IMG/VR virus record: IMGVR_UViG_3300024319_000619
Coordinates: 1 to 41,113 of that record
DNA: 41,113 nucleotides
Direction: 5' to 3' (one strand)
DNA from: a virus
The notes under the pieces are model-generated. The model was not told the DNA's origin and searched no databases. It saw only the letters and a program-made list of their open reading frames with translations. The position numbers were made by a program, and so were the translations under genes. This document shows positions 1-41,113 of this stretch, in pieces (the stretch's first letter is position 1; each line of letters starts with the position of its first letter).

Positions 1-297
1 GTTTACAGTCTATTTTAACGGAAGGTGCCTTCGTAGATGGTGATAAGACTAAGCTTGATGGGATCACAGGAACTAATACAGGAGATCAAGACCTGTCTGG
101 TTTACAGTCTATTTTAACGGAAGGTGCCTTCGTAGATGGTGATAAGACTAAGCTTGATGGGATCACAGGAACTAATACAGGAGATCAAGACCTGTCTGGT
201 TTACAGTCTATTTTAACGGAAGGTGCTTTTGTCGATGGAGACAAGACTAAGTTGGATGGAATCACTGGAACAAATACAGGAGATCAAGACCTTTCAG
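1..297 (+). repeat. Three tandem 99-bp repeats coding 33 residues each
   Basis: Copies lie at 1-99, 100-198 and 199-297. The first two are identical at every base; the third differs mainly at synonymous sites. The unit is in frame with the fibre gene. The window begins at a unit boundary, so the true number of copies cannot be known from this sequence. Confidence 0.95.
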
Positions 298-770
298 CAC
301 TAGCAACAAAAGCTAACGTGTTAGAGTTAGATAATACAGTTTCATTTACCCCTTCTGCAGACTTTCATCCAGCAACTAAGAAATATGTAGATGATAACGC
401 TGGCGGAGGCCCTTCTGGCACTACACTTTCAGGCACCACAGCAAATGCCACACCAACAGAAATCTTTGTAGATGGAACATCACCTAATAGAGTGGATGTC
501 GCTACTGGTTCAACAATTACCTTCTCTGCCTTAGTCGCAGCAAGATCTGCCACTGAAAGCGCTGGTTACAAGATCGAGGGTGTCATTAAGAATGATGCTG
601 GAACAGCCGAATTAGTTGGTGTTGTAGCTAAAACAGTTTTCGCCGAAGAAGATACGGCTTGGGACATTACAGTAACTGCGGCTAATAACGCGCTTACCTT
701 TATTGTAACTGGTGATAGTGCTGATTCGGTATCTTGGGAGGTGACTCTCAATAAGACTGAAGCAGCCTAA
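1..770 (+). CDS. Phage tail-fibre-like protein, 3' part (5' end outside the window)
   Basis: The frame is open from the left edge (first full codon at base 3), so the true start lies upstream; the internal ATG at 252 is not a credible start because it sits inside a repeat. The visible part opens with three 33-residue repeats containing GTNTGDQDLS, a motif common in tail-fibre and adhesin proteins of environmental phages. Then comes a segment with FTPSADFHPATKKYVDD, a typical fibre signature, a Gly/Thr-rich linker, and a roughly 100-residue beta-rich C-terminal domain with no Cys and many Thr, Val and Ala. It is followed three bases later by a leucine-rich-repeat gene, so it belongs to the tail-fibre operon. 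A role in host attachment is inferred from the repeats and neighbours. The family is not named with certainty. Confidence 0.7.
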   Translation, partial: LQSILTEGAFVDGDKTKLDGITGTNTGDQDLSGLQSILTEGAFVDGDKTKLDGITGTNTGDQDLSGLQSILTEGAFVDGDKTKLDGITGTNTGDQDLSALATKANVLELDNTVSFTPSADFHPATKKYVDDNAGGGPSGTTLSGTTANATPTEIFVDGTSPNRVDVATGSTITFSALVAARSATESAGYKIEGVIKNDAGTAELVGVVAKTVFAEEDTAWDITVTAANNALTFIVTGDSADSVSWEVTLNKTEAA

Positions 771-773
771 ATT

Positions 774-1484
774 ATGAACCAAGTATTCAAAGGAGACGTA
801 ACTAACAATGTAGTCGAGCTTAACTTACAAGCTGGGGCTACTAACATTGGGACTCCTACTGTTGCATATGATGGCACTAATAATGGTGAGATTGCCGTGC
901 AGGTAATGGGTGATATTACTTCTAGCAGTCGGTTTTCGGGAGATGGCACATTAAAAGGGTTAGTAATTGGCACATCATGTACGAGTATTGGTAGCTATGC
1001 TTTTTATCAATGCCAAAACCTAAATGGTTCATTGGTCATTCCAGATAGTGTTACGACTATTGGAGATCTTGCTTTTTATTATTGTTCTGGCTTTACTGGT
1101 TCGCTGACTATTCCTAATAGTGTTACTAGTATTGGGAATGTTGCTTTTAGTGTTTGCTCAGGCTTTAACGGTTCATTGACTATTCCAGATAGTGTTACAA
1201 GTATTGGGAGTAATGCTTTTTTTTATTGCACTGGCTTTACTGGCTCGTTAACCATTGGAAATAGTGTTACGACTATTGGAGATTTTGCTTTTCGTGGTTG
1301 CTCTGGCTTAACCGCTGTATACACCAACACTCCAGCTTCTAGTTTCACAGGATCAAACGCTTTAGCAGGCACCACTTTCTCTACCATATACACTGGTCCA
1401 AATGCAACTGGCTACACCTCTACATTCCAAGGAAGAACAGGCTTGACAATATCTCCTTGGACTAATTACCCTAACATCCCGTAA
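774..1484 (+). CDS. BspA-type leucine-rich-repeat protein, paralogue 1
   Basis: A 236-residue protein in three parts. The N-terminal cap of about 60 residues (MNQVFKGDVTNNVVELNL, then a short beta-rich stretch) is shared with the two later paralogues. Five LRR units of 24 to 25 residues follow (LTIPxSVTxIGxxAFxxCxG), the BspA or Treponema-type LRR_5 pattern. The C-terminal tail of about 50 residues (YTGPNATGY, FQGRTGLTI) is also shared. There is no signal peptide, unlike secreted bacterial BspA proteins, which fits a virion component. It sits between a fibre protein and a DUF4376 protein. LRR proteins of this type bind other proteins or glycans; a receptor-binding role is inferred. It has the fewest units of the three paralogues. 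No Shine-Dalgarno sequence precedes the ATG. Confidence 0.85.
   Translation: MNQVFKGDVTNNVVELNLQAGATNIGTPTVAYDGTNNGEIAVQVMGDITSSSRFSGDGTLKGLVIGTSCTSIGSYAFYQCQNLNGSLVIPDSVTTIGDLAFYYCSGFTGSLTIPNSVTSIGNVAFSVCSGFNGSLTIPDSVTSIGSNAFFYCTGFTGSLTIGNSVTTIGDFAFRGCSGLTAVYTNTPASSFTGSNALAGTTFSTIYTGPNATGYTSTFQGRTGLTISPWTNYPNIP
951..1313 (+). repeat. LRR array, 5 units of 72 bp (first 75 bp)
   Basis: Direct repeats coding GSLTIPxSVTxIGxxAFxxC units. Scaffold codons are nearly invariant, while the two codons after IG (plus or minus one) and the two between AF and C vary from unit to unit. Confidence 0.95.
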
Positions 1485-1514
1485 CTAACACAAAAATTTT
1501 AACTAAATAACAAT

Positions 1515-2081
1515 ATGAAATACGCAATCACAGGTCCAAAAGGGGCAATTTTTAACATAGTAGATGTAGAGCCAACAGACTCTCCACACTATAGTGAAAT
1601 TTCTGATGCTGATGCAGCTACAGTAGAAGCTAGTGAGGGTAGATTCTTTATCGTTGATGGTGTTCTAACGACACAAGAAGAATTCAGAGCAGCTAAACAA
1701 CAAGAAAGATATGAAGCACAAATCACTGAGTTTGGTGCTGATATTGATGGTGCAAAGGTATTCGTAAGAGATCACTTCGCCAGTAAGAGATATGATTTTG
1801 AAGTAGGTGGTATTAATGTTGGTGGTATTGACGTAAGAACTGATAGACTTACAGTTGACCGTATCTACCAAGCAAGGTTTTTAGCTAGCGAGGATAATAC
1901 ATTTACTACTGATTGGAAACTCAGTAATGGTGTGTTTTTGACAATCGATGCCGCAACTATTACTGCAATTTCTGATGGAGTTACCGCACACATTAAGGAA
2001 TCATTTCAGAGAGAAAAAGCCGCCAACGTTTCAATCGACGCTGCAACTACACTAGCAGAACTACAGGCAATTACTTGGTAA
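1515..2081 (+). CDS. DUF4376-like tail protein
   Basis: A 188-residue protein. The N-terminal half holds a short beta-rich segment and a helical stretch (EEFRAAKQQERYEAQITEFG). The C-terminal half has the DUF4376 pattern: VGGINVGGIDVRTDRLTVDRIYQA, then WKLSNGVFLTIDAATITAI and a final helix ending FQREKAANVSIDAATTLAEL. DUF4376 proteins are found in phage tail-fibre regions, often at the end of fibre genes or as fibre-assembly-like partners. The gene sits between LRR paralogues 1 and 2, separated from the first by 30 A/T-rich bases and from the second by one base. A tail or fibre-associated role follows from both family and position; the exact function is unknown. Confidence 0.7.
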   Translation: MKYAITGPKGAIFNIVDVEPTDSPHYSEISDADAATVEASEGRFFIVDGVLTTQEEFRAAKQQERYEAQITEFGADIDGAKVFVRDHFASKRYDFEVGGINVGGIDVRTDRLTVDRIYQARFLASEDNTFTTDWKLSNGVFLTIDAATITAISDGVTAHIKESFQREKAANVSIDAATTLAELQAITW

Positions 2082-2082
2082 T

Positions 2083-3240
2083 ATGAGTAAAACATACAAA
2101 GGAGATGTGACAGGTAATGTCGTCGAGCTTAATTTGCTTGATGCCAACGAAAGCACGTTGCCAAATCTTGGCACTCCTACTGTTGTTACACGTAATACTG
2201 GGCCGAATGATGTGACGCAAGTTGTTGGTGATATTACCTCTAGTAGTGGATTTTATTTTGACACTTCCGCTAAAGGGTTAGTAATTGGCACATCATGTAC
2301 AACTATTGGGAGTAATGCTTTTTATTATTGCCAAAACCTAACTGGTTCGCTGACTATTCCTAATAGTGTTACGAGTATTGGGGATAGTGCTTTTCGTAGT
2401 TGCGCTGGCTTTAACGGTTCATTGACCATTGGAAATAGTGTTACTAGTATTGGGAATGTTGCTTTTGGTCTTTGCTCAGGCTTTAACGGTTCATTGACCA
2501 TTCCAGATAGTGTTGCAAGTATTGGTAGTTCTGCTTTTCTGGGTTGCACTGGCTTAACTGGTTCATTGACCATTGGAAATAGTGTTACAACTATTGGGAA
2601 TTATGCTTTTTATGATTGCCAAGGCTTAACTGGTTCATTAACTATTGGAAACAGTGTTACAAGTATTGGGTTGTATGCTTTTGGTTTTTGCACTGGCTTT
2701 ACTGGTTCATTAACTATTGGAAACAGTGTTACGAGTATTGGGAGTTATGCTTTTTATCGATGCTCTGGCTTAACTGGTTCATTAACTATTCCAGATAGCG
2801 TTACGACTATTGGGAGTTATGCTTTTAATCAATGCTCTGACTTTGATGGTTCATTAACTATTGGAAACAGTGTTACGAGTATTGGGAGTTTTGCTTTTTA
2901 TCAATGCTCTGGCTTAACTGGTTCATTAACCATTCCGAATAGTGTTACGAGTATTGGGAGTCTTGCTTTTTATCAATGCTCTGGCTTAACTGGTTCAGCA
3001 ATCATACCAGATAGTGTTACAACTATTGGGAGTTATGCTTTTCAGAATTGCTCTAGCTTAACTGCTCTTTACACCAACACACCAGCAACATCTTGGACAG
3101 GTGCTAATGCTTTAAACAAAACCACATTCTCTACTATATATACAGGTCCAAATGCTACTGGTTATACATCATCGTTCCAAGGAAGAACTGGACTAACAAT
3201 AGTCAACTGGGACAACTATCCTAACCCAATCCCTAACTAA
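2083..3240 (+). CDS. BspA-type leucine-rich-repeat protein, paralogue 2 (longest)
   Basis: A 385-residue protein with the same plan as paralogue 1: cap (MSKTYKGDVTGNVVELNL), 11 LRR units of 24 to 25 residues, and a shared C-terminal tail ending NWDNYPNPIPN. Residues between AF and C differ from unit to unit (YY, RS, GL, LG, YD, GF, YR, NQ, YQ, QN), while the scaffold is almost constant. Units alternate between IPDS, IPNS and IGNS versions, as if assembled from a small set of cassettes. There is no signal peptide or membrane segment. The ATG lies one base after the previous stop, and the next paralogue starts two bases after this stop. A role as a receptor-binding or adhesin tip protein is inferred. 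Confidence 0.85.
   Translation: MSKTYKGDVTGNVVELNLLDANESTLPNLGTPTVVTRNTGPNDVTQVVGDITSSSGFYFDTSAKGLVIGTSCTTIGSNAFYYCQNLTGSLTIPNSVTSIGDSAFRSCAGFNGSLTIGNSVTSIGNVAFGLCSGFNGSLTIPDSVASIGSSAFLGCTGLTGSLTIGNSVTTIGNYAFYDCQGLTGSLTIGNSVTSIGLYAFGFCTGFTGSLTIGNSVTSIGSYAFYRCSGLTGSLTIPDSVTTIGSYAFNQCSDFDGSLTIGNSVTSIGSFAFYQCSGLTGSLTIPNSVTSIGSLAFYQCSGLTGSAIIPDSVTTIGSYAFQNCSSLTALYTNTPATSWTGANALNKTTFSTIYTGPNATGYTSSFQGRTGLTIVNWDNYPNPIPN
2269..3063 (+). repeat. LRR array, 11 units of 72 bp (first 75 bp)
   Basis: Eleven direct repeats in frame. Many neighbouring units share long identical stretches, such as the segments coding GSLTIGNSVTSIG, which suggests recent duplication or conversion. Confidence 0.95.
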
Positions 3241-3242
3241 CA

Positions 3243-4241
3243 ATGAGCAAAGTATTCCAAGGAACAACCACCAACAATGTCACTGAACTCACCCTGCAGA
3301 ATGAGGGCGGCAATATAGGAACGCAGACTATTGTTTGGGATGGTACCCAAGGCACTATTGATCAAGTGATCGGGGATATCCCTGATAACTGGAAGGATGG
3401 TGATGGCTCTTTAAAACAATTACAGATTGGAAGTTCGTGCACAAGTATTGGCAGTCATGCTTTTTATTATTGTAGTGGGTTTACTGGCGCATTAACTATT
3501 CCTAATAGCGTTACGAGTATTAAGTTTCAAGCTTTTGAAAATTGCTCTGGCTTAACTGGTTCGTTAACTATTCCTGATAGTGTGACATTCATTGGGTATG
3601 CTGCTTTTAAAGGTTGCTCTGGCCTTAACGGTTCATTAACCTTACCTACTAATCCTAACTTCACAAGTATTAGGAATAGTGCTTTTCGTAGTTGCACTGG
3701 CTTAACTGGTTCATTAGTTATTCCAGATAGTGTTACGACTATTGATGATTTTAGTTTTCGTAATTGTGGCTTTACTGGTTCATTAACTATTCCAGATAGT
3801 GTGATAAGTATTGGGTATGCTGCTTTTCAAGGTTGCTCAGGTTTTAATAGTTCATTAACCATTCCGAATAGTGTTACAACTATTAGCGGTCAAGCTTTTG
3901 AAAATTGCTCTGGCTTAACTGGTTCGTTAACTATTCCTGATAGTGTGACATTCATTGGGTATGCTGCTTTTCAAGGTTGCTCAGGTTTTAATAGTTCATT
4001 AACCATTCCGAATAGTGTTACAACTATTGGGACTTATGCTTTTCAGAATTGCTCTAGCTTAACTGCTCTTTACACCAACACACCAGCAACATCTTGGACA
4101 GGTGCTAATGCTTTAAACAACACCACCTTCACTACCATATACACAGGTCCAAATGCTACTGGTTACACATCATCGTTCCAAGGAAGAACTGGCTTAACAA
4201 TATCTCCTTGGACTAATTACCCTAACCCAATTCCAAATTAA
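3243..4241 (+). CDS. BspA-type leucine-rich-repeat protein, paralogue 3
   Basis: A 332-residue protein with a more diverged cap (MSKVFQGTTTNNVTELTL), nine LRR units and a tail nearly identical to that of paralogue 2. Two units have irregular lengths: 26 residues with LPTNPNFTSI, and 23 residues with the Ser before GFT missing. Exact internal copies are present: 81 bp at 3528-3608 recurs at 3891-3971, and 75 bp at 3810-3884 recurs at 3954-4028. Array remodelling by recombination is therefore recent. It is the last gene of the fibre cluster; a run of seven T follows the stop at 4250-4256, without a clear hairpin. The receptor-binding role is inferred. Confidence 0.85.
   Translation: MSKVFQGTTTNNVTELTLQNEGGNIGTQTIVWDGTQGTIDQVIGDIPDNWKDGDGSLKQLQIGSSCTSIGSHAFYYCSGFTGALTIPNSVTSIKFQAFENCSGLTGSLTIPDSVTFIGYAAFKGCSGLNGSLTLPTNPNFTSIRNSAFRSCTGLTGSLVIPDSVTTIDDFSFRNCGFTGSLTIPDSVISIGYAAFQGCSGFNSSLTIPNSVTTISGQAFENCSGLTGSLTIPDSVTFIGYAAFQGCSGFNSSLTIPNSVTTIGTYAFQNCSSLTALYTNTPATSWTGANALNNTTFTTIYTGPNATGYTSSFQGRTGLTISPWTNYPNPIPN
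3411..4064 (+). repeat. LRR array, 9 units, with exact internal duplications
   Basis: The units are mostly 72 bp. Two pairs of perfect copies are 363 bp apart (five units plus 3 bp, passing through the 78-bp and 69-bp units) and 144 bp apart (two units). Confidence 0.95.
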
Positions 4242-4244
4242 GTA

Positions 4245-4274
4245 TTGTCTTTTTTTAATTAGTATATATATACT
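4245..4274 (+). promoter_or_regulatory. Promoter P1 before sulfotransferase 1
   Basis: A -35-like TTGTCT at 4245-4250, an 18-base gap and a -10-like TATACT at 4269-4274. Only five bases separate the -10 box from the ATG at 4280, so the transcript should start at or next to the start codon. Confidence 0.5.
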
Positions 4275-4277
4275 AAT
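4258..4277. promoter_or_regulatory. Perfect 20-bp AT-rich palindrome over the P1 -10 box
   Basis: ATTAGTATAT followed by ATATACTAAT: all ten base pairs match with no spacer. It covers the -10 box of P1, which is where a repressor operator could act; it could also form a cruciform. No regulator gene next to it suggests which. Confidence 0.5.
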
Positions 4278-4279
4278 AT

Positions 4280-5077
4280 ATGAAAACAGTTCATTTCACA
4301 TCTGGTCTTCCTAGAGCTTGCTCTACTCTTCTACAAAACTTACTAGCCCAAAACCCAAAGGTTCATGCTACTGCTACATCTGGCATCCATGAGATCGGTT
4401 ACATTGCAAGAGACTTCTTTGAAACAGAGGAATTTAAAACATTTAAGAACCCACTAGATGGTGAAAGACAATATCACAACTTTCTTAGAGGTGGTATTAA
4501 AAGCGCATTTGATGGCGACACTGATAGACCAGTTGTTGTAGACAAGTGCAGATCATGGATTGGGCATCTTGATCAATTGTTTCAAGTGTTTCCAGATGCT
4601 AAAGTATTAGTACCAGTGAGAGATGTTCGCGGCATCCTATCTAGTTTTGAGAAGATGAGAATCAAACACCCATCAAGGTTTGTTGGGGTGGAGAAACAAA
4701 ACCCCCAAAGCTGGACAACTGTTGAGAAGAGATCACAGGGATGGCTACAAATGCCGCCGCTTGGCATCGCCGTAGAAAGGCTTCATGACGCGATTAAGCG
4801 CCACAAAGACAAGCTTCACTTTGTTCACGCAGAAGATCTAACAACAGACCCTGTAGAAACAATGAACGCAGTCTGGGACTATCTAGAGATGGATAGGTTC
4901 GAGATTAATCCCCTCAATGTAGAACAGTATACAGATGAGCATGAGCTAGGTTGGCCATATGGCGAGCATAAGATCCGCAATGTTGTTAAGCCATTGAAGC
5001 CAGATTGGCATGAAGTTTTGGGGAGAGAGTTCTCAGAGCAGATTAAACAGTCGTTTGATTGGATAAATGATCTTTAA
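4280..5077 (+). CDS. Sulfotransferase 1 (PAPS-dependent family)
   Basis: A 265-residue protein of the sulfotransferase fold. The 5'-phosphosulfate-binding loop is GLPRACSTLL at residues 9-18, just after the first beta strand. The 3'-phosphate-binding segment is VLVPVRDVRGILSSFEK, with Arg114 and Ser121/122 in the expected places. The family moves a sulfo group from PAPS to sugars, proteins or small molecules. The substrate cannot be read from the sequence; host surface glycans or virion proteins are candidates, given the place right after the LRR fibre genes. The loop has Ala-Cys where its paralogue at 5298 has the more usual Ser-Gly. No signal peptide is seen, so it should act in the cytoplasm. 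It has its own promoter-like site, P1. Confidence 0.82.
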   Translation: MKTVHFTSGLPRACSTLLQNLLAQNPKVHATATSGIHEIGYIARDFFETEEFKTFKNPLDGERQYHNFLRGGIKSAFDGDTDRPVVVDKCRSWIGHLDQLFQVFPDAKVLVPVRDVRGILSSFEKMRIKHPSRFVGVEKQNPQSWTTVEKRSQGWLQMPPLGIAVERLHDAIKRHKDKLHFVHAEDLTTDPVETMNAVWDYLEMDRFEINPLNVEQYTDEHELGWPYGEHKIRNVVKPLKPDWHEVLGREFSEQIKQSFDWINDL

Positions 5078-5169
5078 AAAACATTATTCAGCGGATATTG
5101 AGCGTTTTAGTTATAAATTTGATGAACGATGATATGACAATGTTATATAATATTGTGTAATATACATAT

Positions 5170-5257
5170 ATGAGCTGTGGCACTAACAGAAAACCAAATC
5201 AAAGCCTTATATAATGATGGCAACGCTTTAGATTATAGCGAAACAACTTGGAGATAA
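5170..5257 (+). pseudogene. Relic of the C-terminal end of a LamG/concanavalin-like domain
   Basis: From 5177 to 5257 one frame reads VALTENQIKALYNDGNALDYSETTWR and stop. LT..QI.ALYN.GN.L.Y is the usual end of a LamG-like lectin domain in fibre and surface proteins. A TGA lies in the same frame at 5171-5173 and nothing upstream continues the domain, so only about 26 codons remain. Another frame has an ATG at 5170 that ends after 14 codons. This looks like what is left of a deleted or replaced fibre gene. Confidence 0.55.
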
Positions 5258-5262
5258 AATCC

Positions 5263-5291
5263 TCGACCCTGAACCCTAAAACCTTTATCCT
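5263..5291 (+). promoter_or_regulatory. Promoter P2 before sulfotransferase 2 and the lysis genes
   Basis: A -35-like TCGACC at 5263-5268, a 17-base gap, and a -10-like TATCCT at 5286-5291 lying six bases before the ATG at 5298. The surrounding sequence resembles P4 at 13064 (GATAA, TCCTC, GACCCTGA, CCT in the same order), which supports it as a true element. Confidence 0.5.
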
Positions 5292-5297
5292 GAGCCC

Positions 5298-6104
5298 ATG
5301 TCAAAGGATATACACTTCGTCTGCGGCCTACCAAGGAGCGGCTCGACCCTGCTCTGCAACCTTCTAGCACAGCACCCCGACGTCCACACTACCCCCACCA
5401 GCGCGTGCCATGAGTCTTTGTTCGTGTTACGAAATAACTGGAACCAGTGGCTGGAGCACAAAGCCTCTAAGGATTTAGCGGATGACAAGAACTTGCAGCG
5501 TGTGATGCACGCCATGATCCATGCTTACCATGATACTGATAAGCCCGTGGTTATAGATAAAGGCCGTGGCTGGACTAGTTTGCTCGAGATGGCAGAGTTT
5601 GCATTAGGTAGAAAAGCTAAGGTTTTAGTTCCAGTCCGCAACATTAGCCAGATTGTTTCCAGTATGGAGAAGCTGCACCGTAAAGCAGCACACAAGAAAC
5701 AGGATAGTGGTGACTATTTTGCGGCACAAACTGTAGATGGGAGGGCTAATCAAGTCCTAGCCAAAGACGGCGTGCTTGGTTTAGCTTACAACCGCCTTAA
5801 AGATGCGGCTCAGCGCGGACTCGCTGATCGATTATTGCTGGTCGAGTTTGATGCACTTACCTCTAAGCCTACCGAAACCATGGCAGAAGTATGGGATTTC
5901 CTCGGGATGGAGGCACCAGAACACAACTTCAACAACGTAGAGCAGACCACAACGGAGGACGACAGCGTCCACGGTCTTGACTTGCACACAATCCGACCTA
6001 TAATAGAACCTGTCCCAGACGACAGCGAAGAAGTTCTAGGCACCACCTTGTGTAAGACATTAGAAGGCGCTGAATTTTGGAGACCTGCTTCACCCCCAGC
6101 CTGA
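5298..6104 (+). CDS. Sulfotransferase 2 (PAPS-dependent family)
   Basis: A 268-residue paralogue of the protein at 4280. The phosphosulfate loop GLPRSGSTLL at residues 10-19 matches the family consensus, and the 3'-phosphate segment VLVPVRNISQIVSSMEK has Arg114 and Ser121/122 at the same positions as the paralogue. The central and C-terminal parts align with sulfotransferase 1 (FLGMEAPEHNFNNVEQ against YLEMDRFEINPLNVEQ). Its codon use looks richer in G and C than that of its paralogue, so the two may have been acquired separately rather than by recent duplication. It heads a compact run of genes leading into the lysis cassette. The substrate is unknown. The start is fixed by promoter P2 ending six bases upstream. 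Confidence 0.85.
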   Translation: MSKDIHFVCGLPRSGSTLLCNLLAQHPDVHTTPTSACHESLFVLRNNWNQWLEHKASKDLADDKNLQRVMHAMIHAYHDTDKPVVIDKGRGWTSLLEMAEFALGRKAKVLVPVRNISQIVSSMEKLHRKAAHKKQDSGDYFAAQTVDGRANQVLAKDGVLGLAYNRLKDAAQRGLADRLLLVEFDALTSKPTETMAEVWDFLGMEAPEHNFNNVEQTTTEDDSVHGLDLHTIRPIIEPVPDDSEEVLGTTLCKTLEGAEFWRPASPPA

Positions 6105-6106
6105 AC

Positions 6107-6523
6107 ATGACACCCCCAAATCCAGACCTGCACACATACTACGACGGCGAACTAGGAGAGCGAGTGTTCTATTCTTGTGAGCCTATTGCTTACGACAGTG
6201 GACAAGAGCCTTTAATTGTAGTCCCACCCAAATTTATTAGCAATGGTCTGTCAATCCCACGTGCTGCACAGCCTTTAATCAATACCCCAAAAGCCCCAGA
6301 GTGGGTGGGCGCAGGGATCTTACATGATTGGCTTTATGCCAAAGTGGAACGACATGAAAACATATCCCGTAGAAAATGCGACCGCATCTTCTTGCTGTTC
6401 ATGAAACTGTATGGCGTAGGGATCATTAAGCGTAGAATCATTTACTGGGCAGTCAGAGCAGCTGGCCGCCTTGCATTCCGAAAGAAAACCCCAAAATTCG
6501 CAACCCATAACCACCATGATTAA
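6107..6523 (+). CDS. DUF1353 family protein
   Basis: A 138-residue protein. The pattern PPKFISNGLSIPRA, WVGAGILHDWLY, RRKCDRIFLLFMK and a final helix WAVRAAGRLAF is that of DUF1353. This small protein family is common in phage lysis and tail-end regions and has no proven biochemical role. The ATG at 6107 is preferred over one at 6077 because it lies two bases after the previous stop and removes a 30-base overlap. The end overlaps the next gene by eight bases. A link with lysis is inferred from the neighbours only. Confidence 0.75.
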   Translation: MTPPNPDLHTYYDGELGERVFYSCEPIAYDSGQEPLIVVPPKFISNGLSIPRAAQPLINTPKAPEWVGAGILHDWLYAKVERHENISRRKCDRIFLLFMKLYGVGIIKRRIIYWAVRAAGRLAFRKKTPKFATHNHHD

Positions 6524-6677
6524 ATACATATTAGTAGCATTAGCAACCCTAGCACTCGCAGCATGTGAGGGCCTTAGCGTCAACCTTGACAACGACAAGT
6601 TCAAAGGCTCTTATTCCGCCAAAGGTGGGTTAGTTATTTCTCCTCAAGCAATTCGTATTATCGAGCCAGCTAAATGA
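6516..6677 (+). CDS. Small lipoprotein, candidate outer-membrane spanin
   Basis: A 53-residue protein. Residues 1-17 form a lipoprotein signal peptide (MIKYILVALATLALAAC) with lipobox LAAC, so Cys17 would be lipidated. About 36 residues remain (EGLSVNLDNDKFKGSYSAKGG...), with no membrane segment and few prolines. It overlaps the DUF1353 gene by eight bases and the amidase gene by four. The size and place within a lysis cassette suggest an outer-membrane spanin (Rz1-like), but Rz1 proteins are usually Pro-rich and no inner-membrane partner is evident, so a superinfection-exclusion or other small lipoprotein is equally possible. The ATG at 6516 is chosen over 6471 because it begins the signal peptide directly. 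Confidence 0.65.
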   Translation: MIKYILVALATLALAACEGLSVNLDNDKFKGSYSAKGGLVISPQAIRIIEPAK

Positions 6678-7306
6678 AGCGCATCTGCCTCGACGCAGGT
6701 CACGGCGGAAATGACGTAGGTGCCCTAGGGCCATCGGGTTTGGAAGAATCCGAGATGGCCCTCGACGTGTGTGAACGCGCTAAGTTCATTCTATCTCCTT
6801 ACGTAGAGGTAGTGATGACTCGCAGCAATGACACCTCCGTCAGCCTCACTGAGAGAGCTGATATCTGTAATGCTGCGGATTGTGATATCTTTATCTCATA
6901 TCATTTTAATGCAGCTACCAGCATGGTCGCAAACGGTTGGGAGATCTTTACTACTAAGAAAGACAACAACTCAGATAAGCTGGCGACCTGCATCGGAGAG
7001 GCTCACGCTGCCCTGTTCCCGACTCAGAATGCTCGCCAAGACTGGTCAGATGGCGATCTTGACAAAGAAGCAGATTTTTCTGTGATACGCAGAGCCAACT
7101 GCCCCGCCGTGTTGATGGAAGGGGAGTTTATACATACCGCTCTGGGTGAGGCACTTATAAATGATCCTAGCAATCGAGAGAAGATGGCGCGGGCTATAGC
7201 CGACGGATCATTGAAATACCTTGGTTTGCAGCCCATCACAAGCAAACCCGCATTGACATTAGAGGAACGGATTGCTAGAATCGAAAAAACCTTAGGGATA
7301 TCATGA
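6674..7306 (+). CDS. N-acetylmuramoyl-L-alanine amidase (endolysin, Amidase_3 type)
   Basis: A 210-residue zinc amidase that cuts the bond between N-acetylmuramic acid and L-alanine in peptidoglycan. Visible motifs: LDAGHGG with His10, GLEES with Glu24/25, ISYHFNA with His77, and VLMEGEF with the probable catalytic Glu149. The fold covers about residues 1-180; the last 20 residues (LTLEERIARIEKTLGIS) look like a short coiled coil that may pair with the similar segment of the next protein. There is no signal peptide, so release should depend on a holin. Start and stop each overlap a neighbour by four bases (ATGA), showing tight coupling in the lysis cassette. Confidence 0.9.
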   Translation: MKRICLDAGHGGNDVGALGPSGLEESEMALDVCERAKFILSPYVEVVMTRSNDTSVSLTERADICNAADCDIFISYHFNAATSMVANGWEIFTTKKDNNSDKLATCIGEAHAALFPTQNARQDWSDGDLDKEADFSVIRRANCPAVLMEGEFIHTALGEALINDPSNREKMARAIADGSLKYLGLQPITSKPALTLEERIARIEKTLGIS

Positions 7307-7539
7307 GCGTGGAAGACAAACTCGAATCAATAATGTCGGAGCTACGCTCCATAAGAAAGACCACGGAGAAGCTAGAAGAGCGGATCAATGGTAATGGGAG
7401 GGCTGGAGTATTCGAGCGCATAGTGTCCGTTGAGACTAGGATCAGTGAGGCAGAGAAGAACAAATCAGCTTCGGTCGCACTGGGAACAGCAATCATGTCA
7501 GCCCTTGGTGTGATTGCCTCGTTGTTTTTTGGTAAATGA
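7303..7539 (+). CDS. Holin-like protein: coiled coil plus C-terminal membrane segment
   Basis: A 78-residue protein. Residues 1-55 are a charged coiled coil (LESIMSELRSIRKTTEKLEERI, then FERIVSVETRISEAEKNK); residues 57-76 form one hydrophobic membrane segment (VALGTAIMSALGVIASLFF). This plan resembles XhlA/hemolysin-type phage membrane proteins. It overlaps the amidase gene by four bases. A role as holin or holin partner is inferred from topology and place, with no family match claimed. Confidence 0.7.
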   Translation: MSVEDKLESIMSELRSIRKTTEKLEERINGNGRAGVFERIVSVETRISEAEKNKSASVALGTAIMSALGVIASLFFGK

Positions 7540-7563
7540 TCCCTCGTGTGCTGTGTTTTGAAG

Positions 7564-7592
7564 TTGGCTTTTTGCCGTGAGTGATGTAAACT
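7564..7592 (+). promoter_or_regulatory. Promoter P3 before the 1308-residue repeat protein
   Basis: TTGGCT at 7564-7569, a 17-base gap, and TAAACT at 7587-7592; six bases then lead to the ATG at 7599. The 59-base gap between genes holds nothing else. Confidence 0.45.
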
Positions 7593-7598
7593 GCGCGT

Positions 7599-10500
7599 AT
7601 GCCTCTGAGTAGCCAACGTCAGCGTTTCTCTATATTTGTCAGTCCACGGAACGAGGACTTTTTATTCTACGAAAAAGTAGACAAGCAGCGTGTACAGGAG
7701 TCTATCCCAGAATATGGCGACCCTCACCCTGATTTTAGGAAATACCCTAATCATTTCTTTACTCAAGCTGTTCAGGCCGACGAAGAGGGGCAGGTTTATT
7801 TTTATTACTATGCCGCAAAGCGTGAGCACCAAGACGACTACAACTTTGAACACACTACCGTTAACCATAAGTCTGGCACATATGATCAAGTAATAAGGAC
7901 CTACATCACTCTACGGTCAGAATACGACGAGGATGCCCCAGCACTGGGATCCCCGATGCCTATTGTAGATGCTGACCCCTTTGATGCATCTGATAAGTAT
8001 ACCCTAATTTCTAGGGAGCAATCTCGTGTCGGTGAAACAGTAGGTATCTCATCGAAGAGAAACCCAGACGAGATGGACTCCATGTTTGTGCTGGAGAAAT
8101 GTGTGTATCTCAAGAGGGCACCCATTACCACGACCTCATATGACAAAAACACAGGGGCTCATGTCTTTACTACGACAAACCTAGTTCACCGAGATGAGAT
8201 AATATCGACCAAAGGCGCAGACGCACAAGAACTTTTTTACCTTCGTCCCGACAACGTCTCACAGTATTATCAGCCTGACGGTGTATCCCGATACGCCGTC
8301 TATGGCGCGACCTCAGGGGTTACAGGGTTTACTGTTGTCGAGCTATTAGACGATAGTGACAACCCTTTCTGGGAGGTAGACGAGGAGACAGGAGCGCACC
8401 AAACGGTTGAACAGGTTTCCGAAGAGTGGTTCTATGTGTCAGCTATCCAGAATGGCGAGGTCAATGAGCGCCGCGTGTTCGTATACCTGACTCCAGACCA
8501 GAATGATTTTGTGTTCTATGAGCTGGTTGACCGTAAAAATGAGAAGCTAGAACCAGCCCCACTACCAGAATTTGGGGAAGCACACTCCGAGTTTACAGAC
8601 CACAAGTTCGTCGCCGCTGTCCCTAATGATAATATTGGAGACTTCTACAAGTTTTACTACGCTCGTGATCGGTTCAACGAAGACCAGTATAATTTCTCTG
8701 AGTCCTTCGTAGACATTGGCGGAGTCCGCGTATCCTTAGTCCGTCGCAGCTACGTCGTGCTCCGTGACTCCTATGACCCTGATGCACCTGTCGTTGGTGC
8801 GCCAATGTCACCTGAACCAAACAACAAGTTTACAGGCAACTACCTGCTCGTGGATCGTGTTCAACGACCCATCGAAGATGAGACCTTGTCCTCGCTGTAT
8901 GTATCGGAAGAGCGTATTTATGCTAAGACTCCAGACGTAGGGAATCAGGAAGGAAACTTCACGCTTCAGGAAGGAGGGTTGACGGTCACGCGCACATGGA
9001 TCGTGCCAAGGGATCAGGTTGGAGCATTCCCTAGACCAGCAGTCGGAGCATCAGACTCTAAGTATGGACAATATGAATACGCTACACGACGTATATCTCA
9101 GGAGACACCACCTGAGATAGACAGCTATTTCAGTGTAGTCTTGGACATTTATGCCAAGAAAGGTTGGGCCTTTCAAGAAGACCACCAGTATAACATCGGG
9201 TATAAGATTATCGAAACCTCCACCCTAGAGGATGAAAAGTACGGAGAGGGTAATTACACAGTATCATTTGATGAGCGTGGGTGGCAGAGGAAGCAGCGTA
9301 GTGCCGAGCTCACTGGATTTGAATACGAATCACAAGTCGAGACCAGACCATATGGTAAGATAACGACCAACACATCCGCGGGAACCGAGCCCATTGTAGG
9401 GCAGAACAACACCCGTAGTCGTATTGTGTTTGATGATGGCACCTTACAAATTTATCAACGCGACGAAGACACCTTCACCATTAAAGAAGGCTCCGCAGGT
9501 CAGGAGAAGAATGAGCAGATCTACGCATCAATAACCACCAATAAGTTTTACAGATCAACGGGGGATGTGCTGACTGACACGGGGTCTAGTCGGGTTATCT
9601 ATGATGACGGGACTACACAAGTGTATGAAGTTAGCGAGGAGTCTGTAGTAGCCAAAGAAGGTGACGCAGGTCAAACTATACAGAAGACCGCGTCGGCAAT
9701 TATCACCACTAGCAGTATTTTCTCCCAGAATGGTGATGTCACAGGGGACACTGGTAGCTCTCGGGTCGTTTACCGCGGCGGCGGAGTAACTATTTATCAA
9801 ATAGATAACGAGGTCGCTGAGTTACCTGCCGACACAGACGCTGGTGAGACCAAACAGCAGACTGTCTTCGCCGATATATCTACTGCAAGTGAGTTCAGAC
9901 TTTCTCCTACGATCAACACAGACACTGGTAGCTCACGTGTAGCTTACCGCGGTGGTGGTGTTGTGATCTACCAAGTAGATGAAGAGACGACAACGATCAC
10001 TACTAATACTGACGCTGGTGAGACAATACAAAAAACAGCTGCTGCCAAGATCACCACAACTAGCACATATGCCCAGTCTGGTGATGTCACTGGTGACACG
10101 GGTAGCTCTCGAGTAGTTTACCGAGGTGGTGGTGTTATCCTTTACCAGATTGATAATGAGGTCGCTCAGTTACCCACTAACACAGACGCTGGACAGACTA
10201 AACAGCAGACTATATTCGCCGACATCACTACAACAAGCACATATGCAACCTCTGGCAATATCTCATCCGCTACAGGAAGTTCACGTGTGGCTTACCGCGG
10301 AGGTGGGATTGTTATCTACCAAGTTGACAATGAGACTACAACAGTAGCCTCTAATAAAGATGCTGGTCAGACTAAAGAAGCCCGTTTATATGGCACGCTG
10401 ACGACAACTAGTACATATAGCCAGAGCTCTAGCGTCACTGGAAACATTGGTAGATCAAGGGTAGTGTATCGGGGTGGTGGGACAATCATTTACCAAGTCG

Positions 10501-11525
10501 ATGTAGAAGATCTTGTATTCAAAGCAGCGGAGAATGGGGAGACCAAAGAGTCTACTATATATGCCACGATTACCACTACGTCTAAGTTTGCCACTAGCGG
10601 AGCATTAACCAGCACGGGTAATTCTAGGTTGGTGTATAATGATGGCACCACCGAAGTATACCAAGTTGATGAAGTTACAGAGATAGACCCTAACGAGACT
10701 TATACCTACACCGTTATATCATCCGTTGATTGGGGACATCTGGAAGTTAAAACTTACTTTAATCAGACAGGTGTCGCTGAAGATCCAAATAAGATAAACC
10801 GCATCAGAGCAGTTTATAGGGGTGAGGTTACGGGAGCTTCGATTCAGGTGTTCCAAATTGACGAAGAAACCCCTGTTCCAGACACCGCAGAGTTCACGTC
10901 ATCTAAGGAGACTAACCCATATTTCACTCGTGAAACATTCACTAAATATGATAAGACCCCCAACTCAACTCCAGCGCCTACTGAGGAAGTAAGAAATACA
11001 GCGGTGTATAATAATGCGACCGATGTCATATACAGAATTGACAGGACGGTATTTACTCCAGAGCCCGCAGTTACGTATGAGAGCACCGTCAACAAAAAAT
11101 GGCCAGCCGTGCTAGGGGGACTAACGCCCCAAAAATGGTCCCAGAGAGATGGCACCGACGTTTTCTCATATTTCCCGACATACATACAGGAAGAATATAG
11201 TGGGCCCTGCCGCGCTAGCGTGACTGAGACATGGTCTAAAGAAGCCCCAACAGGACAATCATCGGTAGGACCCTTCCTGAAGACGACCCCTGTTTTCTTT
11301 TCGTGCCCTTTGTTTAGGGTAAGTATCCCACCATGTTTACACACCGCACAGACGTTTTCAGGTACTACTGGTACTACAAGTGACCAGTGGGAATACCTAG
11401 TGTGGAATGAGACAATACCAGCCACCGAGCAAACTAATTGGGTTAATGTTGTAATCTCAGACGAGGTGTCCCCCTTCCAAGGAGGTTTCCTCCAGAAAAC
11501 AATAACGTGTTACCCACCAGTTTAA
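7599..11525 (+). CDS. Large repeat-rich structural protein (probable tail component)
   Basis: A 1308-residue protein in three parts. An N-terminal domain of about 165 residues occurs twice (about residues 10-175 and 290-450), each copy with (D/N)(D/E)FxFYE.VD, a central Y.FYYA.(D/R)R and DxDAPxxGxPM. Eight repeats of 57 to 59 residues follow, about residues 588-1030 (TTTSTY...TGSSRVVYRGGGxxIYQxDxE...DAGxTK). A C-terminal region of about 270 residues contains four cysteines within about residues 1208-1248. The repeats are short beta-rich units without hydrophobic segments. No enzyme motif was recognised. It stands first in a transcription unit with two other unknown proteins and no signal peptide, which fits a fibre, spike or baseplate-like protein; this is inference. 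A long antisense frame at 10844-11425 is a shadow. Confidence 0.75.
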   Translation: MPLSSQRQRFSIFVSPRNEDFLFYEKVDKQRVQESIPEYGDPHPDFRKYPNHFFTQAVQADEEGQVYFYYYAAKREHQDDYNFEHTTVNHKSGTYDQVIRTYITLRSEYDEDAPALGSPMPIVDADPFDASDKYTLISREQSRVGETVGISSKRNPDEMDSMFVLEKCVYLKRAPITTTSYDKNTGAHVFTTTNLVHRDEIISTKGADAQELFYLRPDNVSQYYQPDGVSRYAVYGATSGVTGFTVVELLDDSDNPFWEVDEETGAHQTVEQVSEEWFYVSAIQNGEVNERRVFVYLTPDQNDFVFYELVDRKNEKLEPAPLPEFGEAHSEFTDHKFVAAVPNDNIGDFYKFYYARDRFNEDQYNFSESFVDIGGVRVSLVRRSYVVLRDSYDPDAPVVGAPMSPEPNNKFTGNYLLVDRVQRPIEDETLSSLYVSEERIYAKTPDVGNQEGNFTLQEGGLTVTRTWIVPRDQVGAFPRPAVGASDSKYGQYEYATRRISQETPPEIDSYFSVVLDIYAKKGWAFQEDHQYNIGYKIIETSTLEDEKYGEGNYTVSFDERGWQRKQRSAELTGFEYESQVETRPYGKITTNTSAGTEPIVGQNNTRSRIVFDDGTLQIYQRDEDTFTIKEGSAGQEKNEQIYASITTNKFYRSTGDVLTDTGSSRVIYDDGTTQVYEVSEESVVAKEGDAGQTIQKTASAIITTSSIFSQNGDVTGDTGSSRVVYRGGGVTIYQIDNEVAELPADTDAGETKQQTVFADISTASEFRLSPTINTDTGSSRVAYRGGGVVIYQVDEETTTITTNTDAGETIQKTAAAKITTTSTYAQSGDVTGDTGSSRVVYRGGGVILYQIDNEVAQLPTNTDAGQTKQQTIFADITTTSTYATSGNISSATGSSRVAYRGGGIVIYQVDNETTTVASNKDAGQTKEARLYGTLTTTSTYSQSSSVTGNIGRSRVVYRGGGTIIYQVDVEDLVFKAAENGETKESTIYATITTTSKFATSGALTSTGNSRLVYNDGTTEVYQVDEVTEIDPNETYTYTVISSVDWGHLEVKTYFNQTGVAEDPNKINRIRAVYRGEVTGASIQVFQIDEETPVPDTAEFTSSKETNPYFTRETFTKYDKTPNSTPAPTEEVRNTAVYNNATDVIYRIDRTVFTPEPAVTYESTVNKKWPAVLGGLTPQKWSQRDGTDVFSYFPTYIQEEYSGPCRASVTETWSKEAPTGQSSVGPFLKTTPVFFSCPLFRVSIPPCLHTAQTFSGTTGTTSDQWEYLVWNETIPATEQTNWVNVVISDEVSPFQGGFLQKTITCYPPV
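9360..10690 (+). repeat. Eight protein repeats of about 58 residues with a two-unit higher order
   Basis: Units 3 and 5 resemble each other most (GDVTGDTGSSRVVYRGGG, then YQIDNEVA.LP), as do units 4 and 6 (TGSSRVAYRGGG, then ETTT). The array therefore grew at least once by copying a pair of units. The first two and last units are the most diverged. Confidence 0.85.
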
Positions 11526-11529
11526 TACA

Positions 11530-12144
11530 ATGCCCTATCCTGATTACAGCGGAGGACCCACGAATTACTACCAAACGGACCCACTAGTTGACTTCCCACC
11601 ATCAAGGTTTAGTGGTGGTAGTGGTGATGTACACCCATGGAAAATAACCATTATCAATGACCCAGATTTTCCTGAGACAGGAAGACCGAAGTGGGTGCTA
11701 TCAACTACAGGGACATTGATTTATGACCCTTCACATCTCTCCCTTGTCACCGAGGATGGAGTCACGAACGAAGGAGTGACAAAAGGAAAATATGTAAATA
11801 TTGAGTTAGCCGCTCTGGGAATAGACATTACAGGAGAGTCAGTGATATATTTTCAGTATGGGATTGAGGATAAAAATGTAACATTTGAAGTGGCATCAAG
11901 AGACGATGGGGAGACGGAGGTATGGAAAAGGTATCTGCCTGAAGATGCTTTTGCTGACCCAAATAATATAAAAGACCTCACCCACTCTAAGACCCCAATT
12001 GCTCTAATACGGAACAACCCAGACTTACCAGACGATCCGACACCCGCAGACCGATACATAGTCACGCAGTTGGTAAGGAGCAACATGGTCATTAATGATT
12101 CCTGCTTCAGGGGTGTTGCATTGCCAGCCTTTATCCCCCTTTAA
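11530..12144 (+). CDS. Hypothetical structural-region protein
   Basis: A 204-residue protein that I do not recognise. It starts with a Pro/Tyr/Gly-rich stretch (MPYPDYSGGPTNYYQTDPLVDFPP) and continues as a beta-rich, mostly acidic protein without membrane segments, signal peptide or repeats. The last 60 residues include RNNPDLPDDPTPADRYIV. It starts four bases after the stop of the repeat protein and ends three bases before the next gene, so it is almost certainly cotranscribed with both. A virion or fibre-accessory role is likely from context alone. Confidence 0.65.
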   Translation: MPYPDYSGGPTNYYQTDPLVDFPPSRFSGGSGDVHPWKITIINDPDFPETGRPKWVLSTTGTLIYDPSHLSLVTEDGVTNEGVTKGKYVNIELAALGIDITGESVIYFQYGIEDKNVTFEVASRDDGETEVWKRYLPEDAFADPNNIKDLTHSKTPIALIRNNPDLPDDPTPADRYIVTQLVRSNMVINDSCFRGVALPAFIPL

Positions 12145-12147
12145 GAT

Positions 12148-13050
12148 ATGGATGACGCTGTCCCAGAAATAACTGACCCGACCGAATCATTCTTACAGCA
12201 GAATTTACCCTTCTGCATTGAGAATATGGATGTCTCTAATTACGCATATGTTGAACCCATGACGCTAGAGCAAGCCTCTGCTTTGGTTTTTAACTTGGCT
12301 TCCGTTGAAATTACAGACGACATACTTAAACTCCAAGTTGTTGTAATTCCCGCAGTGGCCGTGTATCCTGATGGAAGCGAAGCGGAAGAAACAACTTATG
12401 AGCTCATCTTTACGGATGTCGCGTATCCTGATGGGGAAGAAGGATGGGGTGTGGAGCCCTTTAAGTTATCTACCATTCACTCTGAAGAACGTGGCGACGA
12501 TTACTTCCAATATTTGAGGTATTCAGAGGAGGAGGTTGAGCCTCGACAGAGAGCAGCTTGTGGCCCAGCTGAATCCTCAAGAGAAATACACTCATTTACA
12601 TTTCCAGGTGATGTATTTGCTTCAGTAAATTTTGGACCGTTTGTTAAGATGTATGATGGGGACGTTGACGACGAAGCAAACCATATTGGTTACGGATTCC
12701 CCATCGGAGCCCTCCAGATGCATAGTGGTGTTGAAGGTGTTGATGCTAATGGGGTTGCATATGGCAACTTCGCAGAAGACGGAGATTGGGAAAGTGACGG
12801 TGGATTATTTCCTTATCCGAACTGGTGGGCTGAGTTCGGACCGTTCTACGGCAACAGGCGCGAAAGACAAGCGCAACCTGATAACGTAACCACCGTGTCC
12901 ATAGACGGGTTTCCATTTGTTGCAGCCTACTGGCAGGGCAGGGATGCCGATTTTTTTGCAGGCGAACGAACACAAACCACATGGACTGCTACTGGCTTAC
13001 CACCCTCTGGTTCCTTTAACTTTTATACCTACGAGTCACAACAACCTTGA
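12148..13050 (+). CDS. Hypothetical structural-region protein, acidic
   Basis: A 300-residue acidic protein rich in Asp, Glu, Tyr, Trp and Phe, not recognised. Residues 1-20 are very acidic. The middle repeats a short VYPDGSEAEE / AYPDGEEG pattern. The C-terminal third is Gly and aromatic-rich (WWAEFGPFYGN, FVAAYWQGRDADFF, GSFNFYTYESQQP), as in many fibre or spike tips. No signal peptide or membrane segment is seen. It ends the unit begun by the 1308-residue protein. A role in the tail is inferred only from the neighbours and composition. Confidence 0.65.
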   Translation: MDDAVPEITDPTESFLQQNLPFCIENMDVSNYAYVEPMTLEQASALVFNLASVEITDDILKLQVVVIPAVAVYPDGSEAEETTYELIFTDVAYPDGEEGWGVEPFKLSTIHSEERGDDYFQYLRYSEEEVEPRQRAACGPAESSREIHSFTFPGDVFASVNFGPFVKMYDGDVDDEANHIGYGFPIGALQMHSGVEGVDANGVAYGNFAEDGDWESDGGLFPYPNWWAEFGPFYGNRRERQAQPDNVTTVSIDGFPFVAAYWQGRDADFFAGERTQTTWTATGLPPSGSFNFYTYESQQP

Positions 13051-13063
13051 TAATCCTCAGCCC

Positions 13064-13092
13064 TTGACCCTGATTCCTTAATCTGCTACCAT
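13064..13092 (+). promoter_or_regulatory. Promoter P4 before the neck-type protein
   Basis: TTGACC at 13064-13069 (five of six consensus bases), a 17-base gap, and TACCAT at 13087-13092; seven bases then lead to the ATG at 13100. The flanking sequence resembles P2. Confidence 0.6.
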
Positions 13093-13099
13093 TAAAATT

Positions 13100-14086
13100 A
13101 TGCCCGCCCTCACCTTATCAGCCATTAACCAGTCTCTAAATGACTACGTTCGCCCCGATTTTGATTTCCTCACCAGCCTTAATATGGTGCTTCCGAGGAT
13201 ATATAGCATGGGCTACTGGCGTGATTTGGTGTATGAGGATACCGTGGTCACAGATCACCAATACTTCTCCCTCCCTGATGGTGCCGAGTCCCTGATGGCA
13301 GCGACCATTGATGACAATACTACGGCTGTCAGATCCCTGTGGCATGATTACAAGTTAACGGGTTCAGGATCGAGCACAGTAGGCAGCGGCCCAGACCCAT
13401 TGTATGGTGTGGTGGATGATGGCTACGCCCCCTCAATTATTGACCTCAATCGTTCCAAGCAATACAAGCTCTACGCACGCCCACTTAAGGAAGGGGCTAC
13501 ACTACCAGATTGCGGGCGCGTTATTGTTAGCTACCTGAACACCAACGGGGAACTCGGCGAAGAGATCTTCCAGCTTGATGAGTCTACTGCCATGGTCGGT
13601 GCCAACGTAGATGCAACTCGGATCACATCTATTGTATTTGAAACCGTCCCCTTCGACGTCAAGATTGTAGCGGTAGACACTGACAACGTGGGAACCGTGG
13701 ACTTTGCTGCTGATTCGGAGGACTGGAAAGGCGTCATACTGACGCTAGCGCGGGGGGAGGGCAATCAAGTTGCCCGCTATCGCCGTCTCAGGCTCTCTAA
13801 TCCAACCAATTTGACTAAACATGTGCGCCTTTTGATGAAACGGAAGTTCATCCCACTTCAATCAGTGCAGGATATTGTCCATCTTGGAAACCTCAATGCA
13901 ATCAAACACGGGCTGCTTGGTTTCATTGCTGAGGATAATGCTGATGTTGAGCGTGCAAACTACCACTGGGGTGTATGCCGTATCCTCCTTGAAGAGGAGA
14001 TGGATGCTCACCGTGGGTCTGCTAAGCCCACAGTGAAGTTCCAACCAGCAGGTGCTGGGTCTATGTCTGTGCCAAACTTGATGTAG
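13100..14086 (+). CDS. Virion structural protein, possible neck / head-tail connector protein
   Basis: A 328-residue soluble protein. The N-terminal part (INQSLNDYVRPDFDFLTSLNMVLPRIYSMGYWRDLVYED) and a C-terminal helical region (NLNAIKHGLLGFIAEDNADVERANYHWGVCRILLEEEMDAHRGSAKPTVKF) resemble head-tail joining or tail-tubular-type proteins of marine podovirus-like phages, where a helical stretch ending HRGSA.PT..F is recurrent. The assignment rests on remembered pattern, not on a named family. It is the last rightward gene before the leftward DNA operon and overlaps the end of the primase gene by 26 bases, tail to tail. It has its own promoter, P4. Confidence 0.55.
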   Translation: MPALTLSAINQSLNDYVRPDFDFLTSLNMVLPRIYSMGYWRDLVYEDTVVTDHQYFSLPDGAESLMAATIDDNTTAVRSLWHDYKLTGSGSSTVGSGPDPLYGVVDDGYAPSIIDLNRSKQYKLYARPLKEGATLPDCGRVIVSYLNTNGELGEEIFQLDESTAMVGANVDATRITSIVFETVPFDVKIVAVDTDNVGTVDFAADSEDWKGVILTLARGEGNQVARYRRLRLSNPTNLTKHVRLLMKRKFIPLQSVQDIVHLGNLNAIKHGLLGFIAEDNADVERANYHWGVCRILLEEEMDAHRGSAKPTVKFQPAGAGSMSVPNLM

Positions 14087-16238
14087 GAACTGTCTGACCC
14101 ACTTTCTCGATATCGAATCTCTCTTCGAGATTGATAACCCATATCTTTCCACCACCGCGCCCCTCTGACCTTACAGGTCTGACGCTGGTGTTGGACTTGG
14201 TAGTTTCCTCCATCGTGCACATCCCACGTCGAACGAACTCGGGGTTGTTACTCCGACCGACTGCGCGTCCCTCGTTGAAACCCATCGTAGAGATAAGGAA
14301 CTCAGTCAGTGTCCCACGCCACTCAATGTCATCCGTGTAGTTCCTTGCCTGTTTGGCAAACCAGTCAACTAGCTCAGCCACACTACTGCGGCTTGAGTTG
14401 TCGTAGGCAGCCTCAGCGATCTTCTCGTCAATAAAGCTAACTACACCAAACCTAGCGGGACCGTCCATAATATCCTCATGTGGTTGGTGGTCTAGTAACC
14501 ATCGAGCGAAGTGTGGCAGTTCCTGCTCGATTATATCTTCCAAGACGTGGTTTGGCGGGAAGCTACTCGTCGCCTTGTCTGATATTCTCAGCGCCATAAT
14601 CTTATCACGGTTAGAAGAATCGAGGGCTGGAATAACCGACAGGCTATTAGCGTCTTCGTTAAGGGACATAATAACTCGCCCAGTCCAAGGCACAGACATA
14701 GCATCCGCATACTTAGCCATGTATTCCATACGAGGGTTGGCTACAGCACGCTTGATAAGCTCGGTGGCTTTTAGCTGGTCTTGGAACGAAGCAGCCGAAG
14801 TGGTATCGTCTACCACCCATGCTGCAACTCGAGCTAGGTCCTTGTTGAACTGACTGATGCCACTGAGGTATTCACTCGCATCAGAGAAGCCGCCGACTAA
14901 TGCAGCGATAACTTTGTTTGACAACAGAGACTTCCCTTTGTTGGTAGGACCCACTAACAATAGAGCTTGCCCTTGAGTTAGCTGGTGGTTCATCACGGCA
15001 ATATAGAACCGCTGTAGCCAAGCAAAAAAGTATTCTACCGTAGGCCGCTGATCAGCACTATTGGCAAACAACTGGTGTAGCCACTCGTGTATAAAAGGCC
15101 ACTTACTAATGTCACCATCACTGTCCGCTTGCGTGGGGCACAGGCAAGCCGTATTGAGAATACGATTTGAGTTAAACTCCACGATTCGATCTGTGGAGAA
15201 GATGACAGGGGCTATATCATTTACTCGGTTCACGTTGCAGATGGCTAGAATAGCCTCGTCAATCTCCGAAGTGTTTTTGCCTTTGCTGGGCTTCTGAGAG
15301 AAACCAGCCTTCTTGAGCTCACGCATTACCTGCGCCTCATTGATGCTGACTGCTTGTCCATAGCTCATCTTGTAGTAGCTCTTACCGTTATACCAATAGT
15401 CGTCAAGCAAGCTACCTACTTTTTCTTGCTCATAATCTTGCACGAATTTACGTCCAAAGATCTCAGCCCATGTAACAAACCCTTTACCTGCACGGTCGGA
15501 ATAACAGACAATACCATCTTCAACAACCTGACAACCATCCCTCTCAATGCCATCATTGATCCAGAACAGGGGTCCACGTTGCCCAACTTCAAATGGGTTG
15601 GTCCACCTAGCTGGGAATCTGCTTTCTACCTCAGCCGCAACGACGTCGATTGGGATAACCACATCACCAGATCGGGGGGCTTGTGCGGACGCTGCTTTGA
15701 TAGCTGCGGTTTGTGTCACAGACTTAGGTAGGGAAACCCCAATCTGCTTCCAGTTTGTCCCCAAGTCAAAATACTGGGACGACTTCATGGACGTGCTATC
15801 AAAACCTGCATGTAGCTTTTGCAGTGTCAGGATTCGCGCTATCTGTTTCATGAACGCTGGGAACATTTCATCAGACGTAGGGACAGGTGATTCAAACTCC
15901 CATACTAGACGCATGTACCCACTGTGTGTTTGTGAAATCCATGTCGGTGTGTATGCCGCCTTTTCTAGGACATCTTCAATTGCGCTCCAGTCTACCGCTG
16001 CATCATAGTCACCTACGACACCATAGATCAAGCGGGGTGGGTTATCAACTCCGACACGCTCCCGTGGAGAATCCGCTTCTACGGTATTGTAAAAGACATG
16101 CTTGGTGGACGGCTCAGCTGACCACTTACGGTGATCCGATTTGGTTTTGTGGTGGGGGACTTTTGATTTTGTCTTGGACAAATCTTTGACAATGGTGATG
16201 TCGGAACTTCTTAGATTCTCAATGTAAAAATATTTCAT
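14061..16238 (-). CDS. Primase-helicase: archaeo-eukaryotic-type primase region plus SF3-like helicase
   Basis: A 725-residue protein. The N-terminal part has an AEP-like pair of motifs: VVGDYDA with Asp77 and Asp79, and QTHSGYMRLVW with His105. The C-terminal part is a superfamily-3-like ATPase of the D5/DUF5906 type: Walker A GPTNKGKS at residues 430-437, Walker B WVVDDT around 474-479, then a VIMSLNED sensor. Such proteins unwind DNA and make primers at phage replication forks. The start lies four bases after the stop of the polymerase gene, and it is the last gene of the leftward operon. A missing third primase Asp would make the primase half inactive; this cannot be settled by eye. The 3' end overlaps the convergent neck gene. 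Confidence 0.8.
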   Translation of the reverse strand: MKYFYIENLRSSDITIVKDLSKTKSKVPHHKTKSDHRKWSAEPSTKHVFYNTVEADSPRERVGVDNPPRLIYGVVGDYDAAVDWSAIEDVLEKAAYTPTWISQTHSGYMRLVWEFESPVPTSDEMFPAFMKQIARILTLQKLHAGFDSTSMKSSQYFDLGTNWKQIGVSLPKSVTQTAAIKAASAQAPRSGDVVIPIDVVAAEVESRFPARWTNPFEVGQRGPLFWINDGIERDGCQVVEDGIVCYSDRAGKGFVTWAEIFGRKFVQDYEQEKVGSLLDDYWYNGKSYYKMSYGQAVSINEAQVMRELKKAGFSQKPSKGKNTSEIDEAILAICNVNRVNDIAPVIFSTDRIVEFNSNRILNTACLCPTQADSDGDISKWPFIHEWLHQLFANSADQRPTVEYFFAWLQRFYIAVMNHQLTQGQALLLVGPTNKGKSLLSNKVIAALVGGFSDASEYLSGISQFNKDLARVAAWVVDDTTSAASFQDQLKATELIKRAVANPRMEYMAKYADAMSVPWTGRVIMSLNEDANSLSVIPALDSSNRDKIMALRISDKATSSFPPNHVLEDIIEQELPHFARWLLDHQPHEDIMDGPARFGVVSFIDEKIAEAAYDNSSRSSVAELVDWFAKQARNYTDDIEWRGTLTEFLISTMGFNEGRAVGRSNNPEFVRRGMCTMEETTKSNTSVRPVRSEGRGGGKIWVINLEERFDIEKVGQTVPTSSLAQT
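14105..14132. terminator. Small overlapping inverted repeats at the convergent gene ends
   Basis: AATCTC (14116-14121) and GAGATT (14127-14132) form a 6-bp stem with a 5-base loop. TCTCGA (14105-14110) and TCGAGA (14125-14130) are an alternative pairing, and 14107-14116 is a 10-bp palindrome. They lie inside the end of the primase gene. No T-run follows, so a terminator role is weakly supported. Confidence 0.25.
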
Positions 16239-16242
16239 GGTC

Positions 16243-18030
16243 TTATTTCTCGTAGTGTTTCAGGACAGAACCCTCAGCGGACAGTGGGATGTTTGGTATC
16301 CACGGTGGCGGCTCCGACATTATTCTTACCACATCGCTCAAAGCCTCGGAAGCATTTTCGTCATCAACCTCTAAAATAACTTCATCGTGAACGTGGAACA
16401 GGAGTTTATATCCAGCCTTATCAAGTGCCACCATCATGCCAGCAAATATGTCGCGGGCTAAACCCTGTGCTAAGTTATCAGTTATCAAACCCTGCCAGAT
16501 CCTGACATCAACTCGGCGCGAGTGCTTAATAATCTGAGTGATGTTCTCTGGATACCCAAACCTACCTTTGACTAGCTTGGGCTTACCATACTTAATTTGC
16601 CTGAGGGGCAAGTCTTCCGCATGGTCTTTTCGTTCACAGTTTCTGTCATCCAGCTGGTGATACCCATTTAGGTTTTCCTTGAGGGTGTCCCATAACTTAA
16701 CAACTTTTTTCATCTTGGCTCGGTAGAGGTCAATTGCGGATTGTGAATCTTCCTCACTGTAACCATATGCTGCTGCGAAGGCTTTCGGACCTGCCATAAA
16801 CCCAGCGCCCAATACAATTGCTTTTACTAAGTTTCTTGTGTCTGGGTCCTCAACCCTGAGAGATCCTTTAGCTGGATCCCACATGTCAAATTCTATGGCA
16901 AATGCCTCGTAGATGTCATCAGACTGTTCAACAGTTTTAAGCATGTCCCAATCCTCTGCTAACCACAGTAGCGTCCGCACCTCAATCTGAGACAAGTCAA
17001 CTACGACTAGCTTCTTGCCTTCAGGGGCACAGATTAGTTTGCGTAGATCGGCCCCGAACATTTCTTTTCGGGGCAGGTTCTGTAGGTTAAAGTTACCGCC
17101 ACCCCCTGAGAAGCGACCAGTGTGTGCCCCAAAATACATTATGTTTCCGTAATAGCGACCGTCTGGCATCGTGGCACAATCAATAGCTTCCAACTTCTTA
17201 AGTAAGGAGTTGATCCTACGCCACTCAGATACCGCCTGAATCCACTTATACTTCTGCCCATGCTCCTTAATCCATTCCTGTGCCTTAATGTCTGTTTTTG
17301 CTAGAGAGGCTGGTGGCTCTATGCCCATCTTCCGACATTCTTCATTGAAGGCTTTTCTCGATAGGGTCGGCTTCTCACCAAGCCATGGTATGTTAGCCTC
17401 CGCATCAAACAAGTATTGCTTAACACGTTCTTGTGCCATCTTGAGCTCTTCTTGATCAATGGGTATGCCACGTTGTAGAGCCTCCCTATTGACACGGCTG
17501 ATTTCTCTTTCGTGCTCTGGCCACTCGTCACCTATTTTCTGCCACAGCTGTAGGCAGAGACGTGAGTCTACTAATGCATATTCGGAGACCTCCGCCTGAA
17601 ACTCTGGTGTCATGTTTTCCCAGAGCTTTCCTTTCATGTTGTCTCGGGTGGACTTGTCTGGCTTAACTCCGAGTGCATATTCTGAAGCACCAGCGAGGTT
17701 CCTTGGTATACCAACATAAGCCGCAAGATCTGCTGTGCAGTGCCATGCGGAGTATTTGACATCGGGCCACCAGCCTTGTGTGGTCCCATACTTGTAAAGT
17801 GTTTCATCAAAAGATGCATTGTGGGCGAGGACAACATTGTCAATTAGCATATCCCAATCGAAGTCTTTGGGGTGACCAACAAATTCGTATCCATCATCGC
17901 CGACAACCGAGACCATATAGGCATCAAATTCGTGGTGTGAGAAGTAGCCCAAGGGGCCGAGTGTTCTGATACTACAGTCGTTGCTGTAAAATGTCTCAAA
18001 ATCTAACGCGTAAGTAATTTTATTATTCAT
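16243..18030 (-). CDS. polA: Family A DNA polymerase with 3'-5' exonuclease
   Basis: A 595-residue phage replicative polymerase. The exonuclease half has Exo I DFET (Asp10, Glu12), Exo II NASFD (Asn71, Asp75) and Exo III Y-x3-D (Tyr151, Asp155). The polymerase half has motif A VVVDLSQIEVR (Asp345), motif B RNLVKAIVLGAGF (Arg399, Lys403) and motif C HVHDE (Asp549, Glu550). In motif B the residue aligned to E. coli Phe762 is Leu407, and the usual Tyr766 is Phe. There is no 5'-3' exonuclease domain. The ATG at 18030 is chosen because the upstream in-frame ATG at 18111 would translate a strong hairpin and adds nothing conserved. The small gene before it ends about 100 bases upstream across that palindrome, so expression could be tuned there. 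Confidence 0.93.
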   Translation of the reverse strand: MNNKITYALDFETFYSNDCSIRTLGPLGYFSHHEFDAYMVSVVGDDGYEFVGHPKDFDWDMLIDNVVLAHNASFDETLYKYGTTQGWWPDVKYSAWHCTADLAAYVGIPRNLAGASEYALGVKPDKSTRDNMKGKLWENMTPEFQAEVSEYALVDSRLCLQLWQKIGDEWPEHEREISRVNREALQRGIPIDQEELKMAQERVKQYLFDAEANIPWLGEKPTLSRKAFNEECRKMGIEPPASLAKTDIKAQEWIKEHGQKYKWIQAVSEWRRINSLLKKLEAIDCATMPDGRYYGNIMYFGAHTGRFSGGGGNFNLQNLPRKEMFGADLRKLICAPEGKKLVVVDLSQIEVRTLLWLAEDWDMLKTVEQSDDIYEAFAIEFDMWDPAKGSLRVEDPDTRNLVKAIVLGAGFMAGPKAFAAAYGYSEEDSQSAIDLYRAKMKKVVKLWDTLKENLNGYHQLDDRNCERKDHAEDLPLRQIKYGKPKLVKGRFGYPENITQIIKHSRRVDVRIWQGLITDNLAQGLARDIFAGMMVALDKAGYKLLFHVHDEVILEVDDENASEALSDVVRIMSEPPPWIPNIPLSAEGSVLKHYEK

Positions 18031-18070
18031 ATTTTTGGTGTGTGCCGTGATTGTAATTTGGCATAAATTT

Positions 18071-18104
18071 ACCCACACCCCCATGACGTCATAGGGGTGT
18101 GGGT
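18071..18104. promoter_or_regulatory. 34-bp near-perfect palindrome before the polymerase gene
   Basis: ACCCACACCCC (18071-18081) pairs with GGGGTGTGGGT (18094-18104), and the centre ATGACGTCAT is itself palindromic; 16 of 17 pairs match, with one C-A mismatch at 18082/18093. It lies in the leader of the polymerase gene. No T-run follows in the leftward direction (AAATTTATG follows), so it is more likely an operator, an RNA processing site or an attenuator than a simple terminator. Confidence 0.7.
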
Positions 18105-18128
18105 GGGTCATGTATATTAAACTAGGGA

Positions 18129-18311
18129 TTACTCCTCTAGTGAAAGCTCTTCTTGGATATCAAAGAGCCCTTTGGCTTTCTCGAAGGCGTCAATGATAAC
18201 GACCGTGCGAGCGTAATGTTCTTGCAGAGTTTTGATGTTGTCATCGAGATCTGAGAGCATTTTATTGGCGGTTGCAATCTCCTCAGAGATCACGTCTAAA
18301 TGGGAACTCAT
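18129..18311 (-). CDS. Small coiled-coil protein of unknown function
   Basis: A 60-residue acidic protein (MSSHLDVISEEIATANKMLSDLDD...), predicted by eye to be one long helix with heptad-like hydrophobics (IATANKMLSDLDDNIKTLQEHYARTVVIIDAF) and an acidic tail (IQEELSLEE). No family recognised. The ATG at 18311 is preferred over 18347 because it follows the previous stop (18316) by four bases instead of overlapping it by 32. The position between a possible ssDNA-binding protein and the polymerase suggests a replication accessory role, which is only inference. Confidence 0.65.
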   Translation of the reverse strand: MSSHLDVISEEIATANKMLSDLDDNIKTLQEHYARTVVIIDAFEKAKGLFDIQEELSLEE

Positions 18312-18315
18312 ACAA

Positions 18316-18966
18316 CTATGCTTGGAATGAGTTTGCGAAGTCTGCAACTGCTTCTGGGACGTGCTCTTTAGTCACACTGAGGGTCGGGACATACCATGAG
18401 TATTTACCCTTGCTCATGATCTGAGACTCAAAGTTCCATAGACGGCTGTTCAGAGGTAGCCCACGGTTGAAAGCAGCAAACGTCATAAGGCTTTTATAGG
18501 TCTTACGATATGCATCCTTCTGGACGTAGATCTTTCCGATACAGTAGTTGTTGTCACCAATTGGGAAGGGGAACGCATCATCATCCGTATTACCTTCTGG
18601 TTGGGCAAACATAAGAATTAGCTCGGCAAATTCTAGAATTTGATATTCTGAATCTATCTTAAGCTGTTCCATCTCTTGCTTTGTTCCTACGATCCGAGGC
18701 ATCTCATCCGAGTCGAAGTCGATGTCCTCTTTCCATTTCTTAATTGCACCGAGGATGATGCAATGTCCTTTAGTCTCCCGAGGTAAGATCTCGTGGGTCT
18801 TATCTAGGATAAGACTTCCGTGATCAAAGTCCCCAGTGGACATTTTCTGCACGACGTTAAGTCGTGGGATATCGATATCGTCGGCATCGATAGTAAGTTC
18901 TTGTCCGACGGTAGTGACAGCTGTGGTTGTTGCTGCTTCAATTTCTTCTTCTTTTGCTTTTGGCAT
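18316..18966 (-). CDS. Conserved phage protein, candidate ssDNA-binding protein
   Basis: A 216-residue acidic protein. After a charged N-terminus (MPKAKEEEIEAATT) comes DIDIPRLNVVQKMSTGDFDHGSLILD and CIILGAIKKWKEDIDF, a layout (IPxLxxxQ near the N-terminus, a Gly-rich strand, then a beta-rich core) seen in phage proteins of replication and recombination modules that are sometimes called ssDNA-binding. There are no catalytic motifs and no clear OB-fold signature. The start at 18966 follows the nuclease stop (18995) by 28 bases; a perfect TATAAT lies three bases before this ATG, but no -35 box was found. An earlier in-frame ATG at 19110 lies inside the nuclease gene and gives a basic, unlikely extension. 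Confidence 0.5.
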   Translation of the reverse strand: MPKAKEEEIEAATTTAVTTVGQELTIDADDIDIPRLNVVQKMSTGDFDHGSLILDKTHEILPRETKGHCIILGAIKKWKEDIDFDSDEMPRIVGTKQEMEQLKIDSEYQILEFAELILMFAQPEGNTDDDAFPFPIGDNNYCIGKIYVQKDAYRKTYKSLMTFAAFNRGLPLNSRLWNFESQIMSKGKYSWYVPTLSVTKEHVPEAVADFANSFQA

Positions 18967-18994
18967 ATTATTATATGGTTTATTGTTTTTTGGT

Positions 18995-20128
18995 TTAGCG
19001 GAGCGTGAATCGCTCCTTTTGTTTTTCGAGGGCACCTGCGTCTTTGCAAGTGTCCAGAAATTCTGCGGACTTCTGTCCTTTTTCGCCTTTGTCTGCGGTC
19101 TCACCGACAAGCTTAGCTGTCTTAGTTACTGCAAATGTGGCGCTGTCTAAAAGCTCATCAGTATCAACACCCATGTCGGAGGCGATCTTAATGAACTTGT
19201 GGTTGTCTACGACTTTGGTAGGAGCTCCCATAGATGAGAGTCGAAGGGATGGGAACTCAGCACCTTCGTGCGCCATTTCCATAGCTCGGGCGCGTAGGCG
19301 TTTGGCCCACGCTTCTACGATCTTCGAGATGTTCCAGAGTTCCTCAATGGATGCTGGATCATCAACAGCTTCAATGTCTATGTTTGTGAAGTCCTTGCGT
19401 TGTAAGTTAGAAGCCACATCCAGAACGAGACCACCTAAAGCGGGGCAACGATCTTCATGGCGACAGAACCTACAATTCTGGGTAGGGTTACACTCCCCAG
19501 CTGGGGGGCATTGACCACCACCCCACATGGGACGGACACGTTCACCTTCCTTAATGACATTACCGAGAACCTCAATAAGGTCAGGTAGTTCAGTTCTTAC
19601 AAAAGAACCGAGTAATGGTAATGAACCTCGTTGAGGAACATAGAACGCAAACATAATGGTCTCCAGATCAGGGAACTTTTGAAACACCCCAATGGTATAT
19701 GCAATCGCTTGCATGTTCTCATGGGGTTTATCTATGGTGCTGATACCTGTCTTGTAATCCGCAAGGACTCCAAACTTACCATCTGATGATATACTCAGTC
19801 GGTCACAGGTGCCATAGGTTTGGGTTTCACCCAGATCTACGTCAACTTGCACTTCGTAGAACTCAGTGCGCTCGTCATCTGGTGGGAACGCATCAGCGAG
19901 AAACTCGTCTTCCATATCCGCACAGCGGTTATATAGATCCAGTTCCTCTTCGTTGTGTAATGCTGCTGGATCGCGCACTTCCAGTGCCTCGTGGATACGA
20001 GTACCCATTTCAGCGGCTGGAGATGAACCATCCTTGCCGTGGTAAGCAGCACACCCAGCCACATACTTCAGGGAAGATGGGCTGAACTCTGCGTGACCTC
20101 GGTCAGCGTGTGGCTGCTGCGTTGACAT
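18995..20128 (-). CDS. PD-(D/E)XK nuclease with Fe-S cysteines (Cas4/RecB-like, DUF2800 type)
   Basis: A 377-residue protein of the RecB nuclease family. Motifs: GTRIHE (His46), TYGTCDRL (Asp109), ADYKTG (Asp124, Lys126) and PHENMQAIAY (Gln140, Tyr144). One cysteine near the N-terminus (Cys26) and a C-x2-C-x5-C cluster (Cys219, Cys222, Cys228) fit the 4Fe-4S arrangement of Cas4 and AddB nucleases. Such phage enzymes act as exonucleases in recombination and DNA end processing, which fits the neighbouring resolvase, helicase and possible ssDNA-binding protein. The start overlaps the stop of the 55-residue gene by one base. No Cas1, Cas2 or repeat array is present, so this is not part of a CRISPR locus. 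Confidence 0.82.
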   Translation of the reverse strand: MSTQQPHADRGHAEFSPSSLKYVAGCAAYHGKDGSSPAAEMGTRIHEALEVRDPAALHNEEELDLYNRCADMEDEFLADAFPPDDERTEFYEVQVDVDLGETQTYGTCDRLSISSDGKFGVLADYKTGISTIDKPHENMQAIAYTIGVFQKFPDLETIMFAFYVPQRGSLPLLGSFVRTELPDLIEVLGNVIKEGERVRPMWGGGQCPPAGECNPTQNCRFCRHEDRCPALGGLVLDVASNLQRKDFTNIDIEAVDDPASIEELWNISKIVEAWAKRLRARAMEMAHEGAEFPSLRLSSMGAPTKVVDNHKFIKIASDMGVDTDELLDSATFAVTKTAKLVGETADKGEKGQKSAEFLDTCKDAGALEKQKERFTLR

Positions 20129-20295
20129 TATCCTTTGTATGCGTCCTTTGCGCGTTGTACGATTTCGGAGTTTTCGAGATCACCCTTTTCATCACCTAAG
20201 GCAGTTCGGATGTCACTTACGAATTTAAGCAGCTCTTGCACAAACTGGTTTTTTAGGATTTCGTCGAGTTCGTTGTCTTTATTTTCTTCACTCAT
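20128..20295 (-). CDS. Small acidic helical protein, 55 residues
   Basis: A short frame starting MSEENKDNELDEILKNQ and ending RAKDAYKG. It fills the gap between the helicase stop (20310) and the nuclease start, and its TAA shares one base with the nuclease ATG, typical of translational coupling. The composition is acidic and amphipathic-helical, with no membrane segment or known motif. Tight packing makes it likely to be a true gene; the function is unknown. Confidence 0.65.
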   Translation of the reverse strand: MSEENKDNELDEILKNQFVQELLKFVSDIRTALGDEKGDLENSEIVQRAKDAYKG

Positions 20296-20309
20296 GGTGT
20301 TGTTTTGTT

Positions 20310-21614
20310 TTATTGGTTTTGGTTTTGGTTTTGCATTATTGCTAGGTTGTCGAGGCGACGTTGCATCGAAGACATTACTGCCTCCTCTACGCTGCCACTT
20401 GCGACGAGAATCTTCTGAAGTGCATCTGACTTCATGCCATTGCGATGGATACGTCCTAGAACTTGGACATGATCCTTGGCGGAGAACTGTGGGGATATTA
20501 AGCTGACACGTGGTCGGTCACCCTTGACATCATGCAGGGAGATGCCTGTGCCACCCGCTGCCGTGTTGACAACCACGCATGTGGTCTTGTCATCTCGGAA
20601 GTCATCGATGACCTGCTGGCGGTCGGACTTCTGCCCACCCTCGATACGGTCACAGCAAAGCTTCTCACATAGAGCCTCCACGGTCTCCTTAAAGCTGACG
20701 AAGATAACAACGGACAAACCCTCAAGCATCAGGTCTTCTGCCATCTCCACTAGGTCTGGGACTTTCAATGACTCCGCTAACTGGCGTGCACGTATGATGT
20801 TAACGATCACGTGCTCACTGTTCTCGACGGTGCCGTGCTCGATATACTGCTCCAGTATTTCAGGTGTGAGACCTAAGTCTTTGTAAGCCTTCTTAATCTT
20901 GGCAAGATTCTTAAATTGGATTGGCTCAACGAAGATACGGTTCTTTTTAAAGGCGTCTGGTAGATCCTGCACGGACAGTCGGTCAGTGCTTATGCCATAC
21001 ATGGCCGTCCTGAGCTCTTTAAGTTTGCTCTTTTTGACTAATCTCCACTGATTCCAGAAATCTTGTTCGCAACCAAAGTGCTTCATCCAGCCGAACCACG
21101 ACCTAAGTGGTGCTTGGGCTTTATTAAGATTGTGGAGATTTAGCATATAACCAATAGCCCTCATCTCGGTTGGGTCCTCAGCTGCGGTAGCTGACATCCC
21201 ATGGATCTGGTATCCTTGGTTAACAAGTGATAGGATCATTTGCGCGTTCTGGGTGTAAGGACCTTTGCACTTATGGATCTCGTCAACCAGAACTAGTGTG
21301 CCCATGGGTAGAATCCACTTCATGATATTCTTACCCTTCTTGGTCATCCACTTGGTTCGACCACCTCGGATCTTTTCGTAGTTAATTACGAATAGTGGCT
21401 CCACACCCATCTCCTTGAGCTCTCGCTCCCACGATGGTATGACTTGCTTCGGGCACAGGACAGCAACAGGGTGTCCTAATGATTTTGCTAACGCAGCGGC
21501 AACTACAGTTTTCCCAGTTCCAGCATCGCTGGTGTCTAGTGTGTTGCGTCCCTCCCGCTGGGTAATAGTGAAAAACTTATGCGCGTCTTCTTGCTTCGGG
21601 AATAGTGATTTCAT
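20310..21614 (-). CDS. SNF2-type superfamily 2 helicase / ATPase
   Basis: A 434-residue protein. Motif I is DAGTGKT at residues 30-36 (Gly-Thr-Gly-Lys-Thr loop), motif Ia AVLCPKQVIPSWERE, motif II LVDEIH at 109-114, motif III GMSATAAEDP at 139-148, and motif VI HVQVLGRIHRNG near residues 382-393. It resembles the compact SNF2-like helicases of phages, which are thought to remodel forks or protein-DNA complexes. The protein ends in a low-complexity NQNQNQ tail coded by repeated CAAAAC hexamers. It lies in the leftward operon between the resolvase and the nuclease. The 84-base gap before it contains TTGACG but no convincing -10 box. Confidence 0.85.
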   Translation of the reverse strand: MKSLFPKQEDAHKFFTITQREGRNTLDTSDAGTGKTVVAAALAKSLGHPVAVLCPKQVIPSWERELKEMGVEPLFVINYEKIRGGRTKWMTKKGKNIMKWILPMGTLVLVDEIHKCKGPYTQNAQMILSLVNQGYQIHGMSATAAEDPTEMRAIGYMLNLHNLNKAQAPLRSWFGWMKHFGCEQDFWNQWRLVKKSKLKELRTAMYGISTDRLSVQDLPDAFKKNRIFVEPIQFKNLAKIKKAYKDLGLTPEILEQYIEHGTVENSEHVIVNIIRARQLAESLKVPDLVEMAEDLMLEGLSVVIFVSFKETVEALCEKLCCDRIEGGQKSDRQQVIDDFRDDKTTCVVVNTAAGGTGISLHDVKGDRPRVSLISPQFSAKDHVQVLGRIHRNGMKSDALQKILVASGSVEEAVMSSMQRRLDNLAIMQNQNQNQ

Positions 21615-21698
21615 TTACTGGCTTCATGGTTTCTGATTTATTGTGATCAACACATACCAGCCCATATAAAAACCGTCAAATAAAATCTCAATTATTTT

Positions 21699-22193
21699 TT
21701 AATCTGCAAAGTGGATCTGATATTCTCTTGCTGCCATAAGGTAAGCATCCACAATCCCATCATGTGGTTTTTTGGAGCGTGGGGTTGCTAACCATTGCTC
21801 ATCGGGATACAGCTCTTTGGCCTTTGCCAGCGCATACTTCTTCGATTGCCCGCGTGGAAACTTGCCCAGCATATCTTTCTGCCACTGCCTCACAGACAGC
21901 CCTTCCCAAGGCCACGCCATGCCTGTGCACAACCCAGTGATTTGCCCATAGCACAATGCCATGGATCGCATGGACTGAGATGATGGCGCGTGATGCAGAG
22001 GCTCCTCGATGATAATATTGACGGGTGGTAGCTTGAATTCCAGCACCCAATCACGAAAACCGATCATGTCGAGCTCAGTCTTTTTCCCCACCTTGTGGCT
22101 GGGCAACCTCGTGTATCCTAGCACCGCACCATCCCAGCTGCTAATCGCAACCGCTGCTCCAGAGCAAGCCCCATTATCGACGCCTACTATCAC
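21699..22193 (-). CDS. RuvC-like Holliday-junction resolvase
   Basis: A 164-residue RNase H-fold nuclease. The acidic residues sit where expected: Asp6 in IVGVDNG, Glu63 or Glu64 in NIIIEEP, and Asp145 and Asp149 in PHDGIVDAYLMA. The enzyme cuts four-way DNA junctions; in phages it clears branched DNA before packaging and during recombination. The start is GTG at 22193, overlapping the previous gene by 20 bases. It is followed by the helicase after an 84-base gap. The length is usual for the family. Confidence 0.85.
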   Translation of the reverse strand: MIVGVDNGACSGAAVAISSWDGAVLGYTRLPSHKVGKKTELDMIGFRDWVLEFKLPPVNIIIEEPLHHAPSSQSMRSMALCYGQITGLCTGMAWPWEGLSVRQWQKDMLGKFPRGQSKKYALAKAKELYPDEQWLATPRSKKPHDGIVDAYLMAAREYQIHFAD

Positions 22194-22431
22194 TGACAGC
22201 TGGGAGGAAGTCTGCTTTGACTAGAACACCGTCGCCGTGCCATGGAGCAAATAAGTTATAGCCTTTCTCAAGACTCTGTAGGAATGAGATCTCTTTCCAT
22301 GTCGAGGGGATTACCCTGACAAAGTCTCCCGTGATCTGCTTAGCAGAGTAAAAGTAATCTAGGTTAGAGCGGATGCTCCCTTTGATGACGAAGGGGTTGG
22401 GCTCATGCGTGCGTGAGGCGAAGAATTTCAT
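22174..22431 (-). CDS. Unknown protein, 85 residues
   Basis: A small basic, aromatic-rich protein (MKFFASRTHEPNPFVIKGSIRSNLDYFY...) that I do not recognise. It has no membrane segment, no cysteine and no known motif. Its start overlaps the terminase small subunit stop by four bases and its end overlaps the resolvase start by 20 bases, so it is very probably translated. A role in DNA processing is suggested only by position. Confidence 0.65.
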   Translation of the reverse strand: MKFFASRTHEPNPFVIKGSIRSNLDYFYSAKQITGDFVRVIPSTWKEISFLQSLEKGYNLFAPWHGDGVLVKADFLPAVSDSRRR

Positions 22432-23111
22432 TGGTCTTTGTTGTCTTTTGGATTTGGGTCTACATCGACAACTTTGGTGGGCCTCTTCCTTGAAGCCGCA
22501 GCTGCGTCATTTAGAATGTTTATGTCTATGCTTAGGCTGGTCGCGCCACCGCTTTGCTTTTCGTCTAAGCCAAAGTGGCGGCGAGCTATCTTATCTAGCA
22601 CTTCCACTTCGCGGACGTTGGTTGGTGGTCTCATCTGAGCCATACCATCTCGCATCAGTCGGACCGCTTGACTCGCCATGTAGCTCTGGTATTGCTCTGC
22701 TGGACTGGCTTGGGCAGAAGCTATCTCATCGATCCTGCCTTTCTCTTTTAGGTGCGCGTGCTCGGCAGCTTTGTCTACAGCGTGCTTAGTCTTATGCTCC
22801 TCCGTGCCATCAAAGATGGACTCTGGCTTAGGCGCTTCTTTATCAATCCACGGAGTTGGGTTCTCTTCCCACTTACTCTTCTTAGGTGGTGCACCTGCAT
22901 CCCTGAACCATCTACGCAAAGTCGATACGTGGACTCCGCACTCCTTAGCAATTGCAGCAAAAGTATACTGCTGCTCATAGAGCTCCATGGCTTTTGTAAA
23001 CAGACGGCGCTTCTTACCATTCTGTCCGAATGGGTTACTGACTTTTTTATGGTGTAAAGGCAGCGGTTCTGGTCCTTTATTTTTATTGTCTTCAGGGTTG
23101 TCCTTCGCCAT
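22428..23111 (-). CDS. Terminase small subunit-like DNA-binding protein
   Basis: A 227-residue protein. After a polar basic N-terminus comes a helix-turn-helix (about residues 38-72: RLFTKAMELYEQQYTFAAIAKECGVHVSTLRRWFRDAGA), a Pro/Lys linker, a helical middle with REVEVLDKIARRHFGLDE, and a short beta-like end LSIDINILNDA. HTH, helical oligomerisation region and a SIDINIL-type tail are the plan of many small terminase subunits, which recognise the packaging site. It is coded on the strand opposite the large subunit, which begins 42 bases away across a shared promoter zone. A plain transcription regulator is the alternative. Promoter P5 ends seven bases before the ATG. Confidence 0.65.
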   Translation of the reverse strand: MAKDNPEDNKNKGPEPLPLHHKKVSNPFGQNGKKRRLFTKAMELYEQQYTFAAIAKECGVHVSTLRRWFRDAGAPPKKSKWEENPTPWIDKEAPKPESIFDGTEEHKTKHAVDKAAEHAHLKEKGRIDEIASAQASPAEQYQSYMASQAVRLMRDGMAQMRPPTNVREVEVLDKIARRHFGLDEKQSGGATSLSIDINILNDAAAASRKRPTKVVDVDPNPKDNKDQ

Positions 23112-23118
23112 GGGTTGG

Positions 23119-23147
23119 AGTATACTTGGTATTTACAATGTATTCAA
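23119..23147 (-). promoter_or_regulatory. Promoter P5 of the leftward DNA metabolism operon
   Basis: On the minus strand, TTGAAT (23147-23142), a 17-base gap, and TATACT (23124-23119); seven bases then lead to the ATG at 23111. The spacing is ideal for a sigma-70-type promoter, and transcription would begin at the start codon. Confidence 0.7.
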
Positions 23148-23153
23148 TCTTTA

Positions 23154-24932
23154 ATGGACATTAAATTAGACAGCAAATACGAGCCGCACATTAAACCATC
23201 CTCAACGGACATGGATGTAGGTGGTCTAATTATCCCACCAACCAGTTTGCTGACCGCCCTGCTCTTTGGCTTCGCAAACCATGAGCTTACAAAAGCCAAG
23301 GAGTATTACTTCTGGCGTATTTGTGACATCCTATGGAACCGCCCCGACATTCCTGAACCCTTAATGCAGCAAAACCCATGGGCTAAGATGATTATCCGCA
23401 GCTGCCTTGAGAATAAGTTCCTCGCTGTGGGCGGTGCTGCATCCTCATCCAAGTCTCACACCATGGCTGCTTATGCCATCGTTAACTGCTTGTCCCAGCC
23501 AAAGGATACCTTAGTCCTGATTACTTCAACCACGTTGCGTGAAGCACGAAAAAGGATTTGGGGTTCAATCATCACGTTACTGGCAGTGATAGATGATATG
23601 CCTTTCAGGATTCGGGATTCAATTGGTAACGTCGCTTATGTCAATGAGCACGGCACCCTGCTGGAGAAGTCTGGTCTGTCGCTCATTGCAGCTGAGAAGA
23701 GCAGGACTCGAGAGGCTGTTGGTAAGTTCATTGGTATTAAGAACAAGCGAGTGATTGTCATCGGGGATGAGCTGTCTGAGATCTCGGAGGCTGTAGTCCA
23801 CGCTGGTCTGACCAACCTCTCAGCTAACCCAGAGTTCAGGATGATTGGCATGTCCAACCCTAGTTCTAAGTTTGATGCCTTTGGTGTGTGGTCTGAGCCA
23901 GAGGATGGATGGGACTCAGTAGATACCAACGTCGATGATGGCTGGCGCACCAAGTGGGGTGGTAAGTATATCAGGCTGGACGGTGAGCGTAGCCCCAACA
24001 TCCTAGCTGGTGAGACCATCTACCCATACCTTCCGCGGGCTGATCAGATAGCTGAGAAGCGTGAGCTGCTCGGCACAGCGTCCCGTGGATACATGCGAAT
24101 GGTGAGAGCCGTGTTCTTTGATAGTGATGAAGACGCTGGGATCTACTCTGAGAATGAGATCACCAAGAGTGGATGTATGCACAAAGTAAATTGGGGGTCA
24201 CAACCTGTAAAGGTAGCTGGGCTTGACCCTGCCTTTACCAATGGTGGTGATAGAACGATTCTATACACAGGCTACGTCGGCACAGATGACAAAGGACAGT
24301 ATGTGTTTGAGCTGGGTAAGAGCTTCCAGCTTAATGATGATGCTACCAACAAGGCGGTGCCACGATCATACCAGATAGTCCAGCAGATCAAGAAGATCTG
24401 TGAGAAGGAAGGCGTAGCCCCAGATGATCTGGCGGTGGATGCTACTGGTGCAGGCTCCTCATTCTGTGACGTGCTGGCTGGTGAGTGGTCTCCTCGGTTC
24501 TTGCGTGTTACCTTTGGTGGCAAGCCTTCAGATAAGAGAGTCTCAGTAAATAGCCAACTCACTGGCATAGAGCTATATACCAACAGGGTTTCTGAGCTCT
24601 GGTTTGTAGGCAAGGAGCTCATGAGAACTCGCCAGTTCTTTGGGCTGGACAGTGATCTGGCGCAGGAGATCGTCGGTCGTAACTACGAGCTGGTTAAGAC
24701 TGGCTCCTTAAAAGTGAGGATCGAATCCAAGCCTGAGTTCAAACAGCGGATTGGGAAAAGCCCTGACTTGGCGGATGCTGCGTTTCTTGCTCTTGACTGT
24801 GCGCGGCAAAGGCATGGTTTGATAGCCATGGAGCCAAAGATCGTAGACCCTAATCAATCCTACCGCAGGCCACCAAAATCCATGCAGCAGCTGAAAGCCG
24901 CACTACAGAATGATGCTGCCTATTTACCATGA
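23154..24932 (+). CDS. terL: Terminase large subunit (packaging ATPase and nuclease)
   Basis: A 592-residue protein that packs DNA into the prohead. ATPase half: Walker A-like GGAASSSKS at residues 93-101, and Walker B VIVIGDE at 200-206, followed by SNPSSKFDAF. Nuclease half (RNase H fold): VAGLDPAF with Asp358, LAVDATG with Asp429, and KSPDLADAAFLAL with Asp538 and Asp541. The ATG at 23154 (MDIKLDSKYEPH) is preferred; an in-frame TTG at 23115 would extend the protein by 13 residues through the divergent promoter. It is well separated from the DNA metabolism operon and is followed by promoter P7 and the virion genes. The Walker A is Ser-rich, as in several terminase groups. Confidence 0.92.
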   Translation: MDIKLDSKYEPHIKPSSTDMDVGGLIIPPTSLLTALLFGFANHELTKAKEYYFWRICDILWNRPDIPEPLMQQNPWAKMIIRSCLENKFLAVGGAASSSKSHTMAAYAIVNCLSQPKDTLVLITSTTLREARKRIWGSIITLLAVIDDMPFRIRDSIGNVAYVNEHGTLLEKSGLSLIAAEKSRTREAVGKFIGIKNKRVIVIGDELSEISEAVVHAGLTNLSANPEFRMIGMSNPSSKFDAFGVWSEPEDGWDSVDTNVDDGWRTKWGGKYIRLDGERSPNILAGETIYPYLPRADQIAEKRELLGTASRGYMRMVRAVFFDSDEDAGIYSENEITKSGCMHKVNWGSQPVKVAGLDPAFTNGGDRTILYTGYVGTDDKGQYVFELGKSFQLNDDATNKAVPRSYQIVQQIKKICEKEGVAPDDLAVDATGAGSSFCDVLAGEWSPRFLRVTFGGKPSDKRVSVNSQLTGIELYTNRVSELWFVGKELMRTRQFFGLDSDLAQEIVGRNYELVKTGSLKVRIESKPEFKQRIGKSPDLADAAFLALDCARQRHGLIAMEPKIVDPNQSYRRPPKSMQQLKAALQNDAAYLP

Positions 24933-24940
24933 ATTTAACC

Positions 24941-24968
24941 TTGAGTTTGGAACCACAATGTATATACT
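24941..24968 (+). promoter_or_regulatory. Promoter P7 of the virion block
   Basis: TTGAGT at 24941-24946, a 16-base gap, and TATACT at 24963-24968, then 29 bases to the ATG at 24998. Unlike the others it leaves a leader of about 20 bases. It shares ACAATGTAT with the sequence in front of the terminase gene (23135-23143). Confidence 0.5.
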
Positions 24969-24997
24969 GACACTTAACTTGAACCTATAAGTTCCAT

Positions 24998-26029
24998 ATG
25001 GCCGCTATACCCAGAACAAAAAAAGAGCAGGAAGAATATGATAAGAAGATTGCCTCCAGTCAAGCGGCTGATGCTGCCCGAAAAGTGGCTATTGCAAAGC
25101 GTAACGCCGAGGACAAAGAAATATTAAAGGATTATAAAGGACCCCAAGTTGGCGGGGCCGCCGCTGGTAACAAGGCAGAGTTTGTAAAGAAGTCTAGACA
25201 AAAGACTGCCGCCGAAGAAACCGCTAAGCGATTTGCGGAGACTTCGTTCGAAGCACCGACTAATAAAGAGCTAAAATTGAAACTAGGGATGCAGTCAAAG
25301 GAGAATCAGGCTGCCCTCAACCAGCCCATGAGTGAAGAGCTAACTAATGTTATGGCTGACATTGCGCGAGCCAGAGCAGAGACTGGACTTGGTAGAGAAA
25401 GTGAGGACAGCCCAGCCGCGCCAGCCGCGCCAGCCATAACAGATGGAGCTGATGCATACTCAGTTGCCCAGAAAGATTTTAATGAGAAGTTCGGTGGGTC
25501 AATGGGACGCGCTATGGAAGGTGAGACAGGAGACCAATATGAAGCTCGCCTCAAACAGCGCAATGTAGATCGTAAGGCAGCGTTAGGAGAATTAGCTAAG
25601 CTTAAGCCACAGGACGCAGCGCCAGCGGTAGCAGATGCAGCAGCCCCTGAGAATACGGTGCTTAAACCAATGGGTGAAATAACTGGCACGAGTTTTGGTG
25701 ATACAAGTCTTGACCTAACTCCGCGTGAGTTCATGGCACCACCCGCGAGCCCCCAAGCATCATCCTCAGCGCGAGCCACCGCGAGTAATGCCCCCACCGT
25801 TATTACAGACCCCAAGGAACGATTAAAAGGCCGCCAAGAATTTGGATCATACCTCGAGAATCAACTTAATAGATCAGGCGGTAGCTACACATTCAATAAG
25901 GGAGACCAAAGCAGGGCTAAAGCACTCGGCATAGGGCGTAAAGAAATGGATAACTTTATGAACAGGCTGGGAAGACGTGATGATAATCAGTTTGGTGCTA
26001 GAGGAGGTCTCCGTAGAAGGAACACTTAA
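24998..26029 (+). CDS. Unknown virion-region protein, Ala/Lys/Glu-rich
   Basis: A 343-residue protein. Residues 1-100 are a charged, Ala-rich helix (EQEEYDKKIASSQAADAARKVAIAKRNAEDKE); then come low-complexity Ala-Pro linkers (SPAAPAAPAITDG, DAAPAVADAAAPEN) and a basic C-terminus (RKEMDNFMNRLGRRDDNQFGARGGLRRRNT). This resembles disordered, helical virion or scaffold-type proteins, but no family was recognised. It is the first gene behind promoter P7 and is followed by three genes with short gaps. A place inside the virion is inferred from the context. Confidence 0.6.
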   Translation: MAAIPRTKKEQEEYDKKIASSQAADAARKVAIAKRNAEDKEILKDYKGPQVGGAAAGNKAEFVKKSRQKTAAEETAKRFAETSFEAPTNKELKLKLGMQSKENQAALNQPMSEELTNVMADIARARAETGLGRESEDSPAAPAAPAITDGADAYSVAQKDFNEKFGGSMGRAMEGETGDQYEARLKQRNVDRKAALGELAKLKPQDAAPAVADAAAPENTVLKPMGEITGTSFGDTSLDLTPREFMAPPASPQASSSARATASNAPTVITDPKERLKGRQEFGSYLENQLNRSGGSYTFNKGDQSRAKALGIGRKEMDNFMNRLGRRDDNQFGARGGLRRRNT

Positions 26030-26041
26030 TTTAAATCGTAA

Positions 26042-26629
26042 ATGAGTAGGAAAAGCAAATATCAAAAACTTCAGGATGGTGAGTGGAAATCCTCTCTCCG
26101 TACGGGTAGCCTCAGTGATAAGCCACGCAGGATTACATCTGATTACCACATGGCACGTGTAGCCGCGAGGAAGTTACGTAGGGCTGGAGCCAAGAAGGAG
26201 GCCAACCAAATGTTTGCACAAGCAGAGATGATGAAGCTTGCTGGTCACCCGACGGTTAAGTCCCAAGCATTTGTCGATGCTGAGCAGTATGCCATGGCCA
26301 AAGGTGGTATGGGTAGTGCAGCACAAGATGCTTATGAGGAGTTTCTCCGTAACAGAAACAGAAACAGAAACAGAAACAGACCCCGTATTGATATGGGTGA
26401 ACCCCGTGTAGGTAGAGGCCCTGCCGTTGTTGGAGGTAGTAGTTATGATCTGGGGCACCCAGCATTAATGATGCCCAGTAACTTCATAAAGTCAGAAACT
26501 GGTTCTGGCATGGATGCACGACTGGATCCCAATAGCTCTCAATACCTAGGAACCCCACAAGAACGCATTCGGGAATACGAAGAAGGGAAACTCTTGGACA
26601 CACGTATGGATCGAACCTCTACAAGATAA
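26042..26629 (+). CDS. Unknown virion-region protein with an Arg-Asn repeat
   Basis: A 195-residue basic protein. The N-terminal 85 residues are helical and rich in Lys, Arg and Ala (YHMARVAARKLRRAGAKKEANQMFAQAEMMKLAGHP). An Arg-Asn dipeptide run near residues 103-112 is coded by five AACAGA hexamers. The C-terminal half is Gly, Pro and Asp-rich and probably disordered. No family recognised. It starts 12 bases after the previous stop and ends six bases before the next gene, in the putative virion block. Confidence 0.6.
   Translation: MSRKSKYQKLQDGEWKSSLRTGSLSDKPRRITSDYHMARVAARKLRRAGAKKEANQMFAQAEMMKLAGHPTVKSQAFVDAEQYAMAKGGMGSAAQDAYEEFLRNRNRNRNRNRPRIDMGEPRVGRGPAVVGGSSYDLGHPALMMPSNFIKSETGSGMDARLDPNSSQYLGTPQERIREYEEGKLLDTRMDRTSTR
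26351..26380 (+). repeat. Hexanucleotide repeat (AACAGA)5
   Basis: Five perfect copies inside a gene, coding alternating Arg and Asn. Copy-number change would keep the frame. Confidence 0.9.
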
Positions 26630-26635
26630 CAGCAT

Positions 26636-27631
26636 ATGCCAAATAGCTTCTCAATAGAAAATGATATCACGCCGATGAGGAATCGGTTCTTCTCCTCTGG
26701 TCTTAAAGGATCAGAGGCTTCTTACTTGAACAAGGCATTTGGCCCATCCAATAAGGAGATCAAGGAGACCATCGATATTTATAATGCCATCGACCGCGGT
26801 CGGAATGCCGACCTCCAATATCAGATGAATCTGGAAGCCTTGCAGCAACGTAGGGATGATGCACAGAGGGAACGTGAGGCAGAAGCCCGCTTAGGTGAAA
26901 TTTCCAATACTTTGTTAGGCATCACAAATAGTGAGGGCAGCCCTGAAGATAGAGCCGCCGCATTAGCAGACTACAAGTTAGAAAACCCAAATGCGTTTAA
27001 TAGTCCTGCTGCAAATAATGTGTGGAATGCGGCTGCTGGTAAGCTGGGTTCAGAGCAGGCTCGTATTGCCAAGGCGAAAGCTTTACAGGATAAAGAAGAG
27101 GCCAAAGTCCGAGCAGCTATTGAGGCTGGTAATGTCGCCGCTGTAAGATCGAGGGTAGGCGCTGATGGTGAGATAGATGAGCGGGATAAGACTTGGATCG
27201 CCGAGGCTGGATCGTTTGCTCAGACAAAACTAGATCAAGAGTCTGAGAAAACTCGCATAAAGTTTGTCGGTGAAGATTTTTCACGCCGAGCTAAAGAACT
27301 TGAGGAACAACGCAATCTAATTGACTCGGCCTTCATGGAGGAAGAGACGAATGATTATGGGGAGAAAATAACCAAGCTCAATCCAAAGGTCCGCAATCAG
27401 CTGGAGCGTACAGTTGCAGAAACAAGAAACAAAAGACCAGCTGAGATCAGAGCACTGAAGCTATCTGCTGATGAACTTCGTGAAGAGGTTGAGAAGAATT
27501 ACCATACCAAGAGAAAAGCTTACGAGGCTGACCGTGGTTTATTTATCAAAGGCCAAGCAAGTGGATATAGTTCACCCTACACATCACAATCACCGCGTAA
27601 CAGCAACTTACAAAACCAAACTGGTCTTTAA
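26636..27631 (+). CDS. Unknown helical virion-region protein
   Basis: A 331-residue charged protein, nearly all helical: a coiled coil at about residues 65-90 (EALQQRRDDAQREREAEARLGE), a second helical region with KAKALQDKEEAKVRAAIEAGN, and a third (FSRRAKELEEQRNLIDSAF, then RNQLERTVAETRNKR). The last 25 residues are Ser/Asn/Gln-rich. Such proteins next to giant polyvalent genes are often internal virion proteins ejected with DNA; no family is claimed. Its TAA is immediately followed by the TTG start of the giant gene. Confidence 0.6.
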   Translation: MPNSFSIENDITPMRNRFFSSGLKGSEASYLNKAFGPSNKEIKETIDIYNAIDRGRNADLQYQMNLEALQQRRDDAQREREAEARLGEISNTLLGITNSEGSPEDRAAALADYKLENPNAFNSPAANNVWNAAAGKLGSEQARIAKAKALQDKEEAKVRAAIEAGNVAAVRSRVGADGEIDERDKTWIAEAGSFAQTKLDQESEKTRIKFVGEDFSRRAKELEEQRNLIDSAFMEEETNDYGEKITKLNPKVRNQLERTVAETRNKRPAEIRALKLSADELREEVEKNYHTKRKAYEADRGLFIKGQASGYSSPYTSQSPRNSNLQNQTGL

Positions 27632-30600
27632 TTGAAGACCGATCCAAACAACATATACGAAACAGCTATGTCTGACGTCAACACATTCGCACCACAAACC
27701 CCTTCACCTTGGGGTCACTTAAACGAAGCCACAAACCCAGAGGCTCTCGAAGATCCAAACGAGCAACCAGCCCAAGTTACCCACCAATCTTTCACAGACT
27801 GGAATGTAGAGAATGCGAGCGGCGATGAGCTACAAGACTTAAAGGGTTATGCCGACTACGTCCGTCAGGAGTATGTTGATAAAGACCAAGCCACTGTAGG
27901 CTTTGAGCAGGACCTACGTCAGTTGGTTTACAACTCCGCATTTCAGAAGGGGCTACTTAATGAAGAAGATGGTGACGAAGTTAACAATAAGAAGTTGTTT
28001 GGAACCCCCGAGTTTAGTGTCGAGTCTAGCATTAAGCTTATCTCAGAATCTAGTTCCGCTTCTGTCGCTGCCATTGCAGCTAATAATTTATCTGCACTCC
28101 CTGAAGGCACAGACCCAAACCAAGTATGGGATGACATCATCACCTACAAGGCCAAGCAGAAAGCCTTTGCCAACTCCATGGCAATTGATCCTGAGACGAC
28201 GTCAAAGAACCAAGAGATTAAGGATGATTTAGCATTTTGGAAAGAGCGTGCGGAAGGGTATGCTAATAGTGGTATCTATGACCGCGTCGCAAAAGATGCG
28301 CTCCTTGATGGCCGCGTAGCAGCAACTCGTATTTTTAAAGATGATGGGTCCTCTTATGTTCAAGTAGGCAAAGGGGCTGAGGGAATGTCCGTCAAAGACA
28401 TTATAGCTTCCTCCAAGGATTATGGTGTAACATTGCAGGATGCAGCTAGTATCTCAAAGCAACTAGAAACACCCGAAGGTTTCCGCCACACAACAGCCGA
28501 CATTATGCGTAAGCAGGAGATAGGAGCGATCTTTGATGGGATACTTGAAGCCGACAATGTGGCACCAGCTCCATTGGAGTCTGGTTCAAGGGTAGCAAAT
28601 ACCGCTGCGGATGTTGCCAGAATAGCGGCGACCACCGTGGTGGCCCCAGCAGCCATGGCTGGTAACAAGGGGGCGACAGAATATATTAGATCCATCAACA
28701 GTGGATCGAGGGGCGAAGCCTCCGTCGTCCAAAGACGTACTGCTACACAGCAATTTGACAAGTTTACTCGGTTATACAACGCCTACGATGAATCGCTGGG
28801 TGAGGATGATGCCGCTAACACTGAACGGCTCAAGAAACTCCTCGATGATCAAACCCTAGCCATCTACACCACGGTCAGTGCCGTAGATCCAACCCTAGCT
28901 AACATGGACATGGAGCTTGATGAGTTCCAGACCGTGCTAACCCAACGTGCGGGGGATGCGTTACTGGGTAGTGGGAAGTTTAAGCTACAGGACGACCCAA
29001 CTAAAATGGGCCTAAACATCAAGAAGTATGGATATGGTCCAGCCCAGATGCATCGTTCTCTAGTATCCAATGTGGCGAAGTTCGAGCAGTCACTAGCTGC
29101 AAACACAGATCTTACTGAGTCTGACAAGGAGCAGCTCCGCACTAACCGCGAAGCAATGTCCGCACAGAACTTTGACTCTGCTAACGAGCTCTTAAGCAAG
29201 GGAGCTAATGCTGAGGAATGGTTAGGTACTTTACAGGAGGGTCGTGCGAACGGCAAAAAAGATCACATAGTCTTAGAAGAATTTCTATCGGACCCAGAGA
29301 ACTACAGCGAGCTAGAAGCACGGGCTCGTGGTGTTGGCGCAGCATGGGGGCAGGGTTTTGTTTCGATGGTCACCGCCCCATTAGCAATGGCTGGTAATGA
29401 GTGGGCGAGAGAAAGTCTCATTGAGGCCAGCCGAGAGAATGCAGCACGCCGAGAGCGGGCTCGCTTGTTTGGTGTTGAGTTTGGTATTGGTCAGGATGTT
29501 TTTGAAACTATTGGGCCTGTCTTCGCGGACATGGCGGTGAGTGCTGCACTAACCGCGACTACTGGCGCTGGTGGTGTGATGTTTCTCGCGGCTAAACAGG
29601 GAGCTAAGCTTAGCGCTAAGAATGTGACTAAGGGTATTGTTAAGAGCATGACCCTCAACTCGCCATTTAAAAAATTGGTGGTCGAGGGCGTAGAAGAGTC
29701 TTCAGAGAAAGCTCTCAATAGACTAGTCAAAGATGGTTATATTCTCGAGCCAGCCACAGCTGAGATCAAGAAAGGTGCCATGGGAGCCATTGATTCGTTT
29801 GCTAAGATCGCTTCCAATAAGTGGACGCAAGAAGCCGCGATCAATATCCCAGCTTTCTCTAGGTCTGCGGGTGCTAACTATGCTGCGACATACGATACAC
29901 TCACGCAGATGAATCCTGACATGTCTCACGAAGAGAAGCATGATAGGTCTTTAGGATCTGGGTTAGTATCTGGATTCTCAACTATTGCAATTATGAAGGG
30001 CTTCAGGTCCATCGGTAGGGGTGGTATTGAGGATGCATTCATTAAAGGAATGACTAAGCGCGAAGCGGTGGGTGTTATGCAGAGCCTCGGCGGCAAAGGA
30101 GCAGCCAAGTTAGGTTCTAAGGATGCGGAAAAAGTGTGGGGTCATGTGGTCGGCAAGATTCAAAAAGACATGACCAAGGGTGTTGGTAAATTTGCAGGGC
30201 AAAAGAACATCGTCATGGAAGCTTTTGATGGTTTTACATCTGAAGCACTTGAGGAGGGACTCGATGAATTTGTAAATTCCTACATTAGTGATTACTACAC
30301 AGACCAGAACACCGATGGCATGGCTCGCCTCGAGTCTGTTTATCGTGCCGCCCTGACTGGTGGTATCATTGGTAGTGGTATGGGCGCATATCAAAAGCTT
30401 GGTAACCGACTTAGCACACGCGAGCAGTCTAAGATTGAGCAGCGTCGTCTGGAAGAAACCTTTGTAACATCCGTGACTAGCGAGCTAGAAAACACGGGGT
30501 CTAGGGTGTCTGCTGAGGTAGTTCGTGGTATTCTTACAGGCAAGGCTAGAGGAGCTAAAGCCGCAGAACAACGCGCCGAGCTCACTGCGGCCCTCGACCC

Positions 30601-33600
30601 TAACTTCGTGCCAGAAGATAGTGCTGCCGCGCCAGAGACAACAGCCGAGGGAACAACAGCCCCAGCCCCATTCACACCCACTCCTTTGAAGGGGCAGGTG
30701 GAGGAACTCAACAAGCTGAAAGAGGAGCGCGCTTCTCTACAAGCAGCTGGGGAAGAACAAACTTTCCTAGATAGTGAACAGCAAGAAAGAGCAAACGAGG
30801 TGGAGGCTAGGATTGCTGAGCTGGAGACCCTCGTAAATAATGTGGTAGGTCAATCTGGTGCTGCTCAACCTGCGGCTACGGCTGCACCCGTCGAGCCTGA
30901 CACCAGCCCTGTGGAACCAAACCCACAGACGGTAGGGAATAAGTATGAGCATAATTCTAAGATGGTTAAAACCATGCCATCGCAAAGTGTGTTCCAGAAC
31001 CCTGAAGCAGATTCTGCTGGGCTCACCGTGGAGCAGCAGGAGCAGATTGATGATGTATTTAAGGATGAACTAACACCTGAACAGCAGGCGCTATTTGAAG
31101 AACTAGATACTTTTGACATAACAGGAACTGTCAGACAGCTGAGGATCTTAGAAGCCATACAAGCAGGCACGCTAACCAAAGATGGGGATGAAATTATTGG
31201 TATGCCTGAGGTCGTAGAGCCCGAGTTAGCTGAGCCAGAGAGGCGTCAGGTCATGGCGGATATTCTCGCAGAAAATGACGAAGGATTTATTGTAGGTAGG
31301 CTAGACCAAGATACGGCAGATGCCGAAGCTATGCGAGGAACCGAGGCTGACTACACGGTCGATGAGCAGAACTATATCATTGGAGTCCGTAACCCTGAAA
31401 CTAACGAGTGGTCTGGTAAGATTCCTTTGCAGTCTGTAGCTGTTGATACAAGCACAAACATGGACGAGGCCACGAGTCCTGAATCTGTTGCTGCCGCACT
31501 CGAGGAGGATCGGCAAGAGCAGGCAGAGAAGCAGGCGTTGGAAGGAAAAGCTGTGATCGATACGACCACCATTACTGAGACCCTTAGCCCAGAAGAGGAA
31601 CAGGCAGTTATGGAGGAGCTTGAACTTGATGACGAACGCACCATCCGTGGAGCTAATCTTGACACTCTAGCCCCTGTAACGCCTGAGCAGGTTGATGCCG
31701 CAGCGGAACAGGGAGTAGACCTAGTGGAAGTCCAAGAGCAGATGCTCTTGGATATTGACAAAGAGGGTCGTGTCGTCGAGAGCGAGGAAGATCAGGACAT
31801 CCCCATGTCAGCTGGTCAAGCTGAGGTGGCTCAAGCAACTGCCGAAGGTCCCTCGTTTGTCAACACCCCAGAAGATGAGGTCGCGTTTGAGGCACTGGTT
31901 GCCTCGGGATTCCCTTCTCGTGTTACCAGCAAGACTAAGTCTGGCTTTAAGGTAACCCGCAAACCGAAGGGGTATTACCAAACAGTTTCCACTGAGGCAG
32001 CCCGTCAGATTTATGCGACATACCCTGTCACACCACTCACAAAACCAGAAGGTGGGGACGTGTTTGAGGGTCGCAAGCAGGTTCATTACAACCCGCACAC
32101 CAAAAAGATGTCCAGCCCAAAGGGAGCTAAGGTCAAAGGATTCCTAGATGCTAGTGGGCGCGGCGTATTTGACAATGACCCAGTGCTTACAGCGGAATAC
32201 CTCAAAGCAGGTAAGGTTGTAATCGTCCCTGAGGGCATTACAGTCAACCCGTCTATCCTCATGGACCCAGACACACGCCGTGTCCTCCGTGTAGTCTCTG
32301 TAAACAATAATAATGAGGGTCTGCTTCAGGATGGGGGAGATCCAGACAAGGTAATTTCTACACAAGCGAACCACAGCATCGTGCTGTCTAAGGGGTCCGC
32401 CGCTGGTTTATTTGAGCGGCGTTTCTATGACACTCCTTTGGAGCTAGCCGAAGCTCCTCAAGCTAATGGCACAACGGAGGCGGTCGAAGAAGGCGAAGTG
32501 TTTACTGTCGGTGACTTCATTAATAATGTCACAACCTTTATCCAAAACGGAACGTCGGCGAATGCTGAGGGTTCTGTTGTGGGTAGCCTTGAAAAACTAA
32601 TGAACCCCAAAGGAGTGGCGCCCCTCCGAGGTGATTACTTTGATGCTGGAGCGCAGCGGTTTGTGGCGGAGACTATTCTCGTAGCCAATGCATATGTGGC
32701 CCGCAAGAATATGCTCGATTCTAAGGCGATTAAATCGCTCCTCACCCTAAAACTGGGGAAAGATGGTAAAGTTGCAGTTGGTCCTACGGGCAAACCTACT
32801 GGTGAGTATGTGCTCAAAAACAACACAGCCACCAATAGGAGCAAGCTCATTAAAGCTTTTATTTCTCAGACTAGACTCGATGGCCTCCCCACTGCTGAGA
32901 GCACAAAACAGTTAGCCGAGATGGCCACCTCGTCGGGAAGAAGCTTCTCGGAGCGTGCCGCGAAGTTTGTCCTGAAGGAAGTTGTGAACCACCCTAATCT
33001 CAGGGAAAATACGATGCCCCCCATGAAGTTCATCGCGTCATTAGCAACGGACAACTTCAGGAAACAGCAGAAAGATAGGGTAAAATTAGAGCTCCAACGG
33101 GACGCGGAGAGCTCACAATACACAGAAGGGGATGTCCCCGCCGCCTCTGCACCCGACACAAGCCTCGAGTCCGTGAGCACTGAACCCTTAAATCGTGATG
33201 AATTAAATGATGCTATTGATCAGGACGATGCTTTGGTTCAGCGTATCTTATTGGATCCAGAGACTCCTGAAGTTAGGAATGTGCTCGTTGAGTTGGCCGT
33301 GCAATTCTCAAATGGTAACCAACAGGTGGCCGATCTTGTAGCTGGGATGAGCACCAAGGACATCTACTCTCAAGTAAGTATCTTACTAGAACAAAACCCG
33401 AATAGTGTAAGGGTAAATACTATAATGGCTAAGCTTGAGGAGACAAACCCCGTCCTCCATAGCATGTTAAGCGGTGGTTATGGTGTAGGACGAACAGGCA
33501 CACCTAAGCAGAACAAAGATCACAACACGGTTTCTAGGAACGTCACCAAAAAACTATTATCCCGCTCCCGCATTTCGGAGGCAAACCGTAAGATTGCTAG

Positions 33601-36600
33601 GGCCGCTAACCAAGCCGAAGCCGAAAGACTAGGCTTAGTATCTGGGGATGTAAATAGTGTCGTAAGCGCACTACAAAAGATCGCCGAGACAGGGACAACT
33701 GCACATAAGTTAGTTGCAAATCTGATCCTAGAGAACGTGGAATTGGTACGTGATGTGAAGTTCACAATCATTAGCGCGAACCTGCCATTCGCTGGGATGC
33801 AGACTACCATGACAGATGGAAGTCTAGAAGTCGTGCTGAACTTAGATGGGCACAACGGTCGCGGACTATCCAACGTCCTGCTTGAGGAATATGTTCATGC
33901 TACCCTCACCAAAATCCTTAGCCAGCCACGTTCCTCCCTGACACCAGCTCAACTAGCAGCCGTGACTCGGTTGGAGAGCCTACGCACTGAGGTAGCTGAG
34001 GCTGCAACTGCTGCTGGTTACAGAAATAACAGCGCGATCATGGACTCTCTCGTCAACCTTGACGAGTTTGTAGCAGGCATAATGCTTAGCCCTGAGCTTC
34101 AACTAGAAATTAAAGGACTAGGTGCCGACTCAGGTGGCAAGCCTTTCTTCCGTAAGATTATGGATGCTGTTCTAGATTTCTTTGGTAAGGGAGTTACAGC
34201 AAAAGAGGCGTCAACATATGCTGATGCACTAGCTGACGTTATTGATTTGTCTCGTTCTACCGTTAAGATTAGCGACCCTCGGATGAAGACTCGTGCCAAG
34301 CGAGTAGTCGCAGAGGTTACCGCAAATATGAAGGCGACTTCGGACGCATTTAAAGCTACTGGTGTACCCGCTGTATACTCTGATCCATCATTGGCTGAGG
34401 CACAGCAAGACGTAGAGCTTACTGAGGATGAACTAATAGCACAAAAAGCGGCAGAAGACTTAAACGAGCTGGTGTCAGAACTCACGGAAGTTGATACTGA
34501 CACGGAGGGCGTAACCAACCAAGCTCAGATTAGTGAGGCTCAACAAAAAGCAGAGGCTCTCCTCCGCGTGGCTAGGGAGTTAGTCCCCCCAGAGGTGCCG
34601 CTGGAAATTGATCGGACCATCAATGCTGCGGCTGAGTTCCTCGACGGTGTGGTTGTAGTCAACCCCGCGTTCATTATGAACCTCACTCAGGACCTCGGAT
34701 TAGTATCATCGAAACTAATCGTAGCAAAGGTCATGTCACATGAGCTAAGTCACGTTGCTTCCTTTAACACACTTACACAAGAGGAGATAGACGAGTTAGC
34801 TGACACCCTGCCTGACTACATGTATGAAGAGGTCGTTGAGTCATACTATGCTGACCGACCTGAGCAAGCCGCTGAAGCCCTTGCCCTGATTCGTGCGACC
34901 GATCTCGATGAACAAGGTCAGGCTGACTTACTGGACCTGAAGGCTAGGCTAACCGAAGAGCACCTACGTATGCGTATGGAGATACTGACCAGTGGTTACA
35001 CCACCGAGCAGGACTGGGCATTCTACCGCACAAACCCATCCATGATGAAGATCTTGTTCCGCTATGTTAGTGGATACTTCCGACGCATGGCTGAAATGCG
35101 TAAGTTCCAGAAGGAGCTTAACAACGGTGAGGGTAACCGATTCATGGACTCCGCAGTCAACAGGCTGATCCATGAACTACGATCCATCAAAGCAGGATAC
35201 AGGTTACAGGAATCATCTATTGTGTTTGACCCCACACGCCCAGACCAAGGGTTAGCTGTCTTGGCTGATAAGATGGAAGAGGGCTTAACTAGTGACCCAG
35301 AAGATTTCTTAAACAGAACAGACGGCTTGCAAGCAGGTATCCGTAAGAACTATGGGTATGCTAAGCCAAGTGAATTTGGCGAAGAGATGACCGTGACCCC
35401 GCTGGATGCTGAGGGTGAACCAAAACCCCAGCAGTATAAACTTATTGAGGCTCCGTTCTTTAAGACAGCACCTAATAAAAATACCCCTTACTCTCAGCCA
35501 CTAGACTATGATTCACTTCATTATAAAGTGGGTCCTAAAGGCCGCAAAGACATTCAGAAGCTCATTGATAATGGTGGGGTTGATGCCGCTGTAGAGAGAT
35601 TGGTCGAGGTATCTAAGAAAATGATGGAGCGTCCCGACGTTGCAGCTGGTCTTGGTTGGTATACTAGAATGCAAGCACGGTTGAAGGAGGTGTTCTCTGA
35701 ACAGGATCTTGTTGTGTTCACTAACCTATTAGGTGCGACGTCAGCTAACACGGGAGTCGAGCAGAACTTTGTGTATGCTGCTGAGATCTTTGAGCGTTAC
35801 AAGTCAGGAGAATTTGATTCTAACATTCAGCAATACAACGAACTGTATGATATTATTAACAATGGGAGCCTAGTCTCGGAAGCTATCAAGCGCAAGGTGA
35901 TCACTGCCAAACAGGGTCAGACATTAAAATCGTCTGATATTGTCGAGAAATGGATTAAACAATCTGGGATGACACTGACTCAGGCATATGACCCAACTAA
36001 GAAGTTTGGCCAGAACAGCCTACCATCCCTTAGGGTCCTCGCTGGTGTGTGGCGTGAGACAACCAAGGCACCAAAGACTCCGCAGTTTGCAATGAACCTG
36101 CGCGGTGAATCTCTCGAAGCAACCATTGATGTATGGGCAGCAAGAACACTAAGAAGGGTTCTGTATGCGGACAACACCAAGAGGTGGAGAATTATTCCGA
36201 AGGCAGAATCAGGAGTCAAGAATCAGGACTTCGCGCTCGGTCAGATTATGTTCCGCGAGGCTGCGAAGCAACTCAATATGTCGCCTGATGATCTTCAAGC
36301 TGTTGTATGGTTTGGGGAGAAACATGTATGGGATGACAACGGGTGGACGGGTGACACAGGTGCGCTTAAGTCTAGCTTCGATGATGTTGCAGATGTCTTC
36401 TATCCCAGAGATAGACCAGCCCGCTCCGCCGCTGAGGGAAGGTCCATTGTTAAGTTCCTTCAAAAAGAAAGACTTTATTTATTTGACCAGACCCTCGACT
36501 CTGAGGTATTGTCAACCCAACAAAAACAATTAATAAAAACCCATGAAAAAGAATACGAACAAGCTAAGCTCGGAACAGGTGTCAAATCTTACATCGAATC

Positions 36601-39600
36601 CAGAGGACGCGGAGAGGTTTCTGAACGCGTCGAGATTGAGCGCGAAGGAGCTAGAGAGGACGCCCGCAGATATACTGATGGACGAGGTCTACAATCGGCA
36701 ATCGGAGCCCCTATCCCAAGACAACGAAGAGAAGATCTCGTGGTCGGAGGTGCAAAGGATTCGTACGGCGGGGACGCGGGGAGTCACCTCGAAGGGCTCC
36801 CAGTCACAGTAAGGGTCGAAGGGAAACATGTTATATTTACTGGGCATAAACCTGCCCAAGATGCCGCCAGAAAGTATCAGGAACAAACAGGTATAGGCGA
36901 CACTCCTATATCATATTATGCTCCCGTCAATGAAAAGAGGGCGGCGAGGATTGCAAGAGCATTTGATAAACTAGAGCACAATCCATCGGACCCTGAAGTA
37001 GCCGAGGCATACCAAGCATTAATCGCTGAGACTTATGCCCAGTATGAGGTAATGGTCAACTCGGGTGTTGAGTTAGAGTTTGCACCACTGGGTAAAGACC
37101 CATACGGTAACCCTCGGAATGCAATACTAGACGTGGTAGAAAACAACCACATGTATGTTTTCGGAACTAAAGATGGCTTCGGTTCTGATTCCTCCTTTGA
37201 CCCTACTGATAACCCACTACTAGAAGTAAGTCCATATACATGGGGCGGGGAAGAAGTACTGGCGAATGATATATTCAGGGCAGTGCATGATTACTATGGG
37301 CACATACGAAACGGTGTAGGATTTAGAGCACGTGGTGAAGAGAATGCATGGAGATCTCATTCTACAATGTATTCCAAGCTGGCACGTCGTGCATTAACCA
37401 CAGAAACCAGAGCGCAAAATAGCTGGGTGAACTATGGTCCTTACGGTGAGTTTAACCAAACGGCCAAGGGTGAAGAAACTATCTTTGCAGATCAGAAGAT
37501 TGGCCTCCTACCCGACTGGGTCATGGAGACTGAAGACGCACCTAGAACAAGCGGACTCCAATCCGCTATCGGGAATCCTAACTCCATGCCTAGCGAATAT
37601 GACGAGCAGTTCATGGAGGAGGCAGAGATGTCTGGGCGGATGTATGCATTCGTGGAAGACATGCCATACAGCGTTCGCAAAGCACTAGAGCGTAATGATT
37701 ACCTAGGATACAGCAGTGCGTCCGAGGCGTTGGCAAACATCGCATCCGAACAAGACTGGGAATTGGGAACCGAACTCAACACCCCGTCGGACCAAGGAAT
37801 TATCAACAGGTATATCAATAAGCTATATGGTCAGACAGCGGAGGACGTTAGCTGGAGGAGACGCAACTATGGTTTGCAATCCGCCATCGCTCCGTCCGAG
37901 GGATTTGACCCAGACCAGATGAACTATGCTGGTTTCATCGACCAGCTTGAGTTACCATTCTACGCTACGGGTGGCTATGCTGCTCCAACTTCTTTGATTG
38001 GACGTCTTCTTCGTGGGGCTCTGGATCCACGGATCGAGAGGTTCATACAAAACCGTCAGTTCTTTTTGAATGCTGCGGAGAAAACAGCCCAGTCGTTTAA
38101 GGCGAAGTTTGATAAGCAACTTAAGGAAGCTTACCCAGATGGACTGGACGCGTCAGATACCGCGAACCTCAACGCTGCCCTCGGTGGTAGTGCTATTGTC
38201 CCTGAAGCAAGGCGTAAAGAGATAGAGAAAGAGTATCAGGAAGAGCTAGATGTCATTGCTAAGACTACATATGAGACCGTCAAGGCTCGTAAACTAGACG
38301 AGCAGATTGCGAAGGATAATAAGTTTGGGAAGATCCTCGCGGAGAAGCAAGTCAAAGCGGTAGCTATTCGTGAAGCTCAGACCGCCGCTCTTGCTCAGCT
38401 CGACGCTGTGTCACCTGAGCTTGCGGAGACTATACAAGGGATACGCTCCCAGTTGATCGAGCCAATCCAAGAAAAGATGAAGGATCTCTACGACATGTCT
38501 GAAGATGTGCGCGCACACTTTGATGTGCAGAAGGGTATCTATCTGACAACTCAGTATCGTATGTTTACTGAGACAGGATTCTATGAACATGCTAAGAGCT
38601 CGCCCGAGTTTGCTGGCATCAGGGAAGAAGCCGTTAAGTATTTCATGGAGCAGCGTAAGGTAACAAGACTGGAAGAGTTGCGGGATGCAGCATCAGCAAA
38701 TAATGTTATCTTCAACGACCAAGAAGCGCAGCTCGTCATCGAGGCTGAGTTTGGGGAGCAGTCGGAAACTCTTCAGACCCTAGGTCAGATGGACATGGAT
38801 GCGTTCCTCGCTAAATATAGGAGGGCTGGTAAGAACGACGTGGTCAGCGATAGAGATGCGAAGATTATTGAGGATAACCTTAAAGAGAAAAAGGATCTAG
38901 ACCCCCGACTTAAGGCATTACTTGGTGAGGTAGGTAACGAGGGTACCGTGGATAGTATTATTAGGACGTTCCTCACTGTGTCTAAGATGGCAGCCAACCA
39001 ATCCATGTATCAAAACATCAAGAAGATGGGGCAGCGTGAAGGATTCTTGATGACTGCTCAGGAGCTCAAGGAAGCGCGGAAGCTGGACCCAGACACATAT
39101 GTTGACTGGGAGGCTCTAGCTACTGATACTACCTCAGACCACAATCCACTCCGTGGTATGTATGCTGGCCCCGAGGTGAGAGATGGACTCCAAGGGCTGT
39201 TCAAGTCGGAGATCAATACTGAAACAGATACTGACTCCGAGAAGGTGGTTGGTGCTGTAACATCAGTGCTACGTAAAGCATCTGGCTGGTCAATGGCCAC
39301 CAAGACATTGGGCTCGGTTGGTTTCTATATCCGTAACATGCTTTCCAACATGGTGTTCTTTGGTCCATCGCAGGGATTCATTAATGTGTTTGCCATGGGT
39401 GCTAAGACAAAGTATGTGTGGGATGAGCTCAAAGATCCAACACGGATGGACGCATACTTGTCCGAGCTATCTGCCCTCGGTGTGATCGACAATGAGATCC
39501 GATCCACCATGATGGAGGAGATGCTTAATGGAACTCGCAACTTGTCTGATGTTATTGACGAGCAGAGTAAGGTAATTCAAGGTGCTGCTAAAGCTACTGA

Positions 39601-41041
39601 AGCTACATTTGGTAAGGCGTATGCCGTTGCCACGCGGATGGCTGGTGCGGTGGATGGGTTCTACAAGATAGCATACTACGAGAATGAGCTTAAGGTATTA
39701 CGCAAGGCTAAGGCTAGGGCGGATCAGGAGGGTGGCTCTTTTGCTAACTACTCAGATGCAGACCTCAAGCAGATGGCGAGGGACAAAGTTCTTATGACTG
39801 CACAGTCAGCGAGCCAAGCCCCGCCTGTTGTTAAGGAGGTAGCGGGCCACGGTATTGGTGCACTGGTTGCACCCTTCATACGATTCAAGGCAGAGGTGCC
39901 TCGGGTAGTATTCAACACATTTAAGCTCGCTCGTGAAGAGATGGGTAGTGACAGCAGTGTGATTAAAGCACGCGGCTACCAGAGGATGGCGGGCATGATG
40001 AGCGTGGGTGTCGGTGCTTCTGGTTTCGGTGCAGCTATTCTGGCTATGTTGTCAGGCACTGATGATGAGGACATGCAGGACTTCCAGCGTGAGACGGCAC
40101 CACCATACCTACGCGGCCACTCCTTCTGGGGTGTCCCGAGGTGGCTTAGTAAGAAGTTTGGAGCGGGTGATAAGTATCAGACAGTAGACCTGACATACAT
40201 CAACCCTTATGCACTACTTGCTGACCCTATCGTGAGGTCATATGAGAAGATGATGAAGGGTGATCTGGCTGGGGCTGGTGCCGCGCTGGTCAATGGTCTC
40301 ATCACTGATCAGTATCTTGATACTCAGATCGCAGCGGGTGCGCTGTCCGCAGTCATTGAGAACCGTGACCCAACAACCAACAAGCCAATCGTCGAGGACA
40401 TTTCTGATACCAGTGGTGAGGCAGCGGTCAAGAGGTTGACGTTCCTATTCAATGAGGCGTATGCCCCAGACGTATTGAAGCGTGCAGTCAAGGCATACCA
40501 GACAGGGACAAGTGAGGAGAAATATACTGACCCAGAGAACACGGTAAACAATATCTTGTTCGGTGCGCTTAGACCATTCAAGGTTCACACCATTGATCCC
40601 GAGCGACAGTTGACTAACTACCTATACCAGAGTCGGAGGGAGTTCGCTAATGTGAAGGCAAGAAAGAATAAGGTCAGGTCTACCAAGCCGATGACCGAGG
40701 AGGGGATTATCCAACTGCTCATTGAAGAACAGGAGGACAGGGCTGCGATCATCAACCACAACATACGCATGGCACGTGGTGCTAAGAAGTATGGGATGAC
40801 CGATAGGCACGTGTTCCAGACCTTGAGTCAGGAACTCACCAAGAGGCGGGCACAGAATACTATGAACGGGGTCATGGATAGGATTGTCCTGACACCTGAT
40901 TTCACTAAGAGTCTCATTCAAAATGCCAAGTCAGAAGAGGAGAAGCAGATGAAGTTATTGAGGGTGAAAAACATGTTCAAGCAAATAGGTAAGATGCCAC
41001 TGAAACAGAGGCTGTCCGAGGGCCCAGTCCGTGACAGATAA
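27632..41041 (+). CDS. Giant polyvalent (multidomain) virion-type protein, 4469 residues
   Basis: One uninterrupted frame fills about a third of the window. The start is TTG at 27632, right after the previous stop; an ATG at 27668 is the alternative. Layout: helical N-terminus; a hydrophobic segment near residues 624-657 (GPVFADMAVSAALTATTGAGGVMFLA); an acidic, coiled-coil region at about 990-1460; a zincin-like domain with LEEYVH at 2084-2089; a second zincin-like domain with HELSH at 2370-2374; a domain with FAMNLRG then ATIDVWAAR (about 2600-2990); a domain with FRAVHDYYGH (His3219, His3224), GEENAWRSH and NSWVNYGP (3030-3310); and a long helical C-terminus with a hydrophobic stretch near 4117-4142. 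GLQ(S/A)xI motifs mark the borders. Many domains fused in one phage protein is the polyvalent-protein theme: proteins carried in the virion and delivered with DNA to protect it or modify the host. Delivery is inferred. Confidence 0.8.
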   Translation: MKTDPNNIYETAMSDVNTFAPQTPSPWGHLNEATNPEALEDPNEQPAQVTHQSFTDWNVENASGDELQDLKGYADYVRQEYVDKDQATVGFEQDLRQLVYNSAFQKGLLNEEDGDEVNNKKLFGTPEFSVESSIKLISESSSASVAAIAANNLSALPEGTDPNQVWDDIITYKAKQKAFANSMAIDPETTSKNQEIKDDLAFWKERAEGYANSGIYDRVAKDALLDGRVAATRIFKDDGSSYVQVGKGAEGMSVKDIIASSKDYGVTLQDAASISKQLETPEGFRHTTADIMRKQEIGAIFDGILEADNVAPAPLESGSRVANTAADVARIAATTVVAPAAMAGNKGATEYIRSINSGSRGEASVVQRRTATQQFDKFTRLYNAYDESLGEDDAANTERLKKLLDDQTLAIYTTVSAVDPTLANMDMELDEFQTVLTQRAGDALLGSGKFKLQDDPTKMGLNIKKYGYGPAQMHRSLVSNVAKFEQSLAANTDLTESDKEQLRTNREAMSAQNFDSANELLSKGANAEEWLGTLQEGRANGKKDHIVLEEFLSDPENYSELEARARGVGAAWGQGFVSMVTAPLAMAGNEWARESLIEASRENAARRERARLFGVEFGIGQDVFETIGPVFADMAVSAALTATTGAGGVMFLAAKQGAKLSAKNVTKGIVKSMTLNSPFKKLVVEGVEESSEKALNRLVKDGYILEPATAEIKKGAMGAIDSFAKIASNKWTQEAAINIPAFSRSAGANYAATYDTLTQMNPDMSHEEKHDRSLGSGLVSGFSTIAIMKGFRSIGRGGIEDAFIKGMTKREAVGVMQSLGGKGAAKLGSKDAEKVWGHVVGKIQKDMTKGVGKFAGQKNIVMEAFDGFTSEALEEGLDEFVNSYISDYYTDQNTDGMARLESVYRAALTGGIIGSGMGAYQKLGNRLSTREQSKIEQRRLEETFVTSVTSELENTGSRVSAEVVRGILTGKARGAKAAEQRAELTAALDPNFVPEDSAAAPETTAEGTTAPAPFTPTPLKGQVEELNKLKEERASLQAAGEEQTFLDSEQQERANEVEARIAELETLVNNVVGQSGAAQPAATAAPVEPDTSPVEPNPQTVGNKYEHNSKMVKTMPSQSVFQNPEADSAGLTVEQQEQIDDVFKDELTPEQQALFEELDTFDITGTVRQLRILEAIQAGTLTKDGDEIIGMPEVVEPELAEPERRQVMADILAENDEGFIVGRLDQDTADAEAMRGTEADYTVDEQNYIIGVRNPETNEWSGKIPLQSVAVDTSTNMDEATSPESVAAALEEDRQEQAEKQALEGKAVIDTTTITETLSPEEEQAVMEELELDDERTIRGANLDTLAPVTPEQVDAAAEQGVDLVEVQEQMLLDIDKEGRVVESEEDQDIPMSAGQAEVAQATAEGPSFVNTPEDEVAFEALVASGFPSRVTSKTKSGFKVTRKPKGYYQTVSTEAARQIYATYPVTPLTKPEGGDVFEGRKQVHYNPHTKKMSSPKGAKVKGFLDASGRGVFDNDPVLTAEYLKAGKVVIVPEGITVNPSILMDPDTRRVLRVVSVNNNNEGLLQDGGDPDKVISTQANHSIVLSKGSAAGLFERRFYDTPLELAEAPQANGTTEAVEEGEVFTVGDFINNVTTFIQNGTSANAEGSVVGSLEKLMNPKGVAPLRGDYFDAGAQRFVAETILVANAYVARKNMLDSKAIKSLLTLKLGKDGKVAVGPTGKPTGEYVLKNNTATNRSKLIKAFISQTRLDGLPTAESTKQLAEMATSSGRSFSERAAKFVLKEVVNHPNLRENTMPPMKFIASLATDNFRKQQKDRVKLELQRDAESSQYTEGDVPAASAPDTSLESVSTEPLNRDELNDAIDQDDALVQRILLDPETPEVRNVLVELAVQFSNGNQQVADLVAGMSTKDIYSQVSILLEQNPNSVRVNTIMAKLEETNPVLHSMLSGGYGVGRTGTPKQNKDHNTVSRNVTKKLLSRSRISEANRKIARAANQAEAERLGLVSGDVNSVVSALQKIAETGTTAHKLVANLILENVELVRDVKFTIISANLPFAGMQTTMTDGSLEVVLNLDGHNGRGLSNVLLEEYVHATLTKILSQPRSSLTPAQLAAVTRLESLRTEVAEAATAAGYRNNSAIMDSLVNLDEFVAGIMLSPELQLEIKGLGADSGGKPFFRKIMDAVLDFFGKGVTAKEASTYADALADVIDLSRSTVKISDPRMKTRAKRVVAEVTANMKATSDAFKATGVPAVYSDPSLAEAQQDVELTEDELIAQKAAEDLNELVSELTEVDTDTEGVTNQAQISEAQQKAEALLRVARELVPPEVPLEIDRTINAAAEFLDGVVVVNPAFIMNLTQDLGLVSSKLIVAKVMSHELSHVASFNTLTQEEIDELADTLPDYMYEEVVESYYADRPEQAAEALALIRATDLDEQGQADLLDLKARLTEEHLRMRMEILTSGYTTEQDWAFYRTNPSMMKILFRYVSGYFRRMAEMRKFQKELNNGEGNRFMDSAVNRLIHELRSIKAGYRLQESSIVFDPTRPDQGLAVLADKMEEGLTSDPEDFLNRTDGLQAGIRKNYGYAKPSEFGEEMTVTPLDAEGEPKPQQYKLIEAPFFKTAPNKNTPYSQPLDYDSLHYKVGPKGRKDIQKLIDNGGVDAAVERLVEVSKKMMERPDVAAGLGWYTRMQARLKEVFSEQDLVVFTNLLGATSANTGVEQNFVYAAEIFERYKSGEFDSNIQQYNELYDIINNGSLVSEAIKRKVITAKQGQTLKSSDIVEKWIKQSGMTLTQAYDPTKKFGQNSLPSLRVLAGVWRETTKAPKTPQFAMNLRGESLEATIDVWAARTLRRVLYADNTKRWRIIPKAESGVKNQDFALGQIMFREAAKQLNMSPDDLQAVVWFGEKHVWDDNGWTGDTGALKSSFDDVADVFYPRDRPARSAAEGRSIVKFLQKERLYLFDQTLDSEVLSTQQKQLIKTHEKEYEQAKLGTGVKSYIESRGRGEVSERVEIEREGAREDARRYTDGRGLQSAIGAPIPRQRREDLVVGGAKDSYGGDAGSHLEGLPVTVRVEGKHVIFTGHKPAQDAARKYQEQTGIGDTPISYYAPVNEKRAARIARAFDKLEHNPSDPEVAEAYQALIAETYAQYEVMVNSGVELEFAPLGKDPYGNPRNAILDVVENNHMYVFGTKDGFGSDSSFDPTDNPLLEVSPYTWGGEEVLANDIFRAVHDYYGHIRNGVGFRARGEENAWRSHSTMYSKLARRALTTETRAQNSWVNYGPYGEFNQTAKGEETIFADQKIGLLPDWVMETEDAPRTSGLQSAIGNPNSMPSEYDEQFMEEAEMSGRMYAFVEDMPYSVRKALERNDYLGYSSASEALANIASEQDWELGTELNTPSDQGIINRYINKLYGQTAEDVSWRRRNYGLQSAIAPSEGFDPDQMNYAGFIDQLELPFYATGGYAAPTSLIGRLLRGALDPRIERFIQNRQFFLNAAEKTAQSFKAKFDKQLKEAYPDGLDASDTANLNAALGGSAIVPEARRKEIEKEYQEELDVIAKTTYETVKARKLDEQIAKDNKFGKILAEKQVKAVAIREAQTAALAQLDAVSPELAETIQGIRSQLIEPIQEKMKDLYDMSEDVRAHFDVQKGIYLTTQYRMFTETGFYEHAKSSPEFAGIREEAVKYFMEQRKVTRLEELRDAASANNVIFNDQEAQLVIEAEFGEQSETLQTLGQMDMDAFLAKYRRAGKNDVVSDRDAKIIEDNLKEKKDLDPRLKALLGEVGNEGTVDSIIRTFLTVSKMAANQSMYQNIKKMGQREGFLMTAQELKEARKLDPDTYVDWEALATDTTSDHNPLRGMYAGPEVRDGLQGLFKSEINTETDTDSEKVVGAVTSVLRKASGWSMATKTLGSVGFYIRNMLSNMVFFGPSQGFINVFAMGAKTKYVWDELKDPTRMDAYLSELSALGVIDNEIRSTMMEEMLNGTRNLSDVIDEQSKVIQGAAKATEATFGKAYAVATRMAGAVDGFYKIAYYENELKVLRKAKARADQEGGSFANYSDADLKQMARDKVLMTAQSASQAPPVVKEVAGHGIGALVAPFIRFKAEVPRVVFNTFKLAREEMGSDSSVIKARGYQRMAGMMSVGVGASGFGAAILAMLSGTDDEDMQDFQRETAPPYLRGHSFWGVPRWLSKKFGAGDKYQTVDLTYINPYALLADPIVRSYEKMMKGDLAGAGAALVNGLITDQYLDTQIAAGALSAVIENRDPTTNKPIVEDISDTSGEAAVKRLTFLFNEAYAPDVLKRAVKAYQTGTSEEKYTDPENTVNNILFGALRPFKVHTIDPERQLTNYLYQSRREFANVKARKNKVRSTKPMTEEGIIQLLIEEQEDRAAIINHNIRMARGAKKYGMTDRHVFQTLSQELTKRRAQNTMNGVMDRIVLTPDFTKSLIQNAKSEEEKQMKLLRVKNMFKQIGKMPLKQRLSEGPVRDR
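34737..34754 (+). other. Zinc metallopeptidase motif HELSH inside the giant protein
   Basis: VMSHELSHVAS gives HExxH with His2370, Glu2371 and His2374, the zinc-binding and catalytic signature of zincins. The region around it (about residues 2310-2500) is helical, and acidic residues that could supply the third ligand follow downstream. Confidence 0.6.
35324..37888 (+). other. Four GLQ(S/A)xI linker motifs in the giant protein
   Basis: GLQAGI at residue 2565 (35324), GLQSAIGAP at 3019 (36686), GLQSAIGNP at 3308 (37553) and GLQSAIAP at 3414 (37871). They fall at the borders of recognisable domains. The codons differ between copies, so protein-level selection or reuse is likelier than a recent DNA copy. 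Confidence 0.75.
36543..36812 (+). CDS. Possible nested gene in another frame inside the giant gene
   Basis: An 89-residue frame (MKKNTNKLSSEQVSNLTSNPEDAERFLNASR...) starts after an A-rich leader that resembles other starts in this genome. Its composition is ordinary for a soluble protein (Glu, Ser, Asn, Lys; no Cys), unlike most shadow frames here. In the same stretch the main frame is unusually rich in Arg, Gly and Glu, as expected if one frame constrains the other. No family recognised. It may still be chance. Confidence 0.25.
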   Translation: MKKNTNKLSSEQVSNLTSNPEDAERFLNASRLSAKELERTPADILMDEVYNRQSEPLSQDNEEKISWSEVQRIRTAGTRGVTSKGSQSQ

Positions 41042-41052
41042 AGACACAAGAA

Positions 41053-41088
41053 AGCCCTGAATCCCTGTGTTTAAAGGGGTTCAGGGCT
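41053..41088. terminator. Strong hairpin after the giant gene
   Basis: AGCCCTGAA (41053-41061) pairs with TTCAGGGCT (41080-41088). After one T-G wobble pair, a further 4 pairs (CCCT with AGGG) close an 8-base loop: a 14-bp stem starting 12 bases after the stop codon. No T-run follows on either strand, so it may act with Rho, as an mRNA 3' stabiliser, or as a site used in both directions. Confidence 0.6.
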
Positions 41089-41113
41089 GAGGTAGCACGG
41101 TGCAGGGTGCAGG

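What the first reader, a model, noticed from the sequence alone, without database searches (positions are those of the whole stretch)
774..4241. Cassette-type LRR arrays that look like a recombination-driven receptor-binding diversity system
Three tandem paralogues share a constant N-terminal cap and C-terminal tail, with 5, 11 and 9 BspA-type LRR units between them. The units keep scaffold codons and vary at a few set positions (two codons after IG, two between AF and C). Exact copies within paralogue 3 (81 bp at 3528 and 3891; 75 bp at 3810 and 3954) show recent duplication or conversion. Constant ends plus shuffled LRR units recall the logic of lamprey variable lymphocyte receptors, here in a phage fibre cluster without a signal peptide and without a reverse transcriptase in the window.
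Basis: partly seen in the sequence, partly recalled or inferred. Interest (0 to 1): 0.68.

Follow-up and report, generated by a model that had tools for sequence, protein, structure and literature searches.

The report
Swappable LRR receptor module in phages
Unrelated, probably marine, phages share and swap a 4.7-kilobase gene module whose leucine-rich-repeat proteins, probably the parts that grip the host cell, keep fixed front ends while their repeat arrays are reshuffled by recombination and changed mostly at a few probably exposed positions.

Summary
ORFs 774-1484, 2083-3240 and 3243-4241 are BspA-type (Pfam LRR_5) proteins with 5, 11 and 9 24-residue units; the quoted exact repeats exist. 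DNA homology to eight other IMG/VR records with otherwise unrelated sampled flanks is confined to window ~400-5080: a module of fibre C-terminal domain, LRR1, DUF4376 protein, LRR2, LRR3 (sometimes LRR4) and a sulfotransferase. A sister phage 99.6% identical over 5303-13464 carries LamG-lectin genes instead. Inside the module, N-caps define stable gene classes (26/26), while unit number, unit order and C-terminal tails turn over. In one pair the order is non-collinear (1,2,3,4,10,..,7,8); in another, 95-99% identical N-caps are followed by 65-82% identical arrays. Variable codons are saturated for non-synonymous change (pN/pS about 3; about 1 in bacterial BspA arrays). No reverse transcriptase was found in 41 records, and a sibling's arrays are identical, so ordinary recombination plus selection explains it, not a DGR or proven programmed shuffling. 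The VLR analogy is partial: variable residues lie outside the beta-strand that VLRs vary, and tails are exchanged. Receptor binding is inferred, not shown.

The parts
1..404 (+). Backbone-specific fibre shaft (5' truncated by the record end), with 99-bp tandem repeats
   Evidence: No homology in the eight module-bearing relatives; 97.4% identical to the LamG-bearing sister phage G020 over 12-403; tandem repeats
405..770 (+). Fibre C-terminal domain; left edge of the module, fused at a Gly-rich linker
   Evidence: 76-98% aa identical in eight otherwise unrelated phages (seven at 95-98%), fused there to different shafts
774..1484 (+). LRR paralogue 1 (class 1 N-cap), 5 units
   Evidence: Pfam LRR_5 1.5e-33
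981..1340 (+). Unit array of paralogue 1
   Evidence: same unit number in G002, changed codons concentrated in columns 5,6,9,10
1515..2081 (+). DUF4376 protein, tail-fibre associated (phrog_10508)
   Evidence: Pfam DUF4376 9.4e-13; PHROG tail fiber 3.1e-21; 78-96% aa identical in relatives
2083..3240 (+). LRR paralogue 2 (class 2 N-cap), 11 units
   Evidence: Pfam LRR_5 2.7e-72; AlphaFold2 model pLDDT 91.4, pTM 0.86
2299..3090 (+). Unit array of paralogue 2
   Evidence: only 4 units in G002
3243..4241 (+). LRR paralogue 3 (class 3 N-cap), 9 units including irregular ones
   Evidence: Pfam LRR_5 1.4e-49
3441..4091 (+). Unit array of paralogue 3, rearranged relative to G002
   Evidence: unit-by-unit identity table
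3527..3608 (+). Exact 82-bp repeat, second copy at 3890
3810..3884 (+). Exact 75-bp repeat, second copy at 3954
3033..3119 (+). Exact 87-bp repeat shared with paralogue 3 (4034-4120): last unit and start of tail
4280..5077 (+). Module sulfotransferase (SulfoT1); right edge of the module
   Evidence: Pfam Sulfotransfer_3 1.2e-16; the 15 contigs found with it all carry LRR matches
5298..6104 (+). Backbone sulfotransferase (SulfoT2), first gene outside the module
   Evidence: retained in sister phage G020; only ~36-37% aa identity (no nt match) to anything in the relatives

Best explanation
Window ~400-5080 is an exchangeable host-recognition (distal tail-fibre / adhesin) module shared by otherwise different tailed phages. 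It is joined to a backbone-specific fibre shaft at a Gly-rich linker through a conserved fibre C-terminal domain. It carries a DUF4376 fibre-associated protein, three or four BspA-type LRR adhesins with class-specific N-terminal docking segments, and a linked sulfotransferase. The LRR proteins diversify by ordinary homologous recombination: unequal exchange and short-tract conversion between the near-identical scaffold DNA of units, paralogues and co-infecting phages. This changes unit number, order and tails, while selection keeps the probably exposed codons of columns 5, 6, 9, 10 diverse. Shown: module boundaries, module replacement, array rearrangement, tail exchange, codon pattern. Inferred: virion location, receptor binding, selection on binding, recombination pathway.
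For: nt homology with eight relatives confined to ~400-5080, nothing in fibre shaft or the flanks examined; conserved fibre domain fused to different shafts; sister phage with LamG lectins in place of 404-5302; LamG-LRR hybrid in G005; N-cap class kept 26/26 vs tail class 13/26 (permutation mean 8.2, p = 0.076); P3 units non-collinear with G002, matched units at 82-100% identity; P2/P3 87-bp exact shared end; G015/G017: N-caps 95-99%, rest of genes 65-82%, flanks 91-96%; arrays more divergent than fibre domain, DUF4376 and sulfotransferase in most relatives; pN/pS 2.9 at variable vs 0.39 at scaffold columns, about 1 in bacterial BspA genes; in collinear P1, 8/20 variable vs 11/100 other codons changed vs G002, p = 0.004, five by multi-nucleotide replacement; confident BspA-LRR fold.
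Against: No virion proteomics, binding data or host; the role is by analogy and position. pN is saturated in all BspA arrays, so pN/pS is a crude index, and the scaffold columns were partly fixed by the search pattern. The non-collinear P3 comparison rests on single short-read contigs, although two other array sets are reproduced in independent records. Some flank contigs are short, so 'unrelated backbone' means the stretches examined. The tail-exchange test alone is only marginally below class concordance (p = 0.076 means tails keep at most weak class signal).
Confidence: 0.75

Rival explanations
1. The LRR proteins are not virion parts but are made in the infected cell (superinfection exclusion or surface remodelling together with the sulfotransferase).
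For: All 15 contigs found by SulfoT1 also carry LRR genes; the LRR genes are separate ORFs, not fused to the fibre; no binding data.
Against: No obvious signal peptide (N-termini read by eye, no predictor run); the module is fused in frame to the fibre gene and holds a tail-fibre PHROG protein; replaced by LamG lectin genes in a sister phage.
Confidence: 0.15
2. A diversity-generating retroelement varies the units by targeted mutagenesis.
For: Variable codons are mostly NNT (T in 95% of NNY over all units, 100% in P2 and P3) with saturated first and second bases.
Against: No RVT_1 match in 41 records with working controls; non-NNT codons CAA, GAA, CTG, TTG, CGA, AAA at the same sites; sibling arrays identical; third-base freezing is seen in several scaffold codons too, as homogenisation predicts; the same columns vary equally in bacterial BspA genes.
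Confidence: 0.02
3. Neutral repeat birth and death in a tolerant solenoid, no selection for new specificity.
For: Tandem 72-bp units recombine readily; the same columns vary in all BspA arrays; pN saturates.
Against: pS at variable codons is 0.18-0.21 with pN 0.56-0.59 in P2/P3, against median pS 0.66 in bacterial arrays; changes concentrate in variable codons between window and G002 P1; whole-module replacement points to host recognition.
Confidence: 0.12
4. Programmed, VLR-like within-lineage shuffling by a dedicated phage system.
For: Fixed N-cap, cassette-like units, array turnover.
Against: Arrays identical in L005 and nearly so in the pairs G015/G016 and G017/G019 (1 and 0 differences); no dedicated enzyme or donor-unit store recognised.
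Confidence: 0.05

Closest known systems
Horizontally exchanged tail-fibre / receptor-binding modules of phages (domain shuffling, PMC10684548; P2, Mu and T-even fibres from own knowledge)
   Same: Host-recognition genes swapped between unrelated backbones, crossover in a linker, backbone-specific N-terminal part kept
   Different: Here the exchanged parts are BspA-type LRR solenoids that are themselves reshuffled internally, with a linked sulfotransferase
BspA-type (LRR_5 / TpLRR) surface proteins (PDB 4fs7, 4gt6, 6mlx)
   Same: Sequence family and fold
   Different: No obvious signal peptide; N-cap of phage-specific sequence; phage fibre context; synonymous sites far more homogeneous than in the bacterial genes examined
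Lamprey variable lymphocyte receptors (PMC3900441)
   Same: 24-residue LRR units, fixed N-terminal cap, variable unit number and order by gene-conversion-like recombination
   Different: Evolution of phage genomes, not somatic; C-terminal tail exchanged; variable residues outside the concave strand (inferred); no donor array found, deaminase not searched
Diversity-generating retroelements (BPP-1 Mtd, own knowledge)
   Same: Diversified host-binding protein, third codon base constant at variable codons
   Different: No reverse transcriptase found; purine-ending codons at the variable sites; arrays identical in sibling
FNIP / FGxxFN LRR families of giant viruses (PMC9525666)
   Same: Multi-copy viral LRR proteins with caps; most variable residues at the edge of, not on, the concave strand
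   Different: Different repeat class, eukaryotic hosts

Membership tests
BspA-type LRR (Pfam LRR_5) | Match above the curated cut-off | tested here: met
   115.8, 241.1, 167.7 bits vs 27.7
BspA-type LRR (Pfam LRR_5) | BspA-type solenoid fold | tested here: met
   AlphaFold2 pLDDT 91.4; Foldseek best PDB hits 4fs7 E 1.4e-9, 4gt6 E 4.4e-9
Phage receptor-binding / tail-fibre module | Associated with fibre genes | tested here: met
   Fused to fibre gene, phrog_10508 tail fiber protein within
Phage receptor-binding / tail-fibre module | Exchanged as a unit between otherwise different or near-identical phages | tested here: met
Phage receptor-binding / tail-fibre module | Protein present in virion and binds host receptor | not testable with these tools
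   needs proteomics and adsorption assays
VLR-like assembly system | Fixed caps at both ends with variable LRR units between | tested here: not met
   N-cap class kept 26/26, but C-tail class only 13/26 against a permutation mean of 8.2
VLR-like assembly system | Variable residues on the concave beta-strand face | tested here: inconclusive
   Variable columns 5,6,9,10 lie outside the model's strands (cols 18-20, 1-2); coordinates not available
VLR-like assembly system | Donor LRR store and deaminase-driven conversion within an individual | tested here: inconclusive
   Arrays identical in L005 sibling; no donor store recognised; deaminase not searched
Diversity-generating retroelement | Reverse transcriptase in the genome | tested here: not met
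   0 of 41 related records match RVT_1; controls positive; none among the window ORFs scanned. Records are fragments
Diversity-generating retroelement | Template repeat with adenine-specific variation | not tested
   no RT, so no TR search; purine-ending codons occur at variable sites

The most novel reading that the evidence does not exclude
Phage populations carry a dedicated, VLR-like cassette system: LRR units are actively recombined within and between the three to four paralogues so that sibling virions display different binding proteins, possibly tuned further by the module's own sulfotransferase acting on the Tyr-rich variable columns.
Probability: 0.06. Interest if true: 0.88.

Novelty: new variant of a known kind. 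Interest (0 to 1): 0.6.

Why it matters
It shows host-recognition diversification in uncultured, probably marine, phages at three nested levels in one locus: whole module swapped across backbones, tails swapped between genes, LRR units reshuffled inside genes. It makes two things directly testable: whether phages use LRR solenoids as modular binding proteins whose specificity follows unit composition, and how fast such arrays turn over in nature. The conserved join (fibre shaft / Gly linker / C-terminal domain) also gives a sequence handle for finding further modules.

Tried and rejected
DGR: considered because variable codons are mostly NNT; rejected (no RT in 41 records, purine-ending codons at the same sites, frozen third bases at several scaffold codons, identical sibling arrays). 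Assembly artefact: unlikely for the window (identical arrays in record L005) and for G015/G016, G017/G019; not excluded for G002. Cellular origin: genome-contig scan gave only distant BspA proteins of Bacteroidales and Clostridia (26-60% identity); no host named. Cultured relative: TerL and the fibre C-terminal domain have no match in 50,697 phage records. Structure of the fibre C-terminal domain: low confidence (pLDDT 54), not used. Tyrosine sulfation of LRR units by SulfoT1: idea only; Tyr-rich columns are generic in BspA proteins and no close solved sulfotransferase was found. Fisher counts were mis-tallied; corrected. An early unit motif had one residue too many; corrected. Literature searches found no paper describing such LRR modules in phages, within an open-licence library only.
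Full report
OBSERVATION. The three ORFs at 774-1484, 2083-3240 and 3243-4241 contain 5, 11 and 9 LRR units of about 24 residues and match Pfam LRR_5 at E = 1.5e-33, 2.7e-72 and 1.4e-49. The quoted exact repeats exist (82 and 75 bp); the longest is an 87-bp copy between the ends of paralogues 2 and 3. Units keep I, A/S, F, C, L scaffold positions; columns 5, 6, 9, 10 carry most variation. The window is an entire IMG/VR record of 41,113 bases with DNA polymerase A, primase, helicase, exonuclease, RuvC, terminase and endolysin genes. Its terminase has no relative among 50,697 phage records.

THE MODULE. Eight other IMG/VR records (G002, G003, G004, G006, G007, G008, G009, G011) share DNA with the window only between about 400 and 5080; the stretches beyond, where held, do not match. 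The same eight lack the fibre shaft at 1-404 and have only a 36-37% identical stretch, or nothing, for the sulfotransferase at 5298. The left edge lies in the fibre gene: a 121-residue C-terminal domain, 95-98% identical in seven of the eight, is joined at a Gly-rich or Ala-Gly linker to unrelated shafts. The right edge is the end of the sulfotransferase at 4280-5077. The 15 contigs found with that sulfotransferase all carry LRR matches, three of them only partial genes at contig edges. Of 19 LRR-bearing records only the near-identical sibling has the window's terminase, and of 50 records with that terminase only two have any LRR match, a distant one.

MODULE REPLACEMENT. G020 is 99.6% identical to the window over 5303-13464 and 97.4% over fibre 12-403, but in place of 404-5302 has a different fibre end, a 191-residue protein and two ORFs of tandem Laminin_G_3 domains. 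G023, also 99.6% identical downstream, begins inside the same LamG gene. G021 has an LRR_5 gene beside a LamG gene; G005 has one protein with both domains. Exchange of one adhesin fold for another at a fibre tip is the usual mark of host-recognition genes (established knowledge of P2, Mu and T-even tail fibres; PMC10684548).

ARRAY TURNOVER. By N-cap, all 26 LRR genes have their nearest neighbour in the same class; by C-terminal tail only 13 do (permutation mean 8.2, p = 0.076). Units of class 1 genes number 4 to 12. Against G002, paralogue 3 units run 1, 2, 3, 4 (96-100% identical), then 10 (96%), then a partial match to 11, then 7 (97%), then 8 (82%), and the tail differs. Paralogue 1 is collinear: 8 of 20 variable codons but 11 of 100 others changed (p = 0.004), five of 19 changed codons by multi-nucleotide replacement, which suggests short conversion tracts. 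A second pair, G015 and G017, has N-caps 95.5, 95.5 and 99.1% identical, the rest of the genes 65-82%, and flanks 91-96%. The unit-neighbour test shows more same-gene neighbours than expected (11.0 vs 4.8, 4/300 permutations) and more same-class neighbours (40 vs 25, 0/300), but no excess between paralogues of one phage: local duplication and exchange between orthologues dominate, with occasional inter-paralogue conversion such as the P2/P3 end.

CODON PATTERN. In the window, pN/pS is 2.9 at columns 5, 6, 9, 10 and 0.39 elsewhere. pN at these columns is about 0.6 in every BspA array tested, bacterial ones included; what differs is pS, 0.18-0.21 in paralogues 2 and 3, median 0.66 in ten bacterial genes. 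Many synonymous positions are homogenised while amino acids at variable columns stay diverse. Nearly all pyrimidine-ending variable codons end in T; this looks like DGR output, but no reverse transcriptase is present in 41 records, purine-ending codons occur at the same sites and the arrays of the near-identical record L005 are unchanged (17 differences in 9237 bases, none in the LRR genes).

STRUCTURE. The AlphaFold2 model of paralogue 2 is confident (pLDDT 91.4, pTM 0.86) except the first 30 and last few residues. The first ~25 residues are the best conserved part of each N-cap class and poorly ordered in the monomer model, which fits a docking segment (inference). Foldseek finds BspA-type proteins 4fs7 and 4gt6. 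Strands cover columns 18-20 and 1-2; the variable columns fall outside them. By the usual LRR layout that puts them on the return or convex side, unlike VLRs, whose variable residues are on the concave sheet (PMC3900441).

MECHANISM. Most likely: unequal homologous recombination and short conversion tracts among repeated scaffold DNA, in mixed infections and within genomes, followed by selection on binding. Shown: boundaries, swap, rearrangement, tail exchange, codon pattern. Inferred: virion position, receptor binding, enzymology. It is not demonstrated that shuffling is programmed or fast: three pairs of records have identical or almost identical arrays.

VERDICT. The locus is a host-recognition module of a known general kind built on BspA-type LRR proteins that are themselves reshuffled: a new variant. 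That the phages are marine is inferred from the recurring IMG/VR sample families and related uncultured records, not from any metadata seen here.

Noticed in passing
window 1-292: 99-bp tandem repeat (2.9 copies, 94% matches) in the fibre shaft, also present in sister phage G020 (L149 5645-6036).
   Followed up: partly
window 27632-41041: A 4469-residue ORF; the first 1456 residues have no PHROG match.
   Followed up: partly
window 7599-11525: A 1308-residue ORF without Pfam or significant PHROG match, with internal ~300-bp repeats (~75% identity) seen in the comparison with G020.
   Followed up: partly
window 4280-5077: Sulfotransferase tightly linked to the LRR genes over unrelated backbones; the LamG version of the locus in G020 lacks it. 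Substrate unknown.
   Followed up: partly
L157 3290-6439; G008 contig 54440-58915; G015 contig 40954-45867: Much larger LRR proteins (reading frames of 1050 to over 2000 aa) elsewhere in some module-bearing genomes.
   Followed up: no
L305 (89.7-kb IMG/VR record) 1-7300: Four LRR genes with the same low synonymous, high non-synonymous pattern (pN/pS 1.6-4.7), so the behaviour is not unique to this module.
   Followed up: no
L005 vs window 1757-1784, 7823-7865, 8612-8630: The 17 differences between the two near-identical records fall in three short clusters, suggesting recombination tracts or strain mixing in assembly.
   Followed up: no
L150 3993-4832: Sulfotransferase ending in a poly-Gln run, overlapped by an ORF beginning with poly-Thr (microsatellite).
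   Followed up: no
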